From NCBI GenBank assembly GCA_030432635.1, contig JAUIMB010000004.1, forward strand, positions 1 to 64,000: DNA of 64,000 bases, written 5' to 3'. Both the position numbers and the translations under genes were made by a program. The notes beneath the pieces are model-generated. The model made no database searches. It was not told where the DNA came from and was given only the letters and a program-made list of their open reading frames with translations. Positions 1-64,000 of the stretch are shown here, piece after piece (within the stretch, counting starts at the first letter, position 1; each line of letters starts with the position of its first letter). This DNA comes from Bacteroidia bacterium. GTDB taxonomy: Bacteria; Bacteroidota; Bacteroidia; Flavobacteriales; Flavobacteriaceae.

Positions 1-1
1 G

Positions 2-859
2 ATTGGATTGACTCAGGATTTAACAGGTAGAAAGGTTGTTATCCTTGAGGATATTATTGATTCGGGAAAGACCTTGGCTGAAGTTTATCGCATTTTCAAA
101 AATGAAAAGGTCGATGATCTTAAGATTGCCACTTTGTTTTTTAAACCAGAAGCTTACAAAAAAGATTTCAAACTACATTATGTTGGTACTGAAATTCCTA
201 ACAAGTTCATCGTTGGTTACGGATTGGACTACAACGGATTGGGACGTGATTTGCCAGCAATATATCAATTAAAAACTACACAACATATGACAAATCTAGT
301 GCTATTTGGACCTCCAGGCGCAGGAAAGGGAACACAAGCAGAATTTTTAAAGGAAACCTATAATCTCGTACACATTTCAACAGGTGATGTGTTTCGTTTT
401 AACATCAAGAATGAAACAGCTTTAGGGATGCTCGCCAAATCCTACATGGATAAGGGTGAATTGGTTCCAGATCAGGTAACTATAGATATGCTTAATGCCG
501 AAGTCGAAAAAAATGCAGATGCCAATGGTTTCATTTTTGACGGTTTTCCTAGAACCAATGCACAAGCCAAAGCTCTAGACGAACTCATGGATGCCAAGGA
601 TTCCCAAATCAATGCCATGATTGCCTTGGAGGTTGATGATGAAGTTCTGGTACAACGATTATTGGAACGTGGTAAAACTAGTGGTAGAAAAGATGATGCT
701 GATGAGTCCATAATTAGAAACCGAATCACCGAATATTATAATAAAACAGCTGTCTTAAAGGATTACTATACAGCTCAAGACAAATATTATGGTGTTGATG
801 GCGTCGGAAGTATTAGTGAGATTACAGAACGTTTAAATGCTGTGATTGACAAACTTTAG
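2..859 (+). CDS. adk: Hypoxanthine phosphoribosyltransferase-adenylate kinase fusion (5' partial)
   Basis: The frame is open to the window edge, so the true start lies upstream. The first ~90 residues are the C-terminal part of a type I phosphoribosyltransferase: the PRPP-binding stretch VVILEDIIDSGKTL is followed by a region typical of hypoxanthine-guanine PRTases. After a short linker the frame continues without a stop into a complete adenylate kinase beginning MTNLVLFGPPGAGKGTQ (Met codon at 287), with P-loop GPPGAGKGT, the FDGFPRT NMP-binding segment, and a short LID (GKTSGRKDD) instead of a long zinc LID. The protein should salvage hypoxanthine/guanine and interconvert ATP+AMP with ADP in the cytoplasm. 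Such fusions are, to my knowledge, known in Flavobacteriia. The internal ATG could also allow separate Adk synthesis. Confidence 0.93.
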   Translation: MGLTQDLTGRKVVILEDIIDSGKTLAEVYRIFKNEKVDDLKIATLFFKPEAYKKDFKLHYVGTEIPNKFIVGYGLDYNGLGRDLPAIYQLKTTQHMTNLVLFGPPGAGKGTQAEFLKETYNLVHISTGDVFRFNIKNETALGMLAKSYMDKGELVPDQVTIDMLNAEVEKNADANGFIFDGFPRTNAQAKALDELMDAKDSQINAMIALEVDDEVLVQRLLERGKTSGRKDDADESIIRNRITEYYNKTAVLKDYYTAQDKYYGVDGVGSISEITERLNAVIDKL

Positions 860-882
860 TGACGAGGGTTCGTTTTAAAACA

Positions 883-966
883 GAGATTCTTCAGTAGCAT
901 GCGTCTTCAGAATGACATCAATTGGAAGTTATCATTCTAAGCGAAACAAAGTGGAGCGAGGAATCT
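883..966. repeat. Imperfect inverted repeat between adk and obgE
   Basis: A left arm at 884-917 (AGATTCTTC ... TTCAGAATGACA) and a right arm at 930-966 (TATCATTCTAAG ... GAGGAATCT) are imperfect reverse complements. The right arm resembles a short intergenic unit I know from flavobacterial genomes (consensus near TCATTCTGAGCGAA...GAATCT). The two arms could form a long stem behind adk. I see no gene in 860-1038. Confidence 0.6.
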
Positions 967-1038
967 ATACTCAAAAAATATTGGCATTCAATAATCAAAC
1001 ACATAACAATTTAACGCTTCACCAAATAAAACCTAAAC

Positions 1039-2037
1039 ATGACTGAAGGAAATTTCGTCGACTACGTAAAAATGCACGTATCCTCTGGGAAAGGAGGACA
1101 AGGTTCTGCGCATTTGCATCGTGAAAAGTTTATCGAAAAAGGTGGACCTGATGGTGGAGATGGTGGTCGTGGTGGACACGTCATTATAAAAGGGAACGAA
1201 AACCTTTGGACCCTCTTGCACTTGAAGTTCAAACGCCATGCTAGAGCAGGTCATGGTGGTCATGGAAGTAAGAGTAGAAGTACTGGAGCCGATGGTGAGG
1301 ATATTTATCTAGACGTGCCTTTAGGTACTGTTATAAAGGATACCGAAACCGATGAAATCCTATTTGAGATTACCGAACACGACCAAGAAAAAATTGTGGC
1401 TAAGGGTGGACGTGGTGGACTCGGAAACTGGCATTTTAAAAGTTCAACAAACCAAACACCTAGATACGCACAACCTGGAGAACCTTTAGAGGAAAAAAAC
1501 ATCACCATCGAACTTAAGATTTTGGCAGATGTTGGCTTGGTCGGATTTCCAAATGCTGGAAAGTCTACCTTATTATCTGTCATCACTGCAGCAAAGCCTA
1601 AAATTGCCGATTATGAGTTTACAACCCTAAAGCCCAATCTTGGTATTGTGAAATATCGTGATTACCAAACCTTTGTAATGGCAGATATTCCTGGTATAAT
1701 TGAAGGTGCTGCAGAAGGTAAGGGTCTCGGGCATTATTTTTTAAGGCATATCGAACGCAATTCCATTTTACTGTTCATGATTCCTGCTGATGCTGAAGAT
1801 ATCCGCAAGCAGTATGATATTTTATTGGATGAATTACGACGTTACAATCCCGAAATGTTAGATAAGCAACGTATCATTGCCATTACCAAAAGCGATATGC
1901 TTGATGCTGAGTTGAAAACTGAACTTAAAGCAGAATTAGATCAATCACTTCCTATCGATTATATGTTTATTTCATCTGTGGCGCAGCAAGGCATCACAGA
2001 ACTTAAGGACAAACTATGGAAACTGTTGAATGACTAA
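1039..2037 (+). CDS. obgE: GTPase ObgE/CgtA
   Basis: At 332 residues this has the two-domain Obg layout. An N-terminal glycine-rich Obg fold (residues ~5-160, with [12 protein letters not shown] and [12 protein letters not shown]) is followed by a G domain with P-loop GFPNAGKST, switch region [25 protein letters not shown] and the base-specificity motif TKSD. The optional C-terminal OCT domain is absent. Obg GTPases act in 50S ribosome assembly and stress/growth control. The ATG start gives the usual flavobacterial N-terminus [11 protein letters not shown]. It lies downstream of adk in the same direction, separated by a repeat-bearing gap. Confidence 0.96.
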
Positions 2038-2038
2038 T

Positions 2039-2126
2039 CTGTCATTTTGAGTTCCGATAGCTGTCTGGAAGAAGAATCATTAGGGTATTAAGAGATTCAT
2101 CATTCATACTTCCTTCTGAATGACAG
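2039..2126. repeat. Inverted-repeat unit after obgE, terminator-like
   Basis: Outer arms CTGTCATT (2039-2046) and AATGACAG (2119-2126) are perfect complements. An inner pair GAATC (2074-2078)/GATTC (2094-2098) nests inside them. The unit begins two bases after the obgE stop codon and resembles the element at 883-966, so it may be a repeat copy that also folds at the mRNA 3' end. There is no long T-run. Confidence 0.5.
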
Positions 2127-2190
2127 TTGTTTTTTGTATTGTTGGACATTCAATACAAAGCAGTGCAAAACGAAGAATCTAAATTAACCT

Positions 2191-2222
2191 TTTGCATTTT
2201 TATAGGTTATCCTGTACTTTTG
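2191..2222 (+). promoter_or_regulatory. Predicted Bacteroidota promoter for the K+ channel gene
   Basis: A -33 box TTTG (2191-2194) is separated by 20 nt from a -7 box TACTTTTG (2215-2222). This matches the Bacteroidota pattern TTTG-N19/20-TAnnTTTG. The channel ATG follows 19 nt after the -7 box, so the 5' leader would be short. Confidence 0.6.
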
Positions 2223-2241
2223 AGCGTATATCCAACCATCA

Positions 2242-2958
2242 ATGAAGCAAAAAATAAAAAGCATCGTCGAGATCAACGACAATATACCAAGTCGGTATTT
2301 TGCGTTTTTTATTCAGGCGTTGATTCTTATTTCGATTGTGACCTTTTCAGTTGAAACCATTCCTGACCTAAAACCAGAAACCAAATTTATACTTCATGCC
2401 ATAGAATTATTTTGTGTAATTGTATTTACTGCTGAATACGTATTGCGTATTTATGTAGCCGATTCTAAACCTAGATTTATCTTTAGCTTTTTTGGTATCA
2501 TCGATTTGTTGGCGATTTTGCCGTTCTACTTATCCTTCGGATTGGATCTAAGATCACTTAGAGCGCTACGTTTTTTGAGATTGTTCAGGATATTAAAATT
2601 GGTACGCTATAATCGTGCGATGAATGAGTTTACACGAGCTATAAAATCAGCGAAAGAGCAAATATTTCTGTTTTTGTTTATCACATTGATTCTGATTTAT
2701 TTTTCTGCAGTTGGCATCTATTATTTTGAACATGAAGCCCAACCCGAACATTTTTCGTCGATATTCGAAAGCTTATGGTGGGCAATCATTACTCTAACAA
2801 CTGTTGGATATGGTGATGTATACCCAATAACCGTAGGCGGAAAGGTTTTTACCTTTTTTATATTAATGATCGGGTTAGGCATTGTAGCCATTCCTACGGG
2901 AATTATTTCTTCAGCACTGACCAAATCGGTAGATAAAAAAGATACGGAGTCGAACTAG
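2242..2958 (+). CDS. Voltage-gated-type potassium channel, 6 TM
   Basis: This 238-residue inner-membrane protein has six hydrophobic segments plus a pore loop. S1 is at ~20-38, S2 at ~49-70, S3 at ~79-99 and S4 at ~104-123, with arginines at roughly three-residue spacing (RSLRALRFLRLFRILKLVR). S5 is at ~140-160, and S6 at ~202-225. The selectivity filter TVGYGD is at 187-192. Short cytoplasmic tails and no RCK/TrkA-N domain place it with small Kv-like ion transporters. It probably conducts K+, but gating cannot be read from sequence. The start is set by the promoter just upstream; the DUF4136 lipoprotein gene follows 28 bp downstream. Confidence 0.9.
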   Translation: MKQKIKSIVEINDNIPSRYFAFFIQALILISIVTFSVETIPDLKPETKFILHAIELFCVIVFTAEYVLRIYVADSKPRFIFSFFGIIDLLAILPFYLSFGLDLRSLRALRFLRLFRILKLVRYNRAMNEFTRAIKSAKEQIFLFLFITLILIYFSAVGIYYFEHEAQPEHFSSIFESLWWAIITLTTVGYGDVYPITVGGKVFTFFILMIGLGIVAIPTGIISSALTKSVDKKDTESN

Positions 2959-2986
2959 TTTTTCGTTATCTTTAAAATAAAAAGCA

Positions 2987-3511
2987 ATGAAAAGAATGTA
3001 TCTACTATTCGGACTTATGCTTGCCACAGCATGCGCTCCGATTTACGTGACTCATGATTATGAAAAAACCGTTGATTTTAATAATTATAAATCCTATAAC
3101 TATTACGCTGATATTGAAACGGGAATGAGTCAATTGGATGACAAAAGGCTGTTTAAGGCTTTGGATGATGCTTTGCAAAATCGTGGTTATACATTATCCG
3201 AATCACCGGATTTTTTTATCGATATCAAGACCAGCGAATTCCAACAAGCCAGAGGTAATACTGTTGGCGTTGGTGTTGGGAGCGCAGGCAGAAATGGAGG
3301 AGGTGGAATTTCCATTGGATTACCCATAGGTCAAAGTCAATTGGGTCGGCAAATCGTTTTCGAATTTGTGGATGAAGATGGAATCGGACTCATTTGGCAA
3401 GCCGTATCTGAGTCTGATTACAGGCCAAATGCAACACCTGAAAAACGCGAAACCCAATTTATAGCTATTGTTGAGAAAGTCCTTAAAAAATTTCCACCAG
3501 AAACAAATTAG
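2987..3511 (+). CDS. DUF4136-type lipoprotein
   Basis: This 174-residue protein has a lipoprotein signal: the hydrophobic stretch LLFGLMLATAC ends at lipobox cysteine Cys16. The body (VDFNNYKSYNYY near the start, LxxALDDALQNRGY in the middle, a glycine-rich GVGVGSAGRNGGGG hairpin, and a late WQAVSES) matches my memory of the DUF4136 family, whose function is unknown. It is probably anchored in the outer membrane. It follows the K+ channel by 28 bp and may be cotranscribed with it. Confidence 0.8.
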   Translation: MKRMYLLFGLMLATACAPIYVTHDYEKTVDFNNYKSYNYYADIETGMSQLDDKRLFKALDDALQNRGYTLSESPDFFIDIKTSEFQQARGNTVGVGVGSAGRNGGGGISIGLPIGQSQLGRQIVFEFVDEDGIGLIWQAVSESDYRPNATPEKRETQFIAIVEKVLKKFPPETN

Positions 3512-3587
3512 CTACTTAGAAAACTATTGTTGACTTACCGTTGAGCGATTTAAATCATACTGTATTATGAACTCTAAAAAAACAATT

Positions 3588-4136
3588 ATGAAAACCAAAA
3601 TTTTACTTCTGATACTTGTGTCCTTCAGTACAGTGCTTATTGCGCAAAACAATATTGAGGTACCACCAGGATATTCAGATGATATCGGACAAATGATATC
3701 GATGATGGATAACCTAAAACAGCGTGTTGAACGAAATGTGAGCAACCTTGACCAGCAAGGCACCGATTTTCTTTTGGATGAAAATGCCAATAGTCCAGGA
3801 GCAATTATTTACCACTTAGCTGCAACCGAAGCCTATTATCAAGTATATACGTTTGAAGGACGTGGATTCAATAAGGAAGAAGCTGAAAAATGGGAAACAG
3901 CACTTAATTTGGGTGAAAAAGCCAGACAAGAGTTTAAAGGGAAACCAATTTCCTATTACCTTGAAATCTATAATGAGGTGCGTGCCAAAACAAAAGCCTT
4001 ATTGAAAACCAAGGATGATGATTGGTTTAAGCAAATGAATGGCAATATGAGTAATCATTGGGCTTGGTTTCACGTCATGGAGCACCAAGCTAATCATATG
4101 GGACAATTAGCACTGATAAGAAAGCGAATAAAATAG
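3588..4136 (+). CDS. Exported DinB-like four-helix protein
   Basis: The N-terminal hydrophobic stretch MKTKILLLILVSFSTVLIAQ looks like a Sec signal peptide. The mature part has DinB/YfiT superfamily features: a helix containing SPGAIIYHLAATE, a C-terminal helix with HVMEHQANHMGQL, and His residues spaced as a divalent-metal site. DinB-like proteins are often metal-dependent thiol transferases or hydrolases; an exported one has no assigned substrate here. An in-frame ATG at 3567 would add seven residues. I prefer 3588 because it gives a cleaner signal peptide and an A-rich upstream stretch. Confidence 0.82.
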   Translation: MKTKILLLILVSFSTVLIAQNNIEVPPGYSDDIGQMISMMDNLKQRVERNVSNLDQQGTDFLLDENANSPGAIIYHLAATEAYYQVYTFEGRGFNKEEAEKWETALNLGEKARQEFKGKPISYYLEIYNEVRAKTKALLKTKDDDWFKQMNGNMSNHWAWFHVMEHQANHMGQLALIRKRIK

Positions 4137-4309
4137 ACACTTTCTTTGATCGATGAAAATTGTCATCCTGAAGACCTATTTCAACAGAAGCACCTTTTAC
4201 GTTGTCATTAAATTTGAAACAACAGAAACCTTCCAGTCTATAGCCTATAGTAAAGAATCGAGAAAGATTCATCGCTGCACTTCGCTCAGCTTTGAACGTC
4301 AAAAATCAA
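4137..4309. repeat. Degenerate intergenic repeat remnants between convergent genes
   Basis: No gene is visible. The stretch contains TGTCATCCTGAAG (4161-4173) and a GAATC...GATTC hairpin (4255-4270), then GCACTTCGCTCAGC. These resemble pieces of the repeat seen after adk and obgE. It separates the convergent DinB-like and alpha-2-macroglobulin genes. Confidence 0.4.
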
Positions 4310-7300
4310 CTAGTTTACCATAATTCTAATGCCTTCACTATGACTACTGAATTCTGGAGCGTACATACTTTGGATTGTAGTAATACCATTGCTCATGTCG
4401 CCAATATTATTCACGCGTAAGTCATATTCGAATACATAAATGCCTTTTGGCAAATAATCAAAAAAGAAATTGGTCGATGCATCCTTGGTACTTTCATAAT
4501 AACCCAATCCATCTTGATATTTATACTGCGATAATACATTGACAGGTTCCAATCCAGCTGCACGCATGTCTTTCATATGAACGAATTCCATAGTGCGATC
4601 GCTTCGTAATTCTATACGAACACGAACCAAATCTCCGACATTCAAGGATGTTTCAGAGGTGATTTCCGTTATTTCCTCTCCAGTGTCTGTGTTGGTTTTC
4701 TTAAAGAGTTTTTTCTTCAATTGCAAAGGTGTTTCAGCTGAAGTAATCTTATCCAAATCCTCAAAATATTGCCAGTATAAACTTCCCCAAGCAATGCCAT
4801 CACCTTTTTTGGTCAGTTTTACTGAGGCCATTTCAGGCTGAATTTCTTTAGCAGACCAAGATGTTTTATAATAGCCTGTACCAGCTTCAACTTTAACATC
4901 GTCTAGTTTTGAAGGCGTGATGGATTTTCCGCCTAAAACAACATCGACCATTTCGGTCACACTTAACCATTCACGACCTTGAAGTAATAAGGCATAAACA
5001 GCTTCAGTTGTAGCTTTTGTCGTTGACCAACGGTTGGTTTGTTTGTTTTTTAGCAACCAGATTTTCAGGTTGTCGATGGTTTCGAGATGCCTTGTTTCGC
5101 TCTGAATGACATCACCAGCTTCTGAAAACGCTTCAATCAATAAGGCTTGTGTTTCAATTGGCGCTTGATACCAATGCCATGAATTGGTATTCGATTTCCA
5201 GTACATACCTAATTCCTCTGAAGTAATACTGTTTTCCATTAAGGATTTCAGAATTTTGGATGCTGTGACTTTGTTATTCATTCTATGGGAAACCAAAGCC
5301 ATAAGTCCTTTGGCATATAAATGACGAGATAACCAATAGTTATTGATTTGCGTCATGTAATAATTCATGATGTCCTTAACGGTTTCTGAGGGTTTTATCT
5401 GCGGAAAAAAACTGCGCATATATAAGTAATGCAACTGTATATAGCTCAAATGGTCTTTCGATAAATCAGCTTTCGGATTGTGTTTTTTGATGTCATTGTA
5501 AGATTTTACAAATTCAGAATCCAAATAATGGACAGCTTTTTCAATCATGGCTTTTTCACTTTCACCCTGAATGACTTTGAGTTTATCCAAATGGCCAAAA
5601 CCAGTTATGATATGCTGTGTGATATAGCGATTTGGTCGTCCTCCATTAAACCAAGGCCAAGCACCATTATCCATTTGTCCGTTTTTCAACTTATGTAAAG
5701 CAGCACTTAGTTCGTTGTTCATCTTGTTCAAATCGAACAATAAGGCAATGCGTTTTTTCTGTTCGGTTTCACTTTGTGCATCACGCAGCCAAGGTGTTTC
5801 CTGGATTAAAAGTGATTTCAATTCTTGATTTTTTTCCAGGTTGCTTAACAGTGCATCCCAATGTCGCCACTGATTGAAGACCTCTTGGATTCTCGGATTG
5901 CTATTTGCAATATGACTTGCCAAGGCATTGGCATAGTAGCGACTAAAGGTCTGTTCATTGCAGTCATAAGGGTATTCCATCAAATAAGGCAAGGCCTGAA
6001 CAGCATACCAAGCCGGATTTGAGGTCATTTCCAAAGTCAGTTTGTGATGTTTTAGCGTGTTTGAAGAAGCGGTCTTTAATTTATCCAGTGTGAAGGTTTT
6101 GCTTTCATTGCTTCTAATCCACATCGGTAAGGTTTCAGTAACCAACATGCGATTGCTCAATACTGGTAAGGCATTTTGCTCACCATCGCTGAAGTTTCCA
6201 GCTTTTGCAATGATTTTGTATTGTACAGCACTCACGTTATCAGGAATGTTTAGTAACCATGCTACTCGGGTGTTACCTTTTTTATCTACTGAAAAGGTCT
6301 CAACTGCGCTCGAACTGACAAGTGATTCTGTAATATCCTCACCTGAAATAGCATCTATTAAAGCTAATTTTGCTTGTCCTGAAAGTGCTTGCTCAGTGAG
6401 GTTGGCAATTTTGGTACTAATGGTAATTACATCACCTTGACGCAAAAAACGCGGTGCATTTGGTATGACCATTAACTCTTTTTGGGTAACAGTTTCCAGG
6501 CTAGTGGTCGCACTTTCTAAGGACTTGGTATGTGCCAATAATTGTAGCTTCCACTTGGTCAAGGCTTCAGGTGTAGTAAAACTGAAACTGACATTGCCGT
6601 GTTCATCTGTATGCAACTGTGGAAAGAAAAAGGCAGTTTCCTGAAGGTTTTTTCGGATTTTTACATCGCTGAAGTCTTGTCCATTTACGTCCTGATTTTC
6701 TGAATTTTGAGGAGTCCATTCTTCACCTTTTCCATCAGCATTCATGGTTCCTCCAGCCAAATCGGCATCATCAGAAATACTAAAAGCATCAACTAACGTT
6801 GAAGTTTCTTCCATGACCTCACTCTCTACAGCCATGGCTACACTTGCTAGTTTATCTCTTCTTAAATAGCGGTAACGATTTCCAAAACTTAGCCCAAAGA
6901 AATTCAGGCGATCATAGGATTGTGTTTGATAGGCGCTATAGTGTGTTCGAATGTTTGCAATTCGAAAGCGATTAATTCTAAAACTTTGTCCAGGACTTAA
7001 ATTCAACCTCGAATAGTAGTTTGGTTGTTGAATAGGATCAAAGCTCCAATGATGTGTTTTAAATTGATCCAAAGATAAATCGTACATGCTTGCCAATACT
7101 TCAGCAGTTACTTTATCACCTTTTGGACCCTTGACTTTAAACTGCCAAGTTTCATCGGTTCCTGGTTGTAGTTTATCCCTAAAGGTTAGGGTCTCAATCT
7201 CCAAATCTGTTTTTGGATACGGAACAGAAATACGCTTTGTGCCTTGGCTAAAGCTGTTTTTGAACGCATAACTGTAATGCACGGCAAAACCACCTAAATC

Positions 7301-10300
7301 ATCTTTTGTTACAGGAACGCTTATGGTCTTTTTGTTCGCATTTAAAGTTATAATCTCCTTTCGGATGATGTTTGCATCCTTTTCAATTGCGATAGTGACT
7401 GTCAGATGTTCAGCAGCCGAAGCAAATGTAAGTTCGGCAGTATCACCAATAGTATAATCTAACTTGTTTGTTGTCACACTGAACAGTGCATGGTCTGCCA
7501 GCGTTTTATCGTCATTACTGAAGAGTTGAATTTGAGCCTCGTCCTTAACGGTTTGTCCAAAACGATCTTCACTTTCCAATACAATGCGATAAGCACCAGA
7601 CACCCATTTTTTGATACGTCCTAATGCCACTGATTTGGAGGTTTTTGTGTCAAATGTTTCAGAAAATACGAGTTCACCTTTCTCCCAAAAACGGCTATCA
7701 TGTTCATTGTTAAAAGCTTCATGGGGAAAAAGTGCCTTGAATTCTTCCTTTGTAAAGCTTTGATAATCTGGCGCATTCCATGGTCGAGGTCTTAACACTG
7801 TATTTGGAGCTTTCAGTTTGTAAATTTTAATACTTCCTGAGGCATCCACAGGTTCACCATTGAGGTTTCGTGTATCAATTTTTAGCTCATGCTTACTATC
7901 GGTTTTGTCCAAGTTGTTGGCTATGGCTATGGAAGCAGTCATCGCATGATATCCAACGTTGACAATAGTACTGGTGCTTCGTGTTTCACCATTGAGATCA
8001 GTAATGTCTGCCGTAATCTCATAATTGAAAATCGGTAAGGTGGATTCATCGACACTATGATCTGGAAGTGCCTTGAATTTCAACTCAAAATTTCCGTGGG
8101 TATCAGTAAGCGTTTCTCCATGGATGATTTCTTGTGGTTCATTATTAAAATATGGTCGATACCAGTAATACCAATCAGGATAGCGTACATTACGACGCAC
8201 ACGATAAACGACCTTCGCATCTGAAATATTGCTGCCAGCATAAGCGACGGCTTGCCCTTTGACAGTTATGGTGTCATTGACTTTGTAAGTTTCCGAAATA
8301 GGGTTGAAATTAGCTTCAAATTTCGGGCGTTTATATTCTTCAACTGAAAAGTAATGGTACGCATTACTGTTGTCTTTGCCTTTGAGTTGAATAGAGAAAT
8401 TTCCAGTCAGTCCATTATTTGGCAGCATAAACTCACCCGAAACTGAACCAAATTCATTTGTTTTTAAACTTAGTGTGCTTAAATCTTCGCCATTGGTGTT
8501 GTACAATGTAACCTCGACAGGTGTCTTAGCTAATACCTGAGTACCGTCTTGTTTGGTGGTCATCACGATTCCTTTAAAGTACAGAGGTTGTCCTGGACGA
8601 TAGATACTTCTATCGGTAAACAGGAAGGCTTTGTTGATCGGGTAGTTTGGCTCATCGTTGCCATAATTGTAATAACGACTTATGTATAGATTTTCAAATC
8701 GCGCCTTATCATTATTGGAAGCGATATCAAGTGTAATCCTGGAACGGTTATGGTTTTCCCTTTGGATTGAAAATTCACCGTTACCATCTGTAACATACTT
8801 TTGCTTTAGAGAACCACCTTGGTAGTTTTTGATATAGGTCATGGTCACTTCAGCATTGGCAATGGGTTGTCCGTTGAGCCTATTAATTATTTGATAGCTC
8901 ACATCGCCTTTGAGATCCTTTTGAATGTAGGCCAAATTGGTCACCTGAATTTCCTTGAAGGCATAGGTGTTTTTTTCATTATTGACCTTTCCAAAGATCA
9001 CATAGCGACCATTGTCCAATTTCGGAATTGAAATTTCAGTACTGTGCTGTTGGTAATCTTGTTCATCCTTAAGGGTTGAAGTCCATTGCGCTATGGCTAC
9101 CATCTTGTTGAGGATCTCTAACTGCTCTGTTGAATTGTTATTACCACGTAGTCTTTCGAGTTGTACATCATTTAGTTGACCAATTTTAACATCGATGGCA
9201 GCGATGTTTTTATAATTAATCAGTGCTAAAGTGTTGGTGTTGATTGGGAAGATGTCTTCAGTTGTGATTTGAAGGGATTCTGCCAAAATTTGCGATTTCA
9301 AGTTGCGACATTGTTTTGCACCTTCACTTTCAGGATAATCCTTGATGATGGTATTACATATTTCGAGGGCTTCCTTGAATTTCCAACGATGATTTTCCTT
9401 AGTTTTTGGTCGATACTGTTGCCCTTGTTGGTAGTACAATTGTGCCAAGTTGAAAGCATAACGTGAGGCGACATTGTTTTTGACCGCATTCCATTTTTGG
9501 TATGCTGTGTTAAGTGTAGTATGATACACATCATCTTTTTGCGTAAAGACTGCATTCTGATAGATAAAATTTAAACGTTCAATATCAACAGTGACCAAGG
9601 CTTCTGCAGAAGTATCAGAGCTATGGAATTTTATCAGGTTTTGATAGATCTTAAGCGCATTCAACTGCAAGGAAGTACTATCCTTGGATGCCACATTCAG
9701 ATTGATAAATGTTGAAGCAGTGCTTAACAACTGTTCGTCATCAATTTCAAACTTATAAGCTGGTTTGGTAATGCTGCTTTCGTCGGTTTTGTAAAATTCC
9801 AATGCATGATGTGAAAGCAAATCATATAAAGTTGGACGAAAGATTTCTGAATCTTCCTGCTTGATTAAAATGGCTTTATAATCGTGTAAATCGGTTTGCT
9901 GAAGTATGAGACCGTTAGCCAAAGACGCTTGATATAAACGATGGACTTCATCAAAAAGTGTTTGTAAATCCCAAGTCCTGAAGTCCTCAGTATCTGTTTT
10001 TTCAGACGTTTTTGTTCGGTTGTAAAACTGATAACGATTTTGATTGAAATACTGCCAATACAATGTGGCCAACATATTTTGAAGTACATTTTTGGTCGGG
10101 ATTTCACTTTCTGAAATTGCGGTTCTAAAATCATGGATGACATTAAATTGTGCATCTTCCTCCAGAATCAAGGCATACTTGCTGCGATAGAGCAGTGTTT
10201 TGATCTTTTGAGGTGTATTGTTACTGGCTTTGGCTTTTTCTTCGATGGTTTCGACTATTTTTAGTGCAGACTTCGGTAAGCCCTCATTTTCCAGTTTTTG

Positions 10301-10396
10301 GACGTCCTTCCATAATTTAGAATAATCTTCAGGTGTTTGGGCATTCGAGAAATTAGCAAAACAAACGAGCATCAATGCGCTTATAAATGATTTCAT
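4310..10396 (-). CDS. Alpha-2-macroglobulin family protein (giant, exported)
   Basis: About 2028 residues. A Sec signal peptide (MKSFISALMLVCFANFSNA) is followed by a ~500-residue helical region, then a run of MG-type beta domains (markers RSIYRPGQPLYFKG and YFSVEEYKRPKFEANF), the A2M core (PQLHTDEHGNVSFSFTTPEALTKW is split across this marker region), a thioester domain and a C-terminal receptor-like domain. The thioester motif CNEQ is intact (Cys1479), within YPYDCNEQTFSRYYAN. Bacterial A2Ms trap attacking proteases; this one is likely in the periplasm or outer membrane. Unlike many proteobacterial A2Ms it has no pbpC neighbour. Longer starts exist (TTG 10435, ATG 10429), but 10396 gives the best signal peptide. 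It is transcribed alone. Confidence 0.93.
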   Translation of the reverse strand: MKSFISALMLVCFANFSNAQTPEDYSKLWKDVQKLENEGLPKSALKIVETIEEKAKASNNTPQKIKTLLYRSKYALILEEDAQFNVIHDFRTAISESEIPTKNVLQNMLATLYWQYFNQNRYQFYNRTKTSEKTDTEDFRTWDLQTLFDEVHRLYQASLANGLILQQTDLHDYKAILIKQEDSEIFRPTLYDLLSHHALEFYKTDESSITKPAYKFEIDDEQLLSTASTFINLNVASKDSTSLQLNALKIYQNLIKFHSSDTSAEALVTVDIERLNFIYQNAVFTQKDDVYHTTLNTAYQKWNAVKNNVASRYAFNLAQLYYQQGQQYRPKTKENHRWKFKEALEICNTIIKDYPESEGAKQCRNLKSQILAESLQITTEDIFPINTNTLALINYKNIAAIDVKIGQLNDVQLERLRGNNNSTEQLEILNKMVAIAQWTSTLKDEQDYQQHSTEISIPKLDNGRYVIFGKVNNEKNTYAFKEIQVTNLAYIQKDLKGDVSYQIINRLNGQPIANAEVTMTYIKNYQGGSLKQKYVTDGNGEFSIQRENHNRSRITLDIASNNDKARFENLYISRYYNYGNDEPNYPINKAFLFTDRSIYRPGQPLYFKGIVMTTKQDGTQVLAKTPVEVTLYNTNGEDLSTLSLKTNEFGSVSGEFMLPNNGLTGNFSIQLKGKDNSNAYHYFSVEEYKRPKFEANFNPISETYKVNDTITVKGQAVAYAGSNISDAKVVYRVRRNVRYPDWYYWYRPYFNNEPQEIIHGETLTDTHGNFELKFKALPDHSVDESTLPIFNYEITADITDLNGETRSTSTIVNVGYHAMTASIAIANNLDKTDSKHELKIDTRNLNGEPVDASGSIKIYKLKAPNTVLRPRPWNAPDYQSFTKEEFKALFPHEAFNNEHDSRFWEKGELVFSETFDTKTSKSVALGRIKKWVSGAYRIVLESEDRFGQTVKDEAQIQLFSNDDKTLADHALFSVTTNKLDYTIGDTAELTFASAAEHLTVTIAIEKDANIIRKEIITLNANKKTISVPVTKDDLGGFAVHYSYAFKNSFSQGTKRISVPYPKTDLEIETLTFRDKLQPGTDETWQFKVKGPKGDKVTAEVLASMYDLSLDQFKTHHWSFDPIQQPNYYSRLNLSPGQSFRINRFRIANIRTHYSAYQTQSYDRLNFFGLSFGNRYRYLRRDKLASVAMAVESEVMEETSTLVDAFSISDDADLAGGTMNADGKGEEWTPQNSENQDVNGQDFSDVKIRKNLQETAFFFPQLHTDEHGNVSFSFTTPEALTKWKLQLLAHTKSLESATTSLETVTQKELMVIPNAPRFLRQGDVITISTKIANLTEQALSGQAKLALIDAISGEDITESLVSSSAVETFSVDKKGNTRVAWLLNIPDNVSAVQYKIIAKAGNFSDGEQNALPVLSNRMLVTETLPMWIRSNESKTFTLDKLKTASSNTLKHHKLTLEMTSNPAWYAVQALPYLMEYPYDCNEQTFSRYYANALASHIANSNPRIQEVFNQWRHWDALLSNLEKNQELKSLLIQETPWLRDAQSETEQKKRIALLFDLNKMNNELSAALHKLKNGQMDNGAWPWFNGGRPNRYITQHIITGFGHLDKLKVIQGESEKAMIEKAVHYLDSEFVKSYNDIKKHNPKADLSKDHLSYIQLHYLYMRSFFPQIKPSETVKDIMNYYMTQINNYWLSRHLYAKGLMALVSHRMNNKVTASKILKSLMENSITSEELGMYWKSNTNSWHWYQAPIETQALLIEAFSEAGDVIQSETRHLETIDNLKIWLLKNKQTNRWSTTKATTEAVYALLLQGREWLSVTEMVDVVLGGKSITPSKLDDVKVEAGTGYYKTSWSAKEIQPEMASVKLTKKGDGIAWGSLYWQYFEDLDKITSAETPLQLKKKLFKKTNTDTGEEITEITSETSLNVGDLVRVRIELRSDRTMEFVHMKDMRAAGLEPVNVLSQYKYQDGLGYYESTKDASTNFFFDYLPKGIYVFEYDLRVNNIGDMSNGITTIQSMYAPEFSSHSEGIRIMVN

Positions 10397-10529
10397 ATTA
10401 TATTTTTTTGGCAAATTAATCCCTTTCATGTCCAAAGCCTACAACAACTGAGTTGATCTTGTGTTTGGATGAGGGAAGTTAATGATTTTAATAGTAAAGG
10501 CATTATCTTTACATCTTGAAAATCAAAAA

Positions 10530-10564
10530 CAATACCACTTTAATAGTAAAAACTAATGGTATTG
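10530..10564 (+). promoter_or_regulatory. Hairpin upstream of the TPR gene
   Basis: Perfect 8-bp arms CAATACCA (10530-10537) and TGGTATTG (10557-10564) are followed by ATTTTTCG. The hairpin lies 19 bp before the TPR gene ATG, between divergent genes with nothing reading in from upstream. It would therefore be a 5'-leader structure or operator rather than an ordinary end-of-operon terminator. Confidence 0.4.
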
Positions 10565-10583
10565 ATTTTTCGTAAGTTATGGT

Positions 10584-11537
10584 ATGAGATATATAATTTT
10601 TCTTTTGTGCTTTCCTGTTATGACTTTTGGACAGTTATCCCTTGATGATGCTCGAAAATTGATTCAAGATAAGCAATACGAAAAAGCCGAACAGATACTT
10701 TCCGATTATGTCACGACTTACCAAAATGATAAAGATGGACTAGAATTATTAGGTGATGCCTATAGTTATCAAAGTAAGTGGGACAGTGCTATAGACCATT
10801 ATCACAAACTAACGCAATTAGAGTCTACCAATGCCAATTATCACTACAAACATGGTGGTGCGTTGGCAATGAAGGCTTTGAGAGGTAGTAAATTAAATGC
10901 TCTCGGTATTATTGGTGATGTGAAAGATGCCTTCCTAAAAGCGGCCCAACTCGATCCAAATCATATCGATACACGTTGGGCTTTGGTTGAACTGTATATG
11001 CAAATGCCTGGAATTTTCGGTGGAAGTATGAGTAAATCTTTAAAATATGCCAACGAATTACAAAACTTATCTAAAGTTGATGGGTATTTAGCCAAAGGCT
11101 ATATCTACGAATATGATGACGAACCAGAATTAGCCGAGAAGTATTATAAATTAGCTATTGAAGTTGGAGGATCGATTACCTGTTATGATAAATTAACGAC
11201 CTTATATGAAAATCAAAAACAACCAGATAAAGCGATTTTAAATATTGAAGCTTCGGGACAGCAACACCAACGTAATGCAATGCACTACCAAATAGGAAAA
11301 GTATGTGCCGAATATAATATACAACTAGAAAAAGGGGAACGTTGCCTGTTAACTTACATCCAAAACCATACCGCTAAGGATGGCGTACCCAAAGCTTGGG
11401 CACATTATAGGTTAGCCCAAATACACAAACATAAAGGCGATAAGAATGAGGCTTTAAAATGGATTGACAAGGCCATTGTTGGTTTACCTAAAATTGAGGT
11501 ATTTAAGGAAGAAAAGAAAAGTATTCAAAATTTGTAG
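10584..11537 (+). CDS. Exported TPR-repeat protein
   Basis: This 317-residue protein begins with a short signal peptide (MRYIIFLLCFPVMTFGQ). The remainder is alpha-helical with tetratricopeptide-type repeats (KAEQILSDYV..., WDSAIDHYHKL..., AEKYYKLAIEVGG..., ALKWIDKAIVGL) and a conserved-looking central MPGIFGGSMSKSLKYA segment. That layout resembles exported TPR proteins common in Bacteroidota. It probably acts as a periplasmic scaffold; no partner can be named. It is divergent from the A2M gene and monocistronic by spacing. Confidence 0.85.
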   Translation: MRYIIFLLCFPVMTFGQLSLDDARKLIQDKQYEKAEQILSDYVTTYQNDKDGLELLGDAYSYQSKWDSAIDHYHKLTQLESTNANYHYKHGGALAMKALRGSKLNALGIIGDVKDAFLKAAQLDPNHIDTRWALVELYMQMPGIFGGSMSKSLKYANELQNLSKVDGYLAKGYIYEYDDEPELAEKYYKLAIEVGGSITCYDKLTTLYENQKQPDKAILNIEASGQQHQRNAMHYQIGKVCAEYNIQLEKGERCLLTYIQNHTAKDGVPKAWAHYRLAQIHKHKGDKNEALKWIDKAIVGLPKIEVFKEEKKSIQNL

Positions 11538-11646
11538 TAGCCTTTTCAATGCTTGTGATAATTTCACCTATAGTGATTTGAAGTGTTTTTAATTGTCGAA
11601 TGCGTTTTTTTTCAATGTCAACTTCGAATTCGACTTTAACTTCTGT

Positions 11647-11654
11647 TATATTTG
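11647..11654 (+). promoter_or_regulatory. Predicted -7 box upstream of mpl
   Basis: TATATTTG fits the Bacteroidota -7 consensus TAnnTTTG. A clear -33 TTTG is not seen. It lies 15 bp before the ATG at 11670 and covers an in-frame TTG (11652), which argues against that TTG as the start. Confidence 0.45.
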
Positions 11655-11669
11655 TTCCAAAGCATTACT

Positions 11670-13022
11670 ATGAACGTACATTTTATAGCCATAGGCGGAA
11701 GTGCCATGCACAACCTTGCCTTGGCATTGCATAATAAAGGCTATCAGGTCACAGGAAGTGACGATACCATTTTCGAACCTTCAAAATCCCGATTACAATC
11801 CAAAGGATTACTTCCAGAGACCTTTGGTTGGTTTCCTGAAAAAATTTCTACAGATATAGATGCTATTGTCTTGGGCATGCATGCCAAAGCCGATAATCCA
11901 GAATTATTGAAAGCACAAGAATTGGGTATAAAAATCTACAGTTACCCAGAATTTCTTTATGAACAATCCAAACATAAAACGCGTGTTGTGATTGGAGGTA
12001 GCCACGGGAAAACGACCATTACCTCAATGATTCTGCATGTCATGCATTATCATGATCGTGATGTCGATTATATGGTTGGTGCTCAACTTGAAGGTTTTGA
12101 TGTGATGGTGAAGCTTACCACGGAAAATGATTTCATTGTGCTTGAAGGTGATGAATATTTGAGCTCACCAATCGATAGACGTCCAAAGTTTCACCTCTAC
12201 AAACCGAATATTGCCTTACTTAGTGGTATTGCTTGGGATCATATCAATGTATTTCCAACGTATGACAACTATGTGGAGCAATTTTCAATTTTTGTGGATA
12301 GTATTGTGCAAGGCGGAAGTATTAATTACAATGAAGAAGATCCCGAAGTAAAGCGTATTGTTGAGGCTAGCAGTAACCCAATTCGTAAATTAGCCTATTG
12401 CACACCAGAATATCGTGTGGAAAACGGACAAACTTTATTGGAGACTCCAGAAGGCGATTTACCGATTGAAGTCTTCGGAAAGCACAACCTCAATAACCTA
12501 GCTGGAGCCAAATGGATATGTCAGCATATGGGCATTGACGAAGATGATTTTTATGAAGCCATAGCAACCTTTAAGGGTGCAAGTAAACGTCTTGAAAAAA
12601 TAGCAGAGTCATGTGATAGTGTGGCTTATAAGGATTTTGCCCATTCGCCAAGTAAGGTTGAGGCTACCACAAAAGCTGTAAAGGAACAATACAAGGACAG
12701 AACACTTGTGGCTTGTTTGGAATTGCACACTTACAGTAGTTTGAATGCTGAGTTTTTAAAAGAGTACAAAGGCGCTTTGGATGCTGCTGATGTAGCCGTT
12801 GTGTTCTACTCACCTCATGCTGTAGCGATCAAAAAGCTTGAAGAAGTTTCTCACGATCAGATTGCAAAGGCCTTTGAACGTGATGACCTAAAGATTTATA
12901 CCAATCCAACAGATTTTAAACACTATCTATTTTCCCAGGATTTTAAGAATAAGGCATTGCTGCTCATGAGTTCAGGAAATTACGGTGGTTTGGATTTTGA
13001 TGAGGTAAAAAACTTGATCTAA
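11670..13022 (+). CDS. mpl: UDP-MurNAc:tripeptide ligase-type Mur ligase
   Basis: About 450 residues with the complete Mur ligase fold. The N-terminal Rossmann segment is MNVHFIAIGGSAMHNLALAL, the ATP loop is GGSHGKTTITSM, the central domain carries LEGDEYLSS, and the C-terminal domain includes YKDFAHSPSKVEATTKAV. Mpl attaches the recycled L-Ala-gamma-D-Glu-meso-DAP tripeptide to UDP-MurNAc in the cytoplasm. The HSPSKV motif and lack of typical MurC features favour Mpl over MurC, although flavobacterial copies are sometimes just called peptidoglycan synthetase. The ATG start is preferred over an upstream in-frame TTG that sits inside a predicted -7 box. Confidence 0.88.
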   Translation: MNVHFIAIGGSAMHNLALALHNKGYQVTGSDDTIFEPSKSRLQSKGLLPETFGWFPEKISTDIDAIVLGMHAKADNPELLKAQELGIKIYSYPEFLYEQSKHKTRVVIGGSHGKTTITSMILHVMHYHDRDVDYMVGAQLEGFDVMVKLTTENDFIVLEGDEYLSSPIDRRPKFHLYKPNIALLSGIAWDHINVFPTYDNYVEQFSIFVDSIVQGGSINYNEEDPEVKRIVEASSNPIRKLAYCTPEYRVENGQTLLETPEGDLPIEVFGKHNLNNLAGAKWICQHMGIDEDDFYEAIATFKGASKRLEKIAESCDSVAYKDFAHSPSKVEATTKAVKEQYKDRTLVACLELHTYSSLNAEFLKEYKGALDAADVAVVFYSPHAVAIKKLEEVSHDQIAKAFERDDLKIYTNPTDFKHYLFSQDFKNKALLLMSSGNYGGLDFDEVKNLI

Positions 13023-13045
13023 TACATTGGGTTACTGGGTGTATG

Positions 13046-13092
13046 AAAAAAATGCGTTCATTTGACATTTTGCCATCAGGAACGCATCTTTT
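13046..13092. terminator. Bidirectional terminator hairpin between mpl and the DUF4476 gene
   Basis: Perfect arms ATGCGTTC (13052-13059) and GAACGCAT (13080-13087) are flanked by an A-run on the left and CTTTTT on the right. It could therefore stop transcription from both convergent genes. The loop is long (20 nt). Confidence 0.65.
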
Positions 13093-13158
13093 TAAATTGT
13101 AAGAAATCGACCCTATACCATTTATTTTTACGATAAATTTTAGCAGCAATAAAGGATA

Positions 13159-14064
13159 TTAATGTCTTGTCGATTCAATATGTTGATTGAGTTCCTCAAT
13201 TGAGGATTCGAAGTCAAAGGCATCATTGATTTTCCAATAATTTTCAGGATTGAAGCAATAACCATAAGCAAACTTTGCATACTCCAACTTGGTATCTTCA
13301 AAATCGAATTGCATCATGATTTGCTTGATTTGACTAGCGGTTAAGCAATTTCCTTTTGTTACTTGTTTTGCCATTGTCAATTTCGAATCGGAAAACGATT
13401 TACCCTTGATTGACGATAAAGCCTGTGAAAAATCAGATTGGCTCATGGCATAACAACCTGTATCTTCTACAACAATAACATCTGTCGGAACATGTCCAGT
13501 GGTCGTGGTAGTCGTAGTTGTTGTTGTGGTCGTTGAGCTTCCAGTATTCACATTGATACCAACTCCAACATTACCATCTACATTGACACCAACACCAATA
13601 TTTACATTGTCTCCAGTGCCACCAGTAGTAGTCATTGTAGTAGTTTGGGTCGTGGTTTGAATTGGTCCCAATGGTACCGAATTGTATTGTATTACCGATA
13701 CATGACTTGGAGGAGGTAGTATAGCTTCAAAAGGCGTAAATGAAAAATAACGTAATCGTTTACCACGTTTTGTCGTCTTTATTTTATAGACCACCTCACC
13801 ACGTCTTCCGTCGACATCTGTGGTCATAAGGTGGCTTTTTTCGATCACAGGAATGGATTCATCTGCAAATATGATTTTGGCATCATAATAATCATTGGCC
13901 AAATAATCAACAGCGATATTGACCACTGGCGCTTCATTTTGTCTAACACCATTTAAAAATACATAAAACGCATCGCCATCCTCAGAGAAAATGGTAAGCC
14001 TCGATTCTTGCGCTGAAGCGAGAAAACTAAATAAAGCAATAGCTAAAAGGGTAAAATTTTTCAT
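13159..14064 (-). CDS. Exported DUF4476 protein with Thr-rich linker
   Basis: The 301 residues begin with a signal peptide (MKNFTLLAIALFSFLASAQ). An N-terminal beta-rich part reads like a surface or periplasmic module (FYVFLNGVRQNE, FADESIPVIEK). A low-complexity middle follows, with a GVGVNVDGNVGVGINVNTG stretch and a run of 12 threonines. The C-terminal ~95 residues match the DUF4476 pattern (SQADF-like SQSDFSQALSSIKGKSF, LTASQIKQIMMQFDFED, FAYGYCFNPENYWKINDAF). The function of DUF4476 is unknown. The threonine run looks like an extended linker and may vary in length between strains. Confidence 0.85.
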   Translation of the reverse strand: MKNFTLLAIALFSFLASAQESRLTIFSEDGDAFYVFLNGVRQNEAPVVNIAVDYLANDYYDAKIIFADESIPVIEKSHLMTTDVDGRRGEVVYKIKTTKRGKRLRYFSFTPFEAILPPPSHVSVIQYNSVPLGPIQTTTQTTTMTTTGGTGDNVNIGVGVNVDGNVGVGINVNTGSSTTTTTTTTTTTTGHVPTDVIVVEDTGCYAMSQSDFSQALSSIKGKSFSDSKLTMAKQVTKGNCLTASQIKQIMMQFDFEDTKLEYAKFAYGYCFNPENYWKINDAFDFESSIEELNQHIESTRH

Positions 14065-14148
14065 GATTGTTAAGTTTTAGAAAACTAGAGCTTTTCAAAA
14101 GCTGTGCCAAAATTAGTGATTTATTGCTAGATATGATATAGGTGACTA

Positions 14149-14739
14149 TCAAAAGACCTTGTCTAAAAATGTTTGAATGCTAATTTGATTCGCCTTAATA
14201 AGCTCGGCTCTAGCATTTCTCATATCACTAGGTTTCTTGTCCTGTGACAGTTTAAATTTCCCTTCCCAATCAGTTATACGAATTTCAAACATTTTAATGT
14301 AATCTAGATTTCGTTCCATTCTAGGATTATCTGGCTCTAGAATATATTTGTGGTCTGGAGCTTCCAAAAATTCTGTCATCGAAATTAGGGATTGTTTTAA
14401 GGCTGTCTTACTTTCAATGGCTTTCACTTTGCCTTTAAGGTGCACTTTGATATAATTCCAAGTTGGCAGTTGCGTAGTGCTATAAACACTTGGGGAAATA
14501 TAGCATTGAGGTCCCGAAAAGATCAGCGTCACTTCACGATTTTCCTTTAACAAATTGGCTTGCGGATTATAAATGTCTATATGTCCAATGAGTATTTCAT
14601 CTTTTAGAATTAAAGGAAGATGAGAAATAAAAGCTTGGTTGTTTTCCACGGAAATGATCGTAGCTAGAGGGAAAGTTCTAATGACTTCAATTAAATGTTG
14701 CTTATCATTTTCTTGATGATATTTTGGTGGATACGCCAT
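14149..14739 (-). CDS. PaiB-type FMN-binding protein
   Basis: About 196 residues from ATG 14739 (MAYPPKYHQEND), the standard N-terminus of the PaiB/FMN-binding split-barrel family. Recognisable features are VIRTFPLATIIS, ISHLPLIL, GHIDIYNPQANLL, CYISPSVY, TWNYIKVHLKGKVKAI and the late RNLDYIKMFEIRI. PaiB of Bacillus was described as a negative regulator of sporulation and protease genes, but most relatives are uncharacterised flavin-binding proteins. A longer frame from 14808 would cross the divergent radC promoter region and start, so it is rejected. Confidence 0.85.
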   Translation of the reverse strand: MAYPPKYHQENDKQHLIEVIRTFPLATIISVENNQAFISHLPLILKDEILIGHIDIYNPQANLLKENREVTLIFSGPQCYISPSVYSTTQLPTWNYIKVHLKGKVKAIESKTALKQSLISMTEFLEAPDHKYILEPDNPRMERNLDYIKMFEIRITDWEGKFKLSQDKKPSDMRNARAELIKANQISIQTFLDKVF

Positions 14740-14758
14740 GATTGTAGAAAATATACTA

Positions 14759-14766
14759 TATATTTG
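14759..14766 (+). promoter_or_regulatory. Predicted -7 box for radC
   Basis: TATATTTG matches TAnnTTTG and lies 31 bp upstream of the radC ATG, in the short gap between divergent paiB-like and radC genes. No convincing -33 TTTG is visible. Confidence 0.45.
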
Positions 14767-14797
14767 AATCTTATAAAGGTACTTATTAAATACTACG

Positions 14798-15496
14798 ATG
14801 TCCAACAAATCAACTTCATTTTCGATAAAAAATTGGTCGCATGATGATCAGCCACGAGAAAAACTTCGCGATAAAGGAAGGTCTTCATTGAGCGATGCAG
14901 AATTGATTGCAATACTTTTAGGCTCTGGAAACCGTAACGAAAATGCTGTGACCTTGAGCAAGCGTATTTTGGCAAGTGTAAACAATAACCTCAATGAGTT
15001 AGGAAAGCTGACTTTAAAGCAACTTATGACGTTCAAGGGTATAGGTGAAGCCAAGGCGATTTCAATCGTTGCTGCTATGGAATTAGGCAGACGTAGGAGA
15101 GGGGAAGAAGCTTTAAGTAAACAAAAAATAAGTTCGAGTGTTTCCGTGTTTGAACTCATGCAACCCATTCTAGGCGAATTGCCTCATGAAGAATTCTGGA
15201 TCATCTATCTTAATAATTCCAATAAAATTATCCAAAAGCACCAACTCAGCAAAGGTGGTATCACAGGAACCTTGGTCGATGTTCGTTTGGTCTTGAAAAC
15301 AGCTTTGGCTTTAGGTGCTGTCGCACTCATATTAATTCATAACCATCCATCAGGTACTTTAAAACCTAGTAATGCGGATAAAGAATTGACGCAAAAGCTG
15401 AAAACCGCATCACAAAGTTTGGATATTAAAGTTCTCGATCATCTTATCATAACCGAAAATGCGTATTTTAGCTTTGCAGATGAAGGGCTCTTATAA
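14798..15496 (+). CDS. radC: RadC family JAMM-domain protein
   Basis: At 232 residues this has the standard RadC layout. An N-terminal UPF0758 segment (REKLRDKGRSSLSDAELIAILLGSG) leads into a helix-hairpin-helix (FKGIGEAKAISIVAAMELGRR). The C-terminal MPN+/JAMM metalloprotease-like domain has E132, H181-N-H183-PSG and D194 positioned as zinc ligands. It was named for DNA repair, but that role is disputed and the biochemical activity is not established. Divergent from the paiB-like gene. Confidence 0.93.
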   Translation: MSNKSTSFSIKNWSHDDQPREKLRDKGRSSLSDAELIAILLGSGNRNENAVTLSKRILASVNNNLNELGKLTLKQLMTFKGIGEAKAISIVAAMELGRRRRGEEALSKQKISSSVSVFELMQPILGELPHEEFWIIYLNNSNKIIQKHQLSKGGITGTLVDVRLVLKTALALGAVALILIHNHPSGTLKPSNADKELTQKLKTASQSLDIKVLDHLIITENAYFSFADEGLL

Positions 15497-15579
15497 AGTC
15501 ATCAAGTTAACTTTATTGAAAAGAGTTCCGTTTTTTTCCGAATCCCACAAAAAAGTATAACTTTTACCAAACACCAAAC

Positions 15580-16884
15580 GTGTTACTAATATATACTCAT
15601 AAAATAACGCCTAGATTACGCTATGTCTTCAAGCATTTATGTACAAGGGTTTTGGGTATTCCTGTAAAGTTTACAACTACTGTAGAAGAGTTTATAGCAC
15701 ATGATAGTTTAAAAATGTCATACACAAGGCAGCCTTTGGGTAATGAGATTTTTATACGTAACCATGATTTACTCTTTGAACAAGGACTGTCTGATCTCGA
15801 TATTAATGTTCAGGATTGGGATGGTACCAAATGTTTTTTTTCAGTTGGCGAGCGCAGTGCACTTCCTTTTGACATATTTGCGGCTTCGTTTTATTTGCTT
15901 AGTCGCTATGAGGAATTTTTGCCACATGTTAAAGATGAGTATGGTCGTTTTACTGCAACAGAAAGCCTAGCATACAGGGCACAATTTTTACAGCAACCAG
16001 TGGTAGATATTTGGGCTTATCGTTTAAAGGATGTTTTGGCGGAAAGATTCGAAGAATTTGTTTTTCCCAAGCGTTCGTACAGTATACAGCCAGTGATTGA
16101 TGTTCCTATGGCATTTTATTTCAAGGAAAAGGGCTTGATGCGAACCATAGGTGGTACAGTGACAGATTTGTTCCGATTGCGTTTAAAGCGTCTGTACCAA
16201 CGTTTTATGGTGCTATTCAATTTTCAGCGTGATCCTTATGATAGTTTTAAGTGGATTATCAATAAGCAAAAGCAATTTGATTTTAAGTTTTACGTGTTCT
16301 TCCTGATAGGAGATTATTCTACCTATGACAAAAACATCAGTGTGAACAAAAAAGAATTCGTTTCACTCATCAAATCAGTTGCAGATTATTGTAAGGTTGG
16401 TTTGAAAGCTTCCTATTTTTCATTGGATGATATTTCCATTTTAAAAAAGGAAAAGAAAAAAATGGAATCCATTACCAATTATGAACTTGAAGCTTCTCGA
16501 AATTCATTTTCCAAAATTAATCTTCCTATAACGTATCGTAATTTGACAGAATTGGAAATACAGAGCGATTATACCATGGGATATTTAAACCATACAGGTT
16601 TTAGAGCTGGAAGCTGTACTCCGTTTTTGTTTTATGATTTAGATTATGAAACCCAAACACCATTGCTTATCAATTCATATCATTGCATGGATTATGCTTT
16701 GCTGAAGCATCAATCGCAATTGGATAAGCAGCAGGAACTTCAGCGATTGATAAATGCTGTAAAACAGGTTAATGGTACATTTACTGCAGTGTTTCATAAT
16801 TATTCGCTAGTTAATGACGATGAAAGATGGAAAGGCTTTAAACAATTATTTACACAAGTATTAGAATCGGTCAATGAAAATTAA
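15580..16884 (+). CDS. Polysaccharide deacetylase-like protein
   Basis: At 434 residues it begins at GTG 15580 (LLIYTHKITPRLRYVFKHL), which I recall as the common N-terminus of this flavobacterial family. The N-terminal ~190 residues form a family-specific domain (FDIFAASFYLLSRYEEFLPH, DEYGRFTATESLA). The C-terminal part resembles a NodB-type barrel, but typical metal-binding Asp/His motifs are weak: DVPMAF, then SRNSFSKINLPITYRNL and NHTGFRAGSCTPF. It may be a diverged carbohydrate deacetylase in envelope polysaccharide metabolism; activity is uncertain. It overlaps the next gene by 11 bp. Confidence 0.78.
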   Translation: MLLIYTHKITPRLRYVFKHLCTRVLGIPVKFTTTVEEFIAHDSLKMSYTRQPLGNEIFIRNHDLLFEQGLSDLDINVQDWDGTKCFFSVGERSALPFDIFAASFYLLSRYEEFLPHVKDEYGRFTATESLAYRAQFLQQPVVDIWAYRLKDVLAERFEEFVFPKRSYSIQPVIDVPMAFYFKEKGLMRTIGGTVTDLFRLRLKRLYQRFMVLFNFQRDPYDSFKWIINKQKQFDFKFYVFFLIGDYSTYDKNISVNKKEFVSLIKSVADYCKVGLKASYFSLDDISILKKEKKKMESITNYELEASRNSFSKINLPITYRNLTELEIQSDYTMGYLNHTGFRAGSCTPFLFYDLDYETQTPLLINSYHCMDYALLKHQSQLDKQQELQRLINAVKQVNGTFTAVFHNYSLVNDDERWKGFKQLFTQVLESVNEN

Positions 16885-17563
16885 AGGGATAAAACATATT
16901 TTTTTTGATTTGGATCACACGCTTTGGGATTTTGATAAAAACTCTGCCTTGGCATTTGAGAAAATCCTGAAAAAGCATCGTGTTGAAATCAATGTCGCGC
17001 AATTTTTGGATCATTACGAACCAATTAACCTCAACTATTGGAAATTGTATCGCGAGGAAAAAATCAATAAAGCAGATTTGAGATATCGACGGCTCAAGGA
17101 TACGTTTGATACCATTGGCCTTCATGTGACCGATGAACTCATTGATGAACTTGCGATTGATTATATTACTTACCTTACAACATTTAACTACCTTTTCGAA
17201 GGTACTTTTGAGATATTGGAACGATTGCAAGGGAAGTACCAATTGCATATCATTACCAATGGTTTTGAAGAAGCCCAACAAAGAAAAATGGATAATGCCA
17301 ATATCGCTCGATTTTTTAAGACGGTAACCAATTCCGAATTGGCTGGTGTTAAGAAACCAAACCCTATTATCTTTAATCATGCGCTAAACATTGCTAAGGC
17401 AAGTCCAAAAGAAAGCGTGATGATAGGAGACAACCTTGAAGCAGATGTGTTGGGCGCTATTAATGTTGGCATGGACGCGATTTTGTTTAACTATCATAAT
17501 CATACTGCCCAAGCTAATATCAAGCAAATACATCATCTTTCAGAACTTAACAATTACTTCTAA
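16874..17563 (+). CDS. yjjG: YjjG-family HAD nucleotidase
   Basis: At 229 residues this is a HAD-superfamily hydrolase with motif I FFDLDHTLWDFD, motif II HIITNGF, the conserved lysine in GVKKPNP, and motif IV MIGDNLEADVLGA. The FDLDHTLWDF start and overall length match YjjG, a house-cleaning phosphatase for non-canonical pyrimidine nucleotides. The ATG overlaps the upstream deacetylase-like gene by 11 bp, so the pair is probably translationally coupled. Confidence 0.9.
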   Translation: MKIKGIKHIFFDLDHTLWDFDKNSALAFEKILKKHRVEINVAQFLDHYEPINLNYWKLYREEKINKADLRYRRLKDTFDTIGLHVTDELIDELAIDYITYLTTFNYLFEGTFEILERLQGKYQLHIITNGFEEAQQRKMDNANIARFFKTVTNSELAGVKKPNPIIFNHALNIAKASPKESVMIGDNLEADVLGAINVGMDAILFNYHNHTAQANIKQIHHLSELNNYF

Positions 17564-17672
17564 TGTATGGAAAATAGGATTTGTTGTTCTTCTAGAATAA
17601 TCACTTCCTTTAAATATGTGTCGACTACAAAACGTATCTTTACAACCTATAAATGATAACAATTAATTCAAA

Positions 17673-18530
17673 ATGAATAGATTCTTACTTATTATAACCT
17701 TGGTAGTGCTTAACCATCTCAATGGTTTTTCTCAAGAACGGATCAATGACTACAAATATGTAATCATTCCGATTCAATATGAGTTTCAAAAATCTGAAGA
17801 TCAATATCAACTCAATTCGCTAACTAAGTTTTTGTTCAACAAATATGGGTTTACTGCTTATATGGAAAATGAAAATTTGCCCAACGATTATTTGAGTAAC
17901 CGTTGTCTAGGACTGATTGCAGATGTTAAAAAGGTCAAAGGTGGCTTTCTGAATACAAAAATTCAAATCGACCTTTTAGATTGTAAGGATCAAGTGATTG
18001 CCTCTTCCGTGATTGGAAAGTCTAAGGAAAAGGTTTATGAAAAGGCGTATAATATTGCTATTCGCGAAGCCTTCAAAACGTTTCAATACTTTGATTATAA
18101 GTACATACCAAACCCTTCTTTAAGTCAAGCTGGATCGGAGTCTTCTAGTACACAGGAAAAGGAAATAGAGCGATTAAAAAAAGAAGTTCAGGATCTCAAG
18201 GAAAATAGCAAATCCAATACCGAAACATTATCCGAAGAGACAAATGGGTTGGTCGAAGAACCAGTAACTGAATCAAGTAAAACAATATCCGTAAATGATA
18301 CAGAGCACAATAGTCAAAAGGATATGCTCTATGCACAACCTATTGAAGGTGGATTTCAAGTTGTTGACACAGAACCAAAAACAGTCATGGTTTTGCTGCG
18401 CTCAGGTTTGGACGGACATTTCATTGTAAAAGGAAAAGATGCCGTAGTCTATAAAAAAGGAAGCTCATGGATATTGGCTGAGCATAACGGTAAAACCTTA
18501 ATTACAAAAGAAATTCAACTGAAGTTTTAA
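17673..18530 (+). CDS. Exported protein of unknown function
   Basis: The 285 residues begin with a signal peptide (MNRFLLIITLVVLNHLNGFSQ). The N-terminal half (KYVIIPIQYEFQK, LTKFLFNKYGFTAYME, NRCLGLIADVKKVKGG, KVYEKAYNIAIREAFK) looks like a folded domain. A charged, probably coiled-coil linker (~166-215) precedes a C-terminal beta segment with GLDGHFIVKGKDAVVYKKG. I recognise it only as a family found in flavobacteria. Its stop overlaps the convergent rarA stop by 4 bp. Confidence 0.75.
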   Translation: MNRFLLIITLVVLNHLNGFSQERINDYKYVIIPIQYEFQKSEDQYQLNSLTKFLFNKYGFTAYMENENLPNDYLSNRCLGLIADVKKVKGGFLNTKIQIDLLDCKDQVIASSVIGKSKEKVYEKAYNIAIREAFKTFQYFDYKYIPNPSLSQAGSESSSTQEKEIERLKKEVQDLKENSKSNTETLSEETNGLVEEPVTESSKTISVNDTEHNSQKDMLYAQPIEGGFQVVDTEPKTVMVLLRSGLDGHFIVKGKDAVVYKKGSSWILAEHNGKTLITKEIQLKF

Positions 18531-19807
18531 TAACCGTATTTATCTTTCCAACGTTTTTTTAGAAACTCACGCTGTGCATTTTCCCTAGTGTTATTTCCAG
18601 GGTCATAGATTTTAGTATTCTGAATTTCATTTGGTAAGAATTCATGGGCTACAAAATTGTTGTCGTAATTATGCGCATACTGATATTGATCACCATAACC
18701 CAATTCTTTCATGAGTTTGGTTGGCGCATTTCTTATAGAAAGTGGAACGGATAAATCACCTGTTTCCTTGACCATTTGTTGTGCCTTCCCAATGGCTTGA
18801 TAAGCAGCATTGCTTTTGGGAGAACATGCTAAGTAAGTTGCACACTGACTTAGTATGATTCTAGACTCTGGATGACCGATGACTGATACGGCTTGGAATG
18901 CGTTGTTGGCAATAACCAAGGCAGTCGGATTGGCATTGCCAATGTCCTCACTCGCCAAAATAAGCATACGACGAGCAATAAACTTTACGTCTTCACCACC
19001 TTCTATCATTCGTGCCAACCAATATACAGCTGCATTGGGATCACTACCTCTTATCGATTTGATGAATGCCGAAATGATATCATAATGTTGGTCACCAGTT
19101 TTATCATACCTAACCGTATTATTTTGAACACGTTGTGTGACCATATCATTGGTAATGTTAATGACTTCGTTTTGGTCAAAAGAGGTGACAATAAGTTCAA
19201 ATATGTTTAGAAGTTTCCTAGCATCACCACCCGAAAGTCGAATAAGTGCTTCAGTTTCTGTTAACGTTATCGTTCGTTTAGACAAGACATCATCGGTATT
19301 GAGGGCACGTTGCAACAGCATTTCGAGATCACTTTTCTCGAAAGCGTTCAAGACATAAACTTGGCAGCGAGAAAGGAGTGCAGGTATCACTTCAAAACTT
19401 GGGTTTTCGGTTGTCGCACCAATTAAGGTCACCCAACCTTTTTCAACAGCTTGCAATAAGGAGTCTTGTTGTGATTTACTGAACCGATGGATTTCATCTA
19501 TGAATAAAATAGGGTTTTTTGTGGTAAACAAGCCACCACTTTGTTTCGCTTTATCAATGACATCCCTTATGTCCTTTACACCAGAATTAATGGCACTCAA
19601 AGTGTAAAATGGTCGTCCCGATTCATTGGCTATGATATTGGCAAGTGTGGTTTTACCAGTACCTGGAGGACCCCAAAAAATCATGGATGCAATGACACCT
19701 TGCTGCAATTGTTGTGTTAAAATGCCAGTTTTGCCCACTAAATGTGACTGACTAACATAGTCGTCGAGATGTTGAGGTCGTAATCTTTCGGCTAAAGGTT
19801 CGTTCAT
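18527..19807 (-). CDS. rarA: Replication-associated recombination protein A (MgsA/RarA)
   Basis: At 426 residues this AAA+ clamp-loader-like ATPase begins MNEPLAERLRPQHLDDYVSQ. Walker A is GPPGTGKTTLA, Walker B ILFIDEIHRFSKSQQD, sensor 1 IGATTENPSFE, and the arginine finger region PALLSRCQVY. The C-terminal tetramerisation region carries RGSDPNAAVYWLARM and the conserved Y.YAHNY segment. RarA works at stalled replication forks. It ends in 4-bp convergent overlap with the upstream secreted-protein gene and is divergent from the rhomboid gene. Confidence 0.96.
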   Translation of the reverse strand: MNEPLAERLRPQHLDDYVSQSHLVGKTGILTQQLQQGVIASMIFWGPPGTGKTTLANIIANESGRPFYTLSAINSGVKDIRDVIDKAKQSGGLFTTKNPILFIDEIHRFSKSQQDSLLQAVEKGWVTLIGATTENPSFEVIPALLSRCQVYVLNAFEKSDLEMLLQRALNTDDVLSKRTITLTETEALIRLSGGDARKLLNIFELIVTSFDQNEVINITNDMVTQRVQNNTVRYDKTGDQHYDIISAFIKSIRGSDPNAAVYWLARMIEGGEDVKFIARRMLILASEDIGNANPTALVIANNAFQAVSVIGHPESRIILSQCATYLACSPKSNAAYQAIGKAQQMVKETGDLSVPLSIRNAPTKLMKELGYGDQYQYAHNYDNNFVAHEFLPNEIQNTKIYDPGNNTRENAQREFLKKRWKDKYGY

Positions 19808-19811
19808 GCCA

Positions 19812-19892
19812 TAAATTTACAAAAAAGGAGTGTGACAATATTTCATGGACGTTATAATTGGACAGCATTTTGATAATTAAGTTCTAAATTTG
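19812..19892. promoter_or_regulatory. Divergent rarA/rhomboid promoter region
   Basis: On the minus strand TAAATTTA (19819-19812) lies 4 nt before the rarA ATG. On the plus strand TAAATTTG (19885-19892) lies 3 nt before the rhomboid ATG at 19896. Both fit the Bacteroidota -7 box, the minus one with a final mismatch. The spacing leaves almost no room for a 5' untranslated leader on either side. Confidence 0.45.
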
Positions 19893-19895
19893 GAT

Positions 19896-20669
19896 ATGAG
19901 CAATCAACAACAATTTAAATATTCTACAGGTGTCTTCGCCTATCCCATTTTTTTTGTGCTCTCACTATGGATTGTCTTTTGGATGCAAGTTCGGTTCTTT
20001 CCATCCATAAAACGTCTAGGTGTCTACCCTCAAAAGTTGGAAGGTTTATTGGGCATTGTCACCAGTCCGTTTATACATTCAGATATAGAACACTTATACC
20101 ATAATAGTATTCCCTTATTCATACTTTCGGTCGCATTGTTTTATTTTTATAGGAAGATCTCTTGGAAGGTGATCTTCTATGGGATTTTATTATCTGGTTT
20201 ATTTACATGGGTTATAGGAAGGCCAGCTAATCATATTGGTGCTAGTGGATTGGTATATGTGCTCGTTAGCTTTATATTTTTTAAAGGAATATTCGCCAAG
20301 CATTATAGACTGGTTGCACTATCGTTGATTATAGTATTTCTATATGGAAGTATGATATGGTACGCCTTTCCTGTTAAGGATGGTATGTCTTGGGAAGGGC
20401 ATTTAGGAGGATTGATTTCGGGATTGATTTTTGCATTGATATTCAGAAAAGCCATTGCAAAGCCAGAGCGTTATGTTTGGCAAAAACCTGAATATGATGA
20501 AGATGAAGATCCATTTATGAGGCATTTTGACGAGCACGGGAATTTTGTGCCCTCAGCACCTGAAACCGAAATTCAAGATGAAATAGACGCCAATCTTGAA
20601 ACCAAGACTACATCTGTTCAACCCGACAAAGTGAACTATATCTATAAGAGATCAGAAGAGAGTAATTAG
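19896..20669 (+). CDS. Rhomboid family intramembrane serine protease
   Basis: About 257 residues from ATG 19896; an upstream in-frame TTG at 19890 lies inside the predicted -7 box. Six hydrophobic segments are visible. The catalytic Ser is in GASGLVY (Ser117 from this start), with the partner His in WEGHLGG (His169). The oxyanion-side HNSIPLF and HIGASG motifs are also typical. A charged cytoplasmic tail of ~60 residues follows. Substrates cannot be predicted. The stop codon is 3 bp from the convergent rlmB stop. Confidence 0.92.
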   Translation: MSNQQQFKYSTGVFAYPIFFVLSLWIVFWMQVRFFPSIKRLGVYPQKLEGLLGIVTSPFIHSDIEHLYHNSIPLFILSVALFYFYRKISWKVIFYGILLSGLFTWVIGRPANHIGASGLVYVLVSFIFFKGIFAKHYRLVALSLIIVFLYGSMIWYAFPVKDGMSWEGHLGGLISGLIFALIFRKAIAKPERYVWQKPEYDEDEDPFMRHFDEHGNFVPSAPETEIQDEIDANLETKTTSVQPDKVNYIYKRSEESN

Positions 20670-20672
20670 TGT

Positions 20673-21407
20673 TCACAAGCGTTGCCTGACCGCCTCATAT
20701 AAAAAAGCACCACAAGCCACTGAAACATTTAAGGATTCTATCTCACCAAGAAGTGGAAGCTTTGCTTTTTGGTCCACAACTTTCAAAACAGAAGGATTGA
20801 TGCCCTTGCCTTCAGAGCCCATCACAATTGCACAAGGTTCGTTAAATGATACGTCATAAATCGTGTCATCGGTTTTTTCAGTAGCAGCGATTACTTTTAT
20901 GCCACTGGCTTGCATGTAAAATACAGCATCCTTAATGTGGTCAACTTTACAAATAGGCATTTTGAAGAGTGCACCAGCACTTGTTTTAATAGCATCTCCA
21001 TTAATAGGTGCGCCACCTTTTTTTTGAATGATAATTCCGGAAACACCTGTGCATTCAGCTGTACGAACAATGGCTCCAAAATTACGAACATCACTTAATT
21101 GATCGAGTAACAAAAAAAGCGGCACTTTACCAGATTCTATCACCTTCAAGACCAAATTGTCGATATCATGGAATTCAATGGGTGAAATTTGAGCGATTAC
21201 ACCTTGGTGGTTTTTTTTTGATAGGCGGTTAAGCTTTTCAATAGGGACATAAGAGGAATTTATACGCTCTTTTTTAAGTAGTTGTTCAAGTTCGGAAAAC
21301 AATTCTCCTCGAAGTCCTTTTTGAACAAATATCTTGTCAATATTCTCTCCAGATTTAATTGCTTCAATAACCGTACGTATGCCGAATATAGTAGTTTCCT
21401 TTTCCAT
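20673..21407 (-). CDS. rlmB: 23S rRNA (guanosine-2'-O)-methyltransferase RlmB-like
   Basis: At 244 residues this has an N-terminal L30e-like substrate-binding domain (FGIRTVIEAIKSGENIDKIF, LSKKNHQGVIAQ) and a C-terminal SPOUT methyltransferase with motifs LLLDQLSDVRNFGAIVRTAE, VMGSEGKGI and SLNVSVACGAFLYEAVRQR. These are the TrmH/RlmB signature segments, including the knot-forming SLNVSVA. RlmB methylates G2251 in the 23S rRNA P loop; the exact target nucleotide is inferred. Confidence 0.9.
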   Translation of the reverse strand: MEKETTIFGIRTVIEAIKSGENIDKIFVQKGLRGELFSELEQLLKKERINSSYVPIEKLNRLSKKNHQGVIAQISPIEFHDIDNLVLKVIESGKVPLFLLLDQLSDVRNFGAIVRTAECTGVSGIIIQKKGGAPINGDAIKTSAGALFKMPICKVDHIKDAVFYMQASGIKVIAATEKTDDTIYDVSFNEPCAIVMGSEGKGINPSVLKVVDQKAKLPLLGEIESLNVSVACGAFLYEAVRQRL

Positions 21408-21466
21408 GCTTCAAAGATATAAAACAATCTGTTCGGTATTAGGCTTCTTTAAGTATTTGAATGACT

Positions 21467-23104
21467 TTATTTCTTTATAATTTTTTTCGTTGTCGATGAG
21501 TTTTCAGAATGTATTTCTATGAAATAGACACCAGAATTTAAAGCAGAAAGATCAACTTTATTTGAATTGACAACTGTCAAGACTTTATGTCCGACTACAG
21601 AATAGACCTCAATAGCATCAATGTCTATTCTTGACGATACATGGATAACACCTGATGTTGGATTTGGAAATATTTTTGTAGAGGCAAAATCAAAATCAGT
21701 TACACTCAAATCTTCACAAGGAGAGAGGTCTGGATTAAGTTCAATAGGATCACCAGGAGTGAGGTCTCTTCCATCAAAAGCAGGATAATCTGGAGCGTAT
21801 TTGATAGCTCTGAATAAGATATTATTTGGAGATGGAGAAGACCCTTGAGTGCTCACATTTCCGTTAATGTTATCGACAGGGTTAATATAGCTCCAAACTA
21901 TATTTTCATTTTGGTCAATTTCAAAAACCTCTCCAAACCTGCCTTCGCAAATGAGAATATTTCCATTTGGAAGACGTTGCGCACTGCTCACGATTGATGA
22001 ATAAAATGGTGAAGGTGTTTCAGATAAATCTGAGTAGATATAATCGGCATCCAATGGTCCATATGCAGTATCAGGAGTGTAAGCGTAAACTCCAGGAGAT
22101 GTTGTTGGAGGTGTGGTGATCATAACTTCAGAAAATTCAGGTACTCGACCGTTACCATTGTTGAAGATCATCAATTTGCCTGCATCTAGTAAACCTTCCT
22201 CTATATAATACGGATAATGTTGTCCATATAATTTGCGGTCATTTTCGGTACCTTGTCGATAGGCTTGAGGATTTCCCCATCGGTATAGGAAATCACCACC
22301 TTTTCCATACGTCCCTCCAGATCCAGTTGCAGCTTCGGCAGTTGTTGTCGAATGGTCTATGATATAAATTTCACTTAAATTTCGTGAACTGATGACAATT
22401 TGGTCCAAATTGGCATCGTATTGTATGGAATTAAAATGAAGCCAATTGGCATTCCCGTTTGCACCATTTAGAAAGTTTATGTCTAATTTTTCGGGAGACG
22501 CACCAACATCACCAAAATTATCCTTTGTACTGTCAAAATCTTGAATTAAATGATCATAGGTGTTCCATTCCCAAACAATGTTACCTTGGTTGCTCCCTAA
22601 AGGCTCTACTTCTATTATTTGCTCATTAAAGAGTCGGGATTGTAGCAGTTGGTTTGGGTCTCTTCCTGCTTGAATTGCTTCAGCCATTGTCATCGATGTG
22701 GCAGCAAGAATGAGTACATTTCCATTTGGCATTGGAAATACGTCATGATGTTGTCGAAACTGATTGGAGCTATAAACAAATGACCAAATAAGGTTGCCAT
22801 CCCAATCATATAATTCAACGATTCCGCCTTGTCCACCAAATTGAATATCACTAGTTCCATCAAATCGACCTGCACGTAATAAATTACCGTTAGGTAGAAG
22901 GTAAACTGCATTTCCAGGAGGATAAGAGCTGGTCCATTCATTAATAATTTCTCCACAATTATTGAATAAATATGATTTGGTATGAACACTGGTTAAAGTA
23001 TACGCATCAAAAGCATCGTTAGTAATAGAGATGGTACCGACGGTATTTTGGGCGTTCAAAAAACTGAAAATTAATAAGGCGAAAAATAAAAGTAGTTTTT
23101 TCAT
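21467..23104 (-). CDS. Arylsulfotransferase-like protein with T9SS sorting domain
   Basis: About 545 residues from ATG 23104. A signal peptide (MKKLLLFFALLIFSFLNAQ) is followed by a beta-propeller-type body resembling the arylsulfotransferase (ASST) family. Characteristic pieces are LPNGNLLRAGRF, WDGNLIWSF, HHDVFPMPNGNVLILA, NIVWEWNTYDHLIQDFD and ILICEGRFGEVFEID. The last ~75 residues form a T9SS type A sorting domain (KIFPNPTSGVIHV, LNSGVYFIEI, terminal KKIIKK). It is likely exported across the outer membrane. Whether it transfers sulfate is unproven. The gene has its own -7 box and follows a strong terminator. Confidence 0.88.
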   Translation of the reverse strand: MKKLLLFFALLIFSFLNAQNTVGTISITNDAFDAYTLTSVHTKSYLFNNCGEIINEWTSSYPPGNAVYLLPNGNLLRAGRFDGTSDIQFGGQGGIVELYDWDGNLIWSFVYSSNQFRQHHDVFPMPNGNVLILAATSMTMAEAIQAGRDPNQLLQSRLFNEQIIEVEPLGSNQGNIVWEWNTYDHLIQDFDSTKDNFGDVGASPEKLDINFLNGANGNANWLHFNSIQYDANLDQIVISSRNLSEIYIIDHSTTTAEAATGSGGTYGKGGDFLYRWGNPQAYRQGTENDRKLYGQHYPYYIEEGLLDAGKLMIFNNGNGRVPEFSEVMITTPPTTSPGVYAYTPDTAYGPLDADYIYSDLSETPSPFYSSIVSSAQRLPNGNILICEGRFGEVFEIDQNENIVWSYINPVDNINGNVSTQGSSPSPNNILFRAIKYAPDYPAFDGRDLTPGDPIELNPDLSPCEDLSVTDFDFASTKIFPNPTSGVIHVSSRIDIDAIEVYSVVGHKVLTVVNSNKVDLSALNSGVYFIEIHSENSSTTKKIIKK

Positions 23105-23133
23105 CAAGAATTCAATAGTGTTATAATTTTAAA

Positions 23134-23141
23134 CAAATGTA
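23134..23141 (-). promoter_or_regulatory. Predicted -7 box for the arylsulfotransferase-like gene
   Basis: On the minus strand TACATTTG matches TAnnTTTG and lies 29 bp before the ATG at 23104, just after the terminator of the upstream Sus operon. No clear -33 TTTG was found. Confidence 0.45.
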
Positions 23142-23182
23142 CTATTATATTAGTATTTGTAAGAGAGTTATGTGTATGTATA

Positions 23183-23216
23183 CAAAAAAAGAGACCATCA
23201 AACTGATGGTCTCTTT
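23183..23216 (-). terminator. Strong terminator of the SusCD operon
   Basis: A 13-bp perfect stem (23188-23200 with 23204-23216) has a 3-nt loop and, on the minus strand, runs directly into seven T residues. It lies 52 bp after the last lipoprotein stop at 23268 and before the arylsulfotransferase-like gene promoter, so it should separate the two units. Confidence 0.9.
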
Positions 23217-23267
23217 CATATTGCTAATTAGTGTTAGTGATTTTATAGATAACACTTATAAACATCC

Positions 23268-24116
23268 TTATTGAGGACAAATATTAGTCCCAGAAGTTAT
23301 AACACCTTCTGTAGGTATTGGACCATCAGTAAAAACCATTGTTCCATCAGGACTGGTAAGTGTATATGTGTTTTCTTCTTCCCATCCTGGAGCTTGTCCA
23401 GTACCTCCACCAGAAGTATAGGTGAAAGAATAATCGTCATTGTCTACCATTCCAATTTCAAAGGTTGAACCAAATCCTGAAGCAGCATAAGTAGTTTCAA
23501 CACCATTGACATTAGCGGTAATAAAACCACCATTCCAACCATCTCCATAGGCATCATTAGTAACTAATGTCCATACACAGGCATTAATATTATTAATGGT
23601 CACACTTACTTCTTCGTTGATGGTTGCTGCCAGAGTAGAGGTAGCGGTCAATCTGAAGTTAAATGTCTCAGGAGCTTCGTTTGGTACAGCGTCCAAATCG
23701 GCATTAATAGTTAACTGAAAGTTCTCGGCGTAAGGCGGAATAGCAGCCACGTAACCAGATCCACCAGCATAACCATAGCTAAAATAACCAGAATCAAACC
23801 AGGTTTCATAAGGAACTGTGAAGTCGTCCATAACAATAGCTGAAAAGCCAGCACCACTATTTGGATCTCCAATAGGCTCAGCTGTTGGAATCACATTTCC
23901 ATTTTCATCAAGGACGTCCACTCTGATAAAGATGGTTTCATTAACAGGGTATTCGATGTCTAGGTCAAAAACCGCAGCTTGTCCTTCATTAACTGTAACA
24001 CTTCTTTCTGCAACAGATATTGAAGGCTTTCCTGTTCTTTGGATACTATCATCATCTTGACAGGCATTAACAGTCAAGAAAATGATTCCTAAAAGATATA
24101 AACTTATTTTTTTCAT
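23268..24116 (-). CDS. Lipoprotein with Calx-beta-like domain (SusCD operon, fourth gene)
   Basis: The 282 residues begin with a lipoprotein signal ending at LTVNAC (Cys19), followed by QDDDS, an acidic stretch typical of surface-exposed Bacteroidota lipoproteins. The middle (ISVAERSVTVNEGQAAVFDLDIEYPVNE is typical in part) looks like a Calx-beta fold. The C-terminal part (VWTLVTNDAYGDGWNGGFI, YSFTYTSGGG) resembles a beta-sandwich binding domain. It probably sits on the cell surface with the SusD protein and may bind ligand. It lies 14 bp after the third gene. Confidence 0.8.
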   Translation of the reverse strand: MKKISLYLLGIIFLTVNACQDDDSIQRTGKPSISVAERSVTVNEGQAAVFDLDIEYPVNETIFIRVDVLDENGNVIPTAEPIGDPNSGAGFSAIVMDDFTVPYETWFDSGYFSYGYAGGSGYVAAIPPYAENFQLTINADLDAVPNEAPETFNFRLTATSTLAATINEEVSVTINNINACVWTLVTNDAYGDGWNGGFITANVNGVETTYAASGFGSTFEIGMVDNDDYSFTYTSGGGTGQAPGWEEENTYTLTSPDGTMVFTDGPIPTEGVITSGTNICPQ

Positions 24117-24130
24117 AATTTTTTTATTTT

Positions 24131-24943
24131 TTATTCGGCAGGTGTATATGTGCTAGGACCCAAATCAAACCAAACGTCATTTGGATCAGCAACGTTACCG
24201 TTATATATTGTTAAATTTCCAAAAATCAATGCACCTGTTTCACCATCAATGGTTCCAGTGCCTTCAGCTAATGTTGCACCAGCCCATTCACCAAATGAAA
24301 GTTCACCACAAACATCTGAGAAATTGATGAAGGCAGGAGCACCACCAGCACCACCAAATGCAATGTAAGGCATAGCATCAATTTGATATTGACCAGTACC
24401 GATCTCAGTAATTACTGCATTAGGAGCAGTACTTGCAATAATCTCTGGACTTGTATAGCTGCCACCTAAATCACTAACAGGACAGATAAAGATGGTAGTT
24501 GTTTTAAATTGCTCAGCAACAACACCATTAGTCGCGGTAAGTAAATTTAGAACTACCGTTCCAGGAGGTTCTGCAGTCAAATTATCTGACAATAAATTAA
24601 GGGTAATTATACCAAATTCTCTATTTGCATCTATAGTAAAAGAAGATCCTTCAATACTATAATCAGAACCAGCCATAGCTGTACTGGCATTGGTATCTAT
24701 TTCAAAAGTAACATCTTGCTGAGGTGTATTGGAAAAATTTTCTCCACCTAAAAGATTGACGTAAATTTCTACAGGAATGGTACCCGTATTTGGAGTATAT
24801 GATACAATGGTTTGAGATCTTTCAAAACCTACAGTATAAGGCGTGTTCGAAAGAGCTTCTTCAAACGGTTGAGGATCATCATCCACAAAGCATGAAAATG
24901 CTATGAATGGAAGCGCTAATAATATTAATTTAATTTTTTTCAT
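24131..24943 (-). CDS. Lipoprotein with Calx-beta-like domain (SusCD operon, third gene)
   Basis: The 270 residues start with the lipoprotein signal MKKIKLILLALPFIAFSC (Cys18), followed by FVDDDPQP. An immunoglobulin/Calx-beta-like segment follows (VSYTPNTGTIPVEIYVNLLGG, DYSIEGSSFTIDANREFGII), then a glycine-rich C-terminal domain (YIAFGGAGGAPAFINFSDVCG). It shares general architecture with the next gene but little close sequence. It is probably a surface-anchored accessory of the SusC/SusD complex. It lies 14 bp after susD. Confidence 0.8.
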   Translation of the reverse strand: MKKIKLILLALPFIAFSCFVDDDPQPFEEALSNTPYTVGFERSQTIVSYTPNTGTIPVEIYVNLLGGENFSNTPQQDVTFEIDTNASTAMAGSDYSIEGSSFTIDANREFGIITLNLLSDNLTAEPPGTVVLNLLTATNGVVAEQFKTTTIFICPVSDLGGSYTSPEIIASTAPNAVITEIGTGQYQIDAMPYIAFGGAGGAPAFINFSDVCGELSFGEWAGATLAEGTGTIDGETGALIFGNLTIYNGNVADPNDVWFDLGPSTYTPAE

Positions 24944-24957
24944 AATCTTTTTTAGTT

Positions 24958-26502
24958 TTAGTTAACATCCCAAAAAATAGGTGTATTAAATGCTGTGTCT
25001 AAGTTTTGGTTGTAAACACTTACATTAGCCGAGTTTCCTGTATATTCGGAAGTTGGATATAATAAACGTTTTGCTTGCGTAGATTGCGTCGCAATGTCAG
25101 GAAGCGGCATGTTACTTGGGTAACCCGTGCGGTTATATTCAATCCAAGTTTCTGCTCCGTTTGTTCCTCCTAAATCAATCCATTTTTGGGTTATAATAGC
25201 TTCAAGCTTGTTTGCAGAACCTTCCCATCCAATACCTGGGACATTATCAGAATCATTAATATAGTTTCCGATCGATGCACCTAATCTATTAAATGAGGCT
25301 GCTATTCCTGATTGGAATAATGACTTTGCAGAACCTACATTTGTTAAATATCCTCTCAAAGCTGCTTCAGATTGAAGGAATAAAGATTCTGAAGCTGTCA
25401 TGATGTAACCATCTTGAATAGGAGAAGATAACAACCCTTGTCCAAGACTTGCATTGATACCAGTTCCACCTTGAGTATTTCCTACAATTGCTCCACCAGC
25501 ACGAGGTGCATATAAGCGAAATAATCTGCCATCTTGAACACCGTTAGAAGTTCCATTTAATAATTCTACTAAGAACGTTGTAGGTCCTACGGTAGTAAAA
25601 GACACTGTTTGTGAGGCAGGATCACCGAAGTTACCTGGTAAATACCCGTAAGTTTCAGCAAATGGGTTCATTCTTGTGACTTCATCACTATATCCAGGAT
25701 TGATGGTAACATCTTCACCTGCTCCAAGGAACTCAACACCAGGTTGGTTCAAAGATGATATTTCAGATTGCACAAATGATTGCACTTCACCATCAGTTTC
25801 CGCTAATTCCATTAACCTTACTAAAAGTCTTAATTTGACGGTATTACCAAACTTCTTCCACATGTTCATATTTCCTCCAAGCATAACGTCGCTACTACCA
25901 AGAGGCAACGCAGAAGTTTCGTCAGTATTATCAATCATAGCAAGAGCATTATTGATGTCTTCAACTAACCCTCTGTAAACATCTTCTTGATTGTCATATG
26001 CAGGGAATAAAATATCACCACGTTGATGCATTTCAGTATATGGAATGTCTCCATAAATGTCTACCAAATATTGAATGTAAAAAGTTCTTAATATTTGAGC
26101 AGATGCCTTAAAATAATCATAATTAGATGCACTTTCATAATTTATGATATTCGTCAAGTTTCCTGTACGAATAAATAAACCATTCCATACACCTGAGTAA
26201 AAATCAGTAGTAACTTGGTTACTGAATTCATCAAAAAACGGTGCCTGAACTTGCTGTGCATTTCCAGACCAAGTAGCAATCATGGTATTACCTAATTGAT
26301 TCATTGTAGTCATCAAAGTAACACTTGTTCTTACTTGTGCACCAGGCAATACTACATCTGGAGATAGATTGTTCAAAGTAGCACCATTTGGATCTTCGTT
26401 AACTAAGACATTTTCACAAGAAAACGTCATCAGCACTAGAGGTACTACCAATATGAGGTTAAAAACCTTTTTCTGTATGTTGTTTATTATTGTGTTCATC
26501 AT
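24958..26502 (-). CDS. SusD/RagB-family (SusD-like_2) surface lipoprotein
   Basis: At 514 residues, this has a lipoprotein signal ending in LVLMTFSC (Cys29), followed by ENVLVNEDPNGAT, the usual start of the SusD-like_2 subfamily. The body has TPR-like helices (ILRTFYIQYLVDIYGDIPYTE, GLVEDINNALAMID) and C-terminal WIDLGGTNGAETWIEYNRTG and LLYPTSEY segments that mark this subfamily. It caps the SusC barrel and captures nutrients at the cell surface. The ATG abuts the susC stop codon, so translation is coupled. Confidence 0.93.
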   Translation of the reverse strand: MMNTIINNIQKKVFNLILVVPLVLMTFSCENVLVNEDPNGATLNNLSPDVVLPGAQVRTSVTLMTTMNQLGNTMIATWSGNAQQVQAPFFDEFSNQVTTDFYSGVWNGLFIRTGNLTNIINYESASNYDYFKASAQILRTFYIQYLVDIYGDIPYTEMHQRGDILFPAYDNQEDVYRGLVEDINNALAMIDNTDETSALPLGSSDVMLGGNMNMWKKFGNTVKLRLLVRLMELAETDGEVQSFVQSEISSLNQPGVEFLGAGEDVTINPGYSDEVTRMNPFAETYGYLPGNFGDPASQTVSFTTVGPTTFLVELLNGTSNGVQDGRLFRLYAPRAGGAIVGNTQGGTGINASLGQGLLSSPIQDGYIMTASESLFLQSEAALRGYLTNVGSAKSLFQSGIAASFNRLGASIGNYINDSDNVPGIGWEGSANKLEAIITQKWIDLGGTNGAETWIEYNRTGYPSNMPLPDIATQSTQAKRLLYPTSEYTGNSANVSVYNQNLDTAFNTPIFWDVN

Positions 26503-29500
26503 TTAAAAGGTAAGATTAATGTTCATTGTATAAAAACGTGATGGTGGGTTTTGAGCAAAAACGCCAATTCCTCCACCTACTTCAGGGTCATCGTAACCTC
26601 TGTTTTCCTTAGGTGTAATAATCAAAAGATTTCTTCCACTAACACCGACAGAAACACCATTTAGGAAAGTTTTATCTAGAAACTTAGAAGGAACATCATA
26701 ACTTAAAGCAACCTCTCTTAGTTTGAAAGCTGTAGCATCAAGAATGAAGTTTTCATCAACACCTGAGAATTGCGGACTTTGAACAAATGATTGATACTGC
26801 GCATATGGAGTTGGTCCACCATAAGATGGCCCAGTTAATACACTTGTATTAGCAACGCCAGATCCAATCACTGTAGAGTTCGGGAATATAAAATGTCCAC
26901 GACCATTTTCAGCAGTAATAAAAGAACGTCCTTGTGTTGTTAAGTCGTTATATACATTAGAGTAGTATACATGACCAGTTCTGTAGTCTGCAGTAGCTCT
27001 TAATGTAAATCCTTTATATGAAAATTCGGTACCGAAATTTAAAATATAGTCAGGAGTTGTTTTACCTAAGATTTGGTTACCTGATGCGACTCTTGGTGAG
27101 CCATCTTCATTCAAAACTACACGTCCTTGCTCATCTCTTTCGTATGCAGAACCTAGTATAACAGGGAACTCTTCACCTTCAACAGCGAATCTAGAAGGCA
27201 CTCCAAAGTTGTCTATCGTAACTTGAGTTGATTGGTCTGTTACTTTGTTCACAATAGTTTTTTGAGAAGCATAACCAACATTTAATGACCATCTTAAATT
27301 ATCGGTCTTGAATGGTGTTAACCCTAAGTCTACTTCGTAGGCATCTGTTTCGGTCTCACCAACGTTAATGATCGATTGTGTTACACCTGTTGAGTTCGAT
27401 ACAGAGGTGTTAAGGATTTGATTATCATTGGTATAAAATGAAGCAGAAGCGTCCAAGGTTATACGAGGTGTTCCGTTTACATTCAAAAATTCTAGGTTGA
27501 TATTCCCTTCATAAGTGCTCACGAATTCAGGTTCAATATTTGAAGCTGATGTGTTGGTAGGAGCTAAGAATGAGTTTAACCCTGAGAAAGGAAAGCCATT
27601 CGCTTGAACACCTACGTCAAATAAGTCATGACGATTTAGTGCTCCAATATTACCAACCTTTACGTATCCTGCAGAAACTTTAACCTTGTGTAATGTTTTA
27701 CTCTTGATTTCAGGGAATGCTTTAGTAGGAATAAACGCAACACTGGCAGAAGGATAGAAGAAAGAAATATCTGGAATTTCACTACTAATATTTTGTAGTC
27801 TGGAGTTCCATTCATTTCTTGCTGTAAGGTTTAGGAAAAGGAAATCCTTATAGCCTAAATCCACATTTGCAAAAATCGCATTTCCTCTTTCAATATTTCT
27901 TACATCTTGGATAGTGATACCACTAGAAATATTACTTGCAGTATACAATCCTGGGATGGTCAACTGCTCACCTTGAGTGTCTAAAAGATAGCTTTTTCCT
28001 TCAGTAAAGTTAAAACCAATTAAGGATTTAAAACTGATGTCTTCAGTCAAATCATAATTGAAATTCGTTAAAAAGTCAATATAAATACGTCTTGAATTTC
28101 CGCTTTGTAATTGTAAAGCCGATTGAAAATCACGGCCATCTCCTGTAACGGTATAAGGCGCTTGATATGCATTATTATAATCTATAAAATCATAATTTGA
28201 GTTTACCACACTTCCTCTTACCGTAGAATTTATATTGTCGTTAAAATTATAACTGACTTCTCCAATCAAGTCGACGATTTGTTGTTTAAAATCAAGTCTA
28301 GAGTTTTTAACAATCCAATATGGGCTGTCACCAAAATTGGTCCAGTGGTCACTATTGTCTCCTGAGCTAAAGTCTTGAACCCTAACATTACCAGGAGCTT
28401 GCAATAATTGTTCGTATACATTGTTTGCTCCACCATTTCCGTTATAAGCTGATGCTGTGTTTTGGGATTCATTGGTATAACGTGCGATAGCACTAACACT
28501 CCATTTCCCAAGAGTTTTACCAGCATTCAAACTGAAAAAATCTTTTTTGTACTCATCACCAGGAACAACACCTTCTGTTTTTCTTTTATTGGCTGACATC
28601 GTGATATAACCATCTCGATCACCACTAGTTACAGAGAGCGTGTTTTGTAAAGTTAGACCATCATCAAAAAATGGCAAAATGTTATCCTCAATATGCTCAT
28701 ATGGAGACTCTGGGTAATCGTTAATTGTAGGATAAGGCAAACCGACTGGTTGAAGAGAGCCATCGTATTCAGGACCCCAAGATCCTTGATCAAAGGCATC
28801 ATTTTCTCCCCAATACCCTTTACCGTAACGGTCTTGGGTTTCTGGTAGGAACATGATATCCTCAATAGTCACTGTAGAAGTGATGCCAATTTTTATTTTG
28901 CCCTTCTCTTTATTACCTTTTTTAGTAGTAACAACGATCACACCATTTCCACCTCTTGAACCGTAAAGTGCAGCTCCATTAGGACCTTTTAATACGTTTA
29001 CAGATTCAATGGCTTCAGGGTCTAAATTAGATAAAATGGTAGCCGTCGAAATGACATTGTCGATTACAACTAACGCTGAGTTGTTTCCTGTAATGGATTT
29101 AACACCCCTCAATATGATTTCGGTATTAGGAGTCACACCAGCACTGGTTGTATTAATTTGTAGACCAGAAACTTTACCAGCTAAACCTTGAACAACATCA
29201 GGGTTATTGGCAGAAGTCAGTTCTTCGGCATCTAAATTTTCGTAAGCCGTAGTGATTTCATCAGGCTTTCTTTTGATACCAACAGCTGTTACAATAACCT
29301 CGTCTAACGACTCGGTGTCTTCTAACATGGTTACATCGATAGTATTCGATGTGCCAACTGTGATTTCTTCAGTTTTAAGTCCAACATAAGAAAACACAAT
29401 AACATCACCTACATTGGATGTCAGTTCGTATTTTCCGTCAAAATCGGTTTGGGTACCAGTTGTGGTTCCCTTGATGATAATGTTGACTCCAGGAATCGGC

Positions 29501-29610
29501 ATTCCAGATTCATCTGAAACGGTTCCAGAAATCGTTTTCTCTTGTGCCAAAGTTAATTGCACAACTAACAGCAATAAGACCGTTAGTGTCTTACTAAGTG
29601 TTATTTTCAT
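26503..29610 (-). CDS. SusC/RagA-family TonB-linked outer-membrane transporter
   Basis: About 1035 residues from ATG 29610; an in-frame upstream TTG at 29643 is less likely because 29610 gives a clean signal peptide (MKITLSKTLTVLLLLVVQLTLAQ). Next comes a carboxypeptidase-regulatory-like domain (ISGTVSDESGMPIPGVNI), a TonB box region (LDEVIVTAVGI), the plug (VQGLAGKVSGLQINT, LRGVKSITGNNSALVVIDN, GSRGGNGVIVVTTKKG) and a ~22-strand barrel ending in aromatic RFYTMNINLTF. It imports an oligomeric ligand with energy from TonB. First gene of a four-gene operon. Confidence 0.95.
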   Translation of the reverse strand: MKITLSKTLTVLLLLVVQLTLAQEKTISGTVSDESGMPIPGVNIIIKGTTTGTQTDFDGKYELTSNVGDVIVFSYVGLKTEEITVGTSNTIDVTMLEDTESLDEVIVTAVGIKRKPDEITTAYENLDAEELTSANNPDVVQGLAGKVSGLQINTTSAGVTPNTEIILRGVKSITGNNSALVVIDNVISTATILSNLDPEAIESVNVLKGPNGAALYGSRGGNGVIVVTTKKGNKEKGKIKIGITSTVTIEDIMFLPETQDRYGKGYWGENDAFDQGSWGPEYDGSLQPVGLPYPTINDYPESPYEHIEDNILPFFDDGLTLQNTLSVTSGDRDGYITMSANKRKTEGVVPGDEYKKDFFSLNAGKTLGKWSVSAIARYTNESQNTASAYNGNGGANNVYEQLLQAPGNVRVQDFSSGDNSDHWTNFGDSPYWIVKNSRLDFKQQIVDLIGEVSYNFNDNINSTVRGSVVNSNYDFIDYNNAYQAPYTVTGDGRDFQSALQLQSGNSRRIYIDFLTNFNYDLTEDISFKSLIGFNFTEGKSYLLDTQGEQLTIPGLYTASNISSGITIQDVRNIERGNAIFANVDLGYKDFLFLNLTARNEWNSRLQNISSEIPDISFFYPSASVAFIPTKAFPEIKSKTLHKVKVSAGYVKVGNIGALNRHDLFDVGVQANGFPFSGLNSFLAPTNTSASNIEPEFVSTYEGNINLEFLNVNGTPRITLDASASFYTNDNQILNTSVSNSTGVTQSIINVGETETDAYEVDLGLTPFKTDNLRWSLNVGYASQKTIVNKVTDQSTQVTIDNFGVPSRFAVEGEEFPVILGSAYERDEQGRVVLNEDGSPRVASGNQILGKTTPDYILNFGTEFSYKGFTLRATADYRTGHVYYSNVYNDLTTQGRSFITAENGRGHFIFPNSTVIGSGVANTSVLTGPSYGGPTPYAQYQSFVQSPQFSGVDENFILDATAFKLREVALSYDVPSKFLDKTFLNGVSVGVSGRNLLIITPKENRGYDDPEVGGGIGVFAQNPPSRFYTMNINLTF

Positions 29611-29681
29611 ATTATTGATTGATTTAAAATTAGTCCGTCTCAAATGTCATAATAAAAACCTTACAAACCAATAATATTCAG

Positions 29682-29710
29682 CGTTTTTTTGTTAAAATTA
29701 ACAAAAAGCG
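29682..29710 (-). terminator. AT-rich hairpin after the Omp85-like gene
   Basis: TTTTTGTTAA (29686-29695) and TTAACAAAAA (29698-29707) are perfect complements, with partly paired GCG/CGC flanks. It lies just past the stop of the Omp85-like gene on the minus strand. The stem is AT-rich with an uncertain T-tail, so termination is plausible rather than clear. Confidence 0.45.
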
Positions 29711-29729
29711 AATGTTAAAATTTTAGCGG

Positions 29730-31418
29730 TCAAAAGCGTGCTGTCAAGCTAATGTGAATTTTGGAGTCCGATAATCGAAACTTTTGGTTTTCTGTTTTGC
29801 CACTAGTATAATTAAATCTAAAAAGTCCTGCTTTAGACAAAAGGCCGAACCCAAACCCGAATCCATAGAGTTTTCCTTTTTGATTGGTTATTTGATTTTC
29901 GAAATATGCAGCATCAATCACTGAGTGTATAAATATCGAGTTATTTAGTTTGTATCGGTATTCCGTATTAAGTACGGCAAATAGGTTGGCGGTGAGACTG
30001 TTTTCTTCAAAACCTCGAATGGAATTTATACCTCCAAAGCGAGGTAGCTCATTTTCTAAAAAGGATTCAGAGATCAAATAGTTTGAGCTAAGCTTTCCAA
30101 AAATACTGTTTTTGTCATTGAGGTTAAAAATCTTATAGGTGAGCAGCGAAAGATTGTATTGTTGCTCATCTACCATTGAGTATGTTCGGTTTCCAAAACC
30201 AGCCTTGAAATCGAATACAAAGTTTATTGGGAATAGCAAATCATAATTTTGTCGTTTGGTAAAAACATAGTTGCCAAAATACTGGACAGACTTGTAGTCG
30301 GAGATCAGTGCCGATGGAATGTCCAGTAGGTCAGAAGAGTTTACCGAATTCACGCCTGCGGAAATTACATGCCTACTGTTAATCTGATAGTTTAGTTTGG
30401 CGCTTTGCGAGACCGTTACAAAAGACGTGTCCCTTTTGAAAATATTGAGATTGAGGTCAAGTCCAATAGGTGATCCTAATATATATGGTGTAGATAACTT
30501 TATGTCTAGGGTCTGTTGGTCATTTTCATCACTCTTATAGAGAAGCTTTAGGGATTCGCCGTAGTTAAGGTTGTTGGTTAGGTTTAAATCCAAATAGCCA
30601 TCAAATTCTATTTTATTGGTCTCCTCATTTGTGCCGAAACCTAAAAAGCCGTCGAAGGTATTGCTTCTAACTTTGTCTATATACATATATAATATGGTAG
30701 AATCCTGTGTGAATAAAACCTCAGGTTCCCTTATTTGATTCGCAAACACCAAATCGTTGAATGCAGATGTCTTTTCCCTTATGGTTTTCAAATTGAATGG
30801 TTGGCCTTCCTTGATTTTCAAATACCTCTTTATGTATGATCTAGGGAATTTTTCGTAACCTTTTAAAATGAATTTGTCAATGGTTCTAGGCTTAGGGTCA
30901 GATATTGATAGTGTTCCGCTAAGGTGCTTGTTGTCAATTTTTTTGATGTCCTTTATAATCAAAGTACTGAACGGATTGCCACGATTTGCGATTTCGGTGT
31001 TAATGGCATTTAAGGTTGTTTCGACATAAACTATTGGAATGATCAACTTGTTGTCTTTGCCCAAAAAACCCGTTAGCTTGAGAATGGCTTTGTCAACCAA
31101 CCCTCTGTGGTCGATTTCAATGGATTCATATCTGGTCCTTAAGCTGAAGTTTGCCATGTAGGACGAATCGTTCACTTTTGAAAGATTAACGAGGTTGCTT
31201 TCAATATAGCCAATCTGAGTCAGTAGTTTTTTTAAGGCATAAACTTCAGTTGATAGCGCGCTGTAATCTTCAAAAGATTTTTTGTAATCCAGTGAATCAA
31301 TGACTCTTGTTTCTTTTTCTGAAGTGCCCACAATATCTAAATGTAGCTTTTGGCCATGCATTTCCGAAGAGTAGATCAGGCAAATAAGTAGAAAAAGTGA
31401 ATTGAATTTTGTCGGCAT
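29730..31418 (-). CDS. Omp85-superfamily-like outer-membrane protein
   Basis: About 562 residues from ATG 31418, the codon after an in-frame TTG. A signal peptide (MPTKFNSLFLLICLIYSSEMHG) precedes POTRA-like alpha/beta segments (residues ~25-240, including FILKGYEKFPRSYIKRYLKI and FNLKTIREKTSAFND). A C-terminal beta-barrel follows, carrying GGINSIRGFEENSL, which resembles the conserved L6 [V/I]RGF motif of BamA/TamA/TpsB barrels. It ends in aromatic ARF. It may insert or export proteins or lipids. It is smaller than BamA and stands alone, so a specialised role is more likely. Confidence 0.78.
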   Translation of the reverse strand: MPTKFNSLFLLICLIYSSEMHGQKLHLDIVGTSEKETRVIDSLDYKKSFEDYSALSTEVYALKKLLTQIGYIESNLVNLSKVNDSSYMANFSLRTRYESIEIDHRGLVDKAILKLTGFLGKDNKLIIPIVYVETTLNAINTEIANRGNPFSTLIIKDIKKIDNKHLSGTLSISDPKPRTIDKFILKGYEKFPRSYIKRYLKIKEGQPFNLKTIREKTSAFNDLVFANQIREPEVLFTQDSTILYMYIDKVRSNTFDGFLGFGTNEETNKIEFDGYLDLNLTNNLNYGESLKLLYKSDENDQQTLDIKLSTPYILGSPIGLDLNLNIFKRDTSFVTVSQSAKLNYQINSRHVISAGVNSVNSSDLLDIPSALISDYKSVQYFGNYVFTKRQNYDLLFPINFVFDFKAGFGNRTYSMVDEQQYNLSLLTYKIFNLNDKNSIFGKLSSNYLISESFLENELPRFGGINSIRGFEENSLTANLFAVLNTEYRYKLNNSIFIHSVIDAAYFENQITNQKGKLYGFGFGFGLLSKAGLFRFNYTSGKTENQKFRLSDSKIHISLTARF

Positions 31419-31515
31419 CAAAGCAAATATTGTTCAAATCTAACGGAAATTAATCAGTAAAAATATGAGCTTGAAAAAATAAATTGCATTACATGCTAAA
31501 ATTAATAGTCTCGGG

Positions 31516-31546
31516 TTTGAATTATTCATATTTATTTCTACCTTTG
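31516..31546 (+). promoter_or_regulatory. Promoter of the str-S10-spc-alpha cluster
   Basis: TTTG (31516-31519), a 19-nt spacer, and TACCTTTG (31539-31546) form a near-perfect Bacteroidota promoter. Its position, 45 bp before rpsL, suits the main promoter of the ribosomal supercluster. Confidence 0.8.
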
Positions 31547-31549
31547 CAG

Positions 31550-31565
31550 CCCTCTAAGGAGAGGG
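31550..31565 (+). promoter_or_regulatory. 5'-end hairpin of the rpsL leader
   Basis: CCCTCT (31550-31555), loop AAGG, AGAGGG (31560-31565) form a perfect 6-bp GC-rich stem-loop. It begins 3 nt after the -7 box, so it would lie at the very 5' end of the mRNA. It may stabilise the transcript or act in ribosomal-protein feedback; neither role is shown by sequence alone. Confidence 0.6.
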
Positions 31566-31590
31566 TTTAATAAAATTTATATAGTAATAT

Positions 31591-31965
31591 ATGCCAACAA
31601 TTTCACAATTAGTACGAAAAGGAAGAGCCAAAATAACTAAGAAGAGTAAATCGGCTGCTTTAGATTCGTGTCCTCAAAGACGTGGTGTATGTACTCGTGT
31701 TTACACAACGACGCCTAAGAAACCTAACTCAGCGATGCGCAAGGTGGCAAGGGTTCGTTTAACAAACGGAAACGAGGTGAATGCATACATCGGTGGAGAA
31801 GGTCACAACTTACAAGAGCACTCGATAGTATTAGTTAGAGGTGGAAGGGTAAAAGATTTGCCAGGAGTTAGATATCACATCGTTCGTGGTGCCTTAGACA
31901 CAGCAGGTGTTGCAGGCAGAACACAACGTCGATCTAAGTATGGTGCAAAACGCCCTAAGAAGTAA
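31591..31965 (+). CDS. rpsL: 30S ribosomal protein S12
   Basis: At 124 residues this is full length. The decoding-centre loops [12 protein letters not shown] and [14 protein letters not shown] are wild-type, with no classical streptomycin-resistance replacement at the conserved Lys or Pro sites. First gene of the cluster, 45 bp after a near-consensus promoter. Confidence 0.99.
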
Positions 31966-31987
31966 TTTAAAACTTTAAGAAGAAGAC

Positions 31988-32464
31988 ATGAGAAAAAGAG
32001 CAGCAAAGAAAAGACCGCTTTTACCAGATCCACGTTTTAATGATCAGTTAGTGACGCGTTTCGTTAACATGATGATGTGGGACGGTAAGAAGTCTGTAGC
32101 TTTTAAAGTATTCTACGATGCGATTGACATTGTGGATACAAAGAAAAACAACGACGAGAAGACCGCTTTGGAAATTTGGAAAGATGCGTTGTCTAACGTT
32201 ATGCCTCACGTAGAAGTACGTAGCCGTAGAGTTGGTGGAGCGACATTCCAAATTCCTATGCAAATCCGTCCAGATCGTAAGGTGTCAACTGCAATGAAGT
32301 GGTTGATAGGATACGCGAGAAAAAGAAATGAAAAATCCATGCCTCAAAAGTTAGCCGCTGAAATTTTAGCAGCAGCTAAAGAAGAAGGAGCAGCTGTCAA
32401 AAAGCGAGTAGATACTCACAAAATGGCAGAAGCAAACAAGGCATTCTCACACTTTAGATTTTAA
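31988..32464 (+). CDS. rpsG: 30S ribosomal protein S7
   Basis: At 158 residues it is full length, with the usual [17 protein letters not shown] start, [15 protein letters not shown] and [16 protein letters not shown] segments, and the C-terminal helix ending [10 protein letters not shown]. It binds the 3' major domain of 16S rRNA. It lies 22 bp after rpsL and 6 bp before fusA. Confidence 0.99.
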
Positions 32465-32470
32465 TTTAAG

Positions 32471-34597
32471 ATGGCAAGAGATTTAAAATACACAAGAAAT
32501 ATTGGTATCGCTGCGCATATTGATGCAGGTAAAACGACAACTACAGAACGTATTTTGTATTACACAGGTGTGTCTCACAAAATTGGTGAGGTGCATGATG
32601 GTGCTGCAACTATGGACTGGATGGAACAAGAGCAGGAGAGAGGTATTACTATTACGTCTGCTGCGACCACCTGTACATGGAAATTTCCACTAGAGAATGC
32701 ACAACCTACACCTGATACTAAAGATTATCATTTTAATATTATCGATACTCCAGGCCACGTTGATTTTACGGTTGAGGTAAACCGTTCACTTCGTGTTCTT
32801 GATGGATTGGTGTTTTTGTTTAGTGCGGTTGATGGTGTTGAGCCTCAATCAGAAACTAACTGGAGATTAGCCGATAATTACAAAGTTCCAAGAATTGGTT
32901 TTGTTAATAAAATGGACCGTCAAGGATCGAACTTTATGGCGGTTTGTCAGCAGGTTAAAGATATGTTGAAATCTAATGCAGTGCCTATTGTATTGAACAT
33001 TGGTGATGAGGCTGATTTTAAGGGTATTGTAGATTTGGTGAAAAACAGGGCCATCGTTTGGCATGATGAGACGCAAGGGGCAACCTTTGATGTGATTGAT
33101 ATTCCAGACGAATTAAAAGAAGAAGCAAAAAAATACAGAGCTTTATTAATCGAGGAGGTTGCTACATATGATGAGAACCTTTTGGAGAAGTTTATGGAAG
33201 ATGAAGATTCTATTACAGAAGAGGAAGTGCATGCTGCACTTAGAGCTGCTGTGATGGATATGGCTATCATTCCAATGATCTGTGGTTCTGCATTTAAAAA
33301 TAAAGGTGTACAGTTCTTATTGGACGCGGTTTGCCGTTATTTGCCTTCACCATTGGATAGAGATAATATTGTAGGAACAAATCCTGATACAGGAGAAGAA
33401 GTAACACGTAAGCCTGATGCCAAAGAGCCGTTTTCTGCGCTTGCATTTAAGATTGCTACCGATCCTTTTGTAGGTCGTTTGGCTTTCTTCCGTGCCTACT
33501 CTGGTCGTTTGGATGCTGGTTCTTATATCTTGAACAACCGTTCTGGAAAGAAAGAGCGTATCTCTCGTATCTATCAGATGCACTCTAACAAGCAAAATGC
33601 TATTGAGTATATCGAAGCAGGAGATATTGGAGCTGCTGTTGGATTTAAGGATATTAAGACTGGTGATACCATGTCTGATGAAAAGAATCCTATTGTTTTA
33701 GAATCTATGGATTTTCCAGATCCAGTAATTGGTATCGCTGTAGAGCCTAAAACTAAGGCTGATGTAGATAAACTTGGAATGGCTTTATCAAAATTAGCTG
33801 AAGAGGATCCGACATTTACAGCAAGAACTGATGAGGCTTCAGGACAGACCATTATTTCTGGAATGGGTGAGCTTCACTTAGATATTATTGTTGATCGCTT
33901 GAAGCGTGAGTTTAAGGTTGAAGTCAACCAAGGACAGCCTCAAGTAGAGTACAAGGAAGCTATTACGCAACGTGCTGAACACAGAGAAGTTTACAAGAAG
34001 CAATCTGGTGGACGTGGAAAATTTGCGGATATCGTATTTACTTTGGAGCCTGCAGAGGAAGGAAAAGTTGGTTTGGAGTTTGTATCTGAAATCAAAGGTG
34101 GTAACGTTCCTAAGGAATTTGTCCCTTCAGTTGAAAAAGGATTCCAAATGGCAATGGTTAATGGTCCGTTGGCAGGATATGAAGTTGATGCGATGAAAGT
34201 AACGTTGACTGACGGTTCATACCACGATGTGGATTCTGATCAATTATCATTCGAATTGGCTGCTAAATTAGGATTTAAAGCTGCTGCTAAAGCTGCAAAA
34301 GCTGTAATCATGGAGCCAATCATGAAATTGGAAGTGTTAACACCAGAAGAATACATGGGTGATATCGTTGGAGATCTTAACCGTCGTCGTGGACAGGTTA
34401 ACAACATGAGCGATAGAGCTGGTTCGAAGGTGATTAAAGCTGAAGTGCCTTTATCTGAAATGTTCGGTTATGTGACAGCATTAAGAACATTGTCTTCAGG
34501 TAGAGCAACATCTACGATGGAATTTGCACATTACGCTGAAACACCATCAAATATATCAGAAGAAGTAATAAAAGCAGCTAAAGGCGTAGAAGCTTAA
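32471..34597 (+). CDS. fusA: Elongation factor G
   Basis: At 708 residues this is a complete translocase. G1 is [16 protein letters not shown]3 DTPGHVDF, G4 NKMDR, followed by domains II-V, with the domain IV tip [11 protein letters not shown] and the C-terminal [16 protein letters not shown]. It drives ribosomal translocation and, with RRF, recycling. No tuf gene follows; rpsJ begins 12 bp later, joining str and S10 clusters. Confidence 0.99.
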
Positions 34598-34609
34598 AAC
34601 TAAAAGAAA

Positions 34610-34915
34610 ATGAGTCAGAAAATTAGAATAAAATTAAAGTCTTACGATCATAATTTAGTTGACAAGTCTGCTGATAAGATTGTAAAAACAGTAAAGAGTA
34701 CAGGTGCTGTGGTTACTGGCCCAATTCCATTACCAACGCACAAGAAAATTTTCACTGTATTGCGTTCACCGCACGTAAATAAGAAGTCAAGAGAGCAATT
34801 CCAATTATCATCTTACAAGAGATTATTGGATATCTACTCGTCATCTTCTAAAACAATTGATGCTTTAATGAAGCTTGAATTACCAAGTGGAGTCGAAGTA
34901 GAGATTAAGGTGTAA
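34610..34915 (+). CDS. rpsJ: 30S ribosomal protein S10
   Basis: At 101 residues it is full length ([43 protein letters not shown]). It sits in the 30S head and doubles as NusE in antitermination. It lies 12 bp after fusA; a 140-bp gap with repeats and a strong hairpin separates it from rplC. Confidence 0.99.
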
Positions 34916-34919
34916 CTGT

Positions 34920-34940
34920 CATTCCTGCGAAGGCAGGAAT
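34920..34940. repeat. Short palindromic repeat in the rpsJ-rplC gap
   Basis: ATTCCTGC (34921-34928), loop GAAG, GCAGGAAT (34933-34940) is a perfect hairpin beginning 5 bp after the rpsJ stop. The wording CATTCCTGCGAAGGCAGGAA is a widespread short intergenic palindrome in bacteria. Confidence 0.6.
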
Positions 34941-34988
34941 CTAAAATGTCCCACCGATGCGGTCGCGGGAAAAACGGTAAAAATGCAA

Positions 34989-35020
34989 TTCAAGGTCGAA
35001 ATGTATTTTTCGACCTTGAA
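34989..35020 (+). promoter_or_regulatory. 12-bp hairpin upstream of rplC
   Basis: TTCAAGGTCGAA (34989-35000) and TTCGACCTTGAA (35009-35020) are perfect complements around an 8-nt loop, 35 bp before the rplC ATG. No T-run follows, so it is not a standard terminator. It could be a ribosomal-protein binding site, an attenuator, or an RNA-processing or pausing site. Confidence 0.6.
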
Positions 35021-35055
35021 GTTTAATAAATAGTAATCAATAATAATTAATAAAT

Positions 35056-35673
35056 ATGTCTGGGTTAATAGGAAAGAAAATCGGTATGACCAGCATTTTT
35101 GACGAGAATGGAAAGAACATTCCATGTACTGTCATCGAAGCTGGACCATGTATCGTTACCCAAGTCAGAACCGAAGAGGTTGACGGGTACAATGCCCTTC
35201 AACTTGGTTTCGATGACAAGACAGAAAAAAGTGCTACAAAAGCCGAACTTGGCCACGCCAAGAAAGCAGGTACTTCTGTAAAGTCAAAAGTTGTCGAGTT
35301 CCAAGGATTTGAAGAGGATTACAAATTAGGAGATGCCATAACAGTTGAGCACTTTGTTGAAGGAGAGTTCGTTGATGTAGCTGGAACTTCTAAAGGAAAA
35401 GGTTTCCAAGGTGTTGTAAAACGCCATGGATTCGGTGGAGTTGGTCAAGCAACGCATGGTCAACACAACCGTTTAAGAGCTCCTGGTTCTATTGGTGCTG
35501 CTTCATATCCTGCGAGAGTATTCAAAGGAATGAAAATGGCCGGAAGAATGGGTGGCGACACAGTAAAAGTTCAAAATTTAAGAGTTTTAAAAGTAGTGGC
35601 TGAAAAGAACCTACTTGTGGTTAAAGGATGTGTACCTGGTCACAAAAACGCTTATGTAACGATTCAGAAGTAA
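35056..35673 (+). CDS. rplC: 50S ribosomal protein L3
   Basis: At 205 residues it is full length. Features include [16 protein letters not shown], the [21 protein letters not shown]-type finger loop that reaches the peptidyl-transferase centre, and [13 protein letters not shown]. The glutamine usually methylated in the finger loop appears to be present. The stop overlaps the rplD start by one base (TAATG). Confidence 0.98.
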
Positions 35674-36302
35674 TGAAAGTAGCAGTTTTAGATATCAACG
35701 GAAAAGACACAGGAAGACAAGCAGAGCTGTCTAAGGATGTGTTCGGGATTGAGCCTAACAACCATGCCGTTTACTTAGATGTGAAACAATATTTGGCAAA
35801 TCAGCGTCAAGGTACTCACAAATCTAAGGAAAGAGCAGAAATCGCTGGAAGTACACGTAAGATCAAAAAGCAAAAGGGAACTGGTACAGCTCGTGCAGGT
35901 TCTATTAAGTCTGGTGTATTCAAAGGTGGTGGACGTATGTTCGGACCAAGACCAAGAAACTATAGCTTTAAATTGAACAAAAACCTAAAGCGTTTAGCAC
36001 GTAAGTCGGCTTTGTCAATGAAAGCAGCTGATAAGAGTATTGTTGTTTTGGAAGACTTCAATTTTGATGCTCCAAAAACAAAAAACTTTACAGCAGTATT
36101 GAAGGCACTTGATATACAAGACAAAAAATCTTTGTTTGTCTTGGGTGCATCGAATAAAAACGTATATTTGTCATCACGAAATTTTAAAGGTTCTGAAGTT
36201 GTAACTAACTCAGAAATAAGTACTTATAAAATTTTAAATGCAAATAAATTAGTCCTTTTAGAGAGTTCTTTAGAAGGTATACAGTCGAATTTAAGTAAAT
36301 AA
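35673..36302 (+). CDS. rplD: 50S ribosomal protein L4
   Basis: About 209 residues from ATG 35673 ([16 protein letters not shown]). A longer frame from 35628 would reach into rplC and is rejected. The exit-tunnel loop ([39 protein letters not shown]) is intact, with no visible macrolide-resistance change. L4 is the autogenous repressor of S10 in E. coli; here the hairpin before rplC is a candidate site but this is speculative. Confidence 0.98.
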
Positions 36303-36309
36303 GTAGACC

Positions 36310-36600
36310 ATGAGTATCTTAATTAAACCGATTATCACCGAAAAGGCAACAGCGAATAGTGAGTTGAATAACTGCCATACATTTCAGGTGAGTACAAAGG
36401 CGAACAAGGTAGAAATCAAAAAGGCAGTTGAAGCTGCTTATGGTGTCTCAGTTGAAAAAGTTCGTACGATAAATGTCCGTCCAGATCGAAATACACGTTA
36501 CACAAAAACAGGTATTCAACATGGTAAAACAAATGCTGTTAAAAAAGCAATTGTACAACTGGCGGAAGGTGAAGTAATTGATTTATACACTAACATGTAA
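36310..36600 (+). CDS. rplW: 50S ribosomal protein L23
   Basis: At 96 residues it is full length, with the usual LIKPIITEKAT start and the tunnel-exit extension (RPDRNTRYTKTGIQHGKTN). L23 sits at the polypeptide exit and docks trigger factor and SRP. It follows rplD by 7 bp and precedes rplB by 10 bp. Confidence 0.98.
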   Translation: MSILIKPIITEKATANSELNNCHTFQVSTKANKVEIKKAVEAAYGVSVEKVRTINVRPDRNTRYTKTGIQHGKTNAVKKAIVQLAEGEVIDLYTNM

Positions 36601-36610
36601 TTAGACAACA

Positions 36611-37438
36611 ATGTCAGTAAGAAAATTAAAACCGATCACATCAGCTCAGCGATTTAGAGTAGTAAATGGATTTGACGCCATCACTACTGATAAGCCGGAG
36701 AAAAGTTTACTTGCTCCGAAAAAAAGATCTGGTGGTAGAAACAGTCAAGGTAAGATGACCATGCGCCAAATGGGTGGAGGTCATAAGAGAAAGTATCGTA
36801 TCATTGATTTTAAACGTAACAAAGTAGGAATTCCTGCCGAAGTAAAATCTATCGAATACGATCCAAACAGAACAGCGTTTATCGCATTATTGAACTATCA
36901 AGATGGTGAAAAGCGTTACATCATTGCTCAAAACGGTTTGCAGGTTGGGCAAAATGTAGTTTCTGGAACTTCAGGTGTTGCTCCAGAAATTGGTAACGCA
37001 ATGCCGTTGAGTGAAATTCCTTTAGGTACTATTATTTCTTGTATCGAATTGCGTCCTGGACAAGGAGCGGTTATGGCAAGAAGCGCAGGTGCTTTTGCTC
37101 AATTGATGGCAAGAGATGGAAAGTTTGCAACTGTCAAATTGCCTTCTGGTGAAACTAGAATGGTGCTTTCAACTTGTATGGCTACTGTAGGAGTTATTTC
37201 TAACTCAGACCATCAATTAACTGTTTCTGGTAAAGCAGGACGTACAAGATGGTTGGGTCGTAGACCAAGAGTAAGACCAGTGGTAATGAATCCAGTTGAT
37301 CACCCAATGGGTGGTGGTGAAGGTAAGTCTTCAGGTGGACACCCAAGATCACGTAATGGTATTCCTGCAAAAGGTTACAGAACACGTTCTAAGACCAAAG
37401 CGAGTAATAAGTATATTGTAGAACGTAGAAAGAAATAA
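36611..37438 (+). CDS. rplB: 50S ribosomal protein L2
   Basis: At 275 residues it is full length. It contains the RNA-binding core ([20 protein letters not shown]) and the C-terminal [20 protein letters not shown] loop that approaches the peptidyl-transferase centre, including the conserved histidine. The start [16 protein letters not shown] is usual for the phylum. Confidence 0.99.
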
Positions 37439-37444
37439 TAAGAT

Positions 37445-37723
37445 ATGGCACGTTCATTAAAAAAAGGACCTTACATCCATTATAAATTAGAAAAGAAAGT
37501 TGCTGAAAATGTAGCTGCCAATAAGAAAACAGTTATCAAAACGTGGTCTAGAGCCTCTATGATTTCCCCTGATTTTGTTGGACAAACAATTGCAGTTCAC
37601 AACGGAAGACAATTTGTTCCTGTTTACGTAACAGAAAACATGGTAGGTCATAAATTAGGAGAATTTTCACCAACACGATCGTTTAGAGGTCATGCAGGTG
37701 CAAAAAATAAAGGAAAAAAATAG
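37445..37723 (+). CDS. rpsS: 30S ribosomal protein S19
   Basis: At 92 residues it is full length ([40 protein letters not shown] in pieces, [15 protein letters not shown]). It contacts S13 in the 30S head. It lies 6 bp after rplB and 6 bp before rplV. Confidence 0.98.
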
Positions 37724-37729
37724 TAAGCT

Positions 37730-38137
37730 ATGGGAAGTCGTAAAAAACAAATGGCAGAAGCTATTAAAGAAGGCAAGAAAAAAGTGGCATTCGCCAAACT
37801 TAACAATTGCCCAACCTCACCACGTAAAATGCGTTTAGTTGCAGACTTGGTTAGAGGAAAAGAAGCAGAACAAGCATTACAAATCTTGAGATTTAGCCAA
37901 AAGGAAGCCTCTCGTCGTTTAGAGAAGTTATTACTTTCAGCTATTGCTAACTGGCAAGCTAAAAACGAAGATGCCGATATTGAGGATGCCGATTTATTCG
38001 TACAGGAAATCAGAGTTGATGGCGGAACAATGTTGAAGCGTTTGCGTCCAGCACCTCAAGGTCGTGCGCACCGAATCAGAAAGAGATCCAACCACGTTAC
38101 TGTTGTGATTGGAGCTAAAAATAACACACAAGCTTAA
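37730..38137 (+). CDS. rplV: 50S ribosomal protein L22
   Basis: At 135 residues it is full length, with the [14 protein letters not shown] helix and the tunnel hairpin ([20 protein letters not shown]) intact, so no visible macrolide-resistance deletion. It begins [14 protein letters not shown], an N-terminal extension usual for flavobacteria. Confidence 0.98.
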
Positions 38138-38145
38138 ATAGAGAT

Positions 38146-38859
38146 ATGGGACAAAAGACAAATCCAATCGGAAATCGTTTAGGAATTATCAGAGGATGGG
38201 AATCCAACTGGTATGGTGGAAATGATTATGGTGATAAACTTGCTGAAGACGATAAAATCAGAAAGTATATCCATGCTCGTTTATCAAAAGCTAGTGTGTC
38301 TCGAGTAATTATCGAGCGTACGCTTAAACTTGTAACCGTTACTATCACTACTGCTAGACCTGGTATTATTATCGGTAAAGGTGGTCAAGAGGTAGACAAG
38401 TTAAAAGAAGAGCTTAAGAAAATTACCGGAAAAGAAGTTCAGTTAAACATCTTCGAGATTAAAAGACCTGAACTTGACGCATACTTAGTAGCATCTAGTG
38501 TTGCTCGTCAAATCGAGAATCGTATCTCTTACCGTCGAGCAATTAAAATGGCAATTGCTGCTGCAATGCGTATGAATGCTGAAGGAATAAAAATTCAAAT
38601 TAGTGGTCGTTTGAATGGTGCTGAAATGGCACGTTCTGAGCACTACAAAGAAGGACGTATTCCTTTATCTACGTTTAGAGCCGATATCGATTATGCTTTA
38701 GTTGAGGCACATACTACTTATGGTAGATTAGGTGTTAAAGTATGGATCATGAAAGGTGAAGTATACGGAAAAAGAGAACTTTCTCCATTAGTTGGCTTGT
38801 CTAAAAAACAAGGTAAGTCTGGAGGACGCGGTGGGAACAAATCTCGTCGTAGAAAGTAA
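38146..38859 (+). CDS. rpsC: 30S ribosomal protein S3
   Basis: At 237 residues it is full length: N-terminal [22 protein letters not shown] motif [15 protein letters not shown], and C-terminal [13 protein letters not shown]. It ends in a basic tail ([12 protein letters not shown]). S3 forms part of the mRNA entry site. Confidence 0.98.
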
Positions 38860-38878
38860 TTTTTAAAGCAAAGTAATA

Positions 38879-39298
38879 ATGTTACAACCGAAAAGAACAA
38901 AATTTCGTAAAGTCCAAAAAGGACGTATGAAAGGAAATACCGGAAGAGGTCATACATTGGCTTATGGTATGTTTGGAATAAAAGCTTTAGACGCTACGTT
39001 TTTAACATCTCGTCAAATTGAAGCTGCTCGTATCGCTGCAACGCGTTACATGAAAAGGGAAGGTCAATTATGGATTAAAGTATTTCCAGACAAGCCAATT
39101 ACCAAAAAGCCATTAGAAGTACGTATGGGTAAAGGTAAAGGTGCTGTAGAGTACTGGGTTGCTGTAGTAAAACCAGGACGCGTGATCTTCGAAGTTGGTG
39201 GTGTGCCTCTAGAAGTTGCAAAAGAAGCTTTACGTTTAGCTGCACAAAAGCTACCAGTAAAAACTAAATTTTTAATTGCTCGAGATTACGAAGCTTAA
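38879..39298 (+). CDS. rplP: 50S ribosomal protein L16
   Basis: At 139 residues it is full length ([34 protein letters not shown]-like segment [34 protein letters not shown]). L16 helps position tRNAs in the A and P sites. It starts 20 bp after rpsC. Confidence 0.98.
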
Positions 39299-39309
39299 TA
39301 TTAATAATT

Positions 39310-39501
39310 ATGAAGCAAGCAGAAATTAAAAAGCTATCAGATGCCGAGTTAATTGAAAAACTAGGCGAGACTAAAAAGAGTTATGCAGACCTAAAAATGG
39401 CACATGCAATCTCTCCATTAGATAACCCAATTCAGTTACGTAACGTTAGACGTTCGGTAGCAAGAATGGCAACAGAATTAACTAAAAGAGAAATACAATA
39501 A
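39310..39501 (+). CDS. rpmC: 50S ribosomal protein L29
   Basis: At 63 residues it is full length: two helices with KLSDAELIEKLGETKKSYADL and NPIQLRNVRRSVARMATEL in pieces. It binds near the tunnel exit beside L23. Confidence 0.97.
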   Translation: MKQAEIKKLSDAELIEKLGETKKSYADLKMAHAISPLDNPIQLRNVRRSVARMATELTKREIQ

Positions 39502-39519
39502 TTGTATTCTGGCTGAAAG

Positions 39520-39777
39520 ATGGAAAAAAGAAATTTAAGAAAAGAGCGTATAGGAGTTGTTACGAGTAACAAAATGCAGAAATCAATTGTGGTTTCCGAA
39601 GTTAAGAAAGTAAAGCATCCTATGTACGGAAAGTTCGTTTTGAAAACTAAGAAATATGTTGCTCACGACGAAACAAACGATTGTAACATTGGAGATACTG
39701 TAAAGATCATGGAAACACGACCTTTAAGTAAATCTAAATGTTGGAGATTAGTAGAAATAATTGAAAGAGCGAAGTAA
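39520..39777 (+). CDS. rpsQ: 30S ribosomal protein S17
   Basis: At 85 residues it is full length ([55 protein letters not shown]). It is an early 16S rRNA-binding assembly protein. Two bases separate its stop from rplN. Confidence 0.98.
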
Positions 39778-39779
39778 TT

Positions 39780-40148
39780 ATGGTACAACAAGAATCAAGA
39801 TTAAAAGTAGCTGACAACACTGGAGCAAAGGAAGTATTAACTATCCGTGTTCTAGGTGGAACAAAAAGAAGATACGCTTCTATTGGCGATAAAATCGTTG
39901 TCTCAGTAAAAGACGCAACGCCTAATGGTAACATTAAAAAAGGCGCTGTTTCAACTGCTGTAGTTGTTCGTACAAAAAAAGAGGTAAGACGTCCAGATGG
40001 ATCTTACATCAGGTTCGACGACAATGCATGTGTATTATTAAACCCAACAGGTGAAATGAGAGGAACACGTGTATTCGGACCAGTGGCAAGAGAACTTCGT
40101 GACAGACAATTCATGAAAATTGTATCATTGGCACCTGAAGTGCTTTAA
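39780..40148 (+). CDS. rplN: 50S ribosomal protein L14
   Basis: At 122 residues it is full length ([54 protein letters not shown]). L14 lies at the subunit interface and is the binding site of RsfS. Its stop overlaps an ATG in rplX frame (TAATG). Confidence 0.99.
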
Positions 40149-40159
40149 TGACTAATAAA

Positions 40160-40471
40160 ATGACAAAGTTTAAAATTAAATCAGGAGATACTGTACAAGT
40201 GATTGCTGGAGATCATAAAGGAACTGAAGGCAAAGTACTTAAAGTATACACAGATAAGAACAAGGCCATCATCGAAGGCGTGAACATGGTGAAAAAGCAT
40301 ACAAAGCCAAGTGCACAAAACCCTCAAGGTGGTATTGTAGAAAAAGAAGCACCTATCCATATGTCAAACTTGTCGTTGTTGACTTCAAAAGGAGAAACAA
40401 CTAGAGTTGGTTATAGAATGGATGGCGATAAGAAAGTAAGATTTTCCAAAAAATCAAACGAAGTAATTTAG
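40160..40471 (+). CDS. rplX: 50S ribosomal protein L24
   Basis: 103 residues from ATG 40160 ([21 protein letters not shown]), which matches the usual flavobacterial start. An ATG at 40148, overlapping the rplN stop as TAATG, would add MTNK and could be used through coupling. The KOW segment and [21 protein letters not shown] region are intact. It initiates 50S assembly. Confidence 0.96.
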
Positions 40472-40473
40472 TT

Positions 40474-41025
40474 ATGGCTTATACTCCAAGATTAAAACAA
40501 GAGTACAAGGACAAAGTTGTCACTGCTCTTACAGAAGAATTCGGATATAAAAATGTAATGCAAGTTCCTAAACTTGAAAAGATAGTTTTATCTAAAGGTG
40601 TTGGAGCTGCTGTTGCCGATAAGAAATTGATCGATCATGCTGTTGATGAATTAACGATGATCACTGGTCAAAAAGCTGTAGCTACAGTATCTAAAAAGGA
40701 TGTTGCTTCCTTTAAATTGCGTAAGGGAATGCCAATTGGTGCACGTGTGACCTTAAGAGGTGAGCGCATGTACGAATTTTTAGATCGCTTGGTAACTTCT
40801 GCATTGCCACGAGTAAGAGATTTCAATGGTATCAAAGCTACAGGTTTTGATGGTAGAGGAAACTATAACTTAGGTGTTGTTGAACAGATTATTTTCCCAG
40901 AAATCAACATTGATAAAATCAACAAGATTTCAGGAATGGACATCACGTTTGTGACATCTGCAGATACAGATAAAGAAGCAAAATCGTTATTAACTGAATT
41001 GGGATTACCATTTCAAAAGAATTAA
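40474..41025 (+). CDS. rplE: 50S ribosomal protein L5
   Basis: At 183 residues it is full length ([56 protein letters not shown]). It binds 5S rRNA and the P-site tRNA. It follows rplX by 2 bp and precedes rpsN by 3 bp. Confidence 0.99.
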
Positions 41026-41028
41026 GAT

Positions 41029-41298
41029 ATGGCTAAAGAATCAATGAAAGCCCGAGAGGTCAAAAGAGCAAAAACAGTAGCGAAGTATGCCGAAAAGCGC
41101 AAAGCTTTAAAAGAAGCTGGCGATTATGAAGCACTACAAAAGTTGCCAAAAAATGCTTCTCCAATTAGAATGCACAACAGATGTAAACTAACTGGACGAC
41201 CAAAAGGCTACATGAGAACCTTTGGTATTTCACGTGTTACTTTCCGTGAAATGGCAAATCAAGGGTTGATTCCAGGTGTGAAAAAAGCATCTTGGTAA
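41029..41298 (+). CDS. rpsN: 30S ribosomal protein S14, zinc-free long form
   Basis: At 89 residues this is the long C-minus type: only one Cys ([20 protein letters not shown]), so the four-Cys zinc site of the short form is absent. The C-terminus [11 protein letters not shown] is standard. It follows rplE by 3 bp. An 89-bp gap without a gene separates it from rpsH. Confidence 0.98.
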
Positions 41299-41387
41299 GA
41301 TACCAAAACGCGTAAAGCGAAAACAAAAATTATAAATTGGTTTCAGGTTCGAGATGTTTCGAAAACCGTTACCGCAAATTAATATCA

Positions 41388-41786
41388 ATGAATACAGATC
41401 CAATTGCTGATTACTTAACAAGAATCAGAAATGCAGTGAAAGCCAACCACAGAGTGGTTGAGATTCCTGCATCAAATTTAAAGAAGGAGATGACTAAAAT
41501 ATTATTCGACCAAGGATATATTTTAAGTTATAAATTCGACGATTCCACGGTACAAGGAACGATTAAAATTGCCCTTAAGTACAACAAGGAAACCAAGGAA
41601 TCGGTTATCAAAAAAATTCAACGAATCAGTACACCAGGTTTACGTAAGTATGCTGGCGCAAATGAAATGCCACGAGTCCTTAACGGATTAGGTATTGCCA
41701 TTGTGTCTACTTCTAAAGGAGTCATTACAGGTAAACAAGCTCAACGTGAGAATGTTGGAGGTGAACTATTGTGTTACGTTTACTAA
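41388..41786 (+). CDS. rpsH: 30S ribosomal protein S8
   Basis: 132 residues from ATG 41388 (MNTDPIADYLTRIRNAVKA). The longer frame from 41337 lies in the intergenic hairpin region and is rejected. The C-terminal GIAIVSTSKGVITGKQA and GGELLCYVY segments that bind 16S rRNA helix 21 are present. In E. coli S8 represses spc operon translation. Confidence 0.98.
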   Translation: MNTDPIADYLTRIRNAVKANHRVVEIPASNLKKEMTKILFDQGYILSYKFDDSTVQGTIKIALKYNKETKESVIKKIQRISTPGLRKYAGANEMPRVLNGLGIAIVSTSKGVITGKQAQRENVGGELLCYVY

Positions 41787-41803
41787 TTTAAAGCAGAAAG
41801 AAC

Positions 41804-42346
41804 ATGTCAAGAATAGGAAATAACCCAGTAGGAATCCCAGAAGGAGTTACGGTTGACGTTAAAGACAACACAGTCACTGTGAAAGGGAAATTAGGAGAAT
41901 TAACACAATCATTTGATACAGTCGATATCAAGGTTGAAGAAAGTAACGTTGTCGTTACACGTTCAGCTGAAAATAAAGAGTCTAAATCAAAACACGGTTT
42001 ATACAGAGCTTTATTGAACAATATGATTGAAGGTGTGTCTAAAGGATGGACAAAAGAACTAGAATTGGTTGGTGTTGGTTATAGAGCATCAAACCAAGGT
42101 CAAAAATTGGATATGGCTTTAGGTTTTTCTCACAATATCGTTATGGATATCGCTCCAGAAGTGAAAATCGAGACGGTTTCAGAAAAAGGAAAAAACCCAA
42201 TTATCAAACTAACATCTCACGATAAACAATTAGTTGGACAAGTCGCTGCGAAAATTCGCGGATTCAGAAAACCAGAGCCTTACAAAGGAAAAGGTATCAA
42301 GTTTGTTGGTGAAGAATTAAGAAGAAAAGCAGGTAAATCAGCTTAA
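41804..42346 (+). CDS. rplF: 50S ribosomal protein L6
   Basis: At 180 residues it is full length ([41 protein letters not shown] in pieces, [20 protein letters not shown]). It binds near the GTPase-associated centre. It follows rpsH by 17 bp. Confidence 0.98.
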
Positions 42347-42356
42347 AAAATTAGTT

Positions 42357-42713
42357 ATGGCATTAACAAAGAACGAAAGAAGACTAAGAATAAAAAACAG
42401 AATACGTAAGGTCGTTTCTGGAACAGAAACAAGACCTCGTTTGGCTGTGTTCAGAAGTAATAAAGAAATTTATGCTCAAGTAGTCGATGATGTAACAGGT
42501 AAGACTTTAGCTGCAGCATCTTCAAGAGATAAAAGCATCGCTTCTGAAAATGGAACGAAATCAGAAATAGCTGCCTTGGTTGGTAAGGCTGTTGCTGAAA
42601 AAGCAGTAAAAGCAGGTATCGAAACTATTTCTTTTGATAGAGGAGGTTACCTATATCACGGAAGAGTAAAATCATTAGCTGAAGGCGCTCGCGAAGGCGG
42701 ACTTAAATTTTAA
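42357..42713 (+). CDS. rplR: 50S ribosomal protein L18
   Basis: At 118 residues it is full length ([40 protein letters not shown]). It binds 5S rRNA. It follows rplF by 10 bp and precedes rpsE by 6 bp. Confidence 0.98.
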
Positions 42714-42719
42714 GACACT

Positions 42720-43244
42720 ATGTATCAAAAATATAAAAACGCAGAATTAGTAAAACCAAGTGGAATTGATCTAAAAGATCGTCTAGTTGGAGTTCAACGT
42801 GTTACCAAAGTAACAAAAGGTGGTAGAGCCTTCGGTTTTTCAGCGATCGTAGTGGTTGGTGATGAAGCTGGAGTCGTAGGTCACGGTTTAGGAAAGTCTA
42901 AGGACGTTGCTACGGCAATCGCAAAAGCGGTTGAAGATGCAAAGAAAAACTTAGTGAGAATTCCGATCATCAAAGGAACCTTGCCTCATGAGCAAAAAGG
43001 TAAATTTGGTGGAGCAAGAGTAAATATCATTCCTGCTGCTCCTGGTACTGGTGTAATTGCTGGAGGAGCTGTGCGTACAGTTTTGGAAGCAGTTGGTGTT
43101 CACGATGTATTATCAAAATCTCAAGGATCTTCTAACCCTCACAACGTGGTTAAAGCAACTTTCGATGCATTATTGCAATTGAGAGACGCTAATACCATAG
43201 CAAGAGATAGAGGAATTTCTCTTGAAAAAGTGTTTAATGGTTAA
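42720..43244 (+). CDS. rpsE: 30S ribosomal protein S5
   Basis: At 174 residues it is full length ([60 protein letters not shown]). The loop around VTKVTKGGR, where spectinomycin resistance arises, looks wild-type. rpmD follows after 11 bp. Confidence 0.98.
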
Positions 43245-43255
43245 TCAATAGGACG

Positions 43256-43435
43256 ATGGGAAAGATTAAAGTAACAAAAGTAAAAAGTGCTATCAATCGT
43301 ACACAAACCCAAAAAAGAACGCTCGAAGCGCTTGGGTTAAAAAGAATCGGTCAAACTATAGAGCACGACGCATCTCCAAGTATTCTTGGAATGGTTAGTA
43401 AAGTTTCACATTTAGTTTCTGTTGAAGAAGCTTAA
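43256..43435 (+). CDS. rpmD: 50S ribosomal protein L30
   Basis: A 59-residue protein (MGKIKVTKVKSAINRTQTQK ... LGLKRIGQTIEHDA ... MVSKVSHLVSVEEA) read directly from the sequence. The core KVTxVKS, GLKRIGQ and VxHLV positions are those of L30. It fits the conserved rpsE-rpmD-rplO order, 11 bp after rpsE and 17 bp before rplO. Confidence 0.97.
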   Translation: MGKIKVTKVKSAINRTQTQKRTLEALGLKRIGQTIEHDASPSILGMVSKVSHLVSVEEA

Positions 43436-43452
43436 AAATATACAACTTAACA

Positions 43453-43905
43453 ATGGATTTAAGTAATTTAAAACCAGCAGAAGGTTCTGTAAAGAGCCAA
43501 GGAAAAAGAGTAGGTCGAGGACAAGGATCTGGAAAAGGTGGTACGGCAACACGTGGTCACAAAGGTGCAAAGTCACGATCTGGTTACTCTAAGAAATTAG
43601 GTTTCGAAGGTGGACAAATGCCACTTCAACGTCGAGTTCCTAAATTTGGATTCAAAAATATTAATCGTGTAGCATATCAAGGTGTTAATCTTGATACACT
43701 TCAAGAATTAGTAGACAACAAGAAAATAAAGGATGCAGTTGATTTTCAAACCTTGGTTGACCTTGGTTTGGCTGGAAAGAACGAACTAGTAAAAATTCTT
43801 GGTCGTGGTGAATTAAAATCAAAGTTAACTGTAACTGCTCATAAATTTACGGCTTCAGCGAAAGCGGCAATAGAAGCTGCAGGAGGAGAAGCGGTAACTT
43901 TATAA
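43453..43905 (+). CDS. rplO: 50S ribosomal protein L15
   Basis: At 150 residues it is full length. Its glycine-rich N-terminal extension (GKRVGRGQGSGKGGTATRGH, KLGFEGGQMPLQRRVPKFGF) threads into the 23S rRNA. The C-terminal AHKFTASAKAAIEAAGG is standard. It precedes secY by 12 bp. Confidence 0.98.
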   Translation: MDLSNLKPAEGSVKSQGKRVGRGQGSGKGGTATRGHKGAKSRSGYSKKLGFEGGQMPLQRRVPKFGFKNINRVAYQGVNLDTLQELVDNKKIKDAVDFQTLVDLGLAGKNELVKILGRGELKSKLTVTAHKFTASAKAAIEAAGGEAVTL

Positions 43906-43917
43906 AGCCCCTTTAAT

Positions 43918-45279
43918 ATGAAGATTATAGAAACATTAAAAAATGTTTGGAAAATTACCGAACTAAAAGATAGAATCATGCTTACGCTTGGTTTGCTTTT
44001 AGTGTACCGATTTGGTGCTCAGGTGGTCTTGCCAGGTATTGATACAGCTCAACTTGGAGAATTGCAAAATTCTGCTGATGGAGGAATCTTAGGAATTCTT
44101 AACATGTTTACAGGTGGAGCCTTTGCTAATGCCTCTGTATTTGCATTGGGTATCATGCCTTACATTTCGGCTTCTATTGTAGTACAGTTAATGGGAATTG
44201 CAATTCCTTACTTACAAAAACTACAGAAGGAAGGTGCAAGTGGACAAAAGAAAATCACACAAATTACACGATGGTTGACCATTGTTATTTGTTTGTTCCA
44301 AGCACCTGGATATGTGGCTAGTTTGCCAGCTTTATCTGGAGCAGGATCTTTAAGTACCTTGTTAGTGCCAGGTTTTTCAACAACCATTTTTATGGTATCA
44401 TCTGTGATCATTTTGATTACAGGATGTATTTTTGCCATGTGGTTGGGTGAAAAGATTACTGACAAAGGTATTGGTAATGGTATTTCATTATTGATTATGG
44501 TAGGTATCATTGCAACATTGCCTGCTTCGTTCATTCAAAATGCAGCTTCGCGTCTTGATGGAGGAGGAAATGGAGGATTGATGATGATTCTTATCGAGTT
44601 GGTCGTTTGGTTCTTAATCATATTGGCTTCTGTGATGTTAGTGATGGCTGTTCGTAAAATTGCAGTTCAATACGCTAGACGTACAGCATCAGGTGGCTAT
44701 GAGAAAAATGTTTTCGGATCTAGACAGTTTCTACCGCTAAAGTTAAATGCTTCAGGTGTAATGCCTATCATTTTTGCACAAGCTATCATGTTTGTTCCAA
44801 GTTTGATCGGTAAATCCTTTGGATCGTCAAGTGAAGTCGGTCAATGGATGCAAGCACAGTTTTCTGATCCTTTCGGATTGTGGTACAATGTCGTATTTGC
44901 TATTTTGATTATCATATTTACGTATTTCTATACAGCGATTACAGTTCCAACGAACAAAATGGCTGATGACTTAAAGCGTAGTGGAGGTTTTATTCCAGGT
45001 ATTAGACCAGGAACTGAAACTTCAGAATATCTAGATAAAATAATGTCTCAAATAACCTTACCAGGTTCTATATTCTTGGCCTTGATTGCTGTGTTCCCAG
45101 CAATTATTGTTAAGCTTATGGACGTGCAAGGAGGATGGGCATTGTTCTTTGGTGGAACGTCACTATTGATTATGGTTGGAGTAGCGATTGACACCATGCA
45201 ACAAATCAATTCATACTTGTTGAATAAACATTATGATGGATTGATGAAAACTGGTAAAAACAGAAAAGCAGTCGCTTAG
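43918..45279 (+). CDS. secY: Protein translocase subunit SecY
   Basis: At 453 residues it is full length with ten predicted membrane helices. Conserved features include PGID and an early MFTGGAFANASVFALGIMPYI plug-side segment, MWLGEKITDKGIGNGISLLI, LKLNASGVMPIIFAQ, and GGFIPGIRPGTETSEYLD in the C5 cytoplasmic loop that contacts SecA and ribosomes. It forms the SecYEG channel. An 86-bp gap leads to infA; no adk or map lies between them. Confidence 0.99.
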   Translation: MKIIETLKNVWKITELKDRIMLTLGLLLVYRFGAQVVLPGIDTAQLGELQNSADGGILGILNMFTGGAFANASVFALGIMPYISASIVVQLMGIAIPYLQKLQKEGASGQKKITQITRWLTIVICLFQAPGYVASLPALSGAGSLSTLLVPGFSTTIFMVSSVIILITGCIFAMWLGEKITDKGIGNGISLLIMVGIIATLPASFIQNAASRLDGGGNGGLMMILIELVVWFLIILASVMLVMAVRKIAVQYARRTASGGYEKNVFGSRQFLPLKLNASGVMPIIFAQAIMFVPSLIGKSFGSSSEVGQWMQAQFSDPFGLWYNVVFAILIIIFTYFYTAITVPTNKMADDLKRSGGFIPGIRPGTETSEYLDKIMSQITLPGSIFLALIAVFPAIIVKLMDVQGGWALFFGGTSLLIMVGVAIDTMQQINSYLLNKHYDGLMKTGKNRKAVA

Positions 45280-45365
45280 ATGTAATAGTAATTTAGAGGA
45301 AAACCTTCGGAAAAAATTTAGGCAAGGTATTTGCTAATCCAAGGTTGAACACTAAAATATATAAT

Positions 45366-45581
45366 ATGGCAAAACAAGCAGCAATAGAACAAGACGGATC
45401 GATTATCGAAGCATTATCAAATGCAATGTTCCGAGTTGAACTAGAAAACGGTCACATTGTGACAGCACACATTTCAGGTAAAATGCGCATGCATTACATT
45501 AAATTGTTACCTGGAGACAAAGTAAAATTAGAAATGAGCCCTTACGATTTAACTAAGGCTCGAATAACTTATAGATACTAA
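45366..45581 (+). CDS. infA: Translation initiation factor IF-1
   Basis: 71 residues from ATG 45366 ([20 protein letters not shown]). An upstream in-frame ATG at 45345 would add seven non-conserved residues and is not preferred. The OB-fold segments [40 protein letters not shown] and YRY are intact. It blocks the 30S A site during initiation. Confidence 0.98.
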
Positions 45582-45657
45582 AGTGAGTTACAAAGTAAAG
45601 AGTTGTAAAGGGTAAATTCAATCAACTTTAAACTTTTAAACTTTTAAACTGAAAAAG

Positions 45658-45774
45658 ATGAAAGTAAGAGCATCAATAAAAAAGAGAAGTGCAGACTGTA
45701 AATTGGTCCGCAGAAAAGGGAGACTTTATGTGATTAACAAAAAGAACCCAAGATTCAAACAAAGACAAGGTTAA
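45658..45774 (+). CDS. rpmJ: 50S ribosomal protein L36, zinc-free form
   Basis: A 38-residue protein read directly ([20 protein letters not shown] ... [12 protein letters not shown]). Length and ends match L36. Of the usual zinc ligands (three Cys and one His) only Cys14 remains, so this is the C-minus type. It lies between infA and rpsM, the expected place. Upstream (45620-45650) is a short run of CTTTTAAA-like tandem repeats. Confidence 0.97.
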
Positions 45775-45780
45775 AACAAG

Positions 45781-45878
45781 ACACTAGTCATTAGTAATTA
45801 GACGTTAGACGAATCTGTTCGAAATCGAAAGGTTTAGGATTCTAACAACTAAAAGCTAACAACTAAAAACTAAACAAT
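45781..45878. repeat. Intergenic element copy A (rpmJ-rpsM)
   Basis: About 95 bp. Its core at 45811-45842 (GAATCTGTTCGAAATCG ... TTTAGGATTC) is nearly identical to the core of copy B after rpsM. GAATC and GATTC ends and an inner TTCGAAATCGAA could pair. Flanks contain variants of CATTAGT/AACAACTAAA. No protein is encoded. Confidence 0.75.
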
Positions 45879-46253
45879 ATGGCAAGAATTGCAGGTGTAG
45901 ACATACCAAAACAAAAAAGAGGAGTTATCTCGTTAACTTACATCTACGGAATCGGTAGAAGTAGAGCACAAGAAATTTTAGCTACAGCTAAAGTAGACGA
46001 AAGCATCAAGGTACAAGATTGGACCGATGAGCAAATTGGAGCAATCCGTGACGCTGTTGGATCATATACTATCGAAGGTGAATTGCGTTCTGAAACACAA
46101 TTGAACATTAAGCGATTAATGGATATTGGATGTTACAGAGGGATACGTCACAGATCTGGACTTCCGTTAAGAGGTCAAAGAACCAAGAACAACTCCAGAA
46201 CAAGAAAAGGTAGAAGAAAAACTGTTGCTAACAAGAAAAAAGCAACTAAATAA
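45879..46253 (+). CDS. rpsM: 30S ribosomal protein S13
   Basis: At 124 residues it is full length ([53 protein letters not shown]). It forms intersubunit bridges from the 30S head. It is flanked on both sides by near-identical noncoding elements. Confidence 0.99.
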
Positions 46254-46255
46254 TA

Positions 46256-46358
46256 ATTAGACATTAGTCATTAGTTTAGACTGTTAGAGGAATCTGCTCG
46301 AAATCGAAAGGTCTAGGATTCTAAAAACAAAAAAACTAACAACTAGAAACTGAAAAAT
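46256..46358. repeat. Intergenic element copy B (rpsM-rpsK)
   Basis: Core at 46290-46321 (GAATCTGCTCGAAATCG ... TCTAGGATTC) is the same length as copy A and differs at only two positions I can see. The flanks (ACATTAGTCATTAGT, AACAACTAGAAACT) also match copy A. No protein is encoded. Confidence 0.75.
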
Positions 46359-46742
46359 ATGGCAAAGTCAAGTACAAAAAAACGTAAAGTAATCGTTGAT
46401 GCGGTTGGAGAAGCTCACGTAGCAGCATCTTTTAACAATATCATCATCTCTTTAACAAACAAAAAAGGTGACGTAATTTCATGGTCATCAGCTGGTAAAA
46501 TGGGCTTTAGAGGTTCTAAAAAGAATACGCCTTACGCAGCTCAATTAGCGGCAGAAGATGCAGCTGGAGTAGCAAAGGAAGCTGGACTTAAAAAAGTGAA
46601 AGTCTATGTCAAGGGTCCTGGAAATGGTAGAGAATCTGCTATTCGTTCTATCCATAATGCAGGTATAGAAGTTACCGAAATTATCGATGTAACTCCATTG
46701 CCACATAATGGATGTAGACCTCCAAAAAGACGAAGAGTATAA
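46359..46742 (+). CDS. rpsK: 30S ribosomal protein S11
   Basis: At 127 residues it is full length ([55 protein letters not shown]). It lies on the 30S platform. It is the last gene before the internal terminator of the cluster. Confidence 0.99.
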
Positions 46743-46758
46743 GTAATATACATATGGG

Positions 46759-46799
46759 ATGAATATCAACTGTTTTTTAATGGTTGATATTCATTTTTT
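46759..46799 (+). terminator. Internal terminator between rpsK and rpsD
   Basis: Perfect 12-bp arms ATGAATATCAAC (46759-46770) and GTTGATATTCAT (46783-46794) are followed by a T-run (46795-46799). This is the best-formed terminator inside the ribosomal cluster and lies 17 bp after the rpsK stop. Confidence 0.85.
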
Positions 46800-46812
46800 A
46801 TATGTACATTTG
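46784..46812 (+). promoter_or_regulatory. Internal promoter for rpsD-rpoA-rplQ
   Basis: A TTG (46784-46786), 18-nt spacer, and TACATTTG (46805-46812) fit the Bacteroidota promoter pattern. The -33 box lies within the 3' arm of the terminator. A ~97-nt leader then precedes rpsD. Confidence 0.65.
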
Positions 46813-46909
46813 CAAACTGAAAAATAACAAGTATCAACGAGAGATCAATGCATGTCGAAGGATAAGATTAAGACCTTAATTCACAGGCACTCTCACAAAA
46901 CAATTTAAA

Positions 46910-47515
46910 ATGGCAAGATATACTGGTCCTAAAACTAAAATAGCCCGAAAATTCGGTGAAGCTATCTTTGGAGATGATAAAGCCTTTGAAAAAAGAAACT
47001 ATCCTCCAGGTCAACATGGTGCAAATAAGCGTCGTGGGAAAAAATCTGAATATGCAATCCAGTTAATGGAAAAGCAAAAGGCAAAATACACTTATGGTAT
47101 TTTGGAAAAACAATTCAGAAATATGTTTAAACGAGCAACAGCTGCGCCTGGTATTACAGGTGAAGTGTTACTTCAATTATGTGAGTCTCGTTTAGATAAC
47201 GTGGTATTCAGAATGGGAATGTCACCTTCTCGTAGTGGTGCAAGACAATTGGTATCACACAGACATGTTACAGTAAATGGTAATATCGTGAATATCCCAT
47301 CTTACCAATTGAAACCAGGTGATGTGGTTGCTGTTCGTGAAAAATCAAAATCTTTGGAATCGGTTCAAAATTCTTTGGCAAATTCAAGCCATGTTTATGA
47401 ATGGATCACTTGGAATAATGACACTAAGGAAGGTACATATGTATCCATTCCTGAGCGTATCCAAATTCCTGAGAATATCAACGAACAATACATCGTCGAA
47501 TTATACTCTAAATAA
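46910..47515 (+). CDS. rpsD: 30S ribosomal protein S4
   Basis: At 201 residues it is full length ([30 protein letters not shown]-like [37 protein letters not shown] in the S4 RNA-binding domain, [11 protein letters not shown]). In E. coli S4 regulates the alpha operon. Here it is the first gene after a terminator-promoter pair. Confidence 0.98.
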
Positions 47516-47609
47516 TAATTAATCACATTGGTATTTAGCCAAAGGATCTATTGGTCTTCTTCAAACCTTTACATCGCGCAACTAAATAACAATTAAAACG
47601 AAGAACACT

Positions 47610-48602
47610 ATGGCAATATTAAATTTTCAGAAACCAGACAAGGTAATCATGATTGATTCCACTGAGTTCGAAGGCAAGTTTGAATTCAGACCTTTAGAAC
47701 CAGGTTACGGATTAACAGTAGGTAACGCGTTACGTCGTGTTTTGTTATCCTCTTTGGAAGGTTTCGCTATCACATCTGTAAGAATCGAAGGTGTTGACCA
47801 CGAATTCTCAACAATTTCAGGTGTTGTGGAAGATGTTACTGAAATGATCTTAAACTTGAAGCAAGTAAACTTCAAGCGCCAAATTGATGAGGTCGATAAC
47901 GAATCAGTATCGATTTCCATTTCAGGCCAAGAACAAATTACGGCTGGAGACTTCCAGAAGTTTATCTCTGGTTTCCAAGTATTGAACAAAGACCTTGTCA
48001 TCTGTAACTTAGATCCTAAGGTAAATATCAATATGGAAATCACTATCGAAAAGGGTAGAGGTTATGTTCCTGCCGAAGAAAATAAAAAGGCTTCAGCACC
48101 TATCGGAACGATCTTTACGGATTCGATTTATACACCAATAAAAAACGTTAAGTATAGCATCGAGAATTTCCGTGTTGAACAAAAAACCGATTATGAAAAA
48201 TTGGTATTTGAAATCATCACTGATGGTTCAATCCATCCAAAAGATGCCTTAACTGAAGCGGCTAAAATATTGATTCACCACTTCATGTTATTCTCTGATG
48301 AGCGTATCACACTCGAAGCTGATGAAATCGCGCAAACCGAAACTTATGATGAGGAATCACTTCACATGAGACAACTGTTGAAAACCAAATTGGTTGATAT
48401 GGATCTTTCTGTTCGTGCATTGAATTGTTTAAAAGCTGCAGAGGTAGATACTTTGGGTGATTTGGTGTCATTCAATAAAAATGACTTAATGAAGTTCCGT
48501 AACTTCGGTAAAAAGTCCTTGACTGAGCTTGAAGAGCTTGTAAGCGTTAAAGGATTGAACTTCGGAATGGACTTGGCCAAATACAAATTAGATAAAGATT
48601 AA
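47610..48602 (+). CDS. rpoA: RNA polymerase alpha subunit
   Basis: At 330 residues this is full length. The N-terminal dimerisation domain ([39 protein letters not shown]) is followed by a linker and the C-terminal domain with [20 protein letters not shown]-like [20 protein letters not shown] and [15 protein letters not shown]. The alpha CTD contacts activators and UP elements. It follows rpsD by 94 bp. Confidence 0.99.
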
Positions 48603-48674
48603 GCTTTAAATTATAATAATCATATTTTGCTCCTCAGAAATTGAGTTTGGTAGCAAGATGATAAATACAAAGTC

Positions 48675-49148
48675 ATGAGACACGGAAAGAAATTTAACCA
48701 TTTAGGAAGAAAAACTGCGCATCGTAAGGCGATGTTGGCCAATATGGCATGTTCATTAATCGAACACAAACGTATCAACACCACTGTAGCTAAGGCAAAG
48801 GCGCTTAAGCAATTTGTGGAGCCAATGATCACAAAATCAAAGGAAGATACAACACATAACAGACGTATCGTTATGGCAAAATTGAGACAGAAAGATGCCG
48901 TAACTGAATTGTTCAGGGATGTTGCCGTAAAAGTTGGTGATCGTCCAGGTGGTTACACAAGAATCATCAAATTAGGAAATCGTCTTGGTGATAATGCTGA
49001 TATGGCAATGATAGAGTTGGTAGATTACAATGAGCTTTATAATGCGAATAAACCTCAAAAGAAATCAACACGTCGAAGCCGACGAGGAGGTTCTAAACCT
49101 GCGGCAGCTGCTCCAGTTGAAACGACAGCAACTAACGAAGAAGAATAA
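48675..49148 (+). CDS. rplQ: 50S ribosomal protein L17 with extended tail
   Basis: At 157 residues the first ~120 match L17 ([58 protein letters not shown]). A basic then Ala/Thr/Glu-rich tail ([15 protein letters not shown]...TNEEE) is longer than in E. coli but usual for the phylum as I recall. Last gene of the cluster. Confidence 0.98.
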
Positions 49149-49317
49149 AGATGTTAGTAAAAAGTCAAGTGGATTTTAACATCATCATCGATAAAAAAAA
49201 CACACTGGCTTTAGTATTATGTAAATCTCGATTATCGAGTGTTAATAAGCATTTTAAATATAAAGGATAATCTATTTTAGGTTATCCTTTTTTTTATGGA
49301 ATTTTGTAATCGTGATT
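49149..49317 (+). terminator. Structured 3' region and terminator of the ribosomal cluster
   Basis: Two weaker hairpins come first: GATGTTA (49150-49156) with TAACATC (49177-49183), and CTCGA/TCGAG near 49228-49240. The main terminator has arms AAAGGATAA (49262-49270) and TTATCCTTT (49282-49290), followed by a T-run to 49295. This closes the transcript from rpsD to rplQ. Confidence 0.85.
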
Positions 49318-49485
49318 AGGGCGTTACCTTTTGCTCATACCAACAAGGTTATTCAACTTCGCCATGGCTACGTTGAACAAAAGCTTGTAGGATTGCAAAA
49401 CGTCAGGCTTTCGGCAGTCGCTTCCTCCAAAGCACAAAGTGCAATGAAGGCGAGCTCCAACAAAGCCTCAATCCTTAACGCAGGT
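49318..49485. repeat. Degenerate flavobacterial intergenic repeat element
   Basis: Starts AGGGCGTTACC (49318-49328), carries CGTCAGGCTTTCGGC in the middle, and ends AATCCTTAACGCAG. From memory this matches a dispersed noncoding repeat of flavobacteria with a GGGCGT...GGTCGGGCTTTCCGC...ATCCCTAACGC framework. The frame over it shows no protein-like composition. It fills most of the rplQ-carA gap; I see nothing else in 49486-49529. Confidence 0.6.
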
Positions 49486-49529
49486 CTCGAGATTCTAAAA
49501 CATAAAATAACAACGCAACACAAATAAAA

Positions 49530-50657
49530 ATGAAATTCCAAAAACGTAACAAAGCCCTAATTTTACTCGCAGATGGAACCATATTCCATGGAAAGTCCAT
49601 CGGAAAGCAAGGTACAGCCTTTGGTGAAGTGTGTTTCAATACTGGTACCACAGGCTATCAGGAAATTTTTACAGATCCATCGTATTTCGGACAGCTTATG
49701 GTGACCACAAATGCACACATTGGAAACTATGGAACAAAAAATGAAGAAAATGAGTCTGATTCTGTGAAAATTGCTGGATTGATTTGTAGAAATTTTAGCT
49801 TTGAGTATTCTCGACCAGCAGCAGATCAATCTTTGGAAGCCTTTTGTGAAGCACACAACTTATTGGTCATCTCAGATGTAGATACCAGAGCCTTGGTCAG
49901 TCATATCCGTGATCATGGTGCTATGAATGCCGTCATCACTACCGAAGTTGATTCGATTGAAGCCTTGAAACAACAATTGTCTGAAGTCCCAAGTATGAAA
50001 GGGTTGGAGCTGGCATCAAAAGTATCGACTAAAGCACCTTATTTCTTTGGAGATGAGAATGCGACTTATAAAATTGCCGCTTTGGATTTAGGTATTAAAA
50101 AGAACATTTTACGCAATTTGGCTGCGAGAGATGCATACATCAAAGTCTTTCCTTACAATTCTAAATTCGAGGACATGGCAGCTTTTAATCCAGATGGTTA
50201 CTTCTTGTCCAATGGTCCTGGTGATCCTGAGCCTCTCATGGAAGCCCAGGCAATCGCTAATGAAATTATAAAAAGGGATTTGCCGTTATTCGGTATTTGT
50301 CTAGGGCATCAAGTGATTGCATTGAGCCATGGTATTTCTACTTACAAAATGCACAACGGTCACAGAGGCATAAACCATCCAGTGAAGAACTTACTTACAA
50401 GTAAAGGTGAGATCACTTCGCAAAATCATGGATTTGCCATTAATAGGGAAGATACCGAAAATCATCCTGACGTTGAAATCACCCATGTGCATCTTAACGA
50501 TGATACGGTTGCTGGAATTCGACTAAAAGGGAAAAACTGTTTCTCGGTGCAATATCATCCCGAAGCAAGTCCTGGACCTAATGATTCAATTTATTTATTC
50601 GATCAATTTATTGAGAATATAAAAACAGCTACTAATAAAAAAGCAATGAATGTTTAG
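49530..50657 (+). CDS. carA: Carbamoyl-phosphate synthase small subunit
   Basis: At 375 residues this is full length. The N-terminal domain (ALILLADGTIFHGKSIGKQG, EICFNTGTTGYQEI-like EVCFNTGTTGYQEIFTDPSY) precedes a class I glutamine amidotransferase domain: nucleophile Cys in LFGICLGHQV and the His-Glu pair in VQYHPEASPGP. It delivers ammonia from glutamine to CarB for arginine and pyrimidine synthesis. carB is not adjacent in this window. The last codons are part of a terminator stem. Confidence 0.98.
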   Translation: MKFQKRNKALILLADGTIFHGKSIGKQGTAFGEVCFNTGTTGYQEIFTDPSYFGQLMVTTNAHIGNYGTKNEENESDSVKIAGLICRNFSFEYSRPAADQSLEAFCEAHNLLVISDVDTRALVSHIRDHGAMNAVITTEVDSIEALKQQLSEVPSMKGLELASKVSTKAPYFFGDENATYKIAALDLGIKKNILRNLAARDAYIKVFPYNSKFEDMAAFNPDGYFLSNGPGDPEPLMEAQAIANEIIKRDLPLFGICLGHQVIALSHGISTYKMHNGHRGINHPVKNLLTSKGEITSQNHGFAINREDTENHPDVEITHVHLNDDTVAGIRLKGKNCFSVQYHPEASPGPNDSIYLFDQFIENIKTATNKKAMNV

Positions 50658-50673
50658 TTTCATTGCTTTTTTT
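50638..50673 (+). terminator. Terminator overlapping the carA 3' end
   Basis: GCAATGAA (50643-50650) pairs with TTCATTGC (50659-50666), with seven T after it and A residues before it. The carA stop codon lies in the 8-nt loop, so the ribosome on the last codons would cover the 5' arm. Confidence 0.85.
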
Positions 50674-50748
50674 ACTTTACGAAAACGTTATTGTAATTAA
50701 TAGTTGTAATACCAATGTCATATTAGGGTAATGAAATCGTCAATTTTG

Positions 50749-50756
50749 TAAATTTG
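50749..50756 (+). promoter_or_regulatory. Predicted -7 box for eno
   Basis: TAAATTTG matches TAnnTTTG; no clear -33 TTTG at the right distance. The leader to the eno ATG would be about 80 nt and contains a small AAACC/GGTTT hairpin (50791-50805). Confidence 0.45.
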
Positions 50757-50815
50757 CAAAACAAACTAATTATATAATCTGCAAGGTCTCAAAACCATGT
50801 AGGTTTCATTAATAA

Positions 50816-52132
<1,317 letters not shown>

Positions 52133-52165
52133 TTTTACATCACCTATCACAATAAGTTTGAAATT

Positions 52166-52206
52166 AACCCTTTTTGAGTGGTGTGCTCCTGAAGGGTTTC
52201 TTTTTT
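52166..52206 (+). terminator. Terminator after eno
   Basis: AACCCTT (52166-52172) and AAGGGTT (52192-52198) form a 7-bp stem, followed by TTCTTTTTT. It lies 33 bp after the eno stop. Confidence 0.8.
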
Positions 52207-52305
52207 CTAAAACTAATCGAATTCTAAGTGAAACCGTAAAAATTCTAATTCATCCTTAGTTTTCAAATCCTAAATCTTTACTTTTAGTTTAACGATAAGT
52301 TATAA

Positions 52306-54288
52306 ATGAAAGTAAAGTTCCTTTTTCCTATATTATTTTTATTGTTGTTTGTATCGATTCATGGCCAGACCAAAGTCATGGATAGTTTGCAGCAAACACT
52401 TCGGCAAGCAAATACCGATGTCGATAAAGTGAAACTGCTCAATGCGATATCCAATCAATACAAGTATTCTGATCCCAATAAAATGGCAGAATATGGTAAC
52501 AAGGCTCTTGAATTTGCAAAACGCGTTAATAATTCAATTGAAGAGGCCAATGCCTACATCAATATCGGAACTTCAGATATTATTCTTGGTAATTATGCCG
52601 AAGCCCTTGATACTTTTTCTTTAGCAAAAAACATTTTGGAAGCTCAGCAACAGGAAAAAGCGGAAAGTATTGACATAACTCAAGGACTTGCCCAAGTGTA
52701 TGCCACTATGGGTATTGTCTTTTCAGAACAAAGTAATTATGCTAAAGCCTTGGAGTTTTATCTGAAATCGGTCAAATTATATGAAGGTCTAAATAATGAT
52801 GTGAAATGTTCGCGATTATATAATAACATTGGCGTGGTTTATAAATCACAATCACAGTATCAGAAAGCCTTAGAGTATTTTGAAAAATCTAAGACATATC
52901 AAGAACAATTAAAAGATCCGAATCTTGGAATAACACTTACCAATATGGCTAATATTTATAGGATTCAGCAGCAGTATGATCGCGCTAATGAGAATTATAA
53001 TTTGGCAAAACAAAGTTTGGACAACAATCCAAACCCTAGAGCATTAGGAGAATGGTACAATAGCATTGGGTTGTATTATAAAGCTGTCGGTAACTCAGAA
53101 AAAACTATTGAAAGCTGGGAAAAGGCCATCGCGACTTTTGAGAGTTTCGATGATAAATTTGGATTGTCTGATACCTATTTGTTTTTAGGACAATTCTATT
53201 ATGATCAAAATAACCTAAAACAAGCGCTATCCATGACTAATAAAGCGCTTCAATTATCTGAAGATATCGATGTCTTAGAAGCTAAAATGTCTTCAGAAAA
53301 ACTACTAAGTGATATCTATGCCAAACTAGGACAAACATTATTAGCCTTAGAACATTTTCAAAAGCATAGTCAAGCAAAAGATAGTTTAATTAATGCGGCT
53401 GCTATAAGGAAGTCTGTTGAAACAGCTATGAACTATGAGTTTGAGAAAAAGGAGTTGATTCAAAAAGAAGAAAATGAAAAACGTGAACTACTATTAAAGG
53501 AAGAAGCAAAAAGTTCAAAAATGAAATTACTTTTTGGAGTTCTAATCGCGGTGTTATTATTTGGAATCGGTTTTTTAATCTATAACAGATCTCAACTTAA
53601 AAAACGACTGACACTCCAGAAGGAATTAGCCGAATATGAACAAAAAGCACTGCATCTTCAAATGAATCCACATTTCGTGTTTAACTGTTTGGGGTCAATT
53701 TCAAGTTTTATAGTTCAAAACGGAACAGATTCAGCAATAAAATATCTGTCTAAGTTTTCAAAACTCATGCGATTGACCTTAGAATATTCAAAAGAATCTC
53801 TAATTCCTATTGATAGAGAAATTGAGAGCTTGCAAAACTATTTGGAATTAGAACAATTGAGGTTTAATCACATGTTCGATTTCAAGATACATAAGAGTCA
53901 GAATATTGAAGATGACGTATCGTTGCCACCTTTGCTCATTCAGCCATTTGTTGAAAATGCGATAATTCATGGTGTGATTCCTAAAAAGCAAGTAGGTAAT
54001 GTCATAGTTGATTTCACGCTTGGTCAGGATGTTTTGATTTGTACGATTACCGATGACGGCATTGGCATAAACACTTCAAAAAAGAATAAAGAACATTCTG
54101 TTGTAGCACACAAATCAATGGCATTGGACATTATAAAAAAACGGTTAGAAATGATATCATCTTCGACATCAAGAGATGCCACCATTAGTGTTGAAGAATT
54201 GAAGAGTAACCAAAAGGTTAGTGGTACAAAAGTAGTCCTAAAACTGCCATTACAATATTTAGAAACACGCACTGCCGTTAGTATATAA
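52306..54288 (+). CDS. TPR-containing LytS-type sensor histidine kinase
   Basis: At 660 residues it has a signal-like N-terminus (FLFPILFLLLFVSIHGQ), a large sensor part of TPR repeats (~25-370; e.g. ALEFYLKSVKLYEGLNNDVK and ALEYFEKSKTYQEQLKD), a charged coiled coil (~375-405), one transmembrane helix (~406-425) and a short second coil. The kinase core is of the LytS/His_kinase type: phospho-acceptor His456 in LQMNPHFVFN and ATP-binding Asn551 in QPFVENAIIHG. The sensor is probably periplasmic. The response regulator gene follows 19 bp later. Confidence 0.93.
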   Translation: MKVKFLFPILFLLLFVSIHGQTKVMDSLQQTLRQANTDVDKVKLLNAISNQYKYSDPNKMAEYGNKALEFAKRVNNSIEEANAYINIGTSDIILGNYAEALDTFSLAKNILEAQQQEKAESIDITQGLAQVYATMGIVFSEQSNYAKALEFYLKSVKLYEGLNNDVKCSRLYNNIGVVYKSQSQYQKALEYFEKSKTYQEQLKDPNLGITLTNMANIYRIQQQYDRANENYNLAKQSLDNNPNPRALGEWYNSIGLYYKAVGNSEKTIESWEKAIATFESFDDKFGLSDTYLFLGQFYYDQNNLKQALSMTNKALQLSEDIDVLEAKMSSEKLLSDIYAKLGQTLLALEHFQKHSQAKDSLINAAAIRKSVETAMNYEFEKKELIQKEENEKRELLLKEEAKSSKMKLLFGVLIAVLLFGIGFLIYNRSQLKKRLTLQKELAEYEQKALHLQMNPHFVFNCLGSISSFIVQNGTDSAIKYLSKFSKLMRLTLEYSKESLIPIDREIESLQNYLELEQLRFNHMFDFKIHKSQNIEDDVSLPPLLIQPFVENAIIHGVIPKKQVGNVIVDFTLGQDVLICTITDDGIGINTSKKNKEHSVVAHKSMALDIIKKRLEMISSSTSRDATISVEELKSNQKVSGTKVVLKLPLQYLETRTAVSI

Positions 54289-54307
54289 TTTAAATACTTA
54301 CACTATT

Positions 54308-55069
54308 ATGATTACAGCTATTTTAATTGACGATGATAAAAATCTAAGAGAAGGTATGAAAAAGCTGTTGGAACTGTTTGCACCATCAATACAAATTATT
54401 GGTGAAGCTGATAGTGTTTCAACAGGCATCGAAACCATGATTTCCTTACATCCCGAAGTCGTGTTTTTAGATATTCAATTAAATGACGGCACTGGTTTTG
54501 ATATCTTGGAAAAAGTAGCTGAAAGGAACGGAGCAATCACATCTAACATTGTATTCATTACGGCCTATGAGCAATATGCTATCAAGGCATTTAGATTTAG
54601 TGCTTTAGACTTTTTATTGAAACCCGTTGATCCAGAAGAATTGCAAAAAGTCATCAAGAAAATCGAGTCTGTATTAGAAAAAACGAATGATTATGCGCAT
54701 ATTGATTTACTCCTGGAAAACATTAGAAAGAAGGTTGACAATTTCAAGCGCATCGCATTGTCAACATCTGATGGTATTCATTTGTTTAATATTAGTGATA
54801 TTATAAGATGTGAAAGTGAAGATAATTACACGAAGTTCTTTATCAAGAATGACAAAACGGTAATGATTTCCAAAACCTTGAAGGAATATGAGGAACTATT
54901 GACCGAACATGGTTTTGAGCGCATTCATCAATCACATTTAATCAACTTAAAATATCTAAAATCTTATATAAAACGAGATGGAGGCTATGTCATCATGGAA
55001 GACGGAAGTAATTTGCCAATTTCACAACGTAAAAAAGAACGACTTCAGGAAATCTTAAAGACCATTTAA
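54308..55069 (+). CDS. LytTR-family response regulator
   Basis: At 253 residues, an N-terminal receiver domain has acidic D8-D10, phospho-acceptor Asp55 in VVFLDIQLND, and Lys105 in LLKPVD. The C-terminal LytTR DNA-binding domain (~148-250) has IRCESEDNYTKFFI and GFERIHQSHLINLKYLK. It is the cognate partner of the kinase immediately upstream. The LRR genes next to it are plausible targets, but no repeat operator was identified. Confidence 0.95.
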   Translation: MITAILIDDDKNLREGMKKLLELFAPSIQIIGEADSVSTGIETMISLHPEVVFLDIQLNDGTGFDILEKVAERNGAITSNIVFITAYEQYAIKAFRFSALDFLLKPVDPEELQKVIKKIESVLEKTNDYAHIDLLLENIRKKVDNFKRIALSTSDGIHLFNISDIIRCESEDNYTKFFIKNDKTVMISKTLKEYEELLTEHGFERIHQSHLINLKYLKSYIKRDGGYVIMEDGSNLPISQRKKERLQEILKTI

Positions 55070-55166
55070 GCCGACAGAAGTCGAATTCTAAGTCAAACCC
55101 TTTAGATTCTCATTGACTACCATAAAAACAAAACAACATCATTAAATTTAGGTAAAATCCATATCC

Positions 55167-57656
55167 ATGAAAAAAATTACGCTTATCATATGCCTTATTA
55201 CGATCTCTCTAAACGCACAAGTTGTGGATATTCCTGATACTAATTTTAAAGCAAAGCTATTACAAGCCTCTGTAGACAACGAAATTGCAAAGGATTTAAA
55301 TGGAGACTATTTTAAAATAGATGTAAATAATGATGGGGAAATACAAGAAAGCGAAGCTTTATCAACATCGTATTTGGATCTTTATAATTCAGATATAGTC
55401 GACATGACAGGAGTTGAAGCATTTACTAATTTATTACATCTAGATTGCTATATAAATGATATTGAAATTTTAAATGTAACTACATTGGTAAATCTGGAGT
55501 ATTTAAGAAGCTCTTTCAATCCTTTAAATGATGGTTTGGATGTTTCTCAAAACACTGAATTAACATTTTTATCGTGTTTTGGTAATTCATTGTCTTCTCT
55601 TGATATAAGTCAAAACATTAATCTTGAACATTTGGAATGTACTAACAATCAAATCACATCTTTAGATGTGTCACAAAACCCAAACCTTACCTTTCTTGCT
55701 TCAGGAAATAATCCTCTTGGTAGTATTGATGTGACGCAAAATCTAAATTTAGTTAGTTTATATTGCCATCAAAATCAACTTACAGAATTGGATATAACCC
55801 AAAATGGGAATTTAGAACTGTTGTGGGCTTATGAAAATCAGTTGTCAAGTATAGATGTTACATCAAATAGTGACCTTTTAAATTTGAGATGTTATGGCAA
55901 TCAAATCACAACTTTAGATGTGTCGCAAAACCCAAACCTTGAAAGTATACAATGTTATGATAATCAATTATCGGGTTTAGATATTACAAATAACATAAAT
56001 TTAGAGGAGCTTAGGTGTGCAAATAACCAAATAACAGATTTAGATATTTCCCAAAATACACTACTAAATTATCTCAGATGCGAAAATAATTTGCTCACTA
56101 CACTAGATGCAACTAACAATGGGAATATTCAATTTTTATTTTGCAATAATAATCAACTTACAAGTTTATTAATAAAAAACGGAAATATTGAAGAAGGGGT
56201 AGGCCTTCATAGTAATCCCGATTTACAGTATGTTTGTGTTGATGAAGGAGAAATAAATCAAATACAAGCATCAGTACCTAATGTTTTAGTCAATACTTAC
56301 TGCAGTTTTACTCCAGAAGGAGATTTTAATACAATAACAGGTAATCTAACTTTTGATGGCAATAACGATGGTTGTGACACTCAAGACGCCTTACAATCCA
56401 ATATTAGAGTAGATATTAATGATGGTACAAATCAAGGTGCAGTATTTACGAATGCTTCTGGTAACTATACTTTTTTTACTGAAGCTGGAAATTTTTCAAT
56501 TACCCCAAATTGGGAAAGCACTAATCTTTTCAATTTTTCGCCATCAACAGTTGTAATTCCTTTTTCAGATGATAGTAATAATATTGTTACTCAAGATTTT
56601 TGTATCACAGCAAATGGTATCCACAATGATGTTGAAGTACTCGTAGTTCCAATTGAAACGGCTCAGCCAGGTTTTGATGCAGTTTACCAAATAGTCTATA
56701 AAAATAAAGGAAATCAGATGTTGTCAGGAACTGTAAATCTAATGTACAATGATGCAGTTTTAGATTATGTTTCGGCATCTATTCCACCTGATAATCAATT
56801 AGAGGATAACTTGTTATGGAATTATTCTAATTTATTGCCATTTGAAAGCAGAGTGATTGATGTCACATTGAATGTGAACTCACCGATGGAAACACCTGCT
56901 GTTAATAATGGTGATATTTTAGATTTTAATGTGTCCGTATCTCCCGTTTCTGGAGATGAAACACCTTTAGATAATAATTTTGATTATGAGCAAACGGTTG
57001 TAGGTTCTTATGACCCAAATGATATTACATGTTTAGAAGGTGATCTTGTCAACCCAGAACACATAGGAGAGTACCTTCACTATAATATCAATTTTGAAAA
57101 TACCGGAACAGCTGCAGCAACATTTATTGTGGTAAAAGATAATATTGATAATTCTCAATTCGATATTAATTCCTTGCAAGTGTTATACACCTCGCATGAA
57201 GTGATGACCAGAATCATCGACAACACGATCGAGTTCATATTTGATGACATCAATTTGGCTTCAGAAGGAAAGGGTAATATCGTTTTCAAAATAAAAACAA
57301 ACGACGATTTGGTCATTGGCGATTATGTAGAAAACAAGGCGGAAATTTTCTTTGATTATAATTTTCCAATTGAGACCAATGTGGCAACAACAGTATTTGA
57401 CGTGTTGTCTATTGCAGAGTATGATGAACCGAGAATTAATATTTTTCCTAACCCTTCTTCAGATATTGTATACGTGAGATGTAAATCAATCATAGAGTCG
57501 ATTGCTGTATATGATGTTCATGGACGATTGATAAAAAGTCAACAAGCAAATAAAGCTGAAGAGATCGTACAGGTTTCAGAATGTAATAGCGGTATTTACT
57601 TTTTAAAAGTAAAAACGGAGAATGGTGAAGGGCTAAAGAAAATAGTTAAAAATTAG
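55167..57656 (+). CDS. T9SS-exported leucine-rich-repeat protein 1
   Basis: At 829 residues it has a signal peptide (MKKITLIICLITISLNAQ) and an EF-hand/dockerin-like segment (D52-N54-D56-E58-E61). Ten tandem 21-residue leucine-rich repeats span ~120-335, with a consensus of LDVSQN, then xNL, then xxLxCxxNQLTS. A linker and a carboxypeptidase-like/SdrB-type segment (ITGNLTFDGNNDGCDTQ) follow, then a ~250-residue domain common in T9SS proteins (GSYDPNDITCLEGD, YLHYNINFENTGTAAA, IFFDYNFPIETN; DUF7619-like). A T9SS type A sorting domain is C-terminal (NIFPNPSSDIVYV). Probably surface-attached and protein- or glycan-binding. Confidence 0.9.
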   Translation: MKKITLIICLITISLNAQVVDIPDTNFKAKLLQASVDNEIAKDLNGDYFKIDVNNDGEIQESEALSTSYLDLYNSDIVDMTGVEAFTNLLHLDCYINDIEILNVTTLVNLEYLRSSFNPLNDGLDVSQNTELTFLSCFGNSLSSLDISQNINLEHLECTNNQITSLDVSQNPNLTFLASGNNPLGSIDVTQNLNLVSLYCHQNQLTELDITQNGNLELLWAYENQLSSIDVTSNSDLLNLRCYGNQITTLDVSQNPNLESIQCYDNQLSGLDITNNINLEELRCANNQITDLDISQNTLLNYLRCENNLLTTLDATNNGNIQFLFCNNNQLTSLLIKNGNIEEGVGLHSNPDLQYVCVDEGEINQIQASVPNVLVNTYCSFTPEGDFNTITGNLTFDGNNDGCDTQDALQSNIRVDINDGTNQGAVFTNASGNYTFFTEAGNFSITPNWESTNLFNFSPSTVVIPFSDDSNNIVTQDFCITANGIHNDVEVLVVPIETAQPGFDAVYQIVYKNKGNQMLSGTVNLMYNDAVLDYVSASIPPDNQLEDNLLWNYSNLLPFESRVIDVTLNVNSPMETPAVNNGDILDFNVSVSPVSGDETPLDNNFDYEQTVVGSYDPNDITCLEGDLVNPEHIGEYLHYNINFENTGTAAATFIVVKDNIDNSQFDINSLQVLYTSHEVMTRIIDNTIEFIFDDINLASEGKGNIVFKIKTNDDLVIGDYVENKAEIFFDYNFPIETNVATTVFDVLSIAEYDEPRINIFPNPSSDIVYVRCKSIIESIAVYDVHGRLIKSQQANKAEEIVQVSECNSGIYFLKVKTENGEGLKKIVKN

Positions 57657-57688
57657 AACTATAATGTTGAATAGCTAATTCGTTAAAC

Positions 57689-59956
57689 ATGAAAAAGATC
57701 ACATTTTTAGTATTGTGCATGACTTGGTTTTCCAATGCCCAAATAGTCAATATTCCTGATGCCAATTTCAAAGCGGCTTTGGTAGCAGCTGGCGTTGATA
57801 CTAATATGGATGGTGAAATTCAAGAAAGTGAAGCGCTAGCCGAAGTGAATATAGACGTTGCGAGTTCCAACATTTCAGATCTGACGGGTATTGAGGCTTT
57901 TATTAATATATTGACTTTAGACTGTTCAGAAAATCAGCTAACCTCGCTAGATGTTAGCCTAAATGTTAATTTAGAATCTTTACGTTGTCCAAATAATCAA
58001 ATCTCGAATTTAGATGTATCTCAAAATGTTAATTTAGATTTTATCGCATGTCAAAATAATCAGCTCACGAATTTAGATACATCTCAAAATACCAATCTCG
58101 AATCTTTACTTTGTGAAAACAATCAATTAGCCAATTTAAACATAGAAGGTAACACTGTTTTAGAAACCTTATGGTGCTTCGAAAATCAATTGACAGTATT
58201 AGATATTACTCAGTCCCCAAATCTAATAAACTTAATATGTAATAATAATGAGCTGTCAATAATTGATACAGGTCAAAATCAGAATCTTGAGCTGTTAGTT
58301 TGTTATTCTAACCAACTGACAAGCTTAGATATTTCTGAAAATGTGCTACTTCAATCCTTGAGGTGTTTTGATAACCAAATAACAAATATAGACGCTTCAA
58401 ACAATTTAAATCTTATCACATTGTTGTGCCAAGGAAATGAACTTTCCGAATTAAACATTAAAAATGGTAGTATTGAAACTACTCTTGATTTTAGCGATAA
58501 TCCTGCGTTATTATTTGTATGTGCAGATGAAGCACAAGTTGTTTCCGTTCAAGGAGAAGCAAGTCTCGGTACAGTAGTAAGCTCATACTGTTCTTTTGTT
58601 CCTGGCGGTAGTTATAATACCATTAGTGGTTCTATCATATATGATTTTCTTGAAGATGGATGTGACCCTATTGATGTGCCTCAACCTCATATAAAAATTA
58701 ATATAGCCGATGGTTCCCCTGAAGGGGAAGGTTCGACTTTCACAAATGGTAATGGGATTTACACCTTCTATACCAATACTGGGAACTTTGACATTGCACC
58801 TGATGTAGAAGATCCTTCATGGTTTGATCTTAGTCCCAATTCTGCCTCGATACCATTCCTTGATAACAATAATAACATAGTGGTTCAAGATTTCTGTATT
58901 ACACCTGTGGGTGTTCATAATGATGTTGAAATCTATGTCGCACCAATCGAATTTGCGCGACCAGGATTTGACGCTATTTATCAAATCGTCTATAGAAATA
59001 AAGGAAATCAAGTGGCTTCGGGAAATTTTGAATTCACATTTGAAGATGACGTTCTTGATTTTGTGGGTGCAACATCAACTCCTGATGCACAAACTACTGG
59101 TAATCTATCTTGGAGTTACGAGAATCTGCTGCCTTTTGAAAACAGAGATGTTTATGTAACCATGAATGTTAATAGCCCAGAAGAAGATCCTCCTGTAAAT
59201 ATTGATGATATTCTAGATTTTAGCGTAGCAATTGATACAGAAACTGAGGATGAAATCCTTAACAATAACCTATTTTTTTATAAGCAAACAGTCGTTGGGT
59301 CTTACGATCCTAATGATATAACCTGTCTTCAAGGTGATATTGTTCCAACCGATTTGATTGGAGAAGATTTGAGTTATATAATAAATTTTGAAAATATTGG
59401 TACGTCTGCTGCCGAAAATGTAGTGATTGAAATTGAAGTTGATGACGCTCAATTTGATATCAATACCCTTAGAGTTTTAAATGCATCTCATATGGTCGAT
59501 ACAAGAGTTGAAAATGATAAGATGAAATTTATTTTTGAAAACATCAATCTTGCAGCAAGTGGTGGTCATGGGAATATTTTAATTCGAATACAAAGTAACA
59601 ATAACTTACAATCTGGTGAATTTGTAACCAAAAGAGCCAACATTCATTTTGATTATAATTTTCCTATTGAAACTAACGACGCCAACACTGTATTTGAAAA
59701 CTTATCTGTAATTGATCAAGAAAAAGATACTTCAGTTAAAATATTTCCAAACCCAGCGAACGATACATTAAACATTTCAGCAAATGGAACGATTAAAATC
59801 GTTGAAATTTATGATGTTCAAGGTAGAATGACACAAGCATCAGTGGTGAATAGTTCTGCTGTAAAAATAAATGTCAACTCGTTTTCGAATGGTGTGTATT
59901 TTTTAAGAATAAAAACTGAAAATGGCACCAGTGTTCAGAAAATCATTAAAGATTAA
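57689..59956 (+). CDS. T9SS-exported leucine-rich-repeat protein 2
   Basis: At 755 residues this is a paralogue of the preceding gene with the same order: signal peptide (MKKITFLVLCMTWFSNAQ), EF-hand-like segment (D37-N39-D41-E43-E46), eight clear 21-residue leucine-rich repeats plus a partial one, SdrB-like ISGSIIYDFLEDGCDPID, DUF7619-like region (GSYDPNDITCLQGD, DLSYIINFENIGTSAA, IHFDYNFPIETN) and T9SS sorting tail (KIFPNPANDTLNI, terminal KIIKD). It is two repeats shorter. It starts 32 bp after gene 1 and probably shares its transcript. Confidence 0.9.
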   Translation: MKKITFLVLCMTWFSNAQIVNIPDANFKAALVAAGVDTNMDGEIQESEALAEVNIDVASSNISDLTGIEAFINILTLDCSENQLTSLDVSLNVNLESLRCPNNQISNLDVSQNVNLDFIACQNNQLTNLDTSQNTNLESLLCENNQLANLNIEGNTVLETLWCFENQLTVLDITQSPNLINLICNNNELSIIDTGQNQNLELLVCYSNQLTSLDISENVLLQSLRCFDNQITNIDASNNLNLITLLCQGNELSELNIKNGSIETTLDFSDNPALLFVCADEAQVVSVQGEASLGTVVSSYCSFVPGGSYNTISGSIIYDFLEDGCDPIDVPQPHIKINIADGSPEGEGSTFTNGNGIYTFYTNTGNFDIAPDVEDPSWFDLSPNSASIPFLDNNNNIVVQDFCITPVGVHNDVEIYVAPIEFARPGFDAIYQIVYRNKGNQVASGNFEFTFEDDVLDFVGATSTPDAQTTGNLSWSYENLLPFENRDVYVTMNVNSPEEDPPVNIDDILDFSVAIDTETEDEILNNNLFFYKQTVVGSYDPNDITCLQGDIVPTDLIGEDLSYIINFENIGTSAAENVVIEIEVDDAQFDINTLRVLNASHMVDTRVENDKMKFIFENINLAASGGHGNILIRIQSNNNLQSGEFVTKRANIHFDYNFPIETNDANTVFENLSVIDQEKDTSVKIFPNPANDTLNISANGTIKIVEIYDVQGRMTQASVVNSSAVKINVNSFSNGVYFLRIKTENGTSVQKIIKD

Positions 59957-59993
59957 TTATAATAGTTTCCATTATTATTTTTTTAACTAATGA

Positions 59994-60746
59994 CTAAAAC
60001 GTATACAACAAGCCATTGGTCAATTCATATTGGGTTTTAGGGATATCTGGACTTACTGGAACCGCATCATGAAAAAAGTTGAAATTCGTTTTAAATGCCA
60101 AGTTCTTATAGATTTCAATAAGAATAGAGGTATTGCTCGAAAAGCGGTAATCCTTAAAGGATTCGATTAAAGGTTGATAATAACTCGTACTGATAATCGT
60201 GAGCGTTTCTATTGGAAACAAACTAAAGGATAAGTAGGCACTACCACGAATGTCTCTTTGTATGCGATCAAGTACGACATCCGAAGCGCGTTCATATTCA
60301 TACATGACAAGCGTACCAAGATAAAATCGATAATCATCATGCTTGCTTAGCTTAAATCGTGGTCCTGTACCCAATAAACCTCTAAAATCAATTTGTGACA
60401 CGGCATCATATTGTGCTTGGGCAAAAGCTTCCCATTTCACACGATCCGAAATTTTGCGATTGTATCTTAAGTGCTGTGTTCCGCGATTAACCAAAGCGTT
60501 GCCTTCGACTTTCTGAAAGCTCAAATCATTCACAAACAACCATAAATTGGTTTTATCATTATACTGCACATGTGCCTTATTGGCAATTCTGAAAATAGTG
60601 TTGGTGTTCTTTATCAATGACACATCCAAACTAATAGAACCCGTCCATTTTGCCGAATCGGAAGCCTTGCGTAAAGTTTCCACATTGACCACCTGTGCAT
60701 TTCCAATACAGATTACAAAAAAAGTGAAGAAAGTTAGATATCGCAT
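59994..60746 (-). CDS. DUF481-like outer-membrane beta-barrel protein
   Basis: At 250 residues it has a signal peptide (MRYLTFFTFFVICIGNAQ) and a beta-rich body: WTGSISLDVSLIKNTNT, RGTQHLRYNRKISDRVKWEA, FAQAQYDAVSQID, LGTGPRFKL. This resembles DUF481 (YdiY-like) barrels. The function is unknown. It ends with an aromatic LLYTF, typical of barrel C-termini. It is convergent with LRR protein 2. Confidence 0.72.
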   Translation of the reverse strand: MRYLTFFTFFVICIGNAQVVNVETLRKASDSAKWTGSISLDVSLIKNTNTIFRIANKAHVQYNDKTNLWLFVNDLSFQKVEGNALVNRGTQHLRYNRKISDRVKWEAFAQAQYDAVSQIDFRGLLGTGPRFKLSKHDDYRFYLGTLVMYEYERASDVVLDRIQRDIRGSAYLSFSLFPIETLTIISTSYYQPLIESFKDYRFSSNTSILIEIYKNLAFKTNFNFFHDAVPVSPDIPKTQYELTNGLLYTF

Positions 60747-60940
60747 CTCGATTTCAAATTTGATCGCAAAAATACTATTTATGATATAAAGATTACCAAG
60801 TCAGAGAAAAATCCAGTGTCAAAACACCTATCGTTTTTATGAATATCCAAATTGTTAAAACCATTGTAAATAGACTTCTGAAATCCTTAGATATTTCGTA
60901 ATTTTACGGGACTTAACAACAATATAAAATTTCAATATAT

Positions 60941-62227
60941 ATGTCAGACAAAGCTACGCTAGAAATAAATGGGAAAACGTACGAATTACCATTAGTTGAA
61001 GGTACCGAAAATGAAGTTGCTATAAACATCAAATCTCTTAGAGGTGATACAGGAGGCGTGATAACAATAGATCCTGGATACAAGAATACGGGAAGTTGTG
61101 AAAGTGCAATTACTTTCTTGGATGGAGAGAAAGGTATCTTGAGGTATCGTGGTTACTCTATTGAGGAACTGGCAGAAAAGGCAGATTTTCTTGAAGTAGC
61201 TTATTTGCTCATATTTGGAGAGTTGCCAACGCAAACCGAACTGGATAAGTTCCATGCAGATATCAAGCATCATTCGGTTGTTGATGATGATGTGAAGAAG
61301 ATTATTGAAGCCTTTCCTAAATCGGCGCATCCAATGGGTGTGCTCTCATCTTTAACAAGTGCTTTGACCGCCTTTAATCCAACTTCAGTTGATGTGAATT
61401 CTGAAGAGCAAATGTACAATGCCATTGTACGAATCTTAGGAAAATTTCCAGTGTTAGTGGCTTGGACAATGCGTAAGAAACATGGTTTACCGTTAGAATA
61501 CGGTGATGATAATTTAGGTTATGTCGAGAATGTATTAAAAATGATGTTCAAAAGTCCGAACAAGGATTATGAGCAAAATAAAATCCTAGTGGACGCATTG
61601 GATAAGCTATTGATATTGCATGCAGATCATGAGCAAAACTGTTCAACATCCACTGTTAGGATTACAGGATCCTCTCATGCTGGACTGTTTGTGTCACTTG
61701 CAGCTGGAATTTCAGCACTTTGGGGACCACTTCACGGAGGAGCGAACCAGGCAGTTTTGGAAATGTTGGAAGCCATCAAGGAAGATGGAGGCGATACAAA
61801 GAAATATATGGCAAAAGCTAAAGACAAGAACGATCCATTCCGATTAATGGGATTTGGTCATCGCGTTTATAAGAATTTTGATCCAAGGGCAAAAATCATT
61901 AAAGTCTCTGCAGATGAAGTCTTAGGGGATTTAGGTGTGGAAGATCCAATTTTGGATATTGCCAAAGGCTTGGAAAAAGAAGCTTTGGAAGATCCATATT
62001 TCGTCGATAGAAAATTATATCCTAATGTCGATTTCTATTCAGGTATTATTTACCGAGCCATGGGTATTCCTGTAGAAATGTTTACAGTGATGTTCGCACT
62101 AGGTCGACTACCAGGTTGGATAGCACAATGGAGAGAAATGCGCTTGCGTAAAGAACCAATAGGACGACCAAGACAGCTATATGTAGGTGAGACCTATAGA
62201 CCGTTTAAAAAAATTAACGATAGATAA
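60941..62227 (+). CDS. gltA: Citrate synthase
   Basis: At 428 residues this is the type II (Gram-negative hexameric) form: a long N-terminal segment with LRGDTGGVITIDPGYKNTGS, EQMYNAIVRILGKFPVLVAW, the His in LILHADHEQNCSTSTVR, catalytic region LWGPLHGGANQAVLEML and FGHRVYKNFDPRAKI, and C-terminal FTVMFALGRLPGWIAQWREM. It condenses oxaloacetate and acetyl-CoA. The 194-bp gap upstream shows no gene. A strong terminator follows. Confidence 0.98.
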   Translation: MSDKATLEINGKTYELPLVEGTENEVAINIKSLRGDTGGVITIDPGYKNTGSCESAITFLDGEKGILRYRGYSIEELAEKADFLEVAYLLIFGELPTQTELDKFHADIKHHSVVDDDVKKIIEAFPKSAHPMGVLSSLTSALTAFNPTSVDVNSEEQMYNAIVRILGKFPVLVAWTMRKKHGLPLEYGDDNLGYVENVLKMMFKSPNKDYEQNKILVDALDKLLILHADHEQNCSTSTVRITGSSHAGLFVSLAAGISALWGPLHGGANQAVLEMLEAIKEDGGDTKKYMAKAKDKNDPFRLMGFGHRVYKNFDPRAKIIKVSADEVLGDLGVEDPILDIAKGLEKEALEDPYFVDRKLYPNVDFYSGIIYRAMGIPVEMFTVMFALGRLPGWIAQWREMRLRKEPIGRPRQLYVGETYRPFKKINDR

Positions 62228-62252
62228 GGTATTAGAACCAAGATTTAGACTA

Positions 62253-62283
62253 AAGCTTCATAAGACATTATGGAGCTTTTTTT
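62253..62283 (+). terminator. Terminator after gltA
   Basis: AAGCTTCATAA (62253-62263) pairs over all 11 positions (one G-T wobble) with TTATGGAGCTT (62268-62278) around a 4-nt loop, and a T-run follows. Confidence 0.9.
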
Positions 62284-62316
62284 AATTATTTTTAAAAATA
62301 GTGGGTAACAATTTGT

Positions 62317-62368
62317 AATGATTGGAACATTTAAATGAAATCGAACATAACATTTAAAAACAATCATT
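62317..62368 (+). promoter_or_regulatory. Inverted repeat abutting the start codon of the adhesin-like gene
   Basis: AATGATTG (62317-62324) and CAATCATT (62361-62368) are perfect complements. The second arm ends at the base before the ATG, so folding would bury the initiation region. Confidence 0.4.
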
Positions 62369-63598
62369 ATGAAAACAATTAAATCTTTTTTGACCATTTC
62401 CTTTGTGGTAATAGTCTTCGTAAACCAAATGGGTGGTCAAACCAGTACATCAACAGGAACAAATGCAGGTAATACAGGAGCTCATAATAGTGCTTTTGGA
62501 GCTAATGCATTAATGAGCACTACAGGTGGTTACAATTCTGCCTTTGGATCTGGGGCTTTACAAAATAATATTGGAGGTCAAAATAATACTGCTTTAGGGC
62601 GAGAAAGTCTTTCGGACAATACTACAGGTTTAAATAATGTTGGGGTTGGTATGTATGCTTTAAGACGTAATACTACCGCTTCAAATAATATTGCTATAGG
62701 ATATAATACACTTGCAAATATGACTACTGATGGAAAAAATACAGCCATTGGTCATTCGACAGCTACATCACTAACATCTGGAACGCTAAATATTCTTATA
62801 GGATATAAATTGGCGGTACCATCCAATTTGGAGTCGACTATTATTTTAGGTAATAATTCCAAGTGGAAAATTACGTCTGATGCCGATGGTTATACGGGAA
62901 TTGGATTAGGATATAATCAATTTGCGCAAAACCGACTTGAAATTGGAAGTGGTATTCCTGGAACTTCTGGATTACGATTTAGAAGTATTAACTCTAATAG
63001 TTCAACAGTGGCCTCAAATGGTAAGGTCTTAACGGTAAATGCAAATGGAGATGTAGTGCTTACAACAGATGCTGGAGGATCAGGAGGCGGATCTAATGTG
63101 AACATCTATAACGCAGATGGCACACTCACGGGAAATAGAACTGTAACGATGAATAACAATAGGCTCATGTTTAATACGGATACTAATGGTTCAATTTATG
63201 TAGGAGATCGAAGTGATATTACCAACAATGCTAATTTCCCAACAACTACAGGTAATTATAGATTATATGTTGAAGGAGGTATCCTAACCGAAAAAGTAAA
63301 AGTAGCGCTAAGAAATCCAAATACGAATTGGGCTGATTATGTGTTTGAAGACGATTATAAACTAATGTCTTTAAAAGATATTGAGAATTTTATTAAGAAG
63401 CATAAGCATTTACCTGGTATTGCTTCAGCTAATGACTTGGTTGAAAACGGATTAGATTTAGCCGACATGCAAGCTAAACAAATGGAAAAGATCGAGGAAT
63501 TAACACTTTATATTATAGAACAACACAAAAACGTTGAGAAGCAACAAAAGGAGATTGAAAAGTTAAAAGCAATGGTTAAAGCGCTAACTAAGCAATAG
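62369..63598 (+). CDS. Secreted YadA-head-like repeat protein with coiled-coil end
   Basis: At 409 residues it has a signal peptide (IKSFLTISFVVIVFVNQMGGQ) and about six degenerate ~21-26-residue repeats between ~30 and 150 of the kind found in YadA-like head domains (NSAFGANAL, NTALGRESL, NNIAIGYNTL, NTAIGHST). A central beta region follows. The C-terminal ~90 residues (YVFEDDYKLMSLKDIENFIK, HLPGIASANDLVENGLDL, EEL then a heptad coil) resemble the end domain of Bacteroidota tail-fibre/S74-related proteins. Probably trimeric and surface-exposed. Confidence 0.78.
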   Translation: MKTIKSFLTISFVVIVFVNQMGGQTSTSTGTNAGNTGAHNSAFGANALMSTTGGYNSAFGSGALQNNIGGQNNTALGRESLSDNTTGLNNVGVGMYALRRNTTASNNIAIGYNTLANMTTDGKNTAIGHSTATSLTSGTLNILIGYKLAVPSNLESTIILGNNSKWKITSDADGYTGIGLGYNQFAQNRLEIGSGIPGTSGLRFRSINSNSSTVASNGKVLTVNANGDVVLTTDAGGSGGGSNVNIYNADGTLTGNRTVTMNNNRLMFNTDTNGSIYVGDRSDITNNANFPTTTGNYRLYVEGGILTEKVKVALRNPNTNWADYVFEDDYKLMSLKDIENFIKKHKHLPGIASANDLVENGLDLADMQAKQMEKIEELTLYIIEQHKNVEKQQKEIEKLKAMVKALTKQ

Positions 63599-63629
63599 AA
63601 TATCAGTTTAATTTTTAAATCTCAACATT

Positions 63630-64000
63630 ATGAAGTCATTAGATAATTATAAGAGGCTGAAAAGGCTTGTTTTATTAGTTAGTGTAATGTTTGTAAATAA
63701 TATATATTCACAAACTTATGTGACATGGAATAATCAGCCACCAGAAGCAAATACCATTACTGGCACATATGGGGCAGGAACTTTAGTTACTGTTACTACT
63801 CAAGGAGGTGGTGGAAATATTGGATTAGAATCACCAGCGAGTAACACAAATAATTTGGTAACAACTGTTGCTGCTAATACATTTGATACGAATGGGCCAG
63901 GGAATAGTCAAAACTCTCAGACCTTATTAATTACATTTAATCCACCCGTTTATATTACACAATACAATATGTCAGATATAGATAGAGGAGGAACTTGGGA
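63630..64000 (+). CDS. Secreted protein, 3' end outside window
   Basis: The frame opens at ATG 63630 (MKSLDNYKRLKRLVLLVSVM) and is unbroken to the window end. A signal peptide ends near FVNNIYSQ, followed by TYVTWNNQPPEANTITGTYG and a Gly/Thr/Asn-rich region (LVTVTTQGGGGNIGLESPAS). It reads like the N-terminal domain of a large surface protein in T9SS bacteria. It lies 31 bp after the adhesin-like gene, so both may be cotranscribed. The full length and C-terminal sorting domain cannot be seen. Confidence 0.8.
   Translation, partial: MKSLDNYKRLKRLVLLVSVMFVNNIYSQTYVTWNNQPPEANTITGTYGAGTLVTVTTQGGGGNIGLESPASNTNNLVTTVAANTFDTNGPGNSQNSQTLLITFNPPVYITQYNMSDIDRGGTW

Follow-up and report, generated by a model that had tools for sequence, protein, structure and literature searches.

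A putative self-activating LytTR two-component system for the control of T9SS-tailed LRR proteins between eno and gltA of a flavobacterium

Analysis of a 64,000-nucleotide stretch of a Flavobacteriaceae genome (hereafter, the window) revealed a unit made up of a sensor kinase gene (HK), the gene of a LytTR response regulator (RR) and a pair of LRR genes, in which paired direct repeats of identical geometry stand at the same position ahead of the kinase and ahead of the first LRR gene, are conserved in orthologous loci, have no other exact match in the genome, and covary with the regulator. We consider it very probable that this is a self-contained, accessory LytTR two-component system that activates its own genes and serves as a dedicated switch for T9SS-tailed LRR proteins. 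In the proposed mechanism, the TPR sensor kinase of the inner membrane would perceive a periplasmic cue and phosphorylate the LytTR regulator, which would bind as a dimer to two 9-bp repeats with a period of 21 bp, just upstream of a -7 element. Binding at its own promoter (52218-52250) would lead to positive autoregulation, and binding at the LRR promoter (55082-55114) would switch on the LRR genes, whose products would be exported by the T9SS to the surface, where they may have a role in adhesion.

The gene content given in the original prediction (a TPR-LytS kinase, a LytTR regulator, two tandem LRR-T9SS proteins and a DUF481-like gene) was borne out by ORFs and domain profiles. ORF calls place carA (49530-50657) and eno (50840-52132) before the unit and gltA (60941-62227) after it; these three had been proposed to be close neighbours, and within the genus carA and eno are indeed adjacent in 21 of 21 loci, with gltA downstream in 20 of the 21 within the stretch of DNA compared. 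HK (660 aa; 52306-54288, plus strand) combines TPR with a His_kinase domain (PF06580, 77.6 bits in the domain profile search), and its sequence predicts a signal peptide, a periplasmic TPR domain and one TM at about residues 405-427. RR (253 aa; 54308-55069, plus strand) consists of a receiver (PF00072, 71.2 bits) and a LytTR domain (PF04397, 67.9 bits), carries an FxRxHxS motif (F203-S209), and belongs to a genome with 22 LytTR matches. LRR1 (829 aa; 55167-57656) and LRR2 (755 aa; 57689-59956), both on the plus strand, 32 bp apart and probably cotranscribed, each contain LRR (PF12799), DUF7619 (PF24595) and a T9SS tail (PF18962), the latter also matched by the NCBIfam type A sorting domain (TIGR04183, 51.6 and 56.5 bits, cut-off 23). 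They are putative T9SS cargo by this C-terminal domain, with predicted secretion to the surface, and a signal peptide can be read in the sequence of LRR1. A DUF481 barrel-like gene (PF04338; 59994-60746, minus strand) lies beside gltA.

Paired direct repeats, sought upstream of 55167 as the original prediction had suggested, were found at 55085-55114, and a second pair is present upstream of the kinase (52221-52250). The half-sites are located at 52221-52229 and 52242-52250 within the kinase-side element (52218-52250, plus strand), and at 55085-55093 and 55106-55114 within the LRR-side element (55082-55114, plus strand); both pairs are composed of 9 bp, a 12-bp spacer and 9 bp, hence a period of 21. 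A TAnnTTTA element, candidate for the -7 position, is found 29 nt beyond the repeat end at both the kinase promoter (TACTTTTA, 52279-52286, plus strand) and the LRR promoter (TAAATTTA, 55143-55150, plus strand), both candidates being of the Bacteroidota TAnnTTTG type. Upstream of the kinase-side repeat, a stem-loop followed by a T run (52166-52208, plus strand; fold of 52155-52212, -14.9 kcal/mol, z -2.49) is a probable terminator separating eno from the unit; it had no entry in the consensus terminator scan, and the sigma-70-rule promoter and terminator scans, which performed no better than on shuffled sequences, were set aside.

Both paired repeats are predicted binding sites of RR. The two-half-site pattern has two exact matches in the genome, at the kinase and LRR1 promoters, and eight one-mismatch places elsewhere; allowing up to two mismatches yields 62 genome matches versus 39 for the reversed control. 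With a longer pattern, the two promoters show zero and one mismatches and no further genome site falls within two; the next six sites have three mismatches, and the reversed control also gives six. A wider regulon in this genome was rejected, as nothing past the two sites rises above the reversed control with the longer pattern. Together, the HK-RR-LRR linkage, the repeats at both promoters and the two exact genome sites support the predicted local sensing unit controlling surface proteins.

This arrangement extends to relatives, for which one search kept the best 80 of 553. In a set reduced by 13 loci whose RR was identical to that of another locus, 97 unique loci were retained, and in 95 of these an LRR homologue lies at most 2.3 kb after RR, with a kinase homologue adjoining RR in most orthologous loci. 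Where RR identity does not exceed 51%, none of 39 loci has an LRR homologue downstream, a few of them having little DNA there. As the motif was derived from the same loci in which it was counted, a motif-free test is the fairer one: with a period of 21, repeats matching in 8 or more of 9 positions were found in 37 of 45 orthologous HK promoters, against 0-4 of 45 for each of the remaining periods in the range 12-35, and in 3 of 26 distant LytTR loci. The motif search upstream of HK retrieved the main form in 67 of 93 loci, a variant form in 15 and neither in 11, with about 0.1 in all for shuffled controls; since the loci are related, these counts are not mutually independent. A wider upstream stretch was used for the promoter consensus and motif search in some loci where the HK start was not set. 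The LRR-side site occurs in 43 of the 47 loci whose RR-LRR gap measures 75-160 bp and in none of the 19 whose gap is 30-60 bp, and is absent in three of four with a gap above 160 bp; in a further 19 loci the gap (<30 bp) is too short for scoring. Since the same paired tag precedes both the HK-RR genes and the LRR genes, here and in many relatives, the unit appears to comprise its own sensor, its switch and the surface proteins that it switches on.

The site form also varies with the regulator. All 15 RRs associated with the variant ATAATA site have A170, K or R at 171, and S241, whereas among the 67 with the main site S170 occurs in 66, E or Q at 171 in 54, and R241 in 66. In a derived clade, the half-site appears to have changed together with three residues of the LytTR domain, 170, 171 and 241; this covariation reflects essentially that one clade and is accompanied by ten class-specific RR positions outside the LytTR domain. 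One locus (L247) combines the A170/S241 residues with an intermediate site, and four others (L146, L251, L253 and L255) have these residues without the variant site at threshold. Among 12 multi-copy genomes, both copies could be compared in eight, and in six of these the second copy is nearer the other half-site type, three of the six within the motif-search thresholds. Flavobacterium aquatile carries two copies (L128 and L145). Position 241 may lie near R233 of AgrA (PMC4227749); no AgrA chain for an alignment of exact contact residues was among the RR profile hits, so the placing was obtained by counting residues onward from the FxRxHxS motif reported for LytTR regulators (PMC4227749).

The unit resembles LytS/LytTR systems of the AgrA, YpdB and BtsR type in its receiver-LytTR regulator with FxRxHxS, its adjoining LytS-type kinase (PF06580), and its 9-bp direct repeats just upstream of promoters, where a spacer of 11-13 bp is expected and one of 12 bp is found. 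It differs from them in the predicted periplasmic location of its TPR sensor and in a predicted two-promoter regulon ending in T9SS-tailed proteins. BtsR is the best NCBIfam match of RR, but with a score of 125 against a cut-off of 246. The half-site ATTCTMANT, examined by eye on both strands, departs from the broad LytTR consensus. The sequences of LytTR repeats are described as variable, with length, spacing and place conserved, and the 12-bp spacer and promoter-proximal position seen here are shared with other LytTR sites, among them the tested site of HdrR (PMC6193735). The same source describes autoregulation through 12-bp-spacer repeats upstream of the own promoter in the LytTR Regulatory Systems HdrRM and BrsRM, in which the LytTR protein is partnered by an inhibitory membrane protein (PMC6193735). 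The present unit lacks this pairing: its partner protein is a histidine kinase, and a receiver domain is part of RR.

The accessory nature of the unit, part of the original prediction, is supported by its distribution: it is present in 3 of 21 eno-gltA intervals compared within the genus, in at least 8 of 299 genomes sampled from the family and in at least 58 of 249 genomes of a Flavobacterium-type genus, the last two being lower bounds, since no more than the 9-10 top candidates of each genome were scored. The DUF481 gene, in contrast, had been counted as part of the island but is genus background, being present in 19 of 21 genus loci, island or no island, and therefore lies outside the accessory unit. 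Near the LRR remnant at locus L085, one two-mismatch match to the repeat pattern lies inside the DUF481 gene.

The predicted insertion is only partly borne out. Most congener intervals do lack the unit, 14 of 21 having solely the DUF481 gene between eno and gltA, and the GC content of the interval is a few points below that of its flanks, both in keeping with the arrival of a foreign island as a single recent event in the lineage of the window. Such an event we nevertheless regard as unlikely, because in 25 other loci, of Flavobacterium type, the kinase stands at most 600 bp after eno, sister genomes retain LRR-only genes and truncated LRR remnants at the locus, the three carriers in the genus are not one clade, and no integrase, transposase or other sign of mobile elements was found among the ORFs of the interval. 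The 25 other post-eno loci and the LRR-only and truncated remnants are better explained by an ancient presence of the unit, repeatedly lost and exchanged. Gene trees (95 of the 97 loci, two incomplete RRs being left out) and identities of the unit conflict with those of eno, gltA and carA. Moreover, as read from sequence, a congener carries a distinct LytTR-like unit, which includes a T9SS-tailed protein, in the same interval, and another genus a T9SS metalloprotease-like gene. Tentatively, the eno-gltA interval may be a standing exchange site in flavobacteria for cassettes of sensor, LytTR regulator and T9SS surface protein, where recombination between conserved flanks would swap or lose units while duplicates elsewhere would be insulated. 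This possibility is suggested by the same position in two genera, the tree conflicts, the remnants, the other T9SS units and the half-sites of second copies, and the insulation of duplicates by the joint change of regulator (170, 171, 241) and half-site (ATTCT versus ATAATA).

Equally unlikely, in our view, is a closed loop in which the kinase would sense the state or the secretion of the exported LRR protein. The near-constant HK-RR-LRR linkage is consistent with it, as is the peptide binding of TPR domains and the change in fimbriation caused by TPR substitutions in FimS of Porphyromonas gingivalis, a comparable sensor kinase with a periplasmic TPR domain that controls a surface adhesin (PMC11053733). 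FimS (NF053520) is also the best NCBIfam match of HK, with residues 4-204 as best stretch, but 73.6 bits against a cut-off of 600 indicate that HK is not FimS. FimR, moreover, is presumably not a LytTR regulator. Sensor-LRR coevolution was rejected on pairwise identities from 65 complete-gene loci, where partial correlations of 0.01-0.14 leave nothing beyond the RR/kinase background; with their divergence uncoupled beyond this background, there is no support for sensing of the LRR protein itself.

Sites indicate place and not sign, and RR could instead be a repressor, its repeats silencing HK-RR and LRR until a signal arrives. We hold this to be improbable, as in the window each repeat sits ahead of its -7 element without overlapping it, the 29 nt leave room for polymerase, and this placement is where LytTR activators are described to bind (PMC6193735). 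Finally, that the repeats belong to another regulator and are there by neighbourhood, HK-RR controlling something else, would accommodate the 11 of 93 HK promoters without a recognised site and the eight one-mismatch places of the shorter pattern, but is highly improbable in view of the joint change of site and residues 170, 171 and 241 in one clade, the lack of any other genome site within two mismatches of the longer pattern, and the L083 LRR-only gene and L085 LRR remnant, which stand without HK-RR at this place and have no preceding site at up to two mismatches.

The switch may also bear on Flavobacterium psychrophilum, whose surface proteins likewise include tandem LRR proteins with T9SS tails (PMC9723704, PMC8400371, PMC5682007), in arrays for which induction by fish plasma and variation in number between isolates have been described (PMC9723704, PMC8400371). 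LytTR and LRR genes of this species both appear in the consulted part of PMC10057207, where they are unconnected. Among the titles and abstract openings of the open-licence papers listed, none announces a flavobacterial LytTR regulator with its DNA site and target. The unit described here suggests both: a DNA site, with its half-site and with candidate residues for specificity, and a target of its own. It may thereby guide the search for a regulator of the F. psychrophilum LRR arrays.

Every gene of the original prediction was found where it had been placed, and the domains claimed for each were confirmed by domain search. The kinase HK (52306-54288) comprises a signal peptide, a TPR region, a single transmembrane segment and a kinase domain of the LytS type, according to domain search and sequence reading. 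It is followed by the LytTR response regulator RR (54308-55069) and by LRR1 (55167-57656) and LRR2 (57689-59956), which are separated by 32 bp and both carry T9SS tails. The LRR part of LRR1 resembles internalin-J (PDB 3bz5, E 4.9e-52). A stem-loop with a T run lies 3' of eno (52166-52208, z -2.49). On the far side of the interval, the gene 3' of gltA (62369-63598) encodes a product with YadA-head-like repeats by sequence reading, and searches of this protein against Pfam and NCBIfam at 1e-3 gave zero matches.

An RR search recovered a clear orthologue in at least 8 of 299 family genomes (identity 68-100%), followed by matches at 45% or below; the orthologue is present in 4 of 23 genus genomes and in at least 58 of 249 genomes of a Flavobacterium-type genus. 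The best 80 of 553 relatives fell into 40 loci with RR identities of 68-87%, a single locus at 55% and 39 loci not exceeding 51%. Across 97 loci (RR 55-100%, 13 duplicates removed), an LRR homologue starts within 2.3 kb downstream of RR in 95; in L075 it lies 5.6 kb downstream, and in L134 none was found up to the contig end. No LRR homologue was found downstream of RR at any of the 39 distant loci from the best 80 of 553, where a few contigs end soon after RR. The source genome has 22 LytTR matches and 11 strong DUF7619 matches; a by-eye comparison of their positions shows RR as the only LytTR gene adjoining a DUF7619 protein and puts the next closest pair, on contig C37, at a distance of 5.6 kb. 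Among the matches listed in the open-licence literature, at the level of titles and abstract openings, no publication described the HK-RR-LRR unit; a description may exist outside that literature.

The paired direct repeats anticipated upstream of 55167 were indeed found, and proved to be the same element as in the HK promoter: one 33-bp element lies upstream of HK and of LRR1 (both promoters read), with the 9-mers ATTCTAAGT then ATTCTMATT, set 12 bp apart (period 21) and preceded by a common CGA. In both promoters the element ends 29 nt upstream of TAnnTTTA. Within the source genome, the first pattern matched exactly at these two promoters only, with eight places at one mismatch and 62 versus 39 in a reversed control at up to two mismatches; a longer pattern placed the HK and LRR1 sites at 0 and 1 mismatches and the next six at 3, the reversed control yielding six as well. 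A motif-free test, which counted 9-mers of whatever sequence recurring at a set period within the 150 bp upstream of HK, gave period 21 in 37 of 45 orthologous loci (other periods from 12 to 35 in only 0-4) and in 3 of 26 distant loci, these loci being related and the counts not independent. With a motif derived from the same loci that were counted, the main site was present on the HK side in 67 of 93 loci (at most 4 mismatches of 21), an ATAATA variant in 15 and neither form in 11. In a small RR subclade (L135, L137, L138, L230; G170 in three of the four) the main site upstream of HK was not recognised, and L230 has a diverged repeat pair at the correct place.

The site after the RR gene was found in 43 of 47 loci with an RR-LRR gap of 75-160 bp, in two of three with 60-75 bp, in one of four above 160 bp, and in 0 of 19 with 30-60 bp, where little room remains; 19 loci with gaps below 30 bp were too short for the test. 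At short-gap loci, transcription from the HK promoter presumably extends into the LRR gene, so that both arrangements would put this gene under one control. Judged by position, the repeats should be activator sites. HdrR of Streptococcus mutans is reported from experiments to autoactivate via sites with a 12-bp spacer directly upstream of promoters (PMC6193735). In seven distant RR relatives (L164, L167, L170, L172, L176, L177, L181; RR identity 44-48%, mainly from Bacteroidales) the RR gene is followed by a repeat that is similar in geometry and different in sequence, mostly AAACTGATT or TAACTGATT, n12, then again; the genes behind it differ, the usual order being a product of about 150 aa and next one of about 1235 aa. 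This suggests a rule common to this branch of LytTR regulators.

Site type and regulator residues covary. In 15 of 15 loci with the ATAATA site, residue 170 is A, residue 171 is K or R and residue 241 is S, and main-site loci have S170 (66/67), R241 (66/67) and E or Q at 171 (54/67), the exception being L247, with A170, S241 and an intermediate site. The two basal loci of the relocated clade, L141 and L152, retain S170/R241 as well as the main site, so residues and half-site appear to have changed jointly, after relocation. Three observations weaken this reading: the covariation is in essence one evolutionary event; four loci (L146, L251, L253, L255) have variant residues without the variant site at threshold, the last three with weaker pairs of ATAATA type; and ten other class-specific residues map to the receiver domain or linker, with three others in the LytTR domain. 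Both copies were compared in eight of 12 genomes having two or three: the second was nearer to the variant type in six (three within thresholds), the others being the intermediate L247 and L146, without a recognised site.

The eno-gltA interval was compared in 21 genus genomes (the source genome and 20 fetched) out of 23, leaving out G314 (eno unmatched) and G309 (eno match partial). The order eno, HK-RR-LRR, DUF481 gene occurs in three (the source genome, L082, L076); single genomes have an LRR gene alone (L083), a C-terminal LRR remnant (L085), a different insert (L088) or a locus that lacks gltA in the vicinity (L092), and the remaining 14 show bare eno-DUF481-gltA. The DUF481 gene (59994-60746, minus strand), originally counted as an island member, is present in 19 of 21 genus loci versus 0 of 13 outside the genus, and is therefore background. 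The L088 interval (3659-9655) lacks it and holds another unit: a sensor-like protein of 854 aa with a LytTR-like C-terminus (sequence reading), two small genes for lipoprotein-like products and a protein of 438 aa with a T9SS-tail-like end. In another genus, the eno-gltA interval of L105 (3583-8847, reverse-complement coordinates) encodes a 1754-aa protein that resembles a T9SS metalloprotease on sequence reading, and the interval gene of L097, L099 and L100 resembles one for glycogen synthase. The genome G300 has, besides the L085 remnant, a second HK-RR-LRR unit elsewhere (L205), 70% identical, with a repeat upstream of HK and also after the RR gene.

The presence of the unit in 3 of 21 intervals bears out its predicted accessory nature. 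A single insertion accounts for the locus less well than exchange and repeated loss at a fixed position, which is favoured by the conflict between RR and flanks, the mixed states in close relatives and the affinities of the LRR genes. In the RR tree, the window copy groups with its two congeners (support 99), inside a weaker set (85) with copies from Flavobacterium gelidilacus, Dokdonia and Aequorivita; flanking genes, unlike RR, track the genus. The window and F. gelidilacus share 87% identity in RR and 71% in gltA, and F. gelidilacus and F. odoriferum 83% and 90%, respectively; the nearest congener of the window is L076 by housekeeping genes and L082 by RR. Three closely related genomes differ in state, L082 having the unit, L083 only an LRR gene and L087 neither. 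The LRR genes of both L083 and L085 have a greater affinity to the majority of island LRR proteins than to the other DUF7619 proteins of the source genome. HK starts within 600 bp downstream of eno in 28 of 97 loci, including the window and its two congeners; for 95 RR rows, the fetched stretch held eno and gltA in 34, gltA only in 12, eno only in four and neither in 45, in some cases because the fetched sequence or the contig stops short.

Relative to the two congeners, identity is 62 and 73% in the sensor, 83-84% in the kinase domain and 88-95% in the LytTR domain, which makes the sensor the quickest of these three to diverge. Over 65 loci the LRR part diverges fastest of the parts measured (mean identity 0.35; sensor 0.46, RR 0.75), and no coupling between sensor and LRR divergence was found over these loci. 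In F. psychrophilum, the secretomes of gldD and gldG mutants are reported to contain less of some LRR proteins or to lack them (PMC5682007), and tandem LRR genes are reported to be induced by fish plasma (PMC9723704) and to differ in number between isolates (PMC8400371). Because of this secretion, induction and variable number, together with the T9SS tails, adhesion is a reasonable but unproven role for the LRR proteins of the unit.
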